The notes under the pieces are model-generated. The model searched no databases and was not told where the DNA came from. It worked only from the letters and a program-made list of their open reading frames with translations. The translations under genes were made by a program, and so were the position numbers. Source: Atriophallophorus winterbourni (lineage: Eukaryota > Platyhelminthes > Trematoda > Plagiorchiida > Microphallidae). From it: 64,000 nt of DNA. This document shows, in pieces, positions 1-64,000 of this stretch; the first letter of the stretch is position 1, and the number at the start of each line of letters is the position of its first letter. Location of the stretch: positions 62,001 to 126,000 of the forward strand of contig JACCGJ010000269.1 of NCBI GenBank assembly GCA_013407085.1, in the 5' to 3' direction.

Positions 1-28
1 AGTGACAAAGACATTAATGAATTGCATA

Positions 29-215
29 TCGTATGACTACCGAAGACGTCATACATCATTGTATACTTGCGATGATATTTTCGATTCAACCGTTCTATCA
101 TCATGGAACCTGAAGTATTACGAGTTCGTAATTGTCGCCTAAAGTTATATCCGATGAATCTTTCACAAGTGTTGTGCTGGAGGGTGGATTTATGCATATT
201 AATCTCGTGTTGAGC
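29..215 (+). repeat. Unidentified dispersed coding-like repeat, copy a
   Basis: The plus strand reads a peptide like TTEDVIHHCILAM near the start of the window. It aligns with TADVVHHSIVAML in the open frame at 35782-36060, and downstream a VLEGGFMHI-like stretch matches the VGGWSYASH segment there. The reading frame is broken in this copy. Four other copies are in the window (2225-2450, 6745-6960 minus, 12270-12487 minus, 35780-36065). I do not recognise the family; it could be part of a retroelement protein. Membership rests on by-eye peptide alignment. Confidence 0.4.
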
Positions 216-315
216 ACACATATCTGATTCACCTCGCACATTCACTATATTTTACATTGTTTATGTAAGTCAATATTATTTTCAGTATATTAAATTGATA
301 TCAATCTCAATCTAT

Positions 316-378
316 TTAACCACAAGTGTTTTCTGGTGGGTAAGTGCGGGGGATGTGCGCAACATTACACTTTGAATT
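316..378 (+). repeat. Fragment of the ~240-bp dispersed/tandem repeat
   Basis: A stretch reading TGGTGGGTAAGTGCGGGGGA followed by TGTGCGCAAC matches the core of the repeat that is tandemly arrayed at 36721-37830. Only about 60 bp of the monomer is recognisable. Confidence 0.5.
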
Positions 379-379
379 T

Positions 380-1214
380 GATCGAATTGAATATCGGTCA
401 ACGACGACTTGATGAAATTTAATATTCGTGCGTGCTGCATTCAGTCAGCGGAGTGGATTACACTTTGCTAATTGTTGGGAAATCATTTAAAGTGAATGAA
501 TAAGAAACTTCTAGTAGTAAGGCAATTCAGTCACAACATGAGTCTATTTTAATGTTAGATTAGATAAGAGCTTTTGGCAATGGCGAACTGTTTTGCCTTA
601 CCCGCAGTTCGAAATCTCGAACTATACTTAAACTATTTAAATGCGACCATCAATGAAGTGCGCCTTTGAGAAGGAATAGATTGCGATGCTAGGAGAACAA
701 AGCAAGTCACATTAGCAATTAGGACAATAGTGAAAAGCGTATGTGAAATTTTCGGAACGCAACATCCAAAGTGTAATTCCTTTGACTGTTCGCAGGTGCA
801 TGATGACGCCATAGGAATATTATGTTTGTACGGCAGAATATATATGTTACATGAATCTGTTATTAAGCAATCTACGCCGAGAAATGAACGGTGAAAGTGT
901 GACGTGGTTTTAAAACATACCCGACGATTGGATAATTATTGGTTAGAGAAATTAAGACGGGATGGTTTGAATGGTGGTCACTCAATGTACCGAGAAAAAT
1001 CGTATGTAGCGAGAGGATGAGGATACGCTGGAGGTTGATAAACAAAATACCTCTATACCCTGACATCCAAATGTCATCATACTTGCAGCCTCTTGTCTCT
1101 AATATTGTGGTTAAAATATTAGCGGTTCACTTGAATGGTAGAGTAACCAGTGTTAGCATTGATTGATCGCTATCCTTCTTAATAGAAGTGACACGTTGCG
1201 TAGCTCAAGTTTGA
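380..1214. other. Unassigned AT-rich sequence
   Basis: I see no gene or repeat I can support here. Short overlapping frames exist on both strands near 872-1166, but they show no recognisable domain, splice structure or similarity to other parts of the window. Confidence 0.4.
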
Positions 1215-2092
1215 ATTTTTTGGCCGATGCTATTCCTGATGAACCTTGACGATATACCCGAAATATTACGCAGCGGATGACATCAAATTCTGGAGTAGTG
1301 TACGCACAATAATACTTTGCTAAATTCTACAAAAGATTTCGAAGCACTTCATATGTTGTTTTTGCGAAAATTCAAGAATGTACAATTTGAAACGTTGGTT
1401 AATCATTCAATATCATATTATCTCTTGGTTCTCAGCAAATTTCATGTGTTATGGAAAAAAAAGAACTGCGTGTGTGGATAAGCTGTAAGTTTAGTAATCA
1501 CAACAGTGTTTGATGGTATACAAAAACTCCTTTCAAAGCTGAGCACTGTCCAGAATCTGTCCAAGCGCGTCCTATATGGTTACAAAAGAACATGACCGTG
1601 GTGCAACGCCTGAAACACTGCTCTACAAAATGTGTTTGTCGTCGATAAAACTGGTCACAAATAAGAGGATTGCAACTGTGAACCCATTTGACTTTTCGTG
1701 CCGTCGTGTCAGTGGGACAATAGTACACCGACTTGAACACTTCTTTCATCGGTAAAAAGCACGTGGTAGCATATCTCATGGCTAATAGTTAATTATTCCA
1801 CACTCTAGATCAAATGTTAGAACGTTCTTATCTGCAGTCGCAAGTTGTTTCCTATGGAACACTCTGCCACCACATAACATTTTTCCATCAAGACTGAACA
1901 CGCTCGAAACTGAAATTGACAACTATATGTTGACCAAGTTGCGCTTGTATGCCACTCTTGGATATGATTGTTACGACCAACATGTTCAAACACATGAGAC
2001 ACCACTCATGTAGACTAGGAATGAACACATGACCATTCTTCAAGTTTTTTCAAGCGCCCACCTATTCTGATCCTACTGTCCCTAACTGATAA
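1215..2092 (+). mobile_element. Degenerate CR1-clade retrotransposon fragment (RT to C-terminus)
   Basis: The plus strand keeps, through many frameshifts, the order of a CR1 reverse transcriptase C-terminal half. ADDIKFWSSVRT (the catalytic FADD motif region) lies near 1275. EKKELRVWISCKF, the equivalent of the DLGVWVxxxLK motif, lies near 1455. WLQKNMTVVQRLKHCSTKCV, the equivalent of the PWLKKDIxLLxxIYHRATKLV segment, lies near 1570-1630. A DNYMLTK-like tail peptide lies near 1920. Compared with the intact CR1 frame at 7752-9104 (minus) the order is the same but every segment is broken, so this is an old, dead copy. Confidence 0.7.
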
Positions 2093-2165
2093 GTGCAAAC
2101 AGCACTAATCAGGTCGTGGTGTGTATGTGATGGAAATGCATGCGAATTAGCTGTTTTATTCATGG
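2075..2165 (+). repeat. Short repeat shared with 50085-50175
   Basis: About 70-90 bp containing CTGATAAGTGCAAACAGCAC and GTGATGGAAATGCATGC match CTGCTAAGTGCAAACTGCAG and GTGATGAAAATGCATGC near 50098-50170, with substitutions. It looks like the 3' part of an old retroelement. The family is not identified. Confidence 0.4.
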
Positions 2166-2224
2166 TGAGGAGTTCAAACCCAGTCAACATCAGTGTGGTC
2201 TCATGTTGTTTCAATTTATTTCAA

Positions 2225-2450
2225 TTTGATCGACATTGGCTAATTGAAAATCGTCCGATTGCGACCGATGTTGACAACATATTCTCAGATATGAAGATGT
2301 TACCGTTCGAATCGTTCCAATACGATACTTCCGGAACCCGGAATAATTCGATTTCGCAAATAACGTTGTCGAACGTTTCGGCGCTTTATGATATTTTATT
2401 GTGTCGGAGTGTGGAGCTTTGCCTATCTTTCGAAAGCTCGTGATCAGCAC
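2225..2450 (+). repeat. Unidentified dispersed coding-like repeat, copy b
   Basis: RPIATDVDNIFSDMKMLPFESF matches, with changes, the CPSITADVVHHSIVAMLSHELF stretch of the copy at 35782-36060. The downstream DNA around TTATTGTGTCGGAGTGTGGA matches the VGGWSY region of that copy. The frame shifts between the two segments. The longer minus-strand open frame over this stretch (2211-2621) has no recognisable domain and is probably a shadow. Confidence 0.45.
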
Positions 2451-2884
2451 ATATCGCCAAAGCAATTCGCACCTCCACAATGTCGGCGCTTTTTCACACA
2501 GGATTTGTGACAGTTTGGCTGAACGTTTTTGCAGTTTTCGTGTGGTTTCCCGATTGTATTTTTCCTGACAAAAAACTGATTCATTACTTTTATGAGGCAC
2601 TGCTCTTAACAAATAAAACAAGCCAAATCGTTAAATTGCGTGAGATTGAACATACCAATTGTTCAATGATAAACATTCCAACTCACTGATCGTTTCGGAC
2701 ATTGTTTAATATTTGAAATCTTCATTGACATATTAGTGATCAACATACTAGATCAATATTATATGTTAAAGAATAAGTATTCACTCAAATGTAATTCATT
2801 TCGCAATTCAGGTGTATATTTTATAATCGACTGGCTTTTCGACATTCTATGTTGGCTATTTGTGAAGAAGTAACTCTTGACCGC

Positions 2885-2940
2885 ACACATTATATATAAC
2901 ATATATAACACACATATAACACACACACATATCTATACAA
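2885..2940. repeat. Microsatellite-like (AC/AT)-rich tract
   Basis: Short runs of ATATAACA and ACACACAC lie immediately left of the first copy of the large tandem duplication. They may mark the left breakpoint of that duplication. Confidence 0.6.
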
Positions 2941-3389
2941 CATTAAACAATTTTCCGTCAAAGTTTTCTAGTGATTTAATGAGAGGAATATCAAGGTATT
3001 AGGGGATCGATGGTAATCCTATATCTCATTTGAGTGTTAAGTATCAGGCAGCAATCTCTAAATGTGCTGATTGTAGATTGACTAATTTTCGAAGTATTTA
3101 GAAAATATATATTGCGAATTACAGAAAATATGTTAATTACCTCCATTCATTAATATGTGATTGATATTTAGCCAGTAATTAAATGTTGTATCTCCAAGTT
3201 ATGACACGCAATGTTCATCGGGCAATTTCAAAATTCTTGGAATAAAGATTTTTTCATCTAATTCTTTCTATGTAAACCAACATTATTTCTAGTGCGCTGT
3301 TTTGTATTCATCAGGGTCACGCTTTATCATTATAAAAACGTGGTTTTGTTGGTAAGTTGCAGCTTTCTTCTGACTGTCCGCCAATATTA

Positions 3390-4350
3390 GTCTACTTTCC
3401 TTTAATATTCGTACATCGCAACAACTAGAACAAAATTCTGGACTAGCCCGCTCACTAGAGACACTGGGTATCGACATAAATTCACTATTGAAATCCGCCT
3501 TCTGATATATATTCGGTATTTCAACTAAGTTCTCCCATACATTTCGGGAATAGGTTTCATTTACGTGTGCCAATGATCCCGTCACTTCGGCACCTTCCCG
3601 TCTGATTTGGATTCATTATTAACCAGAAAGCAAAAATCTTCCATCTAGATTAGATAACTGTTAAAAGCAGACTGTGTGCAGAGAGATTTCGAGGATATAG
3701 TAGAGTGAGCATATACAGCTACGAAAGACGTAACTTTTGGCGAACCTACTGACGAAATGTGTTGCATAAATTTTGAAGCAAGAATTCTTCGAAGAACTTG
3801 GTTATCTCTCGAAATCTAAACGGAGGGGCTTAATAGTGATGTTTGTCAACGACTTTAATGCCCAAGTGAGATGTATAGCGCAGACAATGCAGATAGATTG
3901 TTGACCTTTTATGATAAACAACGCTTCGTGCTTGCCTCTATATATTTTCGATATACCGAACACTCTGTAGCTACCAGGCGCTCTCCGTCAAAACTTACTT
4001 TGCCACAGCTTGACAATATCGCGGTAAGATACAGGTGGCGAGGTATTGCCAAATACTAACTGGAGTCCTAGTGTAGATTCTGATCACGCGTTAGTGTGCG
4101 CAACAATGAGCCTTCAGTTCTCAATCAAACCTAAACTAAAGCGACAAAACGGAAACCATTTATTGATACCTATAGTTAAAGCTGGATGTTGGGATAATCT
4201 TAACTGTTTAAAGAACCGTTTTATCAATGGATTACTCAGTAATATATATTTGTGTAGACGAGTATGATCTCCATCACATAAACACTATATTTGAATCTTT
4301 TATTTCAATTTGGTTAACCTAAAATTGTTTCACGACACCTTGATCCGTAT
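3390..4350 (+). mobile_element. RTE-clade endonuclease relic, unit 1
   Basis: The plus strand keeps the RTE apurinic endonuclease in pieces. LVSFNIRTSQQLE and GLARSLETLGIDI match LAAFNVRTLSQAGQ and GLARTLETMRVDI of the fuller element at 40985-44600. A VKSRLCAERFRGYSR stretch matches VNSRLCAVRLGGSCK. DNADRLLTFYDKQRFVLAS and LPQLDNIAVRYRWRG match DNGERLLC/CAEHRLFLSI and WTQIDHIAISYRWRS. DSDHALVCATMSLQFS near 4080 is the SDH catalytic segment. Frameshifts are numerous. This is the only one of the three tandem units with the segment between about 3798 and 4070. Confidence 0.8.
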
Positions 4351-4559
4351 ATGAATTGGCTGGGTTTTTCGTGAGACAATAATTTATGCATTATGTTGAT
4401 TAACAATTAAGAATCAAGGATCTCTTCTAGCGCAAACATTTAAAGTAACACTTTAGAATGATAAATTTAGAATGAGTCGACCATCTCCAAATATTATCTT
4501 AGAACACAGATGGAGCACATTACTATCCTATCACTGATGCTTCGGTTGTGTCTGTTTTA

Positions 4560-4990
4560 AAGAATCGCGCATACAGATCTTAATCGGCAAAAATATTCGC
4601 ATTTTCTTCATGCTTGTTTCACGCTTGTGTTTGGCTCTGCAAACCAAACAATTTGCCATGATAAATTTAATTATACGCGTCCAACCTAGACAAGCACCCC
4701 TTAAAATTTGGTTCTAGTCATAGGAAACGCAATTATAATCCGACCAATCCAATATCACATTTCCGACCAAAATATCGCCGTTACTATTACGCAGTTCGTG
4801 TATGCTTATTGTGGAAATGTTTACAATCAGAAATTGCTATCTCACCTAAAAAAATTCTCTTCAGAGACACGTTTTAATTTTATAGTGAATAATACTGCGT
4901 TGACCCAACATACCTAAAACCATTATTGTTCCCGATTGAAACGCACCTGCAATAAAAAAATATATCCAAACATTCATTTCCGACATTTAT
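4560..4990 (+). mobile_element. CR1 C-terminal relic, unit 1
   Basis: The plus strand reads SHFRPKYRRYYYAVRVCLLW near 4755-4815, matching the IPHSRISCRRYFYCVRVCFLW segment at the C-terminus of the CR1 reverse transcriptase. It is followed by degenerate tail sequence. Copies sit at the same place in unit 2 (10080-10510) and, more diverged, at 15600-16030. Confidence 0.65.
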
Positions 4991-5294
4991 TTCCCCACTC
5001 CATTTTAGACTCAGTGTTAGTTTCACTCATCTTTTAACCTCATGGATGCTGACCATTAATAATATTTCGTTTAAATTTTATTTGAACATTCATTTCTATT
5101 GTGAATCATTTTGCGTTTATCCAGCATAATTCCATTTTTTATAAATTACTGGATAAAATTGCAACCATTATAACGCAGGTACAACGTGAGAAGAAGAATA
5201 AATCCCACAGACAACAATGTAACTCTAGTTATCTAAAAATGACCAGTCTGCTCAGCACGTAGTTATTGGATTAGTTATGAGTTTGCATGGGCGT

Positions 5295-6072
5295 AAATAA
5301 CATTTTGGTGTGTGGGTAAGCAGCACTTTGAAACTGTCACAACGTCACAGCTGTCTATAAAATGACGTCACGAGTACTGCTACCGCTAAAACGCGTGTTC
5401 GGGAGTTTCACTAAGCAAACCGTTAATCGAATAATTAATACGTACTTGAGGCCAACCAGGGAGTATGCGGTTCAGGTTTGGTCACCCTGGCTACAGAAGG
5501 ACATTGGCCTCTTCCAGAGGATATATCATCGGACCACCAAGCTCGTAGCGGTTTAAATGCACAAACAATACGAAGATCGTATTGCAAGTCTCAATCTATT
5601 CGACTTTCGCTACCGCCGTCTTAGAGGTGATTTGATACTTATGTTCAATATACTGCATACCCCCAACCATCCCCTAAATCAACTAATCACGCGACTACCA
5701 CCCAGAAACAGCCGGAGTCACGACTATACAGTACATATTCCCGACTCGATACTAAACTGTACGTGTATGCTTTACCTGGAACTACCTACCTTGTAACGTT
5801 GCACATTCACCCAACTTGGATATATTCAAATCGAATTTGGACAATTTCATGTTGACCAATCCAAACTTTGAACCCATATATTTTACACCATAAAAGCTTT
5901 TAACTTTGAAACCAGTTTCTGTCCAATGGATTTTTACTTGATTCCTGAACTGCTCAGTAAGCAAACAAATCCCGTTTTTTCTACCCATGTTATTCGTAAT
6001 TCCCATTTTATTCTATGGTTTTTGTGAAGCTATATGCTTTTTAGACCATTGAAATTGAATTGAATTGAATTG
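5295..6072 (+). mobile_element. 5'-truncated CR1 fragment flanked by a 44-bp imperfect target duplication, unit 1
   Basis: The element begins in the GVWVSS-like segment of the CR1 reverse transcriptase. It continues through TYLRPTREYAVQVWSPWLQKD and IYHRTTKLVAV (stop), then NLFDFRYRRLRGDLILMFN and a 3' UTR. It ends in a (TTGAAT)n tail at about 6050-6072. The 44 bp before it (5251-5294) recur directly after the tail (6073-6116) with about 80% identity, as expected for an old target-site duplication. An in-frame stop and a frameshift make it non-functional. Confidence 0.8.
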
Positions 6073-6744
6073 TTCAGCACGTAGTTCTCAAAATAGTTAT
6101 GAGTATGCGTGGGCGTCCACAACAAAATTACGTCTAAAAAAGTACTGCGTTTTCACCGTCTTGCCAACTTCTGGTTAAACAACAACATTTTTCTAAATGG
6201 TCAAGCAGTAAATACGACGATTATGTAATTTGTTTTTCTGTCGTTTTTGTTTTTCTTGAGTCATTCACAATGAACAAAAGAATGACTAACTCGCTCATAA
6301 AATAGGTTATTTTTAATAATTTCATCAAGATTCCACAAAAATGGCTATGAAAGTAATTAACTATGTAATCTCGCGATGCCAAGTTATGAGTACACTATTT
6401 TAGACGTGTAAATGATTCGAATTGATCCTTATGACTCGGTGAATGCAAACATATCCCTAAACATTGGTCGCGTAAAAGAGTCAAGCTGTGTTTAAAAAAC
6501 AAATGCTTGCCACACACGCCTCAAAACCAAAATCACTGCGGGAGATTCATTTATGTGGGGTATTGCTAACTTCTAACGGTGACCTTAGATGTTGCTAACA
6601 GATTAATTTGAAATACGTTATCTAATGGCTGGAAATTAGTTGTAAGAACTTTTCATGCAAGCATGAGATCACCTTGAAAGAATGCTCATATCCGTCGTGC
6701 GATGCACCATTAGTATGTCATGTAGCGTATGTGTGAAATTGAGA

Positions 6745-6960
6745 CGCGATGAGCGCTTATCTTGAGCTTTTTTATGATATGCAGAACACCCAACGCCGCC
6801 AACATAAAAAAGCAAAAAGCGCAAAGAGGTCCGATGACAAGGACCCTTAACGATTTGAGCAAGACCAGTTTCGAAATGATTAAATGATGGTTAACTACAT
6901 CCACAGTTGAAGTATATGATTTTTTTGTTTAAACGCGCCTATCGCGGTAAGGTCTTAAAA
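6745..6960 (-). repeat. Unidentified dispersed coding-like repeat, copy c
   Basis: The minus strand reads STVDVVNHHLIISKL near 6880, matching ITADVVHHSIVAML in copy e. In another frame it reads LRFLLFYVGGVG, matching LRFLLFCCVGGWS. The minus-strand open frame at 6710-6904 has a hydrophobic stretch (VIGPLCAFCFFMLAALGVL) that could look like a membrane segment. It is more simply explained as a frame of this broken repeat. Confidence 0.45.
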
Positions 6961-7600
6961 CGTAAACATGGATACAAGTTCGGTGAAAAATCAGATCAAA
7001 GTGACAACTATTGCAGATATGTTTTACTTGAATATTGTAGTTTACTAAATCTGAATTTTTGAGCACCACTAGTTGAATGAAGGATGATTGATCGCCTGTT
7101 TAAATCGCTTTTGTGTTTCTGACATCACATCAAACAAACGAAAGAGATATCGCCCCGGGTCGCAAGTATACACACCGAATGTTTATTGCTTCATCCATAA
7201 GTTCATCCTGTCAATAGCTAATCGCGTTTTGCTATGGAATCCCACAACAGCCGAATGTACAACCGCGATTATTAAATTCTCCGTCAAAGTTTTCTAGTGA
7301 TTTAATGAGAGGAATATCAAGGTATTAGGGGATCGATGGTAATCCTATATCTCATTTAGGGTTTAAGTATCAGACAGCATTCTCTAAATGTGCTGATTGT
7401 AGATTGACTAATTTTCGAAGTATTTAGAAAATATATATTGCGAATTACAGAGAATACGTTAATTAGGTCCATTCATTAATATGTGATTGATTGTTAGCCA
7501 GTAATTAAATGTTGTATCTCCAAGTTATGACACGCACTGTTCTTCGGGCAATTTCAATATTCTTGGAATAAAGATTTTTCATCTAATTCGTTTTATGTAA

Positions 7601-9074
7601 TCCAAGATTCAAGATTCAAGATTCAAGAATTTATGGTCACAAAAAGCACATAGCTTCACAATTACCATATCATGGTAAATATACATTCAGAAAATAGGTA
7701 TAAAATAAACATGTAATGTCAAGTATAGTCAAGTTGTATAGTTACCATGAGTCAATACGCAGGTGTCGTCAAATCGTTATGCAACAAATAAGTATCCAAA
7801 TTTCGAATGAACGTTCCGATGCTGGGAGAGATGACAAGAGTTTCGGGTAGGGAATTCCAAAGGAAACAGACACGTACACAATAAAAATATCGGCGACAGC
7901 TGATACGGGAGTGGGGAATTTGCAGTGTCGCTGAGTGGCTGCGTGTATGACGTGAATCACGGTATTCGAATAAATGTTTTAAGGGATGATGTGGGGTATT
8001 CAATATTTTATATGTCAGTATCACATCGCTTCGAAGGCTTCTTTGGAGGGGAGTGGGGAGCCTCAGTTTTTTCAATCGTTCCTCGTACGCTAGTTCACGG
8101 AAACCTCTTACGAGTTTGGTTGCGCGATGGTATATTTTGTCAAGCAATATTATATCCTTTTTCAACCACGGAGTCCAAGCTTGTGATGCATGTTCCATGG
8201 TTGGAATTATATAGGCGTTCATGATGGTGGGCAAAGTTCCAGGCGAGAAGGTTTTGAAGATCCGTCGCAGCATACCTAGAAGCTTCGAAGCACGCTTGTA
8301 GATAATCTCACAATGCAGGCTGTTCTTCAGACAGCCGCATACCCAGACTCCAAGATCCCTTTCCGATTCTGTCCAGCTCAAAAAAGTCTGCCCAAAGTGA
8401 TACTGGTACTGGAATGGCTTACCAATTTGTAGCACCTTGCATTTTTGGATATTGAATGGCAAATTATTCCGTACCGACCATTCGTGTAGAGCATCTAGAT
8501 CACGTTGCAGCTGTACACAGTCCGCAATGGTTTTTATCCGGGTCCAAAGTTTAATGTCATCAGCGAAAAGAATCACCTTGCATGCGAGCGTCTCCGGTAA
8601 GTCGTTGATGTAAGCCAAGAAAAGTACTGGCCCGAGGACTGAACCTTGCGGTACGCCACTAGAGGCATCAATAGCCTGTGATAGTACCCCGTTGATTCGA
8701 ACGATCGCCTTACGCCCACTGAGGTAACTTTCAAGCCATATGAGTAGCTGTCCGCTGATACCCATCTGCTTCAGCTTTTGTAATAGTCGAAAGTGATCAA
8801 CTCGATCGAAAGCTTTAGACATGTCCAGATAACAAGCGTGGATGCTAGCTCCTTCGTCAACCGCTTGGGTCCAGTCATTTAAAACCGTCAATAAATTTGT
8901 CAAGCATGAGCGAGATTTACGAAAACCATGCTGTGCTACAGATAGCATATTTTGTGATTCCAGGTGATGAACTATATTTTCTGTCACTATCCGCTCTAGA
9001 ACTTTGGATATCACCGGAAGTAGGGTGACAGGACGGTAGTTTACCGGATCTGAACGCCTACCGCCTTTGTTTAC
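7601..9074 (-). mobile_element. 5'-truncated CR1-clade retrotransposon insertion, unit 2
   Basis: The element lies on the minus strand. Its 3' end is at about 7601, where the minus strand carries a tail of about three TTGAATC repeats. Its 5' truncation point is at about 9074, inside the reverse transcriptase just before the NYRPVTLLPVISKVLE motif. Unit 1 has the empty site (TATGTAAACCAACATTATTT at about 3271-3290), so the boundaries can be read directly. Confidence 0.9.
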
Positions 9075-9104
9075 CACCATTATTTTTAGTGCGCTGTTTT
9101 GCAT
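7752..9104 (-). CDS. CR1-clade reverse transcriptase, 5'-truncated, open frame of 450 codons
   Basis: This is the reverse transcriptase half of a CR1/Jockey-superfamily LINE protein, which copies its RNA at the target site. Visible in order are NYRPVTLLPVISKVLERI, the palm motif A YLDMSKAFDRV, motif B SSGVPQGSVLGP, motif C LFADDIKLW, the GVWV segment, and the C-terminal IYHRATKLVRGFR and RRYFYCVRVCFLWNSLP segments. The N-terminal endonuclease is absent. The first ~13 residues are encoded by the flanking DNA, not by the element, so the apparent start codon is not the element's own. No stop or frameshift interrupts the frame, which points to a young insertion. It cannot retrotranspose without the endonuclease. 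Confidence 0.85.
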   Translation of the reverse strand: MQNSALKIMVVNKGGRRSDPVNYRPVTLLPVISKVLERIVTENIVHHLESQNMLSVAQHGFRKSRSCLTNLLTVLNDWTQAVDEGASIHACYLDMSKAFDRVDHFRLLQKLKQMGISGQLLIWLESYLSGRKAIVRINGVLSQAIDASSGVPQGSVLGPVLFLAYINDLPETLACKVILFADDIKLWTRIKTIADCVQLQRDLDALHEWSVRNNLPFNIQKCKVLQIGKPFQYQYHFGQTFLSWTESERDLGVWVCGCLKNSLHCEIIYKRASKLLGMLRRIFKTFSPGTLPTIMNAYIIPTMEHASQAWTPWLKKDIILLDKIYHRATKLVRGFRELAYEERLKKLRLPTPLQRSLRSDVILTYKILNTPHHPLKHLFEYRDSRHTRSHSATLQIPHSRISCRRYFYCVRVCFLWNSLPETLVISPSIGTFIRNLDTYLLHNDLTTPAY

Positions 9105-9159
9105 TCATCGGGGTCACGCTTTATCATTATGAAACGTGGTTTTGTTGGTAAATTGCAGT

Positions 9160-9880
9160 TTTCTTCCGACTGTCCGCCAATATTAGGCTAGTTTCTTTTA
9201 ATATCCGTACATCGCAACAACTAGAACGAAATTCTTGACTAGCCCGCTCTCTGGAGACACTGTGTATCGACAAAAATTCACTATTGAAATCCGCCTTCTG
9301 ATATATATTCGGTAATTCAACTAAGTTCTCCCATACATTTCGGGAATAGGTTTCAATTACGTGTGCCAATGATCCCGGCACTTCGGCATCTACCAGTTTG
9401 ATTTGGATTCATTATTAATCAAAAAGCAAAAATCTTCCATCTAGATTAGATAACTGTTAAAAGCAGACTGTGTGCAGAGAGATTTCGAGGATATAGTAGA
9501 GTGAGCATATACAGCTACGAATGACGTAACTTTTGGCGAACCTACTGACGAAATGTGTTGCATAAATTTTAAAGCAAGAATTATTCGAAGAACTTGGTAG
9601 ATTCTGATCACGCGTTAGTGTGCGCAACAATGAGCCTTCAGTTCTCAATCAAACCTAAACTAAAGCGACAAAACGGAAACCATCTATTGATACCTAAAGT
9701 TGAAGCTGGAAGTTGGGATAATCTAAACTGTTTAAAGAACCGTTTTATCATTGAATTACTCAGTAATATATATATTTGTGTAGGAGAGTATGATCTCCAT
9801 CACATAAACACTATATTTGAATCTTTTATTTCAATTTGGTTAACCTAAAATTGTTTCACGACACCTTGATCCGTATATGA
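9160..9880 (+). mobile_element. RTE-clade endonuclease relic, unit 2
   Basis: The same relic as at 3390-4350, beginning with the NIRLVSFNIRT segment near 9175. It jumps from the sequence equivalent to about 3798 straight to VDSDHALVCATMSLQFS near 9594, so the middle of the endonuclease is deleted. The frame is not coding. Confidence 0.75.
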
Positions 9881-10079
9881 ATTGGCTGGGTTTTTCGTGA
9901 AACAATAATTTATGCATTATGTTGATTACCAATTGAGAATCAAGGATCCTTTTTAGCGCAAACATTTAAAGTAACACTTTAGAATGATAAATTTAGAATG
10001 AGACGACCATCTCCAAATATTATCTTAGAACACAGATGGAGCACATTACTATCCTATCACTGATGCTTCGGTTGTGTCT

Positions 10080-10510
10080 GTTTTAAAGAATCGCGCATAC
10101 AGATCTTAATCGGCAAAAATATTCGCATTTTCTTCATGCTTGTTTCACGCTTGTGTTTGGCTCTGCAAACCAAACAATTTGCCATGATAAATTTAATTAT
10201 ACGCGTCCAACCTAGACAAGCACCCCTTAAAATTTGGTTCTAGTCATAGGAAACGCAATTATAATCCGACCAATCCAATATCACATTTCCGACCAAAATA
10301 TCGCCGTTACTATTACGCAGTTCGTGTATGCTTATTGTGGAAATGTTTACAATCAGAAATTGCTATCTCACCTAAAAAAATCTCTTCAGAGAAACGTTTT
10401 AATTTCATAGTGAATAATACTGCGTTGACCCAACATACCTAAAACCATTATTGTTCCCGATTGAAACGCACCTGCAATAAAAAATATATCCAAACATTCA
10501 TTTCCGACAT
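10080..10510 (+). mobile_element. CR1 C-terminal relic, unit 2
   Basis: Unit-2 copy of the relic at 4560-4990, with the same RRYYYAVRVCLLW stretch and the same breaks. Confidence 0.6.
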
Positions 10511-10814
10511 TTATTTCCCCACTCCATTTTAGACTTAGTGTTAGTTTCACTCATCTTTTAACCTCATGGATGCTGACCATTAATAATATTTCGTTTAAAT
10601 TTTATTTGAACATTCATTTCTATTGCGAATCATTTTGCGTTTATCCAGCATAATTCCATTTTTTATAAATTACTGGATAAAATTGCAACCATTATAACGC
10701 AGGTACAACGTGAGAAGAAGAATAAATCCCACAGACAACAATGTAACTCTAGTTATCTAAAATGACCAGTCTGCTCAGCACGTAGTTCTTGGATTAGTTA
10801 TGAGTTTCCATGGG

Positions 10815-11598
10815 CGTAAATAACAAATTGGGTGTGTGGGTGAGCAGCACTTTGAAACTGTCACATAACGTCACAGCTGTCTATAAAAAGACGTCACGAG
10901 TACTGCTACCGCTAAAACGCGTGTTCGGGAGTTTCACTAAGCAAACCGTTAATCGAATAATTAATACGTACTTGAGGCCAACCAGGGAGTATGCGGTTCA
11001 GGTTTGGTCACCCTGGCTACAGAAGGACATTAGCCTCTTCCAGAGGATATATCATCGGACCACCAAGCTCGTAGCGGTTTAAATGCACAAACAATACGAA
11101 GATCGTATTGCAAGTCTCAATCTATTCGACTTTCGCTACCGCCGTCTTAGAGGTGATTTGATACTTATGTTCAATATACTGCATACCCCAACCATCCCCT
11201 AAATCAACTAATCACGCGACTACCACCCAGAAACAGCCGGAGTCACGACTATACAGTACATATTCCCGACTCGATACTAAACTGTACGTGTATGCTTTAC
11301 CTGGAACTACCTACCTTGTAACGTTGCACATTCACCCAACTTGGATATATTCAAATCGAATTTGGACAATTTCATGTTGACCAATCCAAACTTTGAACCC
11401 ATATATTTTACACCATAGAAAGCTTTTAACTTTGAAACCAGTTTCTGTCCAATGGATTTTTACTTGATTCCTGAACTGCTCAGTAAGCAAACAAATCCCG
11501 TTTTTTCTACCCATGTTATTCGTAATTCCCATTTTATTCCATGGTTTTTGTGAAGCTATATGCTTTTAGACCATTGAAATTGAATTGAATTGAATTGT
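10815..11598 (+). mobile_element. 5'-truncated CR1 fragment, unit 2
   Basis: Unit-2 copy of the fragment at 5295-6072. The open frame here is slightly longer (10810-11082): NNKLGVWVSSTLKLSHN, then TYLRPTREYAVQVWSPW and the same in-frame stop after KLVAV. It ends in the same (TTGAAT)n tail, followed by the right copy of the ~44-bp flanking duplication (from about 11599). Confidence 0.75.
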
Positions 11599-12269
11599 TC
11601 AGCACGTAGTTCTCAAAATAGTTATGAGTATGCGTGGGCGTCTACAACAAAATTACGTCTAAAAAAGTACTGCGTTTTCACCGTCTTGCCAACTTCTGGT
11701 TAAACAACAACATTTTTCTAAATGGTCAAGCAGTAAATACGACGATTATGTACTTTGTTTTTCTGTCGTTTTTGTTTTTCTTGAGATCATTCACAATGAA
11801 AAAAAGAATGACTAACTCGCTCTTAAAATAGGTTATTTTTAATAATTTCATCAAGATTCCACAAAAATGGCTATGAAAGTAATTAACTATTTAATCTCGC
11901 GATGCCAAGTTATGAGTACACTATTTTAGACGTGTAAATGATTCGAATTGATCCTTATGACTCGGTGAATGCAAACATATCCCTAAACATTGGTCGCGTA
12001 AAAGAGTCAAGCTGTGTTTAAAAAACAAATGCTTGCCACACACGCCTCAAAACCAAAATCACTGCGGGAGATTCATTTATGTGGGGTATTGCTAACTTCT
12101 AACGGTGACCTTAGATGTTGCTAACAGATTAATTTGAAATACGTTATCTAATGGCTGGAAATTAGTTTTAAGAACGTTTCATGCAAGTATGAGATCACCT
12201 TGAAAGAATGCTCATATCCGTCGTGCGATGCACCATTAGTATGTCATGTAGCGTATGTGTGAAATTGAG

Positions 12270-12487
12270 ACGCGATGAGCGCTTATCTTGAGCTTTTTTA
12301 TGATATGCAGAACACCCAACGCCGCCAACATAAAAAAGCAAAAAGCGCAAAGAGGTCCGATGACAAGGATCCTGAACGATTTGAGCAAGACCAGTTTCGA
12401 AATGATTAAATGATGGTTAACTACATCCACAGTTGAAGTATATGATTTTTTTGTTTAAACGCGCCTATCGCGGTAAGGTCTTAAAAC
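12270..12487 (-). repeat. Unidentified dispersed coding-like repeat, copy d
   Basis: Unit-2 copy of the repeat at 6745-6960, almost identical to it. Its similarity to copy c comes from the large duplication and is not evidence of selection. Confidence 0.45.
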
Positions 12488-13128
12488 GTAAACATGGATA
12501 CAAGTTTGGTGAAAAATCAGATCAAAGTGACAACTATTGCAGATATGTTTTACTTGAATATTGTAGTTTACTAAATCTGAATTTTTTGATCACCACTAGT
12601 TGAATGGAGGCTGATTGATCGCCTGTTTAAATCGCTTTTGTGTTTCTGACATCACATCAAACAAACGAAAGAGATATCGCCCCGGGTCGCAAGTATACAC
12701 ACCGAATGTTTATTGCTTCATCCATAAGTTCATCCTGTCAATAGCTAATCGCGTTTTGCTATGGAATCCCACAACAGCCGAATGTACAACCGCGATTATT
12801 AAATTCTCCGTCAAAGTTTTCTAGTGATTTAATGAGAGGAATATCAAGGTATTAGGGGATCGATGGTAATCCTATATCTCATTTAGGGTTTAGGTATCAG
12901 ACAGCATTCTCTAAATGTGCTGATTGTAGATTGACTAATTTTCGAAGTATTTAGAAAATATATATTGCGAATTACAGAGAATACGTTAATTAGGTCCATT
13001 CATTAATATGTGATTGATTGTTAGCCAGTAATTAAATGTTGTATCTCCAAGTTATGACACGCACTGTTCTTCGGGCAATTTCAATATTCTTGGAATAAAG
13101 ATTTTTTCATCTAATTCTTTTTATGTAA

Positions 13129-14602
13129 TCCAAGATTCAAGATTCAAGATTCAAGAATTTATGGTCACAAAAAGCACATAGCTTCACAATTACCATATCA
13201 TGGCAAATATACATTCAGAAAATAAGTATAAAATAAACATGTAATGTCAAGTATAGTCAAGTTGTATAGTTACCATGAGTCAATACGCAGGTGTCGTCAA
13301 ATCGTTATGCAACAAATAAGTATCCAAATTTCGAATGAACGTTCCGATGCTGGGAGAGATGACAAGAGTTTCGGGTAGGGAATTCCAAAGGAAACAGACA
13401 CGTACACAATAAAAATATCGGCGACAGCTGATACGGGAGTGGGGAATTTGCAGTGTCGCTGAGTGGCTGCGGGTATGACGTGAATCACGGTATTCGAATA
13501 AATGTTTTAAGGGATGATGTGGGGTATTCAATATTTTATATGTCAGTATCACATCGCTTCGAAGGCTTCTTTGGAGGGGAGTGGGGAGCCTCAGTTTTTT
13601 CAATCGTTCCTCGTACGCTAGTTTACGGAAACCTCTTACGAGTTTGGTTGCGCGATGGTATATTTTGTCAAGCAATATTATATCCTTTTTCAACCACGGA
13701 GTCCAAGCTTGTGATGCATGTTCCATGGTTGGAATTATATAGGCGTTCATGATGGTGGGCAAAGTTCCAGGCGAGAAGGGTTTGAAGATCCGTCGCAGCA
13801 TACCTAGAAGCTTCGAAGCACGCTTGTAGATAATCTCACAATGCAGGCTGTTCTTCAGGCTGCCGCATACCCAGACTCCAAGATCCCTTTTCGATTCTGT
13901 CCAGCTGAAAAAAGTTTGCCCAAAGTGATACTGGTACTGGAATGGCTTACCAATTTGCAGCACCTTGCATTTTTGGATATTGAATGGCAAATTATTCCGT
14001 ACCGACCATTCGTGTAGAGCATCTAGATCACGTTGCAGCTGTACACAGTCCGCAATTGTTTTTATCCGGGTCCAAAGTTTAATGTCATCAGCGAAAAGAA
14101 TCACCTTGCATGCGAGCGTCTCCGGTAAGTCGTTGATGTAAGCCAAGAAAAGTACTGGCCCGAGGACTGAACCTTGCGGTCCGCCACTAGAGGCATCAAT
14201 AGCCTGTGATAGTACCCCGTTGATTCGAACGATCGCCTTACGCCCACTGAGGTAACTTTCAAGCCATATGAGTAGCTGTCCGCTGATACCCATCTGCTTC
14301 AGCTTTTGTAATAGTCGAAAGTGATCAACTCGATCGAAAGCTTTAGACATGTCCCGATAACAAGCGTGGATGCTAGCTCCTTCGTCAACCGCTTGGGTCC
14401 AGTCATTTAAAACCGTCAACAAATTTGTCAAGCATGAGCGAGATTTACGAAAACCATGCTGTGCTGCAGATAACATATTTTGTGATTCCAGGTGATGAAC
14501 TATATTTTCTGTCACTATCCGCTCTAGAACTTTGGATATCACAGGAAGTAGGGTGACAGGACGGTAGTTTGCCGGATCTGAACGTCTACCGACTTTGTTT
14601 AC
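13129..14602 (-). mobile_element. 5'-truncated CR1-clade retrotransposon insertion, unit 3
   Basis: Same insertion, same truncation point and same 7-bp tail repeats as at 7601-9074. It was therefore copied by the segmental duplication and did not insert independently. Confidence 0.9.
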
Positions 14603-14632
14603 CACCATTATTTTTAGTGCGCTGTTTTGCAT
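13280..14632 (-). CDS. CR1-clade reverse transcriptase, 5'-truncated, second copy
   Basis: Also 450 codons and uninterrupted. It differs from the copy at 7752-9104 by a handful of substitutions. Two fall in conserved reverse transcriptase motifs: motif B reads SSGGPQGSVLGP instead of SSGVPQGSVLGP, and motif A reads YRDMSKAFD instead of YLDMSKAFD. The FADD motif is unchanged. The endonuclease is missing, and the first residues come from flanking DNA, as in the other copy. The motif changes suggest drift without selection. Confidence 0.85.
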   Translation of the reverse strand: MQNSALKIMVVNKVGRRSDPANYRPVTLLPVISKVLERIVTENIVHHLESQNMLSAAQHGFRKSRSCLTNLLTVLNDWTQAVDEGASIHACYRDMSKAFDRVDHFRLLQKLKQMGISGQLLIWLESYLSGRKAIVRINGVLSQAIDASSGGPQGSVLGPVLFLAYINDLPETLACKVILFADDIKLWTRIKTIADCVQLQRDLDALHEWSVRNNLPFNIQKCKVLQIGKPFQYQYHFGQTFFSWTESKRDLGVWVCGSLKNSLHCEIIYKRASKLLGMLRRIFKPFSPGTLPTIMNAYIIPTMEHASQAWTPWLKKDIILLDKIYHRATKLVRGFRKLAYEERLKKLRLPTPLQRSLRSDVILTYKILNTPHHPLKHLFEYRDSRHTRSHSATLQIPHSRISCRRYFYCVRVCFLWNSLPETLVISPSIGTFIRNLDTYLLHNDLTTPAY

Positions 14633-14689
14633 TCATCGGGGTCACGCTTTATCATTATGAAACGTGGTTTTGTTGGTAAATTGCAGCTT

Positions 14690-15410
14690 TCTTCCGACTG
14701 TCCGCCAATATTAGGCTAGTTTCTTTTATTATCCGTACATCGCAACAACTATAACAAAATTCTGGACTAGCCCGCTCTCTGGAGACACTGTGTATCGACA
14801 TAAATTCACTATTGAAATCCGCCTTCTGATATATATTCGGTATTTCAACTAAGTTCTCCCATACATTTCGGGAATAGGTTTCAATTACGTGTGCCAATGA
14901 TCCCGGCACTTCGGCTTCTACCAGTTTGATTTGGATTCATTATTAATCAAAAAGCAAAAATCTTCCATCTAGATTAGATAACTGTTAAAAGCAGACTGTG
15001 TGCAGAGAGATTTCGAGGATATAGTAGAGTGAGCATATACAGCTACGAATGACGTAACTTTTGGCGAACCTACTGACGAAATGTGTTGCATAAATTTTAA
15101 AGCAAGAATTCTTCGAAGAACTTGGTAGATTCTGATCACGCGTTAGTGTGCGCAACAATGAGCCTTCAGTTCTCAATCAAACCTAAACTAAAGCGACAAA
15201 ACGGAAACCATTTATTGATACCTATAGTTAAAGCTGGATGTTGGGATAATCTTAACTGTTTAAAGAACCGTTTTATCATTGAATTACTCAGTAATATATA
15301 TATTTGTGTAGGAGAGTATGATCTCCATCACATAAACACTATATTTGAATCTTTTATTTCAATTTGGTTAACCTAAAATTGTTTCACGACACCTTGATCC
15401 GTATATGAAT
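14690..15410 (+). mobile_element. RTE-clade endonuclease relic, unit 3
   Basis: Third copy of the relic, with the same internal deletion as in unit 2. VDSDHALVCATMSLQFS is at about 15122. Confidence 0.75.
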
Positions 15411-15764
15411 TGGCTGGGTTTTTCGTGAGACAATAATTTATGCATTATGTTGATTACCAATTGAGAATCAAGGATCCTTTTTAGCGCAAACATTTAAAGT
15501 AACACTTTAGAATGATAAATTTAGAATGAGTCGACCATCTCCAAATATTATCTTAGAACACAGATGGAGCACATTACTATCCTATCACTGATGCTTCGGT
15601 TGTGTCTGTTTTAAAGAATCGCGCATACAGATCTTAATCGGCAAAAATATTCGCATTTTCTTCATGCTTGTTTCACGCTTGTGTTTGGCTCTGCAAACCA
15701 AACAATTTGCCATGATAAATTTAATTATACGCGTCCAACCAAGACAAGCACCCCTTAAAATTTG

Positions 15765-16270
15765 AATCAAGTCATAGGAAACGCAATTATAATCCGACCA
15801 ATCCAATATCACATTTCCGACCAAAATATCGCCGTTACTATTAAGCAGTTCGTGTATGTTTATTGTGTAAACTTTTACACCCAGAAATTGACATCTAAAG
15901 AAATTCTCTACAAATAAATGTTACAATTTCATATTGAATAATATTGCTTTGATCCCACTTACTTATAACCATTTATTCCCGATTGACACACATGGATTTA
16001 AAAAAAATATTGCAAACATTTATTTACGACCTACATTTCACATCTCCATTTCAAAATTTGTCGCAGTTTCACTCCTCTTTTAACCTGATAGATGCTGACT
16101 CTAAATAAAATTTCGTTTAAGTTTTATAAAAACATTCATTTCTATCAGGGATCGTTTGGTGTTTATCCGGAATAATTCTATTTTTTTGTAATATATTGGA
16201 TAAAATTCCAACCATAAAAACGCAGCTAAACCATGCGAAGAATAATACATCCCGCAGACAACAATGCAAC
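15765..16270 (+). repeat. Diverged older copy of the 4712-5245 segment
   Basis: Right of the breakpoint the sequence still aligns with 4712-5245 and 10235-10770, but at an estimated 80% with many small gaps. Shared markers include CCATTTATTCCCGATTGACA, CATTTATTTACGAC and CATCCCGCAGACAACAATG. This indicates an older duplication that predates the near-identical units. Part of it is the CR1 C-terminal relic. Confidence 0.75.
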
Positions 16271-16404
16271 ATAAGTCATATACAAGGACCTATTTGGAGT
16301 TGGGCCTTCGACGTGTGGAAGTAATGTTGGTAAATCATGTGATGTTGAAATTCAGAATCGCAATGTAGGACCTAGCCAAGCGCTCGAGGTGCACATAAAA
16401 GACC

Positions 16405-16500
16405 AATGTATTTTGGTGCTCACACACCCATATCATACACACCACTACCGGTTTCTGGTCATCAGGTTGAAAGAGTAAGGTTCAGTGAGACTTATCGAAC
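16405..16500 (-). repeat. Monomer fragment of the ~240-bp dispersed repeat
   Basis: CACACCACTACCGGTTTCTG followed by TCATCAGG and a GTAAGGTTCAGTGAG stretch is the reverse complement of the monomer core found at 36721-37830. Confidence 0.6.
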
Positions 16501-16660
16501 TGTCGTGAAACAATGTTGGGTAACCCAACTTGAGATAAAAGTTTCAAATATTGTTTGAATTTGATGAATATCATTCGCTTCTAGACAAATATATATTACT
16601 GAGTAATCCAATTATAAAACGTTCTCCTAAACAGTGTTGTTTAAAGAATGTCCGAATTTA
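16490..16660 (-). repeat. Inverted copy of the segment at about 4170-4350
   Basis: Read on the minus strand, GGATTACTCAGTAATATATA and GTTGTTTCACGAC-like sequence match 4220-4330 of unit 1 and its copies. The segment lies just outside the tandem array, in opposite orientation. Confidence 0.65.
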
Positions 16661-16974
16661 CATGGGGTATTTTAAACATGTTAAACTTGCGATAGATTCG
16701 ATGAATTGAAAAAAAATGGAATCACTTAGAATAAACATTAAATGATTAAAGTATTTCGTCAGGAATATTCACGAAGTACCTAGGTTAGAATGAAATTAGT
16801 TTATGTGACTTTTGGCTAACAATTGTTTGTTAGGAATTTGCCAGAAATAGATGACCTGGTAACTGCTTCTCTGAAAGATCGATATGCGTATAGAGAAATG
16901 TGGCCCCTATCATTAAAAATTTTGTTTTTTTGTTTTTTGGAACGTATTGCTGCACAACAAAAACAAATTAACAC

Positions 16975-16980
16975 TATAAA
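16975..16980 (+). promoter_or_regulatory. Candidate TATA box of the micro-exon gene
   Basis: TATAAA lies 63 bp upstream of the start codon of the signal-peptide exon, leaving room for a 5' UTR of about 30-40 nt. The assignment rests only on the motif and its spacing. Confidence 0.35.
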
Positions 16981-17042
16981 TTCACATGATTCACCGGAAG
17001 TTTAGTTTATTACGAAACGTTCATTTTCCAACTAACAAAAAA

Positions 17043-17226
17043 ATGAATCGTTTACTCATTTTCGCATTCACCATTGCAGTTCGTAAGTTTTGCATTAACT
17101 TATCTCATATATTTGATATTAAATCTTAAAGTAACTTAAAATTTTCTACGTAACTTAAATTTATATTAAAGCTCGCTTTTAACATACATGATTTAACACA
17201 ATTGCAGCTTTTGCTTTCGGAGAAAT
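17043..17226 (+). CDS. MEG exons 1-2: signal peptide
   Basis: Exon 1 (17043-17082) runs from the ATG to a GTAAGT donor and encodes a basic N-terminus plus a hydrophobic core, MNRLLIFAFTIAV. Exon 2 (17208-17226, 19 nt) shifts the phase from 1 to 2 and adds PFAFGE, where signal peptide cleavage is plausible. The intron is 125 nt. The preceding AACAAAAAA context suits a start codon. The product is inferred to be secreted, as MEG proteins of esophageal gland and other secretory tissues are. Confidence 0.8.
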
Positions 17227-20200
17227 GTAAGTTTTCCCAAACAAAATTTTAAATATGGAACATATTTGCACATTTGCATGCACTTCCATCACACACACAG
17301 GCCACGACCGGTTTCATTCTGTTCTTACTCATCAACTGTGAATAGTAGGTTCAGTAAAACATTTTGTTCTATTGCCTTGATAACTACAATCTGCTTAGTA
17401 TTGTGTTTGTAAGTTGGGTATTCAATAGCTGCTCATGAGACGACCGGCTGCACGAAGTCAGCTCACCAAAGTGATTAATACGAAGAAGTGTTTGTGAATA
17501 TTTCCTCATGCAAATCTCATTCATTTTCTAATATAAATTCAATCAAAACTTCATCTCAATGTGATTTCATTTTTATATAGTTAATAGCGTTTGAACAACT
17601 ACGGTTTCTATGTAGCAAGCATAACTAGTTCAACGAACGTGTCGAAGTATATTTCGCTAGATTAAGCTCTGCGGTTCATCTGATTTATGCAGTTCTGTTT
17701 TGTTAATTATTACAACCGCATGAATTGAATTTCCACATTACATGGTTCTACCATATATGAACCTATTTATTTGGGAAGCTGTTATTCTAAGCTGGATTAT
17801 GATAAATTTTATCATTCAATAATACAAACATTGCTACTAGTTACAGGATCATTAATCTATAATTCTGGTTTCAACAAACCGTTTCTAGTTTCAATCACCA
17901 AATTGTATAGTGATTAATTGAAATTTCATAATATGTTGCCAGATAAGAATGTTATAACAATTGAATATTTGATTCTCATTGGAAATTCTTTTTTATACAG
18001 ATGGCCCACTGAAACAGATGTGTGAGTTCAGTAGACCGATGCGATTTTACCTTTGATTTACAAACATATAATCAGTATTAATTTTATTGCAGTTACGATC
18101 TTCAAAATAAACTGTAAGTAATAATATTGTCATTTTCATTTCCACATTAAATCGAGAAACATAATTAGGTTTCGAAGCTATTGTTGGAAACCAAACTTAT
18201 TGTCACTACCTGATCTACACCCGAAACCCTACCCGGGTAATTAACATGTATAAACGTCCTGTTATGGAATATTCCATTCAAGCATGGGTACCATGGTTGA
18301 GGAAGGAGATCGAACTACTCGACAGGATTTATCATCGTGCTACAAAGTTGGTCCCACGGTACAGAAATTTGCCTTTCACAAAGCGAATGTTAAAACTGAA
18401 TCTACAAGATGTTGCCCAACAACGGGTACGTAGTGACCTCCTGTTGACATTCAAAATCCTGCATACTGAAAACCATCCCCTTAAACACTTGCTAAATCCC
18501 AATGGCCTTACTCGAACACGAACAAATTCAAAGGCTTTAGGCATTCCGCATTCTCGTTTGGATATTCGTCGTAATTATTTTTCGTTAAGAATTTGTTTCA
18601 CTTGGAACTATTTGCCTGAAGAAATCACACGATCAGAATCTGTTAAGGTTTTCGCTTCCAAACTCGAAGAGGTTATGACGAACCATGCGGTATGTGACTG
18701 TCCCTATTAATTTTTGAGATATTTTATATTTTCTATATATTCCATATACCTTGTCATCCTATGGTTATTGTTAAGCTTACTGCTTTTTCTACCATAAAAT
18801 TTTCTGAGTTTCTGAGTTTCTGATGAATTCAAACAACCAGAAACCTTTTGCCTTGTGTAGTTGAGGAGGATGTAAGCGAAACATTAAATCGAGAGACAAA
18901 TTTGAACATTTTTTTCTCGCAACATAAATTCGGCTCTGCTCACTGACAGTATAATATTTTTTTGACTGATTTTGTTTCATTTTATTTCCATTTATCAATA
19001 ATAATTGATCTTTGACAGAATAACTATTCAACGTGAAGCGTGAGTTTTAGTTTTTTTTAAATCCAGCAAAAAATTTCTACAACAAACTTCCAGTCACGTT
19101 AAAAATAAGTACCTGAATAAAGCATAGACTAAATATTATATTATTATTATTATTATTATATTAAATATTATTACATATTGAAAATGTTGGTCATGTTTCA
19201 CTTCTGACACAATATCTTTGTCAAACCATGGATGTAAGATTTAAAATGGCAGTTTGTTGCCAAATCAAAAGCTACCTTAAATAGACGTGTGAGATCGGGT
19301 CGAAAAAATCCACTTTTTACATGTAGGTGCAGATGCGACCAGCATCCGCTGCCCGAATAGGTGCGCCATCAACGTGCACATTAGTATTTGTGCACGATAA
19401 TCCTATGCCGCTGCCAAACCGAACACTTGATTGTGTAGATGTCTATCTAAACCATCTTGCTGACCGGATTCGACAAAGCGTTTGCTATTTAGTACTGACC
19501 CCCTTGCGCTGGCGAAGTTTTTTAGCCAAATTCTGCTCTAACTCATTCATTGCAAACACCGTTTCCACAAATATAATCAGATATTACTTTGACAATAAAT
19601 ATTAAAAACTGTCATAAATTATTTCAATGTAATAGTCAAAAATAAGATACCGTGTTTCTCCATTACGTCAGTTATATTACCGTGTTAATAATCTTCGAAA
19701 CCGCTTTTCAGTTGACACATTCTTATTGTTTGTATTCGGCATTTAGTATTTTGAGAGACCTCAATGTTTAACCAGCATTAGGAAATTTTCATGATTATTT
19801 CTAAGTTCTAGAAGGTTTGATAATTTAATTAGGCAGATGGGGCAACTTATTATTCGCAACTTTATTCATTTTTTATTTTAATGAACCTGTTATAACAATT
19901 CTCTGTAGAATCGGTTGGAACTATGCATGCTTGACACGATAGATTTTTCAGAGATGTAATGCTAATAAATGGTTTCGCATTTCATGTTTTTAACAGAATT
20001 AAATGTGGGATGGAGAGTGAGTGTATCCCAATTATGTGGAAATTATTCGTACTTTTGAGTATAACTTTCATTAGTGAAATTGGGAATCCAAATGATAATA
20101 CAAACTGACACCGTCAAATTTGTCGCTGATGTGAAATATGCATTACGCTTATACAAATAGGTTCATGAAAGAATTTCAATGAATGCTGCATCTAAATCAT

Positions 20201-20573
20201 CGCCTAAATTCTAAATTGTTCGAACTCAGCCAATACAAAACATTGTATAATTTACAATATTCAAATCAAATTTTCGCAGGGATGCCACCGTGGATAAGGT
20301 TGATAATACCAACTGTAAATCGCATTTACCACCAATGTAAATAAGGATGAACGCTGTTAAATGCAAATTCGATCGTGGGCATACCCCATTTGATTTTTGA
20401 ATCGTGGTTTTTATTCCAGGAAAAACAAAGCCTAAGGACGGTGAGTTTGGCAGAGAATTTACGAATATTAGGAACAAATTATGTGAACAATTGACAGCAA
20501 CGTGAGTATCAATGAATGACAACCAATATAATAAGTAGAAACCACATATATATATATAATAGCATATATATAT

Positions 20574-20609
<36 letters not shown>

Positions 20610-23600
20610 GCCTCCTTCGGTCGATGTCCACCATGGATGTACATCGCAATTGCGTGTTCAGCAGCTTTTAGAATGACTAAACTGTCCGATTCTGGAGGAA
20701 CAATCTCTCCTGCAGCGATGGCAATGAAAGTCACAACTCGGTTGTATTGCATTAGTTGCACGCCGCCGGCGTGATCTGCGTTCGGCAGCCAAGAGATATA
20801 TCTGCTCCTCCTCAGCTTGCAGACAATGCTTTACAAAATGCCTCCGATGTGAGCGGTCAAGAGCAAGTTCTTCCCAACTCGCAGGGTCAATGACCAAGCC
20901 AGCGCAAAAGGCGCTGTCGCAATAGGGTGAACATGCTCTGTAGACCAACATTTAATCACATACGTGATTAAATATTGCTTGTTAAAAATGTTGATATTAC
21001 ACAACATCACATATTTTTTAACTATGAATGTTTGCTTCAGAATCGGACACTATAGACACTTGTAAGTTGTATTAGTAATTAGAAGTCGTTCTTACTATTC
21101 TATGGAAACTATTAATGTGTATATACTTTCTACAGCGATTATACAAATGCCATTCTAATAATGACATCATTTAAATCGGTTAAAATTATTTCACTAGAAT
21201 AATCAAAGATTTCCAAAATGAAAAAAAACCAATTTGTTATCAAACTACAACTTTGGATTTATCTTGTTGAATTTGCAATTTTATTTGATGAGGCTTAAGT
21301 AAAGTACTGAATCGCAAATAAATAATTTGATAGAGACCTAATGAAAGGAAATGTTAACTATTACTAATAGCTCCATATAAATTTCTGTATTTAGTTATGA
21401 GAAAGTGTTTGAACCAATTATGTATGCAATTCAATCCACATAAGAATGTATTGCTATTCGGACAGATTCTCTCAGTTGTCTGTCAAAGTCGAAATATTTT
21501 GAACCCAGCGAAAGAAGACGCTTTTGAAAACATACTAAAGCTTATTTTATAGCAAATGTGAAGCTTTACGGAAAGCGTAATTGATCGAAATTGACCGTCG
21601 GAAATACACTTTTATATTTTAATTGAAAATTCCCTAATGTTGTTTTAAAGATCACCAGATAATTAAATTGATTTATTTACAAGCATTTAAATTCTGATTA
21701 CAGGTTCGGTAACTCCCAGAGAATGTGACTTTTAATGAGAATGATAATATATTTTAAATTATATTAATAATTACCTATTGATTTAAAATGTGTGATTACT
21801 ACCACCGTTGCTTCTACTACGAAAAAGACTTTGTGAAACCTTGTGAGAAATGGGGTCTAAACTACAAAGAATACCTCCTAGGGTTTTACTCGGTTATCCT
21901 GTCACGTGGATGGGATGCGATTGAATTATTTCGTTACCTTTAGCTCAAGTAATGTTCAAGCGTTCAGCTTCCGAAAAATATATTTTCAAAATGCCAATAA
22001 TTTCTGGAAAGTAAAATTTGATTAATTATTCACTACATATTCCAATCCGTTAGATGGTCATCTGCTTGTCGATTTTGTACGAAGCTTAGTAATCGAGAAA
22101 TATGCCGTAGCGTTTTTCAACTATATTGAACCATTTTTCGAACATTTGTATTTAGCACGCTTTACCAAGCTTTGTAAGTTGCATCCAAAGTTAATTTGCA
22201 TCGTCATGATCATTAAATCATCGTCATTATTCTAACATATATACAAAACTGTTAATGTTGAACACGCGATAACACAGTGTCGGTCCCGAAAACGATTAAA
22301 TTTCAGAGCGAATCTTATATTAAATTATATTAGGTAATTAAAAATATAGTCTTTTGAGCTGTTTGAATATACAGTTGTAAAAATGATAAAAATGAATTGA
22401 AAAATCGCAAATGATCACCAGCGATGCCGGCAAATTGTCGACTCGTCGTGAAGAAACTTACAATCATAAGTGTAATATAGGTCCTGATCAGTTAACTTAT
22501 AACTGAGTTTGGCTATAGAGGATATTATGCATTCCTCAGAAAATTTCAGTGTTTAAGTTGTTACACTACATACACTTTTATATTAACAATATATATATAT
22601 AACGATATTTTAAAACGAATAACAAAATAATGAATTTATTTTCAGTGAAATGGAACATAAACCTCGGTGAGTGGGTATTATTTAGAATTCACAGATTACC
22701 ACTGGTACAAGTTTACCGGATATCATTTTGCTCACTTCATATAAATAATAATAATTTAATTCTTGAACAACAATTCATTCGAATTTTTCCGAAGTTTGAA
22801 AAAATTTCTAACTTGATGGATATTCCAAATTATTTCTTCATCATTCACAGTATATAATTAGTTCAAACGGTTCCTCTTTTTTCCAATTTACAGTATGGAC
22901 CGCCTATTTGCGCAGTATGTAACGAGTAAATTATCAATTTTGGTGCTATAGATTAAAGAAGTTGACAATATTTATTTTCATTTTTAACAGCTTCAGTTCC
23001 AATAAGCTCGAGTGAGTTTAGTGGAGTAAATTACTTTTTATTATATAAACCATAATATTTTTATTTGAAATGGAGCAAAATCATCTTTATGAAATATATA
23101 AATCAATTTTTCCGCTTGTTTACAGTATTATAGATAAAACACAATTGTGAGTATTGTTGATTATCATAAAATATGTATACCTAAATGAAGTACCAATAAG
23201 AAATTTAGGAGCATATATGGCATTAGATGTTCAGGTAACTAACTTAGATAATTGTGTCGGAATATTATCACTCCATGAGCTTATGCTGTCCCATTCCAAA
23301 CAGCGCACACTTAACATTATCTATACTAAGCTTTGCATAATTCAAAAATTTTCAATGTCATTGTCATTTGAATATTCCGCAAATGCGAACTGCTCAATGA
23401 TGAAATTCTTGAATTGAGCTCACCATAATTTGGATCTTTCGGAATACAACTATTTTTCATTCTGATGCAGCGAGCGTAGGTGTCGCTTTAACATTAGGAT
23501 TGATATGGACCTTAGACCAGCTTTAAAAAGATCATCCGCATTTGTTTCTTTGTCCATTCACCATATATTAAAAATACGACTGATGCCTCCTAAATGAAAA

Positions 23601-26600
23601 GCCATCACCTTCGGATCCGTGTATTGCGTGGTTGGCTTAAGATTCTGTTGATTTAATTAAATCATTTGAGACCTATACAATAATCTTAGTCTTCACAATC
23701 CACTTGCGGTTGCCCCAAACTAGGATGTGTTAACCAAACAAAATGGCAGCTGCTCTTCCAAGCCTCTTCCGCATCAAGCGAGAGGTAATCCGCGAAAGTT
23801 GGACTAATATATGTGAAATGATGCACTGATTTGAGCTGTTAGTATTTGACAGTGATATTTGTATACGATCCAATCTCTTGATGCTAAATTTCAGCCAAAA
23901 TGCTTCGATGGCCGACGTAAAACAGCTCATTAGTGACGGGAGGTGTTCTTGGGAGTAAACTATAACAGCTGCATTTTAGGCAAACAACAGGTCACCGATT
24001 AGCACATTCCATACATTTGCTTGTGTTATCGACCGGTTAAGTTTGACAAGCTTGCCATCGCATGCTTTATGTTCCCAAGCTCCATCATCAGAGCAAAATA
24101 AAAGCTGAACAGCGTGATAGCAAGTATACCTAATTCTAAAACCTGGCGAATTTAATTGGCTTCTAAATTGTAAATTTTTAAATGACCTTCTGTCCAGAAC
24201 GGAACAAAACAACTAGTTTGTTTGGTATTGGGGGTAACATATGCAATTAAGTATTGCGAAAAGTTCCTCCTTGTCGTCGCCAAATAGATAAAAAAACATC
24301 TTATTACGCCGTTTTCACAAGATTTTTTGAAGTTTTCTCGGGGGAAGACCATGTCAATAGTTGATCTTTTCCTGCGGAAGAAACATTGATTTTCGGAATG
24401 AAATCTACCATCTCAAACTTGTTTCCTGATGTGTACGATTTTGACAAACAATTTACCTACAACATTAGGATAGGACATTACTCTGTCATTCTTGTTGTAG
24501 CATCGATCAGTCGTATTCTTAATTAGCGTGATCATCTTGGTATCGTATTTTGGGGCACACCTTCTGCCAGCACTGAAGAACAATCGAAGGAATGACTACG
24601 TTATTTCTGTTTCACAGTGTTTGATGAGCTCAAATGGTAGCTAGTCATTTTGTTTAAATTTATGGAAAATATTCAAACTGATATTACGTCAAAACACAAA
24701 GCTCATTTAGAAAGACGCATAGTTCGAGAAAATCAATAACATCTGCACGTGTTTGTAACGCAAATTATGTTTTATAAATATCAATCTCAACGTAGTAAGC
24801 CGATTGCAAAGCATTGTTCTGAAAGTATCAAAGACATTGAATAAGTGATATTTTAATTAACGTCTATGAAACTAAATTTTCAACGTTATTTCCAGGGCTG
24901 GACTTCAGAGAGATTAGTAAGTTTTATTTGGAGGCATATTTAAATAAATCTTCTTCGGTCCACGTTTTACCATCCATTACCTACCAATTTAATAACGCCG
25001 ACGACGTGTAACTGAACGGGAACGGCTTATCGATGTGTGGGTAGTTTGAGAGATTGTTCCTCTCGAATCGGACTATTTAATCACTTAAAAGTCGGAGGAG
25101 CAAATAAAAACATGCGACTCCGATGCATATACAAGGTGGAGATCGACGAACGACAACAACGAATGCCAATTTCAAAGTTACATTTAAAATATGTAAAGTT
25201 AAACCACAACATGATTTTGGACCTTCTTGCTAAATTAAAGATACTGGCCATGACACTAACAACATTTAATTTACAACATTTCAAGTCTAATCCACATATT
25301 CAATTCTTCAAGACTGATTGATCCTTATAATTTATAAAGAATTTCAGTGAATGATTAAGTATAAGAAAGAAGTTTTGAAATGAATTATTAAAAAATGCTT
25401 ACTTGAAATTAGGGAAAAAATGTAGCACTAAATTCATACATTCCGTTCAAAAATTTACTATCAGAATATCTTCATATCATGGTTCAAAGTGATTCAAAGT
25501 GATTCAAAGTTGTAATGGTCTGAAAAGCATTTAGCTTAACAATAACCATAGGATGGAGTTATGAGGTATATACAATAAAAAAGAAGAAGAACAGGGAAAC
25601 TCATGTAGTGTAAATCGTATCAAAATTTGGGTTGTCTCTCAAGTATTTGTCCAAATTAGTTTTAAAAATATCCAGGTTGGCTGAGTGTGTAACAGTAGAG
25701 GGGAGGGTGTTCCATGTGAAACTTACACGTACAGCATACGAATATCTTCGACAGTTCAGTCTTGAAGTGGGAATAAGCACTGTAAGTTCATGTTTCCGAC
25801 TGGCACGGGGTGGCGAGCGTGTGAAAAGTTTGGACAAGGGATGGTTAGGGACGTGCATAATATTGTACATCAGTATGAGGTCACCTCTTAGTCGATGACA
25901 GCGAAAGTCGAAAAGATTGAAACTCCTCAAACGTTCTTCATATGGTTTAGCAGCTAGTCCGGGTACAAGCTTTGTGGTTCGGTGGTAAATACGCTGCAGA
26001 AGATTGATGTCTTTCTGAATCCAGGGTGACCATCCTGAACAGCGTACTCCATAGCTGGTCTCATATAGGTGTTCATGATACGAGGTACTGACTAACTGGA
26101 GAATCTGCCGAAAATTCGTCTCAATAACGCCAATACTTGTGACGTATTTTGTAAGCCGCTTTGCACTGCAGTGAAGTCTTCAGACTTGAACTGGTCCAAA
26201 CACTCAAATCCTTCTCTTCAGTTGTCCAGACTAGTTGGTGGGACCCAAGAGTGTAGTTATAATTCACAGTCTTTCCTATGTTTAACACCTTGCACTTTCG
26301 GAAGTTGAAGGGTAGTTTGTTTCTCAGAGACAAATCGTGCAATTTGTTTAGATCCTTCTGAAACGTTTCACAGTCATCATTTGTACGTATGCTTCTCCAA
26401 AGCTTTATATCATCTGCAAATAACATAATCTTGCATTTAACACGCTCGTGAATGTCGTTTGTGTAGATCAAAAACAAAATCGGTCCGAGGACCGAACCCT
26501 GTGGCACTCCGCTCGTAATTTTAAATGATTTCGATAAAGCGCCGTCCACTCTGACTTGCGCACTCCTGTCGCGTAAATAGTTTTCTAGCCAAGCAAGAAG

Positions 26601-29600
26601 TTTTCCTGTTATCCCGTGTAATTCAAGTTTCTGGATTAAAATACTATGATTGACGCGGCCGAAAGCCTTTGGCATGTCTAAAAAAGCATGCGTGGATGGA
26701 GTAACCATTGTCCACACACTCAGTCCAGTCGTTTAAGGTGAGCAAGAGGTTAGATAGACATAAGTGATGTTTCCTGAAATCGTGCTGTTCAGTCGCAAGC
26801 AGTCTATTGTTTTCGAGGTGATGGGTGATCTTTTCCGCTACTAAACTCTCTAGCACTTTAGAAATTACTGGCAACAACGTAACTGGTCTATAGTTCGCAG
26901 CGTCAGATCGACTCCCGCCCTTGTAGATTGGTGTGATGATACCAGATTTCCGTTCCGCGAGAACGATACTATTTTCTAGCGAAATTTGGAATAACGTGTT
27001 GAGTGGACCACACAATGAGGATGCGCATCGTTTGAGGATGAAAGGAGTGATTCCATCTGCTCCTGGTGACTTTGCTGTATTCAAACGAAGAAGTCTGAGC
27101 ATGACACACTTATTGTTTATGGAGATTTCATTTGGTATTTCATTCGAAAAGCCGATCGAAAGCGGCGTAAGATGCACTGATTCCTTGAGGCTAAAAACTT
27201 TGCAGTAGTAACCTGCAAGAACTTCAGCAGCCTCGAACGCAGTCGTAGTTAGACGATGAGGTGTGCGTAGTGCTGAGATTCCCGGCTTAATTTTTGATGT
27301 AGCGTTAACGATCTGGTACAGGACTTTGGGATTCCGCTCCATTATGGTCAGCAGTCTTGTCTGATGAGATTGCTTGCCCTCGGTGATAAGAGAGGTGACC
27401 TTGTTCCTCAACAGACGATATGATTCCCAATTATATGGCATCGGATTCTGGACATAGTTTCTCCATGCATCGTTGCGTATCTTAATCCACTTCCTTATGC
27501 GGCTTCACAACGTGAAGGTTAATCGTTTTTTCGCTGTCTCAGGCACAAATCTGGAATGTAGGTTTATTTCATCACACAGATTCTCTATGAAGTATACCCA
27601 AGAATGATGCACGTCCGTGGTGTCTGGTTTCCAGTCAGAAATCGTTCGGAGAGCATTGTGAAGACTTCCAATATCCAGTTGTAGTTTTGTTTTGTTGATG
27701 TCGTTCATTCTCTCAGCTTGACAAACATAATCGAATAAGAGGACCAGGTGGTCGCTAGAACCCAATGGAGTTTCGTAGCCGAGATTTTCGACGGCGTGTT
27801 CCTCACTCGTTGGTATTAGATCCAGGACGGATGGCATGTTACCGTCTCTATATCTAGTGTTATCAAATACGTGGTTATAAAAAGGAATATCAAAGATCAG
27901 TTCTTAAAACGCATCGTCGAGCGAATTCGTCGGAAGAGCGTTTTTCTTCATCAAGTTTGGAAGGTTGAAGTCTCCCATAAACAGGAGTGGCGTTTGAAAT
28001 CTGGCAGCTAGAAGTCGAAATTTCTGGAGTAGTTTAACATTGTGCGCGTCACTTGCGCTTGGAGCCCGATAAATCACGCCAACAATGCAATCATCTCCAG
28101 TTGTCAGCTTTATTGAGTACCACAGAGTATCCTGTACACGTAGGTCAATATCTTCAATTTCTCTGCAGGATAACTGTTGGTTGTAGTAAAGTGCTACGTC
28201 ACCGCCGCGTCCCGTACGGTATTGACGGAGAAGAGACATTCCTTTCAATGCCAATTCATTGTCTGATAAATGAGGTTCAAACCATGTTTCGGTAATTGCA
28301 ACTAAGTCCGGTGAATGCTGTGTACATACGGTATCAAGCTCCTGTATTTACACAGCACTCACCGGACTTAGTTGCGAGATAAATATGGTCGTAGGTTTTC
28401 AACAAAAAAACACAATATAAACAAAGATGTATAAACAACCTGCTTTATAAAGCTCTTTCGAAATGTGTTACGAAACATGTGATCGAACCCCGATCAAGCC
28501 TATCCACCGATTTTTGACTATCGTTGCGAGCGCTGCCATGAAGATTGTTGCTCCCGAATCAGACTGTTTAGGTATTCGAAAAGCTGTGGCAAATCAACCA
28601 ATCATGCGATTGTCATGTACATCTATGGTTTACATCGTACGAAGTTCTACATGTTTTACTAGGTCAAGAATTTTCAATTCATTGTATGAGTATGACCAAA
28701 TTCGATTCAGCTTAATAGACTTTCGTCACTTTGATTTTTGTAAATATATTTCCATAATGTGAAATTTTCCATTGTTCCAAAAGTTTGAAAGACGAATTTA
28801 AAATGTGAGTGTGTATAAATACAGAACCAGTTTTGCAATGTTCTCAATTTTGATTGAATTCAGCATCCATTGCCTTGCAAATGTAAAACTCGAAGAATTA
28901 TAAACGTTTTCATAATGTGAATGCAGTAACCTTTACCGATTTTTTTTAATATTTTAATAAATGATAAATAACATGTTTTACCAAACTTCAGTACAATATA
29001 TCCCATGTTAATCCGCTTACTTTAATTGAACATTACGGTGAAGTTTTCAATTGTAAATGAGGCATTTGCGTAACGAAATGGAATTGATACCACATATGTG
29101 ATTAAATATTGCTTGTTAAAAATGTTGATATTACACAACATCACATATTTTTAAACTATGAATGTTTGCTATAGAATCCACAAACAGAAAGTTTGGTGAG
29201 TTGTATTAGTAATTAGAAGTCGTTCTTAATACTCTATGGAAACTATTAATGTGTATATACTTTCTACAGCGATTATACAAATGCCATTCTAATAATGACA
29301 TCATTTAAATCGGTTAAAATTCTTTCACTAGAATAATCAAAGATTTCCAAAATGAAAAAAACAATTTGTTATCAAACTACAACTTTGCATTTATCTTGTT
29401 GAATTTGCAATTTTATTTGATGAGGCTTAAGTAATGTACTAAATCGCAAATAAATAATTTGATAGAGACTTAATGAAAGGAAATGTTAACTATTACTATT
29501 AGCTCCATATAAATTTATGTATTCAGTTATGAGAAAGTGTTTGAACCAATTATGTATGCAATTCAATCCACATAAGAATGTATTGCTATTCGGACAGATT

Positions 29601-32600
29601 CTCTCAATTGTCTGTCAAAGTCGAAATATTTTAAGCCCAGCGAAAGAAGACGCTTTTGAAAACATACAAAAGCTAATTTTATAGCAAACGTGAAGCTTTA
29701 CGGAAAGCGTAATTGATCAAAAATGACCGTCGGAAATACACTTTTATATTTTAATTGAAAAGTCCCTAATGTAGTTTTAAAGACCACCAGATAATTAAAT
29801 TGATTTATTTACAAGCATTTAAATTCTTACTACAGGTTCCGTGACTACACGGAAATGTGAGTTTTAATGAAAATGAAAATATATTTTAAATTATATAAAT
29901 AATTACGTATTGATTTAAAATGTGTGATTACTACCACCGTTGCTTCTACTACGAAAAAGACTTTGTGAAACCTTGTGGGAAATGGGGTTTAAACTACAAA
30001 GGATGCCTCCTAGGGTTTTACTCGGTTATCCTGTAACGTGGATGGGATGCGATTGAATTATTTCGTTACCTTTAGCTCAAGTAATGTTCAAACATTCAGC
30101 TTGCCAGATTTTGCGTAGTACAGCGGATGTATTTTTAATTAAAGTGACACTGGCTTGGGCTGTATACATTAACCGCGTTTATTCATATCGCTTTATTGGA
30201 TTAAGACCATAAAATAAAAAAATGTTCAATGACAAAATATAAATGTTATAAATTAAAGTTGTTTGGAAAAGGGATTAAAGCTGCACGAATATCACAGCAA
30301 ATTATTTCTAAAAAGGAAAACATGAATGGAAAATAAATAATCATAATATCTGTAATGTGAAACTTTATCATCGTTCCCTCTGCAATTCACATTATTTTTT
30401 GCTCTTACCATAGTTTGCTCATATATCGTAGTTTGTGAGTTGATTATTCTAAAGTATTAATTAGCAAATGTACATCGCCAAATGCACGTTAATTCAAACT
30501 GTTTTTCGTTTTAGGTCGGTGGCCCAAGGAGATATGTAAGAACCGTTTAATTTCGGTGTTCACTCCATCATCCAAATGCATTTCAATATTTCTTTGTAAA
30601 TCTCCTTCACAGTGAAAAGTTGTTAGAGGAAGTGTAAGTCATAACAGTCTATTTCTGATTTTCCATTTATATGATGAAAAGTTCATATTTAAATTCGAGT
30701 GTTGTGGAGTATTCACACACACGGACGCCGTTTTCATTTACGTACACACGTAACGTAGTTATGGTTTACTGATACTTAATCGTCGACACTTAAACCCTAG
30801 AAACTTAACCGCCAGACATTTAATCCCCAGACATTTAACCCAAAAGTCACTTCATCCCCAGTCACTTAATCTTCAGTCAGTCAGTTTGATAACTTCTGAA
30901 GAATCCGCATATTTCAGCATCTTTCTTCGTCTGTTTGATATGAACCCCACCACTTGTGTGAAGAACGGAGACCGTATGCTTTCGGCAATCCTTTCGCAAA
31001 CCGCTAAGAAATGTCCACATGGTGGAATGTTGGCAAGAAAAGAGTGACTGTAATGCATCATTCAACGGCACAATCATGAGGCGTAAACCATCGTCTGCCT
31101 CATTATCTACTTTCATCTTTCGTCTTTTTCTTTGCATGTTATGACATCTCGAGCAATTCAGCGATACTCAACTACAGAAAGATTGACTTTCTCAAAATCA
31201 GAAGTTATCAAACTGGGGATCAAATGTCTGGTGATTAAGTGTCTAGGGATTAAGTGTCGACGATTAAGTGTCTGAGGATTAATTGTCTGACGATTAATTG
31301 ACAGGACAGCCGCAGATATATAAGAAAAAACATTAATTCCAGCTGTGCACACAGTCTTCGTATTTGCGAATAGCAGTTGTTTCTATACAATTATCTATGC
31401 TAAAACATGTGGCGATGCATTATCCATAGTAATTGAAATCAAGTGCATATTTGATTCTTTAAAGATAATTGGCAATTTTCGATTATCAGCCTTGCAGGAA
31501 ATAAGTGAGTAATGCTTTGTGTATTTTGCACGTTTTTTCGGAATGATGATTCTCATTTCTCATTGAGAAAATCCAGGAATTGCAAAAGTTTTCTTGTCAT
31601 TAAACACGCATGTTTGACGTATTTATAAAAGCAATTGTTTTATGTTAATGCTAAAAACTGCATGCTTTATTCCTGATTGTTTCCTTTAAGTCTTCCTAGT
31701 AAGTTAATAGGTTTACCAGGGAATATTGATAAACTCTTCAGAGGAATATGCTATTCGAAAATCGAAAGCAGACTTGTAGATCCTAAACAAACTCAGATAG
31801 CGTAGATAACTGCGAATAAAACCGCATAAAATATGCTTCACCGTAGACGGAACAATATAAATCAATAAAAATAGTTCAATGCTACGTCAACGTTGGAATG
31901 CAATGAAACAATATTGCTTGTCCAGCGAAGAACATTCACAAATTCAGAAAACTTATTTCACCGCGGATTTTCAAGGATTCAAGGATTCATGGTTATAAAA
32001 GTTAATACTTTACAACACCACAGGATTATGGTATGAATAAAAACATGAAAAATACAATGGTGTGAAAGCAATAGAGAATATCAAATATAAGGCTCAAGAA
32101 TGATGTTTGTTTGCAAGTGCAAATCCAATTTCGCTTCAAAAATCGCCAGGCAAGGAGAGTCCACTACATGTTGGGGTAGGGAATTCCGAAGAAATATAGC
32201 ACGTGCGGCGAATAAAATGGCGCCGACAGTCAATACGGGAACTTGGAACGTAAAGGGATAAGGTATGACCGCGTGTCACTTGCCCGTCACACAAATTAAG
32301 TAAGTGTTTTAGTGTCCTTTAGTATCCACAATTCTATAGGTCAAAATAATGTCGCGTCGTATCCTCGTTTGGATAGAGTCACATAGACCCAGATGTCGCA
32401 ATCTTTCGGTGTACGGAACATTGCGAAGACCTATCACGATTTTAACGAAGAGAGCAATATCCTTTCGCAGCCGAAAAGCCCAGTCCTCTACCGCATACTC
32501 CATCGTAGTGCGAAGGTAGACATTCATTATTCTTGGTAACGTTACCAGAGAGAATCTTCCAAATATTCTTCGAAGGATACCTAACAATCTGTTGGCCCGT

Positions 32601-34160
32601 CGATATATATTCTGTCAGTACACAGTTTTCGTTTATGTTTCCACTAATCCACACTCCAAGATCTTTCGTGGATAATTTTGATAATGTGATAATCATTATG
32701 AGATGGACATCACTTCTAAAGAAACATTGATACTAAATTTCGGAAATAGCCAAATTCATCAACCCTTAATGACGTCAAATTCTGCAGCGGTATCTACAGA
32801 GTTTAAAATGATCAAGGAATAACTGTAATCAGTTGATAGTAAGTGAAACATTTGAGCAAAATGAAAGCAATAAACAAAGTTCGCTGCGTAAATTTGTGTG
32901 CCATAATAGAACGACATCTCATATATTCATCCAGTAAAACTATTTGACTAATATTGAGGGTGGATTTCATGAGTAAATGAGAATTGGCAAACTGAATTTA
33001 TTTCCATGTGATACCTAAACTTGAACTACAGAATTGCTTTTACGAAACGTCTGTGCCAGAGGCGAGATGATACCAAAATATGTTAACAGATGCATAGCAA
33101 ATTTTTATTTCATGATAAATAACAACGTTTTCGATTAAATTCACCATATTATCATGATAAACATATTTTCGATTGGCGTTCAGTTGAACTTGCTGAACCG
33201 ATTGATAAACTCATTAAGTTCTTCTTCTGAATAGACGGCAGGAGGACTACAGTCCGTGAAAGCCGCTTCACCTCCCGTGTCTCTGCTATCTCAGCGTAGA
33301 TTCCTCACGAGGAGTTACTGAGCTGGAAGAGTAGGCGAATCGCGCAGGATAGCGGGAAGTTCACCGTCCAATATGCGTTTAAACTGCTCTTCGGTGACTG
33401 CCCCAATTGCATCAGCGGAGAGTGCATTCCAAATAATGACCACTCTGGTCGACAGAGTAAACGATGGCTTCAGGTGTTCCGTTCGGCGCTTCTGCAACTT
33501 CAGCGAATGACCTCTAGTTCTGGAGTCCGTGGATACCGAAAAGAAATGTTGAAGTTCCGTTCCGTAATATCCAAGCAGGATTCTCCGCGTGACCAGCAAA
33601 TCATATCGCATTCTTCGATATTACAGTGGGAATAGTTTGAGTTCCCGCAATCTGTCGTCATAGGGAATACGAAATATACCCCTCACGCACTTGGTAGCCC
33701 TTCTTTGGACTTTCTCCAGTCGATCCTTCTCCCCTTTTGTTAACGAATAGTTCAACGGAAGCCAAAATTCTGATATTGGTCTGACGTGAGAGCTATACAG
33801 AACTTGAAAATCTTTGGGATTTATCTCTAAGAAGGATCGTCTCAATGCCCACCACATGCGTGTGTGCGTTTAAAAGCTACATGATGGGATGTATATTTTC
33901 GCTACTGAGTCTTATCAAATAATTGAAATAATTTGAATTTCCAGGTTGGAACTCCTGGACGTCTTGAGTTAGTAAGTGCATAAATGTCTTAATGTTATTT
34001 TATATGTTCGACACATTATAACAAAAATGTATTTGTTTACAATAGCGATGACGCGGATCGCTATCTGTGAGTTTATAAAATCTAAAATTTAAAAGTGTAC
34101 ATTGTTAAATATGCAATAAAACTATTTTTCGGTTTCTAGAAATGAAGCATCGGAGAAGTT
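17043..34160 (+). CDS. Micro-exon gene (MEG) encoding a small secreted protein; 3' end not defined
   Basis: Exons I support: 17043-17082 (MNRLLIFAFTIAV), 17208-17226 (PFAFGE), 18001-18021 (WPTETD), 18093-18113 (YDLQNK), 21041-21061 (IGHYRH), 21704-21724 (FGNSQR), 22156-22173 (TLYQA), 22646-22666 (EMEHKP), 22894-22914 (MDRLFA), 22991-23011 (FSSNKL), 23126-23146 (IIDKTQ), 24896-24916 (AGLQRD), 29175-29195 (IHKQKV), 29836-29856 (FRDYTE), 30515-30535 (SVAQGD), 30613-30633 (EKLLEE), 33945-33971 (LELLDVLS), 34046-34066 (DDADRY), 34140-34160 (NEASEK). Each follows a T-rich AG acceptor and precedes a GT donor, mostly GTAAGT or GTGAGT. From exon 3 on every exon is 18, 21 or 27 nt and enters and leaves in phase 2, so any subset can be joined in frame. 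This is the known architecture of schistosome MEGs, whose variable secreted products come from exon skipping. The exons together spell a signal peptide followed by hydrophilic, charged segments. Introns range from 71 nt to 4.3 kb. No terminal exon is secure. I cannot assign a MEG family number. Confidence 0.85.
18230..18825 (+). mobile_element. 5'-truncated CR1 element in a MEG intron
   Basis: An uninterrupted 154-codon frame (18246-18710) encodes the C-terminal end of a CR1 reverse transcriptase: MEYSIQAWVPWLRKEIELLD, IYHRATKLVPRYR, and IRRNYFSLRICFTWNYLPEE. It ends in a 3' tail of TTTCTGAG repeats at about 18798-18825. The subfamily differs from the unit 2/3 element in sequence and tail motif. 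It lies in the MEG intron between 18113 and 21041, in the sense orientation. Confidence 0.85.
18826..19996. other. Intronic sequence with no supported feature
   Basis: Part of a MEG intron. A plus-strand open frame at 19327-19605 has no recognisable domain. A (TAT)n microsatellite lies at about 19134-19165. CATTAAATCGAGAGACAAA at about 18883 resembles CATTAAATCGAGAAACATA at about 18146, on the two sides of the CR1 element. It is not adjacent to the element's ends, so it is not a clean target-site duplication. Confidence 0.4.
19997..20501 (+). CDS. Possible additional MEG exons (20, 21 and 4 nt)
   Basis: Candidate exons are 19997-20016 (after TTTTTAACAG, before GTGAGT), 20420-20440 (after TTATTCCAG, before GTGAGT) and 20498-20501 (after TTGACAG, before GTGAGT). 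They are individually asymmetric (phase 2 to 1, 1 to 1, 1 to 2) but together total 45 nt and restore phase 2. They would read IKCGME, KTKPKD and Ala, with no stop. The first two have good splice sites. The 4-nt exon is the weakest. The known exons on either side also join in frame without them. Confidence 0.4.
20520..20609. repeat. (TA)n microsatellite
   Basis: Long ATATAT runs broken by short interruptions. They directly abut the 3' end of the zinc-finger retroelement fragment on the minus strand (20610-20955) and may be its simple-repeat tail. Confidence 0.8.
20610..20955 (-). mobile_element. 3' end of a non-LTR retrotransposon with a C-terminal zinc finger
   Basis: The minus strand reads WEELALDRSHRRHFVKHC, LAAERRSRRRRA, and then DFHCHRCRRDCSSRIGQFSH followed by SKSC, a C-C-H-C finger typical of the C-terminus of RTE-like and related LINEs. 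It ends with a short TSMVDIDRRRP-like tail region near 20620. Related pieces are at 25030-25095 (+), 28480-28700 (+) and 40130-40345 (-). Only the last ~110 codons are present. Confidence 0.7.
20957..21985 (+). repeat. MEG two-exon segment, duplicate A
   Basis: About 1.03 kb holding the micro-exons 21041-21061 and 21704-21724. It recurs at 29093-30110. Introns and flanks match at roughly 95% or better by eye, for instance throughout 21070-21300. The two exons match far less. The second exon here has a weaker donor (GTGACT) than its duplicate (GTGAGT). Confidence 0.9.
23500..24890. other. MEG intron sequence with no supported feature
   Basis: Intron between the exons at 23126 and 24896. Several short frames exist on the minus strand (23730-24352), but I recognise no domain. 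I looked for further 3n micro-exons with good splice sites and found none I can support. Confidence 0.4.
25030..25095 (+). mobile_element. Zinc-finger fragment of a non-LTR retrotransposon
   Basis: The plus strand reads LRDCSSRIGLFNHLK, the second half of the C-terminal finger seen at 20610-20955. The remainder is too degraded to follow. Confidence 0.5.
25470..28375 (-). mobile_element. Nearly full-length CR1-clade retrotransposon in a MEG intron
   Basis: Minus-strand element whose 3' end is at about 25480, with (TTGAATCACT)n tail repeats. Its 5' end is at about 28375, where a 27-bp snap-back inverted repeat sits. It carries both the endonuclease and the reverse transcriptase. It lies antisense inside the 4.26-kb intron between the exons at 24896 and 29175. 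A second copy of the same subfamily is at 44602-46270. Confidence 0.9.
25601..28300 (-). pseudogene. CR1 endonuclease/reverse transcriptase, frameshifted
   Basis: Endonuclease segments: NELALKGMSLLRQ and YRAPSASDAHN, then FMGDFNLPNL (28254-27904), and GSSDHLVLLFDYV with the SDH motif (27837-27505). Reverse transcriptase segments: APGADGITPFILK and NYRPVTLLPVISKVLE (27441-26644); motif A FLDMPKAFGRV, motif B SGVPQGSVLGP and motif C LFADDIKLW (26717-26121); C-terminal NLFDFRCHRLRGDLILMYN (25930-25601). Frame breaks fall near 27870, 27490, 26690 and 26110. The KAFDRV part of motif A reads KAFGRV here. It is a dead copy. Confidence 0.85.
28480..28700 (+). mobile_element. 3' end of a zinc-finger non-LTR retrotransposon
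   Basis: The plus strand reads FDYRCERCHEDCCSRIRLFR followed by YSKSCG, the same C-terminal finger as at 20610-20955. A TSMVYIVRSST-like tail follows. Confidence 0.6.
29093..30110 (+). repeat. MEG two-exon segment, duplicate B
   Basis: Duplicate of 20957-21985 with micro-exons 29175-29195 and 29836-29856. Introns are almost unchanged. The exons differ from their counterparts at 12 of 21 and 7 of 21 positions and encode IHKQKV versus IGHYRH and FRDYTE versus FGNSQR. Both keep length, phase and working splice signals. Confidence 0.9.
30772..31305 (-). mobile_element. Degenerate MULE-type DNA transposon with inverted arrays of 15-bp repeats
   Basis: About seven degenerate 15-bp repeats (ACATTTAATCCCCAG type) lie at 30772-30880. 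About six copies of the reverse complement (GGGATTAAGTGTCTG type) lie at 31213-31302. A 19-bp stretch is perfectly inverted between the two ends (30775-30793 and 31250-31268). Between them the minus strand encodes a transposase remnant. The whole is only about 530 bp, so it is an internally deleted copy. It sits in the MEG intron 30634-33944. Confidence 0.75.
30950..31137 (-). pseudogene. MULE transposase C-terminal remnant
   Basis: The minus strand reads LNDALQSLFSCQHSTMWTFL then SGLRKDCRKH, and further on SGGVHIKQTKK. This matches the general pattern of the C-terminal helical region of MULE-type transposases (N..W..ALQ..., HPTxWxFLxxLRKD, then a basic KKxY-like segment). The catalytic DDE core is missing. 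Identification rests on recalled family pattern, not on a search. Confidence 0.6.
31490..31504 (+). CDS. Possible 15-nt MEG exon
   Basis: After GATTATCAG and before GTGAGT, 15 nt read LAGN in phase 2 and leave phase 2. The acceptor lacks a strong pyrimidine tract, and an alternative acceptor 8 nt downstream would give an in-frame stop. Splicing from 30633 straight to 33945 is also in frame. Confidence 0.3.
   Translation, partial: PCRK
31965..32800 (-). mobile_element. 5'-truncated CR1 fragment in a MEG intron
   Basis: The minus strand reads KDLGVWISGN, LGILRRIFGRFSLVTLPRIM, TMEYAVEDWAFRLRKDIALF and TERLRHLGL, the C-terminal third of the CR1 reverse transcriptase, with frame breaks. It ends at a (TTGAATCC)n tail at about 31970-31985. 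Confidence 0.8.
33200..33870 (-). mobile_element. CR1-like C-terminal fragment, different subfamily
   Basis: Two minus-strand frames, 33857-33621 and 33611-33315, are split by a frameshift. They read SSHVRPISEFWLPLNYSLTK, RLEKVQRRATKCVRGIFRIP, YDLLVTRRILLGY, and a C-terminal IIWNALSADAI segment. The order matches CR1/Jockey C-termini, but the sequence is clearly different from the other CR1 copies here. Confidence 0.75.
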
Positions 34161-34639
34161 GTAAGTTTTCGTAAATCTGTAGTGAATAAATGCAAAAATA
34201 TAACAGGAAAATTTTATAGTAAAAACGGACAAAGGAACGAACTCACGATAAGTGAAAATTCAACGCAAATGTCCAACGCAAATATCCACACACAAAAATA
34301 TTCCAGCTCCAAACTCCGGTGTGTCGCGTTGATCAGCAGTTATAATTGACGAAGCTGAAAATATGGCGCCAAGACAATTTTGCTGTTAACCGTCGTGATT
34401 CGCAAACACGCAATAATACAGCACCATGGAAATCAAGCAGAATAGGAAAGCACGCGTAAAAAGTTTATTATGGAATTATCGTTGATTAAAACAAACATAT
34501 GAGGAAATGGAAGAGCAATTGAAAAGAAAGTGAAATTACAAGTCGCTACAAATCTCCGCCTCCATTTTTTTTGAAATAATAGAGGTAGAATTAGCAAATG
34601 CGATATAAATTTGTTAAATATAGTTGTTCATATCTGGGT

Positions 34640-35580
34640 AATAATAAAAGCAAATCTAAATGCTTTGACTGATGTCGAACTTCGACACGAGGTAAAAGTG
34701 TAGCGTGTGGGGTAAAGACAGGCCGGGCCATTTCAGATCAACATTTGGCAATTGGCCTATAACTAGCAAATTATCGACATTCATTGGTCCAACAGTAACA
34801 CTGGAACAAAGGTTTATTGCAGTAAAAAAGCGTACAAGCCTAAAATAACAACTGCAGGATGGTATGGTATTTAATAAAGCAAGCAAAAGTGAAAAGATGA
34901 AGCGAGTGTCATAAGAGGATAATAGAACAATAGTTTTTGTGGCGTAGAAGCATAGCTTAAAAAATCACAGGGTGTTATATACAGTGCGGTGAAAATAAAA
35001 CAGGGAGTATCATCTAGTACGGCGGCGGGGAGGCCATATAGCGGGCCACACTCGCTTGGAAATTGCGTCTACCCGAATTTGCGAGGCGGTAGCAGGGGAA
35101 ACGGAGGCATCGCGGTTACGTTAGACTTGTAAACAAGTGAAACAGTAAGTTAAATGTAGTACGTGCGTGGCATCAAGGGGTTTTTGTAATGGGGTTCTTG
35201 GGGAAGGAGTCGATTCTGTGTTTAAACACGGTTAAGGAAGGAGCCGATACCACATCCTCTGGTAATTTGTTCCAAACAGCACAAACACGCACATAGAAAA
35301 AGTAATTTCGGCAGTTGATACAGGACTGTTTCAAGCAGTCTGAGGGAGTGACCGCGCAAATGCGTTGTCTCGGTATTGCGGGAGAATAGGGAAAAGCACG
35401 GGTGGGTGGGTGAGGACATGATCTGATGGAGATAGATAAGATCACCACGGGTCCGGCGATACTGCACAGAAAACATTTTCAATATTTCCAATCTTTGGGG
35501 ATATGGAATGAAGAACAATCCTCTGACGTTCGGCGGTACAAACACAAACAAAGAGTAACAACGTTGCACGAACGCATCTC
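34640..35580 (-). mobile_element. CR1-like C-terminus with long 3' UTR
   Basis: The minus strand at 35569-35173 encodes, with one frameshift, IPYPQRLEILKMFSVQYRRT, RGDLIYLHQIM, and NYFFYVRVCAVWNKLPEDVV up to a stop near 35173. The ~530 bp beyond (to about 34640) has no frame and appears to be a long 3' UTR, including an AATAAA-containing stretch near 34810. A subfamily distinct from the others. Confidence 0.65.
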
Positions 35581-35779
35581 ATTTGCGTCTTGATTTCTCC
35601 GCGAGTTCAACCTGTCCAACGCTAATCGTGTTCGCACACGAATTCAAGAACATAAGAGACGCTTATTAGCCAAAGGCGTTTATTAACCATTGGAAAAATA
35701 ACGAAACACGCCTATCTTACATAGACAGAGCAAACAAACATCCTCACGCATGCACGTCCCGGTTGTTAATTCCATCTTA

Positions 35780-36065
35780 TTTTGTCAGTCGATTTCGTGC
35801 CAACCGGTACATTTCAAGACATCGCCACCCTGAGCCCCTTGGGCCGAAATCAACGAATTGCATGCCCTTCAATTACGGCTGACGTTGTCCATCATTCCAT
35901 AGTTGCGATGTTGTCACACGAATTGTTCAATTGGAATCCGCCGCAAACTAAAAAAATATTACAAACTCGGATTTGTCGTCGTTGGACTATTCTGCGCTTC
36001 TTGCTCTTTTGTTGTGTCGGAGGGTGGAGTTATGCATCCCATTTGAAAGTTCGTGATTAACAATA
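35780..36065 (+). repeat. Unidentified dispersed coding-like repeat, copy e (open frame)
   Basis: The best-preserved copy, with an uninterrupted frame at 35782-36060 of 92 codons. It contains ITADVVHHSIVAMLSHELF in the middle and LRFLLFCCVGGWSYASHLK near the end. Segments of it recur, broken, at 29-215, 2225-2450, 6745-6960 (minus) and 12270-12487 (minus). I do not recognise the protein. Multicopy occurrence makes a transposon-encoded or processed origin more likely than a host gene. Confidence 0.5.
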
Positions 36066-36225
36066 GTCGCGGCACAACTACGCATTTGTTATAATGAAAA
36101 ATGTTATCTGAAATATTCAAGTTCCGCCCCATGTATGGCTAGTATAACTTCTTTCTAGCATATGCGAACTAGTAAATTGGATGATACATTGTCTCAAATA
36201 ACACATGTGTTTTCCCCACACACAG

Positions 36226-36251
36226 GGAACGTATCGCACAATAATCTCTAC
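36226..36251 (+). CDS. Possible terminal MEG exon
   Basis: After TTTTCCCCACACACAG the phase-2 reading gives ERIAQ and then a TAA stop at 36242-36244, which would close the MEG frame after 34160. A GTGAGT follows 26 nt in, so it might instead be an unrelated chance exon. No polyadenylation signal close by supports it. Confidence 0.2.
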
Positions 36252-36720
36252 GTGAGTCCATAAGGTTATAAATATTTGGAAAAATTACGACGCTTTTTCA
36301 ATATTTTGTAACGCAATATCATATTTTCATCCTAACTCTGACTTTTTCAACCAACAGGTACTCAAATCCACTTCGCATTGAGCAAAGTTTACGAAGCCGA
36401 ACTATCGCGCATTCACGCTGCATTACATTCATAAAATATGCATCGCACTTTATAAAATTATCGCTGGCTAACAATGTTTTTAATATAGACTGGGATTCGG
36501 TGTGGGGTTTTATTAGAAATGCTTCGAAGTGCAAAATAGTTGGCAACATTTAAGTAAAACTTATGATTTCTGACGCGAAAATGATCTCGCTTGAGGGAAG
36601 ACAAGGGAGTTTTCTCGATCCTACACGAAACATCCACAGACAAAGCTATTCAAATTTGATAGTCTTGAGAAATATTCATAGATGATTAATTGCTATCCAT
36701 ATAACCGTAAACGAAACAGT

Positions 36721-37830
36721 TTGTGATTCTTGTATTGGAACATCGTGGTTCGTTTTACGAACCCAATGTAACAGAGGAATTTAAATGTAACATTGTTTAC
36801 AACTTATCTACTGTTGCGAGCCTCACTGAACCTAATCTTACAGTCTACACCTGATGACGGCAAACAGCCAGAAAACAGTAGTGGTGTATAAGTGCTGTGG
36901 AAGTGAGCAACACATTACTTTCGTCATCCATAAGTGCCTCGAGTGCTTGACAAAGAATCACTTTTCGATTCTGTTTTAACATCGTGGTTCGTTGTACGAA
37001 CACTATGTAACAGTGGCATTAAAGAATAGCTCTGTTTAACACTTATCCGCTGTTTCAAGGCTCACTGAACCTAATCTTATTGTCTACACCTGATGACGGA
37101 TAACAGGGAGAAACTGGTTGTGGTGTGTAAGTGTGGGGGATGTGAGCAACGCATTACTTTGGTCATCCATAATTGCCTCGAGTGCTTGACCACGAATCAC
37201 TTTGTGATTCTGTGCTTGAACATCGTGGTTCGTTGTACGAACACTATGTACCAGTGGCATTTAAGTATAACTTTGTTTCAAGGCTTAATTTTTCCTAATC
37301 TTAGGGTCTCCACCTAATGACGGCAAACAGCCAGAAACCGGTAATGGTGTGAGTTGGGGATATGTGAGCAACACATTACTGTGGTCATACATAAGCGACC
37401 TGAGTGCTAGACTAATACTTTATGAATCTGTATTTTAATATCGTGGTTCGTTGTACGACCCTATGTAACAGTGTCATTCAAGTATAACTTTGTTTACCAC
37501 TTATCCACTGTTTGAAGGTAATTACTGAATCTAAAATAAGCGTCTCCAACAGGTGGACGCAAAAAGCCAGAAACCGCTAGTGGTGTGTAAGTGCGGGGGA
37601 TGTGAGCAACACTTCACTTTAGTCCATAAGCGCCTTGAGTGCTTGACCACGAATAACTTTGTGATTCTGTGTTCGAACATCGTGGTTCGTTAAACAGTGG
37701 CATTCAAGAAAAACTTTGTTTACCACTTATCCACTGATTCAAAGCTTACTGAACCTAATCTTACCATCTCCACCTGATGACGGAAACAGCCAGCAAGCGG
37801 CAGCGTTGTCTGTGGTACAGAAACTTCGTC
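36721..37830 (+). repeat. Tandem array of a ~240-bp repeat, about 4.6 copies
   Basis: The marker CATCGTGGTTCGTT recurs at about 36741, 36980, 37221, 37439 and 37678, giving spacings of 239, 241, 218 and 239 bp. Each monomer also has GTAAGTGCGGGGGATGTGAG, a GCCTCGAGTGCTTGACCACG-type stretch, and CACCTGATGACGGCAAACAG. Isolated monomers or parts are found at 316-378, 16405-16500 (minus), 48475-48590 (minus) and 58262-58450. No coding potential is visible. Confidence 0.9.
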
Positions 37831-37929
37831 AGATCAAGCGTAATAGACTCTGATTAGTCTTACCACTAAACAGCCTATTGAAATCCTAAGGAACTTATAT
37901 TCTAATATCGGTTATATTTAAAGCAAAAA

Positions 37930-38505
37930 TGCGTTATCACCGAGAACTTGTAACTTGTGTGCGACTATCTCCTCCTGGAGGATGAGTCGGCTTCAATGAA
38001 GACTCTTGGGAATTTGGGTACAAAGCCTCGTCCCCAGCACTACTCGGCGTTTGTTCGAGTCAGCTTCTCTAGACTTTGCACAACCAAGTGCGACCTGCAA
38101 GGCAGCAGGGAGTTGCCAGAAAGAGGTGGTGTGCACCAACTAACCGTCTGTCAGACTCCGTTCTAGGTTTATCTCCAGAAGCCTTTCCCGCGATCGGGTA
38201 TCCGGCAAGGCAGTGGAGGTTTAAAATCAGGGTTTTCCTTCCCTTAGATGAAATGCCCTCCCAGGCTAACAAGCTACATCTGCCCGAAGCAAGCTGGTTT
38301 TCAGGCGCCAGTCACTCGCCCTCGTCACTTCTCCAGTTGGTAGAAGCAGTTACTCCGGGCTCGGGGAGCCACATTTGCAGGCGAGAAGCTGGACTTGGTT
38401 GTCAGAGGCTATTTGAGACGCGCGCCATATGGGAGCATTTTATAAACAGTGGGAGCTTATCCCCACTGCCACCCCCGGCTATGACAACCTTTGGAACGAT
38501 CGACT
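37930..38505 (-). mobile_element. Non-autonomous RTE-related element, copy 1 (minus strand)
   Basis: Read on the minus strand it starts GTTCCAAAGGTTGTCATAGC at about 38505 and ends in ...GTCGCACACAAGTTACAAGT near 37935. It aligns along its full length with 59518-60107. Its first half aligns with the 5' UTR of the RTE element at 40985-41270, and its second half does not occur in that element. The open frames across it on either strand have no recognisable domain. Confidence 0.7.
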
Positions 38506-38749
38506 AATTACTTTACAAGTGAGTCTTGTGGCTCTGTCACATTCTTTATCCACCATCTTCAGCGGAAGACCACCAATGAAGGACATATACAAGAAAGCGT
38601 GCGGCCATCATTACAGGGAGAATATACGATAAAATCATTGACTCGTGAAACAACAGACATGTTGTAGACTAAGTAATCCGTTGAATCCACTGTTCAATAA
38701 GTTTCGCACAAAAAACTACGAATTTCCCGCACAGAGTCAAGGCGTGATC

Positions 38750-39640
38750 TTAACTGAAGCGCGCAAAACGCTTGAGACAAATGCAGTGTGTTGCTGACAT
38801 CGCCAGAACGGACACTCGACAATGGGATTCTGGTGGTTTGTCGCTATCAAATACAAAATTAAGTGCCCTCAGTGAGTCCGACGCTGGAATCTGTGAAACT
38901 TTCCGAAAGTTCAAAAGACGTATCGCCGCCATGATTCATTATGCCAGCTCAAAGCAGCACAACAATGAACTACGTTCGAGCATGCGCACCGATGCTCTCC
39001 GAAAGGAGTTGTTCGGTAGTAATGTTGATATAGAGAAGCAAATCAACCTGCTTAGGTTACGCTGGTTGGGTCACGTTTTACGGATGCCGGACCACCGACT
39101 TCCGAAACAGATTCTTTTTGCGACACCACATCCAGATTGGCGTAAATCTCGGGGTGGCCAAACCGTCACATGGCATAAACAGTCAAAAACCCTTACTAGT
39201 AATCTTTCAAAAAGTCGGCGCAGTGCGTCTTCCAGGCCGGTGTCCCCGCGATCAGATATCGCAATGGCTAGTTACGCTTCAGGATATGTCCAGAAACCGT
39301 GTTCAATGGCGGTCTTGCACTAATCATCTTCTTGGAGTGTTTGTTTAACCTTGTATGTTGTCAAGCGGAGTGACGAGAAAAGCTTGTTATGATGCATGAC
39401 AGTGGAAGCCGCAAGGAAGCTGCCAGGCTGATGTCGCTATACTCGTTCACGAAACTTGTTTGAATGCATGTTCCATTCGAGGTGTAGGCACCTCTACCCC
39501 GTTTGTTTGTGCTTACTCTTCTATAAAATCCGTAGCTAGTTAAGTCCCACCCTTCCCCATCTTTTAGGATTTTACTTTTTCATGGTTGTGTGGCAGTTAA
39601 GCATTCGGTACGCACTACCGTTGTAATGCTGTCTGTGATG
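38750..39640 (+). mobile_element. 3' end of an RTE-clade element, subfamily B
   Basis: A plus-strand frame (38772-39323) carries the typical RTE C-terminal segment INLLRLRWLGHVLRMPDHRL, then PDWRKSRGGQ. The element at 40985 has CQLRWLGHVLRMDERRLPRL and PDWKRRRGGQ at the same place. The end of the frame is shifted. A ~300-bp 3' UTR follows to a (GAT)n tail near 39635. The same 3' UTR occurs inverted at 40575-40850. Confidence 0.75.
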
Positions 39641-39839
39641 ATGATGAGGTACCGTAACCAAAATATACGTCGTGTAAAGGCTCCTATGAACACACTCACA
39701 ATGCATAAACACTGAAAGCTAGCTAGACACGGAGATTAATAAGCGGGTTGGCAGAGCAGCCGTCATTTTACCCGTTTAAACTCTTGTGTCTGCAGCAACG
39801 ACAAATTCATAACGAGGACAAAGATGATGACATACAGTG

Positions 39840-40015
39840 CTGGCATATTAAATCTTTTACTGTATGGTGGGGAATCCTGAACCCTCCACGAATGGATGCC
39901 TTCCATTTAAGCAGCTGCATCTTGAACATATCGTGGATGGACAAACTGACAATTGCCAAAGTGCTTTCTAAAGCTGGTTCACCCTACTACGACAGCGCCG
40001 CCTAGGTCATGTGTA
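39840..40015 (+). mobile_element. Non-LTR retrotransposon C-terminal fragment
   Basis: The plus strand reads MDAFHLSSCILNISWMDKLT then IAKVLSKAGSP, matching the LNAFHxRCLRxILxISWxDxxT pattern seen between the reverse transcriptase and the C-terminus of RTE-like LINEs. It probably belongs to the zinc-finger family, but the finger nearby (40130-40345) is on the other strand. Confidence 0.5.
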
Positions 40016-40129
40016 CAAATGATCTGTCGTGAAGATGATGATAAAAAACGGAATCTTCAGCCATATTTGCACCTGTTTCGTTATTATTTTCTCACGAATC
40101 AATGGCAGGAGGCGAACAACACAATCGAA

Positions 40130-40345
40130 TGAATGCTCATGTTCTACAACTTTTTGAATGACTAAACAGTCCGATTCGGGAGGAACAATCTCTCCCGCAG
40201 CGCTGACAACGAAAGTCAGAACTCGGTGGTATTGCTTCAGTTACACGCCGGCGGCGTGATCTGCGTTCAGCGGCCAAGAGCTGTATCTGCTCCTCCCCAG
40301 CTTGCAGACGACGCTTTACACAATGCCTCCATGTGTATCATGGCA
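40130..40345 (-). mobile_element. Zinc-finger C-terminus of a non-LTR retrotransposon
   Basis: The minus strand reads LAAERRSRRRRVTEAI and then SDFRCQRCGRDCSSRIGLFS followed by HSKSC. It is the best-preserved finger of the four in the window. Confidence 0.65.
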
Positions 40346-40574
40346 ATAAACCACGAACAATCAGAACAAAATGAAAGAAACATTTTATTTGACAACAAGT
40401 TCGACATTGATCACGGGTTCAAGTATCATTCACATAGTAAAACCACATCACATAAACACAGACATTTTTGGGGGGAGGGAGAAAAAGAACATGGGTCCGT
40501 TTCGATTGAGGTTCACCTGAAAGCAGGATAAAAACAAGTTGGAAAAGTAGTGAGGACAAAAACTTATTCGAACA

Positions 40575-40850
40575 AGTCAACATGACGATGGCATTACACC
40601 AGTATCATGTACCGAGTGCTTGGTTACCATACAACCATGAAAAAGTAAAATTCTAAAAGATGGGTATTCGTGGGAGCTAAACCAAGAGAAGATTAGACAC
40701 AGACTCATTGGGATGAGGTGCCTACACCTCGAATCAAACATGCATTGAAACGAGTAGAGCGACTTCAGCATGGCAGCTTCCTTGCGGCTTTCACTGTCAT
40801 GTATCACAACAAGCTTTGCTCACCACTTAACTTGATAACCGACAAGATGA
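40575..40850 (-). mobile_element. RTE subfamily B 3' UTR fragment, inverted
   Basis: GAGGTGCCTACACCTCGAAT, TGGCAGCTTCCTTGCGGCTT and CAACCATGAAAAAGTAAAAT are the reverse complements of stretches at 39357-39605. The similarity runs for about 270 bp. Confidence 0.75.
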
Positions 40851-40984
40851 ATCAAACACTGCAAGGAATTGTCTACAACATGATGGCCACTAAACACGAT
40901 TGTGCGCCATATCGCTAAGGGTAAGAAGCCACTGCGAATGCTCATCTTTTGGACCCCAACCTGGCAGACTGATCGCACTAACCG

Positions 40985-43900
40985 TAGCTAGTTCCAAAGG
41001 TTGTCATAGCCGGGGGTGGCAGTGGGAATGAGCTCGCACTGTTTATAAAATGCTCCCATATGGCGGGTGACTGGCGCCTCAAAACCAGTTTGCTCCGGGC
41101 AGATGGAGCTCGTTAGCCTGGGAGGGCAATCCATCGAAGGGAAGGAAAACCCTGATTCCAAACCTCCGCTACCTTGCGACATACCCGATTGCGGGAAGAC
41201 TTTTGAGTCAAAGGCTCCGGGTGGGGTCCCCTAAGCTAACCCCCCACTTCGGCCTTGGCAACCGGGTAGTATGTCGCCTACAACAAGAACCATGGAATCT
41301 ACTTCAACCACAACTTGCTGTCAAAATTACCTTCGCTACATTACATCACATGCCGATCCTTATATCCCACACCTCTCATTAAACACAAGCAATGAATCTC
41401 GTCAAGATGCTCCTTCAAGCTCGCCAAACACAGAACAACCAAGCCAGAGTGTTCAATTCTTGAAACCCCGTATGCCCTTCAAGCTAGCTGCATTCAACGT
41501 CAGGACCTTGAGCCAAGCAGGACAACAGGCTGGATTAGCTCGTACACTAGAAACGATGAGAGTAGACATCTGCTGCCTATCAGAAACGCGCTTACACGAC
41601 TCTAGTAATGTGATAAACCTATGCTCACCGAATAATACCGGCGTCAAGTTCCGTTTGCGTGTATCTGGTGATGAAGAGGCCCAGACAGCGGGACTTGCAG
41701 GAGTTGGTATTGCCCTGAGCTCACGCGCCGAGGCAGCCTTGATTGACTGGTTACCTGTCAATAGCCGTCTATGCGCCGTCCGACTTGGTGGCTCATGCAA
41801 AATCAGTCAACACAGGCAGACCACCCGTGCACTTTTCGTCATCGCAGCCTACGCCCCCACTGACTGCAGTGCTGATTTAGCGAAAGACGAATTCTACCGA
41901 AGTCTAGACGAACTACTGCGTAAAGCACGAAAGTCGGATATTGTCATCCTGGCTGGCGATCTTAATGCCCGAGTTGGCCGCCTCTCACAAAGTGAACGAC
42001 ACCTGGGTGGTCCGTATGGTCTCGATTGCGTCAGATCGGACAACGGTGAACGCCTGTTGTGCTGAGCACCGCCTATTTCTCAGCATCGTCAACTTCCGAC
42101 ATTCCAAACAACGGTCAGCAACATGGAGATCCCCCTCAACAGGACTCTGGACACAAATTGATCACATTGCGATCAGTTATCGATGGCGTTCCAGTGTGCA
42201 AGACTGTAGATCATATTGGTCGACCTGCCTATAATCAGACCACGCGTTAGTCTGTGCAAACTTAACTATGCGTTTCAGCGGATCGCGTAAGAAAAATATA
42301 TCACGAGGCTGGATACGCTTAAACTATCAGATAGATCAGTGGCAGAGAACTATTTAACGGCCCTATCTAATGCACTCGGACCCCATCCCGATAATATTGA
42401 GGAGCATTGGGCTCAAATCCAAAGCGCAATGTATCATGCTGGCCTGGAAAGCTGTGGAACATCCAAGCGAACAGGTTCCAACTGGATATCTGCTGCTACA
42501 GCCAAATTAATTGACCAACAGCGTTTCTTACCTCCGGGGAAAGATATGATGAACAGCGCAGGCAAATTCGCCACCAGTTGAAGACCAGTCTCAAAACGGA
42601 CCGAGAATCATGGTGGGAAGAGCGGACAGGCGAGATGGAAGCAGCCCAAGCAGTTGGCAACACCCGCAAATTGTTCCAGCTTATACGCTCCACGGGACCC
42701 CGAATGCCCAGCGTGAGCGAACTCATCACGGAAGCAGATGGGTCGTTGATTACCAACAGAGAAAAGCGAATGGACCGCTGGAGGGAACATTTCGCTAGCC
42801 AATTCAATCAACCGCGACCACTCTCTGTTGCTCAGCCAAGTGGCTCCACCACTCAGTGGCCGGCCCCACAGGGACCACCTACAGAGGCAGAAATTCGCTC
42901 ACACATAATGAAGCTTAGACGACGCAAGGCACCTGGTTTAGACGAGCTACCAGCCGAACTATTCGTTGAAGGTGTCGACGTTTTGTGCAGTGAGCTGTCA
43001 GTGCTCATCGGAAGGATCTGGAACGAGGAAACCATACCCAGCGCGTGGGGAGCGTCAGCCATCGTCCCAGTATTCAAGAAAGGGTCGAGGAAAGAGTGCG
43101 GTAATCACAGGGGTATCAGTCTCATATCGGCGGTTTCTAAACTGTTTGCATCAATCATCCTGACCAGGCTCAACAGCTACCGAGAAGCAGAGTATTGAGA
43201 AGAACAGGCTGGTTTCAGAGGAGGACGCGGGTGTGTGGACCAAATCTTCACACTGCGCCAAATTTTGGAGCAACGTTACCAATACGCATGTCCAACAATT
43301 ATCGTCTTTCTTGACATACGAGCAGCCTTTGATTCCATTGACAGAACCGCTCTCTGGGACTGTCTCATTCGCCATGGTGTCCCACCGAAGTACGTAATCC
43401 TGCGCAAGAAGCTGTACTGCCACACCACCGGCAGAGTCAAAGCCTATGGTGATTTATCCAAGCAGTTTACCATTTCCAGCGGGGTTCGTCAAGGATGTCC
43501 GATCTCCCCATTCCTATTTAACTTTGCGATTGACGATGTCATGAAAGCAGCAACAGCCCAGCTACCGAATTGTGGGATCGACCTGCTCCCCCGGTCGACG
43601 AGTTATGGATCTGGACTATGCTGACGACATTGCTCTCCTCGGAGAGGATGCTTGCGCCATACGAAGCGCTTTGGATCTACTCGCTGATTAGTTGTCGCTG
43701 TATGGATTTCATTTCTCTCCGTCAAAACGCAAAGTGTTCCTACAGGATTGGACAGACCCAATACTTGATTTGACGGTCAAAGACCATAAACTGGAAGTGA
43801 CTGACAGATTCACCTATCTAGGGAGCTGCACCACCACTAGGGGCGATATCGAAGCTGAAATCACAGCACGGATTGCAAGAGCACCCCGTGCTTTCTTTGA

Positions 43901-44600
43901 GTTACGGCATCTGTGGCGCGGACACGATGTTGGATTACGCTTGAAGGGCAGAGTGTACCAGGCCACCTTACGAGCAGTTCTACTGTATGGCTGCAAGACG
44001 TGGACGCTGCGTCAAGCCGATAGTCAACGATTATCGACGTTTGATCATTGCTGCCTGAGGAGTATAGCTCGTCTAAGCTGGCAACACAGAGTCAGAAATG
44101 ATGACGTCAGGAGGGCAGTCCTCGGCGATCACTCTGTGCCACTCTCCGATCATATATCCATGTGCCAGCTGAGATGGCTGGGGCACGTTCTCCGTATGGA
44201 TGAGCGACGCCTTCCTCGCCTAGCTCTTTTTGCTCTCGCTGGACCTGATTGGAAACGTCGCCGTGGCGGACAAAAGAATACCTGGTGGAAGACCCTCAAG
44301 CGTCTAAAAGCCGCACTAGCCATCGTCGGAACATCGCGCTTACCCGGGTGGGGTCCGAGGGACCGTGAAGATATGTGGCTGATAACACTCAGTGTGATGG
44401 CAAAAGAAAGGAACCAGTGGCGAGAATGCTGCCGTACTTGTGTTCCCATTTATCAGTGATCCTCCCTTATTCCAAAAAGACAAAAAAAGGATCAAAAATC
44501 CCCTTTTTTTCCTTTTTTTCTTTCATCATGTACCTTCTTCATGGTATACTTGTTGGCATATCGTCTGTAAGACTTGTTTAATAATAATAATAGTAATAAT
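40985..44600 (+). mobile_element. Nearly full-length RTE-clade retrotransposon (SR2-like)
   Basis: Begins TTCCAAAGGTTGTCATAGCC at about 40992, has a ~280-bp 5' UTR, and encodes endonuclease then reverse transcriptase on the plus strand. It ends with a short 3' UTR and a (TAA)n tail at 44580-44600. Length and domain order suit the RTE clade, which in schistosomes includes SR2. The 3' end abuts the CR1 element at 44602-46270. Confidence 0.85.
41271..44459 (+). pseudogene. RTE endonuclease/reverse transcriptase, broken by frameshifts and stops
   Basis: The conserved start is probably MPFKLAAFNVRTL at 41472; an in-frame ATG at 41271 adds a 67-residue unconserved leader. Endonuclease motifs: FNVRTL, DICCLSETRL, VILAGDLNARVG, WTQIDHIAISYRWRS, SDHALV. 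Reverse transcriptase motifs: RRKAPGLDELPAELF, PVFKKGSRKECGNHRGISL, motif A FLDIRAAFDSIDR, motif B SSGVRQGCPISPFLF, motif C LDYADDIALL. The C-terminal RLKGRVYQATLRAVLLYGCK and LRWLGHVLRM follow. Damage: a frameshift near 42055, another near 42235, one near 42575, a TGA at 43196-43198, a frameshift near 43600 and a TAG at 43689-43691. The last 255 codons are clean. Recently dead rather than ancient. Confidence 0.85.
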
Positions 44601-44601
44601 A

Positions 44602-46270
44602 CGTAACTGGTCTATAGTTCGCAGCGTCTGATGGATTCCCGCCTTTGTAGATTGGTGTGATGATGCCAGATTTCCATTCCGCGGGAACGATACTATTTTC
44701 AAGTGAAATTTGCAATAACGTGCTGAGTGGACCACACAATGAGGATGCGCATCGTTTGAGGATAAACAGAGTGATTCCACCTGCGCCTGGTGACTTTGTG
44801 GTATTCAAACGAAAAAGTCTGAGCATGACACACTAATTGTTTATTGAGATTTCATTTAGTATTTCATCGGAAAAGCCGATCGAATGCGGCGTAAGGTGCA
44901 CTGATTCCTTGGGACTAAAAGCTTTGCAGTAATAACCTGCAAGAACTTCGGCAGCCTCGAACGCAGTCGTAGTTAGACCATGAGGTGTGCGTATTGCAGA
45001 GATTCCTAGCTTAATTTTGATGTAGTGTTAACAATCTGGTACGGGACTTTGGGATTTCGCTCCATTATGGTCAGTAGTCTTGCCTGTTGAGACTGCTTGT
45101 CCTCGGTGATAAGAGAGGTGACCTTGTTCATCAACAGACGATATGTTTCCCAATTATCTGGCATCGGATTCTGAACATAGTTTCTCCATGCATTGTTGCG
45201 TATCTTAATCCACTTCCTTGTGCGGCTTCTCAATGTGAAGATAAATCGTTTTTCGTTGTCTTTGGCACAAATCTGGAATGTAGGTTTATTGCGTCACACA
45301 GCTCTTCTATGAAGTTTGCCCACGAACGATGCACGTCCGTGGTGTCTGGTTTCCAGTCAGAAATCGATCGAATAGCATTATGAAGACTTCCAATATCCAG
45401 TTGTAGTTTTGTTTTGTTGGTGTCATTCATTCTTTCGGCTTGACAAACATAATCGAATAAGAGGACCAGGTGGTCGCTAAAACCCAATGGAGTTTTGTAT
45501 CCGAGATTTTCGACGGCGTGTTCATCACTCGTTAGTATTAGATCCAGGACGGATGGCATGTTACCTTATCTATATCTAGTGTTATCAAATACGTGGTTAT
45601 AAAAATGAATATCGAAGATCAGTTCTTGAAACGCATCGTCGAGCGAATTCGTCGAAAGATCGTTTTTCTTCATCAAGTTTGGAAGGTTGAAACATCCCAT
45701 AACAAGGAGTGGCGTTTGAAATCTGGCAGCCAGAAGTCGAATTTTCTGGAGTAGTTCAACATTGTGCGCGTCACTTGCGCTTGGAGCCCGATAAATCACG
45801 CCCTCTCCAGTTGTCAGCTTAATTAAGCACCACAGAGTATCCTGTACTCGCAGGTCAATATCGTTAATTTCTCTGCATGATAACTGTTGGTTGTAGTAAA
45901 GTGCTACGCCATCGCTGCGTCCCGTACGGTCTTGGCGGAGAAGAGACATTCCTTTCAATGCCAATTCATTGTCTGATAAATGAAGTTCAAACCATGTTTC
46001 GGTAATTGCAACTAAGTCCGGTGAGTGCTGTATACATACAGTATCAAGCTTCTGTATTTTGTTTCTCAGACACTGCACGTTCGTATAGACACTTTATGGT
46101 TTTATGGGTTAACAATGATGGATAATGTGAAAGACTAGTTTTAGTTCCAAGTTGTGATATGTTTGGCAAAGATTGAGGGTTGGTATGCATAAATTCAATC
46201 CGGTTCACGGTATACAGCTGAGGCATTGAAGTCGTTTGTACTTTTCCGACTCGACATGAGTCGGACACAG
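44602..46270 (-). mobile_element. CR1-clade element, 3' half missing, joined to the RTE tail
   Basis: Minus strand, same subfamily as 25470-28375. Upstream region at 46268-46044, endonuclease at 46078-45566 (LVAITETWF, NELALKGMSLLRQ, VIYRAPSASDAHN, LVMGCFNLPNL) and 45559-45230 (GFSDHLVLLFDYV), linker at 45233-45006, and reverse transcriptase start at 44826-44604 (SPGAGGITLFILK, then AANYRPVT). It stops abruptly at NYRPVT, exactly where the TAA tail of the RTE element ends. Loss of the 3' half is the opposite of normal LINE 5' truncation. The GDFN motif reads GCFN here. Dead copy. Confidence 0.85.
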
Positions 46271-46279
46271 ATCGTTTTT

Positions 46280-47385
46280 TGGTGAGCTAATTAAAATGAC
46301 TTGACTTGGGCTTGTGAGTGGTATATTTTCTGCAGGATCTAGTTTATTTGTTTTCCTTTTGACTTAAGAAAACCATATTGTTGAATAATAGGTCGTCTTG
46401 GTCGATACACACAAATCTTTTGATTACGCTGATGATGTGACTAGGCACCTCTCAACCTGCTGCGTTGACGAGGAGACATCTAAACTAAATTTAACTGTGA
46501 ATTGCTAATATCAGTAAGCTTGTAATATGTGCGTTGGAGCAATTTGCTATTGTGGTTAATTTCGAAGATATGATATAAATAAACAATTAATTAGTTAATG
46601 ATTTGTGCTAATGACAATCTTTCGGATGAAGTGCATAATACTACTCTCTAGCACAAAATAAACGTAAGAAGCGCCAAAACGTCGAATTACGACAAATATG
46701 AAACCTTAATAATCCTGGTTTTGGAAGATTGCATGATAAAGATTTTAGCGACGAAAATTCTCGTAAATATGATCAGATGGGCAACGTCAGCCACAATGAA
46801 ATAATATGCAATTTATTAATATCCGTCAAGCGAGTCTAGGGTGGCGATTTCAAGTTGACGTTACACAGGGGTGGTGATAGCTAAAAATCAAACGCGCATC
46901 CAGATTTTCTTTCACGATATGCAGTTGTGAAACATGTACTTCGATATCGAGTATACAGTAAGTACGGTTTATACACCATTGTTTCCGGATATCTGGAAAC
47001 TAATGTGCGGGTCTTTCTAAAAGCACGGTAAGAGGTCATCGATTCTAGTGACGATGAAAAATGCGTGAACAATACAATTATGATTTTTGGTTTGTTTCAG
47101 TTTTTATTTGTAGTCAATATTTGAGAATAGTGTCTCCCAGTTGGCGCTTGATTCTCTCGTAAAACTTAACAAGTTTGAGTGATTGAGTGTATCATATGGA
47201 AGCCTATTCTAGTGGCTAAAAATACGGTTGCTAAAAAGTCCTGGGTCCAGCTTTGCTGTTTTAAGGACAAGACTCAGTAAATCAGAAGTATTATATCCAG
47301 AAAACATCTTTCGAATCTAAAACACTTCTATTGGATCTCCTTACAGGCTCCATCTCTTCAATGAAATTAGTGAGTTTTAACTCAA
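46280..47385. other. Unassigned sequence
   Basis: No gene or repeat I can support. Short minus-strand frames have no recognisable domain. Confidence 0.4.
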
Positions 47386-47389
47386 ATGG

Positions 47390-47645
47390 TTTTATTTCGG
47401 AACTCGGAACTCATGAAAGCTGATACGTGTGAAGCAGAGAGTTTCCAAGCGTAGCAATTTACATTTCGCAGGGTTAAATGGTAACTCATTTATCTGGGAC
47501 CAACAAAATAAGGTTTGCAGATCCAATTGTAATGTGTGACCCTCAACCTCTCTAGTAGCCAAGCGCCGGATCTTTTCAAAGCACAATCCTTCTTTTGTCA
47601 AGCACGGGACCCAGGATTGAACACAATATACTAAATGCAGTCAAG
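47390..47645 (-). mobile_element. Reverse transcriptase fragment of a CR1-like element
   Basis: The minus strand reads LQLDLQTLFCWSQINELPFN then PAKCKLLRL, the segment just after the FADD motif in CR1-like reverse transcriptases (LQRDLDALHEW..NLPFNIQKCKVL in the copy at 7752-9104). About 70 codons are preserved. Confidence 0.65.
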
Positions 47646-47649
47646 CGAT

Positions 47650-48474
47650 TACCTTGTCTCGGGGAATAAAGATCGAATGTTACCGGCATAAAAACGTTAA
47701 ACGCAGTCTTTTCAGCTCTCTGTGAGCCTTGTTTATTGCTTCGACAATGACCTGAATTTAATTGGTTGACACGAAATTGATTGACAAATCAGCTCTCAAG
47801 GACAACCAAGAGTGACCTTTAGAACTCAGTTTTGTGGCAACGTGATTTGCATATAAAAGATAGGCGTGTTTGTTGTTGTTGCTGCTGTCTTTTGTGCAAT
47901 AAACGTGTTCGATCAATTGACGTTCTCTTTCGTCGTGCGTAAAAGCGATTACTGATCGGGTGGAATGAATTCGGATGCAATTGGTAAGTGTGCGTGCAAC
48001 TCGTGGGTTGACGTGTTTCGAGTTGAATCGAATGCCATCATACCTTGTGTGAACAGCATAACAGACAATTAAATAGGATGTACGATTTGGCCTGGATTGA
48101 CGCAATCTTAATCTGCACTCCTTACAATAAGGAAATTCGTAAGCTGTGACTTCTAAATCTTGATCCGATTAGCTTTAACTGAAGCGTTACAACACACATA
48201 ATCGCTTTTGGTATTAAACAAGTTGAATTCACGTTCAGTCAGTATTGTATGCAAATATGCCTGACTTCATGCTGATCATTTAATTTACATCATGCAAGCT
48301 CTCATATATGCTGAGTACTTTTCGTGATTGATGATCAACCGGAGAAATGGTTGCTCGGTATAATAATAGGTACGCTGTGGATATGCAAATTTCAGTTTCC
48401 ATATAATACACGGAGCATAAAGGTTCCATAAACTACAAACTCCGTGCAAGTTTACGACGCGCAATATGTTGTGA
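47650..48474. other. Unassigned sequence
   Basis: No gene recognised. The minus-strand frame at 47758-48105 has no visible domain. Confidence 0.35.
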
Positions 48475-48590
48475 TATCAATGTATTGTGGTGCTCACATC
48501 CACATCCCGTACACACCACTATCGGTTTCTGGCTGTTTGCCGTCATCAGGTGGAGACAGTAAGATCAGGTTCAGTGAGCCTTGTTGTCAT
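48475..48590 (-). repeat. Monomer fragment of the ~240-bp dispersed repeat
   Basis: CACACCACTATCGGTTTCTG, then GCTGTTTGCCGTCATCAGGT and GATCAGGTTCAGTGAG, is the reverse complement of the array monomer at 36721-37830. Confidence 0.75.
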
Positions 48591-48639
48591 ATCATTATTA
48601 TTGCTGATAATATGAAGTATCAACCTGGTAGCCCAGATG

Positions 48640-50050
48640 TTACTGAGTAGCAAATCATTGGTTCATTAAGTCTCGATGCACAGCGGACAGATAATGGTGA
48701 ACGATTTCTTCACCTATGAGCATAGCACAGACTATTTAATAGTAGCACATCGTTTATACATAAAAAGCGGTAGTGTGCAACTTGGCGTCCGCCTAACGCT
48801 GATCAGTCATGGACACAAATTGACCACCTCGCCATCAGCGCTAGATGGAGAGGCTGCATTGAGTACTGTCGATGTTTCTGGATTCTGAAAACGCGCTCCT
48901 TCGATCGAGATTAACATTAAAATTCTCTAGCCCAAAGACAGACATCTCTGAGAGCATAGCTTTCGCGAAGCTTCCGGGTTCTATAATTCGACAAGCCTAT
49001 CTCGGCGGTTCAATAAAGAAACTTTTCAACGTGGTGTCCGAGCAATTTAGATAGCCAGCAGCAGATGGTACTCGACTTTTGTTTCGTGTTGTGTATCCTG
49101 GTTAGTTGATTCAACGTCGCCGAGCGAAGCAGAAATTAGGCTCGGTATTGAGTCAAAGAAAAGATTCAATGCAGCTATTCCTGATGGACTGATCACGGTT
49201 CTGTTCTAGGAGGGTTGTGATATTCTAATAGCACTCTAGTTGACATTTTCCGTCAGCTATGGAACGCAGAAACTATTCCTCAGTGTTGGAGAGAATCTAT
49301 AATCATACCTATTTTCAAAAAATGTATACGAACTTGATGTTCTGAGCTCAGGAAAACAAATCTTTTTCACGCCATTACTCGGTTTCTTGCTTTAGTATGT
49401 CTTCGGGGCCTTACATTACACATGAAATCGCAGATTCGTAAACAGTGAGCAGGATTGTTTCCTGGTAGAGGGTGTATCGATCACAAATTCACTCTTCGGC
49501 GAAACCTAGAACACCGCCATACATATTGACAGCCCACTGTATTGATCTTTTAATGATTTTGAGGGTGATTTGGACTCGGTCGATAGGAACGTGTTATTTA
49601 ATAACTTGTTACTCAAAGGTATCCTGCAAAAAGTAGTCATCATATTTCGGGCGATTTTTTCTAAAGTTCTGGGCGTCTTAGTGAGTATAATATTCTGTCA
49701 TCCAACGTTTTTACGGTTAGCGGTGTCAGAAAAGAATTTCCAATTTCTCTTTTTTCAATTTTGTAATCGATGTTATAATGGATGCATGTTATACAGGCGT
49801 ACCGACACCGGGCATTCTGATTAGCCGCGATAAGCGACATTTTGATTTAAATTAGGGTGATGACGTAGTTCTATTCTTCGATTCCGATATGGATGCACAG
49901 TCTACTTTAGACAGACTATGTAGTTTAATATATTCCTTCGGTATGCGCTTTTAACCTTCCAAGTTAAAAGTCCCAAGGATTTAACTTGTTTGGGAATGCT
50001 GGTAACACTGACCAATTAACAAGAGAGTTAACCCCAATGCAAAATGTGAC
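48640..50050 (+). mobile_element. Strongly degenerate RTE-clade relic
   Basis: In shifting plus-strand frames it keeps the order of the RTE protein: TDNGERFLHL near 48690, QSWTQIDHLAISARWRG near 48805-48860, LWNAETIPQCWRESIIIPIF near 49255-49320, a GGCIDHKFTLRRNLEHR-like stretch near 49470-49510, DLDSVDRNVL near 49565-49600, and DDVVLFFDSDMDAQSTLDRL near 49857-49920, replacing YADDIALL. Many stops and frameshifts; much older than the copy at 40985-44600. Confidence 0.75.
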
Positions 50051-50239
50051 CTTTATATAACATTCCTCTTCTGTTTCTAAACCCGTAAATCCTGTTCATA
50101 CTGTATCTATCTGCTAAGTGCAAACTGCAGAAATACAGTCGTGAGTTGTGTGTGATGAAAATGCATGCCTAGATTGACTTTAGTTTAAGCTCATGCGCTT
50201 AACCCTATCTACATGAGTGTTTACACCTGATTGAGAAGG

Positions 50240-51740
50240 TTGATTTTTTAATGCTTCAAACCTCAACGTTTGTTTATCCTAATAACATTTTAACAGATTC
50301 GGTTAAAAATATATTCCCGTCGTTGAATGCGTTAAATTAATTAGGTATATTAGGAATTGGCTTGAACCAAGGTAATACATACGATATAATATGATATTAG
50401 CGCGTATTAATATAATATTCATCACGCGGGATTTTAAAGAAACGTGTGTCATTAAACGGCAGCTCTGTCAACTTGTTCAAACGGCGTTCAAACACCTTAT
50501 AGAAATAATACTTTTTTCATTCAAACGCCAACCCGGGTGTCATTGGTTATCCAAATTGTAACGCGAGTCAGTATTTTTGTAAGTATATGCATATACATAC
50601 GAAAATTAGCATTGATTTTTAACAAAATAGAAGAATTTTGCTAAAGAACGATGACGACGAAGCGATGAAGATGAAAGTCGATGTAATATGGCGGTCGATT
50701 GCTTTCCGGAAGGTTAAGAGTTGCTATGCCGGCCAGAAGAAAATATCCATAACGAGAGTGTAAAATTTGAATTTTTCGGTGAGATGCTTGTGTGTGGAAT
50801 ATATAAGGGATAATATACGGACGACTTTCAACTCTGTTGATAGATTACAGTCAAATATAGTTCAAAATTTAGAATGCGATTCAAATGATATAATCATTAA
50901 CATAACATTTGAGGAACAATTTTCTGCATCCAGCGGAAACATGAATGGAATTTGTAAACAGTAGTACTGAACCTAATTTGATGAATAATCTCTCAATATT
51001 GTATACCTCGCGTGCAAGCGTAATTTGGTAATTTTTTGGCTTTGTAAAACTGAGAGATTCTATTTCAGTAGCATTCTCATTACTCGCTGTTCGGTTGTGA
51101 ATGAGAAGTAGAAAATCATTTTGTTCGTGTGCACAAATTTTTAGCACTGTTTTCTTTGTTTTCTCGCTCAACACGAAGTTGCTGTTTGCATGACTTATCT
51201 GCGATTCGATTCGGTTATACGAAAGCAAGGCGTCGCATTCATTTTATCGTTAGTTGGGATTTAAACCCAGAGTCTAGTAATGTCACTGTTAATTTTCTTT
51301 AGAGTTTTCTATTCAGCTTGAATTGCATAGGCAGTGATGCATTCAGGACTTTCAGTGTTTTTTGTGGTTGAATTTGTTACCCAAACACTACTCTAACCGA
51401 TTGCACACAAATTCCTTTGAATTTGTTACCATTGTTAAACAAACATAATTATGAGCCTGAGTATTTCAGAAAGAAAACAGTTACACAGGCTGGGTACATA
51501 AACAATACTTAAAGATGGCTGCTAATCAGTCGCAAGACGCCACGGTCAGCACACTCAAATGCCACTCTTTACAAATCGCGAATGCCGTCCGGTCAAAGTA
51601 CATCATTCACATGTGCTTGCAAACAAGAGTGCAAATTAAATCAAAGGATTTACTGAAATAGATCTAGCGAGACCCAAAATACGGGCCAACTAGAAATCGT
51701 CTGCAGTGCCGTCTGACCTTGAAATAAACCAAATAAATGT
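50240..51740. other. Unassigned sequence
   Basis: No gene or known repeat that I can support. Open frames at 50767-50964 and 50881-51228 overlap on opposite strands and show no domain. Confidence 0.35.
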
Positions 51741-51744
51741 CATG

Positions 51745-51960
51745 CCGGCAATTCAATTCAATTTAATGGTCTAGAAAGCACATAGCATTAAAAAAAACCA
51801 CAGAATAATATGGGAATCACGAGTAAAATGGGTAGTGAAATGGGATTTGTTTGCTTACTGATCAGTTCGGGAATCACGTAAAATACATATGACAGAAATT
51901 GCTTTCAACCGGTTGGATGGGGTAGACGGTAAACGGTTAAATATTAGCCCGTTTCTGCGA
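51745..51960 (-). mobile_element. CR1 3' UTR fragment with (TTGAAT)n tail
   Basis: AATTCAATTCAATTTAATGG, then a GCACATAGCATTA and ACCACAGAATAATATGGGAA stretch match the 3' end of the CR1 element at 53850-55560 and the tail region of 5295-6072. No coding part is left. Confidence 0.7.
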
Positions 51961-52289
51961 AGACGTCAATGAAATATCTTTTTTAATGGCGAAAACCCCA
52001 CAAGATAGTCTACGAAGTTTGTAAACAGAATCAACGGAACACAAGTTAAAATAAATGGAAAAGTTTCTGAAGATTTCATAGATCATGCATTTACTATTCT
52101 GTATCAAATCCTCCTTTACTTGATCACTCGACGCATAAAGAAAGTTAAGTTTCAGTTTAAAAGTGGTAAATAATGCTATATTCTGAATCAACAGCTATAT
52201 GCGATTTCTGAAAGATACCTCTGGAAAAATTTGATCTTTCGTTCCACGGCTAACGAATAAAATTAAAAAAATACGAGCTCGGAGTGCTC

Positions 52290-53550
52290 ACCTCTCAACA
52301 TTCAAAATTCAAGAATTTATGGACACAAAAAGAACAGCTCCACAATTACCATGACATAGTAAATATTCGTTCAAAAAAGGGATAAAAAATTGTTATGTAA
52401 TGTCAAGTGGATTCCAGTTTAATACTTACCACGAGTCAATACGCAGGTGTCGTTAAATCGTTTTGCAACGAATAAGTGTCAAAATTTCGAATGAATGTTT
52501 CGACGCTGGAAGGGCATTCCAAATGAAACAGACATGTAGAGAATAAAAATATCGGCGAAAGCTGATAGGGAATGGGTGAATTTGTAGTGTCTTTGAGTGG
52601 CTGTGTGTATGTCGTAACTCACGGTATTCAAATAAATGTTTTAAAGGATGATGTGGTGTATTTAATATTTTGTATGTTAGTATCACATCATTTCGAAGGC
52701 TTCTTTCAAGGGGAGTGGAGAGTCTCAGTTTTTGCTATCGTTACTCGTATATTATTTTCCAGAAACCACGATGGTATAGTTTATCAAGCAATAGTATATC
52801 CTTTTTAACCACATTGTCCAAGCTTGCGATGAATGCTCCATGGTTGGAATTAAGTAGGCTTTCATGATCGTGGTCAAAGTTCCAGGCAAGAAGGTTCTGA
52901 AAATCCGCCGCATTACACCTAGAAGCTTGTAAGCACGCTTGTAGATGACCTCACAATGCAGGTTGTTCTTCAGGCTGCCACGTAAACAGACTCCAAGCTC
53001 CCTTTCGAATCAGTCCAGCTCAAAATCGTCTGCCCAAAGTGATATTGGTACAGAATGGCTTGCCCATTCGCAACACTTTGCAATTTTGGAAATTGAATGG
53101 CAACTTATTCCATATCAACCATTCATGGAGAGCATCTAGATCACGTTGCAGCTGCACACAGTCCGCAGTTGATTTTATCCGCGTCCAAAGTTCATTATCA
53201 TCAGCAAAGGGTATCACCTTACATGAAGCGTCTCTGGTAGGTCGTTGATGTAAACCAAGATAAGTAATGGCCCAAGGACATAAGTGGTTGTACCCCGTTG
53301 ATTTGAATGATCGCTGTGCGCCCACGGAGGTAACTTTCAAGCCATACGAGTAGCAGTCCACCGATACCCATCTGCTTCAGATTTTGTAGTAGTCGAAAGT
53401 GATCAACTCGGCTAAAAGCTTTAAACATATCCAGATAGCAAGCGTGGATACTAGCTTCCTCGTCAACCACTTGGGTGCAGTCGTTTAACACCGCCAACTA
53501 GTTTATCAAGCATGAGCGAGATTTACGGAAACCATGCTGCGCTATTTTGT
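52290..53550 (-). mobile_element. 5'-truncated CR1 element, same subfamily as units 2 and 3
   Basis: The minus strand keeps YLDMFKAFSRVDHFRLLQNL (53497-53219), FADDNELWTRIKSTADCVQL (53361-53020) and the C-terminal MILTYKILNTPHHPLKHLFE (52686-52453). A deletion removes the SGVPQGSVLGP motif near 53285, and motif C reads FADDNELW. Truncated at about 53550. Clearly older than the copies at 7601-9074 and 13129-14602. Confidence 0.85.
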
Positions 53551-53849
53551 ATGTTCTTGCACTGTGTGCTGATTAGAGGATTGCATTAACAGTAATATTG
53601 TGCATTGGGACCTAGAGACCGCAGCTTGCCACGGGTTTTATTAACCCTGGTGATACAAGTTCAACCACTGGACACGGTGTTAGGTTGTTGGTATCAGCTT
53701 CCCAGATTTATCCTTACGTATTTCATACACGAGTATGGTCTAAAACTTGGGTTGTGAGCACTTCAGAAAAATATACAACAATCAGAAATAAACGCTGAAA
53801 AATCTTAATCGAAAGGCTCAAATCTCAACCACCCGTCTATCGAGTCATC

Positions 53850-55560
53850 AGAGATTTCGTATTGATTCAATTCAATTCAATTTTAATGGTTTAAAAAGCA
53901 TATAGCATTACAAAAACCACAGAATAATATGGGAACTATGAATAATATGACAAGCAAAAAAGTGATTCGGTCGCTTACTGAGCAGTTTAAGAATCAGGTA
54001 AAAATCCAAAGGGTAGAAATTGTTTTCGATTTGTGGGATGCATGGTGTTAGGATGTATAGTTTTCTTAGATGCATGGATTTAGGGTCAAAAAGGCATCAA
54101 GTCTTCTCTTGAAAATCTGCTGATTCTGTGAGTTTACAACATAATCGGGTAGATTGTTCCAAGTGAAACAAACTCGCACTGCAAAAATGTCGTCTACAGT
54201 TGAGTCGCGAGTGAGAGACAGTTAGAATAAGTGTGTGAGCTCTTGTCTTATGCGAGCCCCGTAGATTAAACAAGCATTGTAGAGAGTGATTTACGGTATT
54301 CAAAATATTGTAAACCAAAATCAAATCGCCCCGGAGACGATAACGATAATAATCGAATAAATTCAGGGTTTTGATTTGCTCGTTGTATGGTTTCTAGCTG
54401 AGTCCGGTGACAAGTTTGGTAGCTCGATGATATATTCTTTGCAAAGTAGCAACATCTTTTTTAAGCCATGGCGACCATGCTAGAACTGCATATTCCACCG
54501 TGGCCCTTATGTACGTATTTAGAATGCAGGGAATTGTGTGTTTTGAGAACCTACTGAAAATTCTCTTTAGGAGTGACAATTTCTGTGATGTTTTGCGATA
54601 AACAGAGTTGCAGTGGCTCGACATTCCTACGGTATTGCTTATTAACACACCCATGTCCTTTTGTTCCGTGATCCACGAGAGGCTTTGTGTACCAAGAAAT
54701 TACTGGAACTCCACATATTTTCCAAGGTTTAACATGTGACACTTTTGAAAATTGAAAAATAGGCGATTTTTTAGGGACCAAACCTGGAGGTTGTCCAGAT
54801 CCTTCTGGAGCAGTTCGCAGTCTTTCGTGTTACCTATCCTCGACCACACTTTTATATCGTCGGTGAACAGTAGGATCTTACATTTTATGAGATCCGGTAT
54901 GTCATTGGCATAAAGTGCGAAGAGGATTGGTCCGAGGACGGATCACTGAGGCACTCTACTTGTCACGGATACCGACTTCGATAGAGCACCTTCCACATAG
55001 ACTTGAACAAGCCGATCAGTGAGGTAATCTTGTAACCAGGCTAATAGACTGTCAGCTTCTGTAAGAGAACACTGTGGTTTACACGGTCAAATGCTTTCGA
55101 CATATCGAGGTAACATACATGTATGGTTTCCCTAACATCTACTGCTCGAGTCCAATCGTCACACGTAAGGAGAAAGTTAGTAATGCAGGAGTATCCCTAT
55201 CTAAAACCGTGTTTCGCTCCAGAAAATAGCTTTTTTTCTTTAAGGTATTTGCTCAGTTTGTTCGCCACGATCCTTTCGAGCACCTTGGATACGGTGGACA
55301 ACAAGGTGACAGGACTGTAATTTGCGGGCTCTGAACGCCTTTGAAAATCGGGGAGATTATATCGGATTTAAATTCCGCCCAGTTTTGTGTAATATTCACT
55401 ATATTATTGTGCACAAATAAATGTTTTTCGTGAGATTGCATAAAAAGTGTCATATGTTTGATGTTATTGTACGGGATAACACTATCTTTACGATTAAAAC
55501 ATGGATTTGAAGGTGATGTCAAATTGGTTCAAAGCTTCTGTGTGAATGAAAAGTTTAAAA
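53850..55560 (-). mobile_element. CR1 element, reverse transcriptase portion, (TTGAAT)n tail
   Basis: Minus strand; tail at about 53875-53895. Upstream (rightward) lie the C-terminal MILVYNILNTVNHSLQCLFN (54324-54097), RIFSRFSKHTIPCILNTYIR and WSPWLKKDVATLQRIYHRAT (54654-54394), a catalytic motif C reading FTDD near 54860, motif A YLDMSKAFDRVNH near 55080-55110, and SDIISPIFKG near 55340. Frame breaks are frequent. Confidence 0.8.
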
Positions 55561-55564
55561 CTAT

Positions 55565-56230
55565 TCACTGGTATCTCTGGTGTTCAAGGATAACTGTGCA
55601 AAAATCGAACCCATTGCCAAATAATTAATTTTCCAGGATCAAAATTAATAGCGCTCGAGTCACGTATTACACTTACGTATGTTTCGTTTCAATGCAATAG
55701 ATTTGCTTTCGATCAATTCATGAATCTCCTAAGTCACTTATTCCTTAGTGAATTTTCTTTGGGTACCATGTATTCGTTTTGTAAACACATTTGACTCAGT
55801 GATATTTTATCTTCACTCAACAAGGCTACGCGTTATCTTATCTTGTTAAACGTGCTTATGTCACGTTTGTTCTAAATTGACCAGTCGAACAAAGAATTCA
55901 ATCACCATCGTTAACTATTGTCCCTTGAACCTTGAGATCGGCTTCAAATTAAATGGGAACTGCGTAGTATTGAAACTGGACAGATCAAAGCTGCTTTCTC
56001 GATGAAAGCGGCCACTGGCTTGTGTATTTAGATTATTTTTGCTCGAAATCTAAACTACTCAAATCAAAAATGAGCGAGCTCACGAGTGTATCTGACTCGT
56101 AATCGGAGGACGCAGATTAACGGAAGTAAAGTTACCTCGTCAAAAATTCTGATTCAACTTATGATGCAGAAGTCTGTGAAAACGATCAGATTCCTAGTAT
56201 GCAGATGTAAAAATATGTGTACGCATGTAT
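55565..56230. other. Unassigned sequence
   Basis: No gene or repeat recognised. Confidence 0.35.
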
Positions 56231-56235
56231 GCATA

Positions 56236-56510
56236 GATGTGTACGTGTCTGTTTCCTTTGAAAATCCCTCCCCGAAACTCTTGTCATCTCTCCCAGCATC
56301 GAAACGTTTATTCGAAATTTGGATACTTATTTGTTGCATAACGATTTAACGACACCTGCGTATTGACTCATGGTAACTATACAACGTGACTATAATTGAC
56401 ATTACATGTTTATTTTATACCTATTTACTAAACGAATATTTACTATGATATGGTAATTGAGAAGCTATTTGCTTTTTTGTGATCACGAATTCTTGAATCT
56501 TGAATCTTAA
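56236..56510 (+). mobile_element. Short 5'-truncated CR1 3' end, same subfamily as units 2 and 3
   Basis: About 275 bp matching the last codons and 3' UTR of the element at 7601-9074 in the opposite orientation. They end in GAATTCTTGAATCTTGAATCTT. The open frame here (ending near 56349) is not the element's coding frame. Confidence 0.85.
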
Positions 56511-56519
56511 TTTGTGTGA

Positions 56520-57600
56520 AAATTGACTGGCGATAGAGCACAAGTTCAAACTGGATTCGACTTGCTTTCGAACCAAAATATTCACGTGAAATATATCTTA
56601 GAAATGTTTGCTAACTTATAAGTTTATTCAAAGCAATTAATGCTTTGTGATGGAATGTTAGGCACCTTCAAATTCGTTAGAATGGATGATATAGTACGAA
56701 AATGGTATGCCGAAATTCCACCTGGCTTGAATATCTCCCATAGAATGGGTAAATTTGGGATGACGCACCAGAGGATACGAGATATACCTGGGTCATTTAC
56801 TGTTAATAATCGTTATATTTTAGATATAATTGGATTCACTCCAAAACGATAATAACAGGTTACCTCAATGAAGTGCGTGGTAGCCATGGTATGTATATGT
56901 ATCGCTAGGATACACAAATTTTCTCGTAATGAACTTTCAGAAGTCCATATATTTATGGCTTATGCACATCCATGTCAAAAACGCCTTAGAAACCAGTTTA
57001 GTATTCGTTTAAAATTCAACCACCTCATTTCGAATTCCATTTTACTAAACCGTACAAGGCATGTCCACCTATTTTTTCTGAATCACAGTGTAAGCAACTG
57101 CATACCCAGTTATCTAAGTCTCACTACTTATTTCGTTCATTCATTCGTTGTATGCATTCATGTGAAAAATATGAATTGTTCCCGGCTGAACCCATCATTT
57201 CTTCATCGATATATATATTACGATACAATTTTTGATACCTCCAGAACAAAAACAGCCTGATGTGTCTCTACTTACGTTTAAATCGTTCCAGTAGTTATTT
57301 TCAGTTGCATGTTGCATTTGAACATTTGGTAATCAAAATATTATTAACCGAATAACTTTTATATTTTAAATTGCATTAGAAAAATAAAAAAATATAGGTT
57401 TCGAAATCCTGAAAATTAGAATAATGTTTGCGCCTTCAATCGAGGACATAAATAACCCGATTTGTACGCCGTCACATTTTCAGGATCAAACTGGATATAT
57501 TTGTGTGCAGTAATTACACCCTAAATCTAGTTCATATAAAACGACATTTATCCTGTGGAATATTTTTCTATCAAACCGAGACTATACATGATATTTTTGC
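56520..57600. other. Unassigned sequence with two unrecognised open frames
   Basis: Plus-strand frames at 56640-56852 (70 codons) and 56868-57260 (130 codons) lack any motif I recognise. The second is rich in H, C and S and looks like chance AT-rich coding. No splice structure supports either. Confidence 0.3.
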
Positions 57601-57635
57601 CGCACACAAGAAGGGGCGAGACTCACAAACCAACG

Positions 57636-57845
57636 GCAGAGAGAGAGAGAGAGAGAGAGAGGAACGAAGGATAAGGAGAGAGGAGAGAGAAGAGAGAGAG
57701 AGAGAGAAGGATCCCCCCCCCTTCATATATAGATAAGTATGCGGCGGAGAGATATAGAGTATATAGAGATAGAGAGAGATATAATATATATATAGAGTAC
57801 TAATATAGAGATATATATATAGATAAGAGATTAATATATATATCG
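57636..57845. repeat. (GA)n and (TA)n microsatellite block
   Basis: A GA-rich tract (57636-57708), a short C run (57712-57721) and a long ATATAGAGATA-type tract. Open frames across it are low-complexity artefacts. Confidence 0.9.
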
Positions 57846-57849
57846 GAAG

Positions 57850-58085
57850 GTGTTGTACAGCTACAAGCTTTTCTATACCATGAATTGTTGAATCTTCAAG
57901 TGCCACCCAGCTCTTCGTGACAGATTCGTGCATACTGTTAATAGGGATTTGCGAACAAACTTTACTTTGGTTACCTAGTTTTGACAAAGCCGATATTTCA
58001 TTCTTTGCGAACGGGTGCGTCAAATTCGAGATTGCTGGAATGTAGATTCAAGATCTAGGGTTGAAGAAGCATTTAAATTTGCAAT
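57850..58085. other. Unassigned sequence between microsatellites
   Basis: A minus-strand open stretch here reads NEISALSKLGNQSKVC and VTKSWVALEDSTIHGIEKL. It looks less biased than the surrounding microsatellites, but I do not recognise it and see no supporting splice sites. Confidence 0.25.
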
Positions 58086-58093
58086 AATAATAA

Positions 58094-58096
<3 letters not shown>

Positions 58097-58135
<39 letters not shown>

Positions 58136-58138
58136 ATA
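58097..58138. repeat. (TA)n(TG)n microsatellite
   Basis: Perfect TATATA run followed by TGTGTGTG. Confidence 0.9.
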
Positions 58139-58261
58139 AATTTTATGGATTGATCCGCTTCACTGGGTTTATGCAAATAAATGATTTGTTAATAAGTAAA
58201 CGAAATATCAGGGCTAATTTCCATATAACCATCAAGTATTGGAGTTTACCAAATTGACAGG

Positions 58262-58450
58262 CCCAAATATTTCGAAACTGGTTGCGTTTTGTGGTGTGTT
58301 AGTGCGGGGTGTGTGAGCAACAAATTACGTTGGTCATCCATAAGCGCCTCGAGTGCTTGACCACGAATCACTTTTGGATTCTGCGTTTGAACATCGCGGT
58401 TCGTTGTACGAACCCTATGCAACAGTGGCATTCAAGTATAACTTAGTTTG
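58262..58450 (+). repeat. Single monomer of the ~240-bp dispersed repeat
   Basis: GAAACTGGTTGCGTTTTGTG, GCCTCGAGTGCTTGACCACG and ACATCGCGGTTCGTTGTACG match the monomer core of the array at 36721-37830. Confidence 0.85.
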
Positions 58451-58839
58451 GTTGCGTTTTATTTTTATTATATTGCTGACCCGTTTAACACCCGCTAATT
58501 CGGTTCCCTTTGTTTTGCCTGAATAACTCACCCAGGCAAATGTGTCTAGGTTAGTCACATGGCAAGGTCACATTTGGTTAGAAAATTCTGGGCGTTTGGC
58601 CACACGTGCTATATAGAACAATCATCAGGCTGTCTGTAAATTTCCTCCAACCAGCCAATGAGATTTCGTTTTAAAGAGGTATAAAGGATTGACACCAGGT
58701 TTATCTGGGGAGAATGTTTCGCCCACTTTGTTCTTTATCTTGCAGACTGATGTTATCACATTGCAGGACACAAGTTTCAGTTGGTAAGACTTAGAAATGA
58801 TTTGGAGATTTTGGCGTTTGAACAGTGAGCAAATTTCTT

Positions 58840-58863
58840 TCTTACGCAGCCGTATCACCAAAG
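58840..58863 (+). promoter_or_regulatory. Candidate 5' splice-in site upstream of the reductase start codon
   Basis: AATTTCTTTCTTACGCAG ends 15 nt before the ATG. It looks like a 3' splice acceptor, so the coding exon may be reached by cis-splicing from a 5' UTR exon or by spliced-leader trans-splicing, which is known in schistosomes. Confidence 0.4.
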
Positions 58864-58948
58864 ATGGAACAGGATGTTAAAAAGAAAATTGGATTTTTAG
58901 GCGCAGGACAAATGGCACAAGCGCTCGCGAGAGGATTCCTCTCAAGCG
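58864..58948 (+). CDS. Pyrroline-5-carboxylate reductase, exon 1
   Basis: Pyrroline-5-carboxylate reductase makes proline from pyrroline-5-carboxylate using NAD(P)H. The exon encodes KKKIGFLGAGQMAQALARGF followed by LSS. This is the N-terminal Rossmann beta-alpha-beta unit with the GxGxMA dinucleotide-binding loop, at the usual position for the family (within the first ~20 residues). The ATG used is the first in frame. The exon ends after the first base of a Gly codon at a GTGAGT donor (phase 1). Base composition is richer in GC than its surroundings, as expected for a real exon. Confidence 0.85.
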
Positions 58949-59517
58949 GTGAGTGTTCTGTTAATTTATACGTTAAGAAGTTTCGACCTTGAGATTATAC
59001 ATGAAAATTTCTGTCAATAAATATGAGTAGTGTTTTCGAACTGATCACTTTTTGATATACTCCTATTATTTTTATCCATTATGTACGTATATTGTCCAGG
59101 ACTAATTTTTCAAAAGTAGCGTAATCCAACTAATTTAAAAAAAAAACGTGGGAATTTGTTAAAACAATTAAAATTTGCCGAATCAAATCATTAGCGTTGT
59201 TACAATGGGCATGACACCTTACATTCAGCGCCAGGTTACCACATGGAATCCTTAGATATATATTTTCTATTTTAGACGCGAATTTTTCAACTAATTACAT
59301 GTAGCTAAAGAAATTTACCAAAGCAAGTTGCGCGCAGTGCACGAAACACTCTCGTAGCGTCACCAAAATGATTCACTCTATTGAAATGTGATTATAAAGC
59401 GTCCCTTTTAAATGCCACAACTGTGGTACATCGATGTTGGTGAAAGGGTTTTTGAATCTCTCGATATTGAGTCGACCATATATAGCAAATTAGTTTCAAT
59501 GGATCACAGTGAAGTAA

Positions 59518-60107
59518 GGTTCCAAAGGTTGTCACAGCCGGGGGTGGTAGTAGGAATGAGCCACCTACTATCTATAAAATGTTCCCACGTGGCTTGCGTC
59601 TCAAATAGCCTCTGACAACCAAGTCCAACTCCTGGCCTGCACGAGTGGCTTTCACAAGCCCGGCGGAACTACTCTTACTGACAGGAGAAGGGGCGAAGGC
59701 GGGTGACTGGCGCCTTAAAACGTTTGCTCCGGCAGATGGAGCTCGTCAGCTACTGGCAATCCATCTAGGGGAAGGAAAACCCTGACTCCGAACCCCCACT
59801 GCCTTGTGGGTCACCCGATTGCGGGAAGGCTTCGGGAGAAAACCCCGAGAAAAAATCCGGAGAGAAGCCCCGTAGGTAGATAACTAGCGCACAGCGCGTT
59901 TATCTGCCAACTCCCTGCTGCCTTGTAGGTTGCACTTGGCTGTGCAAAGGCTAGAGAGGTGTACTCGAACAAACACCAAGTGGTGCTGGGGACATCACTT
60001 GTACACTATCCCCAAGAAACTTCATGATGATGTCTCAATCCGAGACATCAATGAAGCCGGTTAATCCACTCGTAGAGCCAGCCGCACAAAAGTAAAGTTA
60101 AGTAAGT
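59518..60107 (+). mobile_element. Non-autonomous RTE-related element, copy 2, with 12-bp target-site duplication
   Basis: 590 bp bounded by ACAGTGAAGTAA at 59506-59517 and again at 60108-60119, a perfect direct repeat. It starts GGTTCCAAAGGTTGTCACAG and ends AAAGTAAAGTTAAGTAAGT. The first ~300 bp align with the 5' UTR of the RTE element at 40985 (for example GGGTGACTGGCGCC, then GCAGATGGAGCTCGT and ACCCGATTGCGGGAAG). The rest aligns only with the minus-strand copy at 37930-38505. It encodes no protein I recognise. Confidence 0.85.
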
Positions 60108-62379
60108 ACAGTGAAGTAAACACGAATAATGCCGTTCGCTGCTAAACGGAAATCACACCAGCCAAACCTTGCTAATCGATCTATAGCTGCAAACGTACTT
60201 GATGGTAATGGAAATCCCGAATTGGACTGGATAGTAATTCAGAGTGTTGTTATCTATAAAATCGATTGCTCTTGCTGCAATTGGACTAATTTAATAATTG
60301 CTGGGTCGAACATTCGAGCTTGAAACAAGTAAAGTGTTTAACTTTATTCAAATTACTGTGAAATAGACATAGAGAATCAAAGGAGATTACGCCCTTTTTA
60401 CGTTATCTCGCAGCACAGCGATGTAACTGTTCGAACATAGAATCATTATCATCAGTGACAGCATTGCATACGGTGGTAACTACCGAATGCTTGCTAGCGT
60501 ACAAGCAATCATATGTGTTTCACATATCTAAAAATTCTGTAAAAGAATAAGCCTGAGAATCATTGATAGAAGTGAAAACACTTAAATCTCTCTAAAATTC
60601 AACGTCTACACTATTTTTCTTCATGTGCTGTTGTAAGTAAAGTGTGTACAGGTACGAGAACTAAATCGATTCATTGTGTTTTCATGCTTTCCACAATGCG
60701 ATTCATTCAAGAACCTGCTGACGGTCAGATGTAATGTATCGTAGATTTGAATTGTTATTTCGTAGTTTAACCAATGTTCCACATTTTTGTTTAAAATCAC
60801 TTGCAATCATTCACATTCCGCTACAGCAGAAATCAGAATTGATCAGAGCTCGTGAATGTAACGTCTGCCTACTAATCATTACTCGCCAGGTATGAATGTA
60901 TCAAGCAGATATTCTCGAGCTACACTCAAATGTAACAAATACGTGTGATATTTAATTGGGGTTTGTCTTTTGCCTCTGACCCTACCGTGCAATCAAGAGA
61001 CAATTTTGAATAATAACTGAAATCAAATAAAGAAGGGACGATCACTTTACAATACCTCGTGAATCCTGGAAAACGCTATTTATTTAATGTGGAGTTTGTA
61101 TCATATTATATTCGGTAGGATAATACACAGTCGGCCAGACGTCTCTAAAATACCACACGTATTTATCATGTCTGTTTGTTCTTTGTACGGTTGAGCTCCG
61201 TTTACTCTTGTGGTGAGTGAGCTGCTAAGGTTTTGTTCATGACTTTTCTTCAACAAGGACTTGTTCAAACCAATTCCTAAAATGTTATCCCATTGAATGA
61301 ATTACTTATAGAACACTTATCCCAGATTCTATTATCTGACATTACATGTTATATATTGGGGTGCATCCAACCAGATTTCACTTCCATGCATGCAGCTTCT
61401 ATAGCTTACATTGGCAATCTACCAATTCACTCTGAAACCTAAATTCAACCATCTGTCGTGTGGCTTTCAATTTAATTGTATATATTTTGCTGATCGACAT
61501 ATGAACTAGGCGATACAACGTCAGCCATCCTGACAAATAATGCGTGAAATCAAGGGACCCAGTGAAGGGATATTTTCAATATATTACGAAAAATTCACAG
61601 TATTGGGCAATACCTATAATCTGATCGAATAACTATTCATGGATACGATGACTAGCGTTCCAAAATGTTCAATATATCTCAACCGTGATCGACTCATAAA
61701 TGCGTTTAACTATGACTAAGAGAACATTAATAAACCTGGGCAAAATTCCCGTTTCTGTCACACTCACATATTCACAAATATAAATACTGAAGGATATAAT
61801 TCATAAACATATGATAAGGAAGTGGCACTCTACACTACTCGATATCAAAATCTCAGTCCACTTAACACTTAACACTTACTGACTATTATCCAGTAAGGAG
61901 ACGATCGAGTTGGAGTTTAATGGTTGAGCTCTTTGCACATTTCAGTAAAGTGTCACCAACCTAACTTCCCCATCATACAGAGTTGTTATCGCAATCCCAC
62001 CGATCCAGCGAATATCAATCCAGGATTTGGCCTTAGTTAAACACGTTCAGCACACATGCCATAGTGGGGTTGTTAACAAATTGGAAGTGATAAAGTGAGA
62101 TGTGAGACCTTACACTGAACGAGTTCACGCTCAGACGGCTGAAAAAATAATGCCTGATAAGAATGTGGTCAACCAGTTAGATATGCCGGATTCGGTGTTC
62201 AATTTTTCGGCAAATAAACATTGACGTTAAGGACACACCTTGCACACATGGATTAGGCGAGCACACTAATCAATCAACAGATTTTAATTATGCCTGCACA
62301 CAAACAAAATTGTGTCCAATGATGCTGATGTCACCTGCTGTCTTAAAATGCTTACTGACCACAATGCATGCGAAATTTT

Positions 62380-62715
62380 AGTCAATTTCAATTTGGCCAG
62401 GTAAGCACAATTCGAATCTCAACCCTGCTCTCTCAGTCAAGCAAACCTTTTAAGTCAGAAGCTAAATTTAATAAAAGCCGTTCAAACCGATGCACAACAT
62501 ATTTAAGACAATTCGCTCTATTTGTGTATCAAGCTGAATATGTTCAAGACTGAACATGACAAGTATATGTTGACCAAATCCAACATCGCACCTGAATACA
62601 TAAGCTAACTTTCCGTATTGATAACACAGCTTTGTTGTCTTGTGTATTCCCTATATTACCGTAAAGTAGTTGATCATTAGACTATTAAAACTTTGAATTA
62701 CATTGAAGTTGAATT
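62380..62715 (+). mobile_element. Degenerate CR1 3' end
   Basis: GACAAGTATATGTTGACCAA near 62557 reads DKYMLTK, the last residues of a CR1 protein (compare DNYMLTK near 1920). The sequence then resembles CR1 3' UTRs and ends in TTGAATTACATTGAAGTTGA. Old. Confidence 0.5.
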
Positions 62716-63199
62716 ATTTGTACAGTGTTTTCGATCACCCGAAGGCCTGGACATTGCCGTTATTTTGATTGCTTGTCTTCGGCAAGCTCAATGGTAGAGT
62801 TGTTCAAAATTAGGATATGCCATGTCTAATAGGCATAGGCGTATATCTTTACCTACTAATTTCATTGTTTTCTTCGACACAGGAGCTATATATGTTTCTT
62901 TCGTTTGATGGATATGAATGCCGTGGAGAGTTCAGTGTAAGTAAAAAAACTGAACTACTCAAGAGCTAGTCATTTTTACCGTTTTTAGGGTTCAGGTTAG
63001 ATCTATTGCTTAGCTTGATCATACAACGGGTGAATGTTTTCAAATCAAGAAACGATAACTATGCTCACTGATAATTTTCCCATTCAACTGCCGAAATGTG
63101 AACAAAACCATTCAAGAATGTCATAAATATCATCACAGTTAAGTGATGATATTCGGTTTTCCAATCGTGCAAAGTATAATTTACTTGTTTCAATTTCAG

Positions 63200-63264
63200 G
63201 TTCGGTGCAAGGGTCTCAGGTGACCATGACCGGTCGAACCGAGTTGAACAATTCAGAATCTCCG
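63200..63264 (+). CDS. Pyrroline-5-carboxylate reductase, exon 2
   Basis: 65 nt between TTTCAATTTCAG and GTAAGT. Joined in phase 1 to exon 1, the split codon becomes GGT (Gly), followed by SVQGSQVTMTGR and TELNNSESP, open throughout, ending in phase 0. The spacing matches the family: after ARGF..SG there are six residues, then a hydrophobic beta strand and a turn carrying S/T-G-R, the segment that helps choose NAD(P)H. The remaining exons should lie to the right of the window. Confidence 0.7.
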
Positions 63265-64000
63265 GTAAGTTAGCAGTCCAAGCAATGTACGGATACCAAC
63301 TAACTATGTTGGTAGAAAAACTGGATGATTCTATTCGCGTATGGTTGTTTTTCACCGACTGATATTGCCGGTGGCAAGTGAGTAAATCGGCGCACCGGAT
63401 TAAAATAGCTCGACGCAGCGCTAGCCTCAGTGGGAAATATCAGTTCACCTAAATTGATTTAAAACATCTGCCAAAAGGGGCTGGATACATTGTGCGATAC
63501 GGCTTCACCAATGTCGTTTATTATGTGTATCAGAACTTATTATGTTGGATCTTGGAGTCATTTCGTTTTTAAATAAAACACAAAATACAGATTATAACAT
63601 ACAATGAAACTAAAAATTGTTCATTAAAATTATTCGCATATTTCGATTGTCTGCTCTTGTAATGCCTTTTATTAGTTGTTTATTCTGGTTCATATTGTTT
63701 GCAAGTTTTTCTGCTTTAAGCTATCAATGATGACGACTTACGATTTACACCTTTCTCGTTCGGAAGTTCTTCTAAACGGAAATTTCGCATATGCAGTCAG
63801 CTACTTCGATATGAAGAAGTATATGTAGCGCAATTTGCAATTTTGTTATACTACTAGATCACGTACATCATCAGCTATGGAGCCATATCAAATTACACAA
63901 CAAATGTAACCTCTCCAAACGAAAGTTCGGGCAATTGTCTCTTAATATCAATATTTATATTTATTTAGTTTTATTTATTATGATTAGTATTTTTGCATAT
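63265..64000. other. Start of intron 2 of the reductase gene (inferred)
   Basis: AT-rich, with no further exon of the reductase recognised before the window ends. Confidence 0.4.

Follow-up and report, generated by a model that had tools for sequence, protein, structure and literature searches.

A micro-exon gene with a probable signal peptide in a non-schistosome fluke, whose recent copies differ mainly in the micro-exons in a pattern pointing to diversifying selection

The window, by which we mean the whole 64,000-nucleotide stretch of DNA analysed, contains on its forward strand a gene that is composed, as judged from its sequence, of a signal-peptide exon, a 19-nt exon and 22 micro-exons. 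The first coding exon (17043..17082) encodes the signal-peptide start MNRLLIFAFTIAV plus one further nucleotide, ends at a GTAAGT donor and is present upstream in all six gene copies examined. The 19-nt exon (17208..17226) completes the signal peptide (P-FAFGE) and converts the reading frame to the micro-exon phase, with its last full codon differing among copies. A hydrophobicity scan recovered the start MNR(I/L)LI(F/L)AF(I/T)IAVP(F/S)AFG in 6/6 copies, and this signal-peptide-like segment suggests that the protein is probably secreted.

The micro-exons measure 15, 18, 21 or 27 nt, 19 of the 22 being 21 nt long, and all share one phase. The first are the 21-nt exons WPTETD (18001..18021), YDLQNK (18093..18113) and ITIQRE (19019..19039). 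In the window copy, the following 21-nt exon (20420..20440) is interrupted by an in-frame stop; it is open in the five other copies having the whole exon and truncated in copy C64a. Next lies copy A of a duplicated segment (20957..21970) with two 21-nt micro-exons, IGHYRH (21041..21061) and FGNSQR (21704..21724), followed by the 18-nt TLYQA (22156..22173) and by the 21-nt exons EMEHKP (22646..22666), MDRLFA (22894..22914), FSSNKL (22991..23011), IIDKTQ (23126..23146), AGLQRD (24896..24916), which is the most conserved micro-exon with 2/21 sites varying, and LKDEFK (28784..28804). Copy B of the segment (29091..30102) again holds two 21-nt micro-exons, IHKQKV (29175..29195) and FRDYTE (29836..29856). 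Beyond it are the 21-nt exons LLIYRS (30414..30434), SVAQGD (30515..30535) and EKLLEE (30613..30633), the 15-nt LAGN (31490..31504), the 27-nt LELLDVLS (33945..33971) and finally the 21-nt DDADRY (34046..34066) and NEASEK (34140..34160), the last micro-exon found. No convincing terminal exon was recovered when candidates were sought, internal ones across 34161-44160 and terminal ones over the initial 4.5 kb, and scans of the window for Rfam families and for tRNAs (the latter with the bacterial code) were empty.

Several features set these exons apart from chance. With the loosest of the three thresholds counted, the window contains 19 AG-21nt-GT units on the forward strand vs. none on the reverse strand, and stops occur in just one of the 22 micro-exons in the coding phase vs. 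15/22 and 5/22 in the other two phases. The AG/GT bases are kept at all 22 micro-exons in every copy used (leaving out exon 20420 of C64a, whose end is lost), and copy C1507 reads through 24 exons and 172 codons without a stop up to the last exon found. Furthermore, the hydrophobic p0/p1 pattern of 17 exons was matched by 0/20,000 permutations.

The sequence-only reading had assigned this locus to the micro-exon genes (MEGs), a label that holds for the architecture, given a coding region most of which consists of symmetric exons between a few and some tens of bases long and, from the hydrophobicity scan, a signal peptide at its start. It does not extend to sequence relationship. A protein search that depends upon shared 5-residue words, and is thus compatible with a common origin with described MEG families, yielded no match at E <= 10 among 15 candidates; Pfam and PDB gave nothing above cut-off (the best rows being weak, E 0.075 and 0.83, respectively), and protein sequence places the gene in none of the numbered MEG families. 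The COX1 of this genome is closest to that of Prosthogonimus among named sequences (80%), vs. 67-70% for Schistosoma, which places the genome in a trematode outside the schistosomes and suggests that MEG-type genes extend beyond them.

The contrast that first drew attention to the locus lies between segments A and B. As had been claimed, introns and flanks are about 95% identical or better, with 40/970 positions differing outside the exons (4.1%) plus two gap columns, whereas gap-free alignment of the exons gives 12/21 differences in exon 1 and 7/21 in exon 2, confirming that changes concentrate in the exons (Fisher p = 2.9e-14). When both exon frames were slid together round the alignment, no position farther than 21 bases from the exons captured more than 13 differences, vs. 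19 at the exons themselves. Splice sites are likewise kept as far as the GT/AG bases are concerned (0/8 differ), but the exon 2 donor of copy A is GTGACT, atypical at +5, vs. GTGAGT in copy B. A free aligner leaves exon 2 gap-free and renders exon 1 as four substitutions plus small gaps cancelling in length, so the 12 of 21 may overcount the number of events. Other duplicates in the window, diverged by roughly 5%, also have places where 5-6 differences crowd into 21 bases, and exon 2 on its own hardly exceeds what these repeats show. The A/B case therefore depends upon the coincidence of the clusters with independently defined exons and upon data from the wider family. The description of the duplication as recent needs care, since within the five gene copies holding both segments the introns of A and B are 3.5-6.2% diverged (6 comparisons), a level similar to that found between one gene copy and another.

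The gene occurs, whole or in part, on nine contig stretches of the assembly, although some of these contigs are perhaps alternative haplotypes, in which case loci and alleles are mixed in our comparisons. Across 34 copy pairs, pooled divergence is 0.238 at nonsynonymous sites, 0.083 at synonymous sites and 0.040 in introns, giving N/intron of 5.9 (4.9-7.0) and N/S of 2.9 (2.05-4.25) by bootstrap over exons. For these comparisons, flanks less than 80% alike were dropped (12/850), as the flank figures of exons 18093, 20420, 22156 and 33945 appeared to be inflated by insertions. The exon acceleration thus extends beyond the A/B pair. Codon positions 1 and 2 are variable at 130/262 sites vs. 231/2203 in introns (p = 8.5e-48), and a codon model returns omega 6.5 with kappa 2.0 (2 delta lnL 71.5 vs. 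omega = 1 with kappa 2), well above 1, although the model assumes a single tree and exchange of blocks between copies violates that assumption. Fourfold sites differ at only 15/542 positions (0.028), and at 0/52 in the five most divergent exons, although a fourfold site is scorable only if its codon is unchanged at the first two bases, which under-samples any replaced stretches. Pseudo-exons cut from introns served as a control, giving N 0.035 and S 0.044 with segments of more than 7 differences left out. The Nei-Gojobori S comes out at roughly double the intron rate (1.4-2.8), which may be an artefact of multiply hit codons; multinucleotide events or some exchange could also contribute. Bases just 5' of the exons are slightly raised, at 7-8% for -3 to -5, and the closest pair, C64b-C4856, is without excess (N 0/172.7, intron 11/1291). 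Taken as rates, the data strongly support diversifying selection as the probable cause of micro-exon acceleration, one of the two explanations originally offered.

Not every part of the gene participates. The signal exon is not accelerated, with 15/600 pairwise differences (0.025) vs. 36/1102 in its flanks (0.033), a flank count from which 11/30 comparisons were left out as too different. Among older paralogues, micro-exon 1 is nearly unchanged while the introns diverge (excluding the unplaceable exon 1 of C4722), so the burst of change in that micro-exon is recent.

The other explanation originally offered, targeted exon replacement by conversion, would have an exon and a few flanking bases exchanged for unrelated or paralogous exon sequence through conversion or template switching, along the lines suggested for ASSET in snake toxins. 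In its favor, positions 5-21 of exon 1 are no closer between A and B than to shuffled sequence (5/17, p 0.54), and A/B differences reach up to 10 bases beyond the exon edges (6/40). Exon 1 of copy A also resembles an inverted stretch at ~20663-20700, with a score of 16 that is matched by 2% of shuffles and equalled by 1/14 control exons; apart from this weak match, a search of the window for donors of four exons found none beyond shuffles. Genome-wide, exon 1 of copy B was the exon searched, and a pattern search allowing up to 3 mismatches returned 40 sites vs. 11 for a reversed control: two exact (the window and C5548, the only other place with this sequence), four with 2 mismatches and 34 with 3. 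AG/GT flanks, inspected for the four two-mismatch sites, were present at none (0/4), leaving no candidate donor among these four. Against replacement, the fourfold sites described above are not raised, exon 2 is plainly homologous between A and B (14/21), and intermediates exist among the 12 distinct forms of exon 1 and 11 of exon 2 found across copies. Since scorable silent sites of the exons stay near the intron level, neither replacement, nor exon-targeted mutation, nor homogenisation of introns is likely to be the main cause, and we regard replacement in that role as improbable.

Still less probable is an old duplication whose introns were homogenised by gene conversion while selection shielded the diverged exons. 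Certainly, older paralogues exist and the copies are mosaic: between C246 and C5548a, the difference is 0.0% in the 600-base bins spanning 27.2-31.4 kb but rises to ~4% at 33.8-35 kb, and larger blocks do seem to have been exchanged between copies or haplotypes. However, fourfold sites only 1-2 bases from changed sites remain at the intron level, which conversion around exons cannot produce; A/B intron divergence stays level between 11 and 400 bases from the exon, where a gradient would be expected; and the nearly unchanged exon 1 of older paralogues argues against an old divergence of that exon. Relaxed constraint or pseudogene decay is the least credible account, for although 3/6 copies read from the signal exon have one stop-bearing exon each, C15789 has frame-changing exons of 20, 22 and 20 nt, and the copy A exon 2 donor is atypical, decay has the neutral rate as its ceiling and is refuted for the family as a whole by nonsynonymous divergence at 5.9 times the intron rate, while the copies used retain both splice sites and phase and C1507 has no stop up to its last exon found. 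Individual copies may nonetheless be dying, as stops in the window copy (exon 20420) and in C64b and C8598 (exon 30613, with a changed donor), together with the off-length exons of C15789, would suggest.

We therefore consider it very probable that the locus is a recently copied micro-exon gene whose product is probably secreted and in which selection has driven amino-acid changes in the micro-exons. A conserved signal-peptide exon precedes a chain of mostly 21-nt exons in a single phase, each contributing seven residues with hydrophobic ones tending toward the exon junction. Owing to this unit structure, loss, skipping or duplication of an exon could leave both frame and amphipathic pattern intact. 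The gene was copied recently, with a two-exon segment also duplicated inside it and with copies or haplotypes apparently trading blocks. Ordinary amino-acid-changing mutations in the micro-exons have subsequently been fixed at about 6 times the pace of intron changes, whereas the signal exon, the introns and the silent sites remained close to neutrality in their rates. The data show the exon anatomy at the sequence level, the copies, the contrast in rates and an omega well above 1. We infer that the exons are spliced and expressed, that the product is secreted and faces the host, as the sequence-only reading had supposed, and that host recognition drives the selection. More tentatively, and with rather less than even probability, a non-schistosome fluke may possess a recently expanded modular secreted family in which every 21-nt exon is a seven-residue cassette, the cassettes of a young clade (at least one of them long conserved) change amino acids at ~6 times the neutral rate, and copies trade cassette blocks, thereby generating a combinatorial, fast-changing repertoire for host recognition or decoy, perhaps the variable partner where host and parasite are matched.

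One of the key features of this gene is that the introns of each copy provide a built-in neutral clock adjoining the coding sites, and selection on exons of 15-27 nt, normally very hard to assess, thereby becomes measurable. The gene-wide omega is very high. The signal exon does not share this acceleration, which is confined to a young clade in the one exon whose older state is clear. If the proteins meet the host, each exon would be a ready marker for tracking host-parasite coevolution.

Among known systems, the closest parallels are the schistosome MEGs (Philippsen et al. 2015, PMC4350168; Nedvedova et al. 2023, PMC10526429), which likewise have short exons with lengths mostly divisible by three, long introns, a signal peptide, recent duplications, neighboring transposable elements, and a dN/dS that is higher in the mature part than in the signal peptide. 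They differ in that S. mansoni MEG exons are mostly 15 nt vs. mostly 21 nt here, in that the highest mature-region dN/dS in the portion of those sources consulted is 1.14 among orthologues vs. omega 6.5 among recent copies here, and in that the present gene is without a sequence match and the COX1 of its genome lies outside the schistosomes. The viperid three-finger toxins described under ASSET (Doley et al. 2008, PMC2474615; 2009, PMC2711939) similarly combine strongly different paralogue exons with similar introns. However, the toxins seem to switch whole segments by a mechanism termed unknown, whereas the scorable silent sites of the fluke gene evolve at the neutral rate, so that point change under selection accounts for the bulk; with fourfold sites at 2.8% and intermediate forms present, conserved introns are not enough to class it as segment switching. 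The bicycle genes of aphids (PMC9168663), an insect putative-effector family with CYC motifs to which we draw a parallel and claim no membership, also exhibit many micro-exons, a signal sequence, strong positive selection and an exon structure more conserved than the sequence itself.

Copy A (20957-21970) and copy B (29091-30102) are alignable duplicates of one another, and their alignment bears out the sequence-only reading that, in this duplicated segment, introns are alike while micro-exons are hypervariable. Outside the exons, 40 of 970 sites differ, along with 2 gap columns, whereas in the exons, aligned without gaps, differences occupy 12/21 sites of the first micro-exon (exon 1; 21041-21061 versus 29175-29195) and 7/21 sites of the second (exon 2; 21704-21724 versus 29836-29856). 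All seven exon 2 differences change amino acids, and for both exons pooled, the differences number 16.5 over 29.3 nonsynonymous sites and 1.5 over 6.7 synonymous sites. The first full residue is common to both copies (I in exon 1, F in exon 2) and the remaining ten full residues all differ. Under free alignment, exon 1 shows fewer substitutions together with small gaps that cancel in length. Other window duplicates, examined as controls, also have local clusters (4 to 8 differences in 21 bases), the densest being situated in the diverged ~360-base end of one repeat copy. Since the controls exhibit similar clusters, the exon 2 result from the A/B pair is by itself suggestive, not conclusive.

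A search of the 537-Mb assembly with the segment returned 42 match rows, and all or part of the gene is present on nine contig stretches, with mostly 92-98% identity over the larger aligned blocks. Exon 1 and exon 2 are each present in 16 of 21 aligned rows as 12 and 11 distinct sequences, respectively, and GT/AG is retained. In the following, C-numbers denote stretches on other contigs that carry gene copies or older paralogues, while other micro-exons are named by window start. Exon 21041 is 12 nt in C8598, and exons 28784, 29175, and 29836 are 20, 22, and 20 nt in C15789. A stop interrupts exon 20420-20440 in the window copy. In both C64b and C8598, exon 30613-30633 has a stop together with a changed donor, as if it were under loss by skipping.

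The exon-accelerated pattern is genuine and common to the young copies. Nine copies form 36 pairs, of which 34 share at least 3 comparable exons (odd-length or stop-bearing exons were excluded pair by pair). Over these 34 pairs, pooled divergence is 0.238 at nonsynonymous sites, 0.083 at synonymous sites, and 0.040 in intron flanks (12/850 flank comparisons dropped). Nonsynonymous divergence exceeds intron divergence in 33/34 pairs, the sole exception being C64b-C4856 (nonsynonymous 0, intron 11/1291), and synonymous divergence in 32/34. By exon, it ranges from 0.021 (24896) to 0.447 (29175); in exon 19019, synonymous divergence is the higher (0.190 versus 0.116). The raised synonymous value seems to come in part from codons with several changes. 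Where the first two bases of a codon are the same, 15/542 fourfold sites (2.8%) differ, 13 of these 15 in exons 18001 and 19019, and the five most divergent exons have 0/52. Codon positions 1, 2, and 3 diverge by 23.9, 24.2, and 13.4%. Because pairs are not independent, a second count scored every site a single time across eight copies (all but C4856): codon positions 1 and 2 are variable at 130/262 sites, introns at 231/2203, and fully comparable fourfold sites at 0/13. With IQ-TREE (131 codons, intron tree), omega was 6.5 with kappa 2.0 (lnL -1597.6), compared to lnL -1633.3 with omega fixed at 1 and kappa 2; a model without kappa yielded omega 17.3 (2 delta lnL 45.0). The single tree behind these omega values is an approximation, as the copies appear to exchange blocks. 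Between C246 and C5548a, no differences occur in the 600-base bins covering 27.2-31.4 kb and divergence is ~4% at 33.8-35 kb, and further near-zero bins involve C64b, C5548b, and C15789; such bins may reflect gene conversion or recombination between haplotypes. Very strong diversifying selection, one of the two causes first proposed from the A/B pair, is the best explanation of the pattern; it would act on a protein that is modular and probably secreted.

The acceleration is confined in place and, for exon 1, in time. The signal exon is not accelerated, with 15/600 pairwise differences versus 36/1102 in its flanks (11/30 flank comparisons with at least 12 differences left out). Among older paralogues (C7446, C15053, three places in C6770, C4601, C5717, and C2771; 28 pairs), exon 1 differs at 0-4/21 sites and its flanks by 0-38%; exon 1 was thus under constraint earlier, and its burst falls within the young clade. 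Eight young copies differ from the common older exon 1 form at 6-11/21 sites, C13563 at 2, and C2771 at 1. C5717 has no AG before exon 1, so the exon may be dead there. For exon 2 (36 pairs, C4722 added), older paralogues differ at 0-8/21 sites and flanks by 0-30%; exon 2 exceeds its flanks in some close older pairs (e.g. 3/21 versus 4/132), and therefore its acceleration may be older.

Of three thresholds counted in a splice-signal scan, the loosest gave 19 units of 21 nt on the plus strand and the strictest 16, with 0 on the minus strand at either. With units of three further lengths (15, 18, and 27 nt) and exon 21704, which has a weak donor, predicted micro-exons total 22, spanning 18001 to 34160. 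Read in the coding phase, in which an exon comprises one base, then whole codons, then two bases, 21/22 are open, versus 7/22 and 17/22 in the two alternatives. Upstream on the plus strand, a putative signal-peptide exon (17043-17082), present in 6/6 copies examined, and a 19-nt exon (17208-17226) together lead into the micro-exon phase, and C1507 is stop-free for 172 codons, reaching the last exon found. Across 17 of the window's 21-nt exons, hydrophobic residues are favoured at the junction and at the position after it (means 1.16 and 0.93, versus -0.35 to 0.25 at remaining positions), a pattern reached in 0/20,000 within-exon permutations and also present over six copies. T occupies exon base 21 in 12/18 exons; this differs from the splice consensus, and protein constraint is therefore the simpler reading. 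A 64-codon open frame behind a good acceptor at 36358 is a possible terminal exon, kept with amino-acid changes in 5/6 other copies; the C5548a stretch ends too early.

In schistosome micro-exon genes (MEGs), dN/dS is reported to be raised, reaching at least 1.14, to be lower in signal peptides, and to be linked to host immunity (Philippsen et al., PMC4350168). Published work on snake toxins describes the switching of exon segments between conserved introns (ASSET; PMC2474615, PMC2711939). Aphid bicycle genes (PMC9168663) are a parallel to the window gene. Among open-licence titles and abstract openings, we found none that reports testing exons against introns in genes of this kind; DeMarco et al. 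2010, which may do so, is outside this scope.

Repeats lie both within and around the gene. Upstream, tandem repeats of ~5.5 kb (3276-16270; 97% alike over 6.7 kb) contain two 450-codon reverse-transcriptase frames on the minus strand (7752-9104 and 13280-14632), and the last ~360 bases of the third repeat copy are far more diverged. Among the matches listed, the nearest named match to a retroelement reverse transcriptase of the window is from Paragonimus westermani (59%). A COX1-like frame from the assembly is most similar, among the 120 matches listed, to Prosthogonimus cuneatus (80%), whose genus is a microphalloid trematode, while Schistosoma stands at 67-70%. On these grounds the genome resembles that of a plagiorchiid trematode rather than a schistosome. 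One repeat family lies near the duplicated segments (20655-20851, 28506-28644, 25048-25091, and 40140-40335), and its member at 20655-20851, which is ~100 bases to the left of copy A, may be relevant to the breakpoint of the duplication. Downstream, a tandem array with 4.7 copies of a 239-base unit (36711-37800) is present in other copies as well. Other contigs of the assembly contain 24 COX1-like matches whose stop counts vary, which suggests either mitochondrial sequence inserted into the nuclear genome or more than one mitochondrial form.
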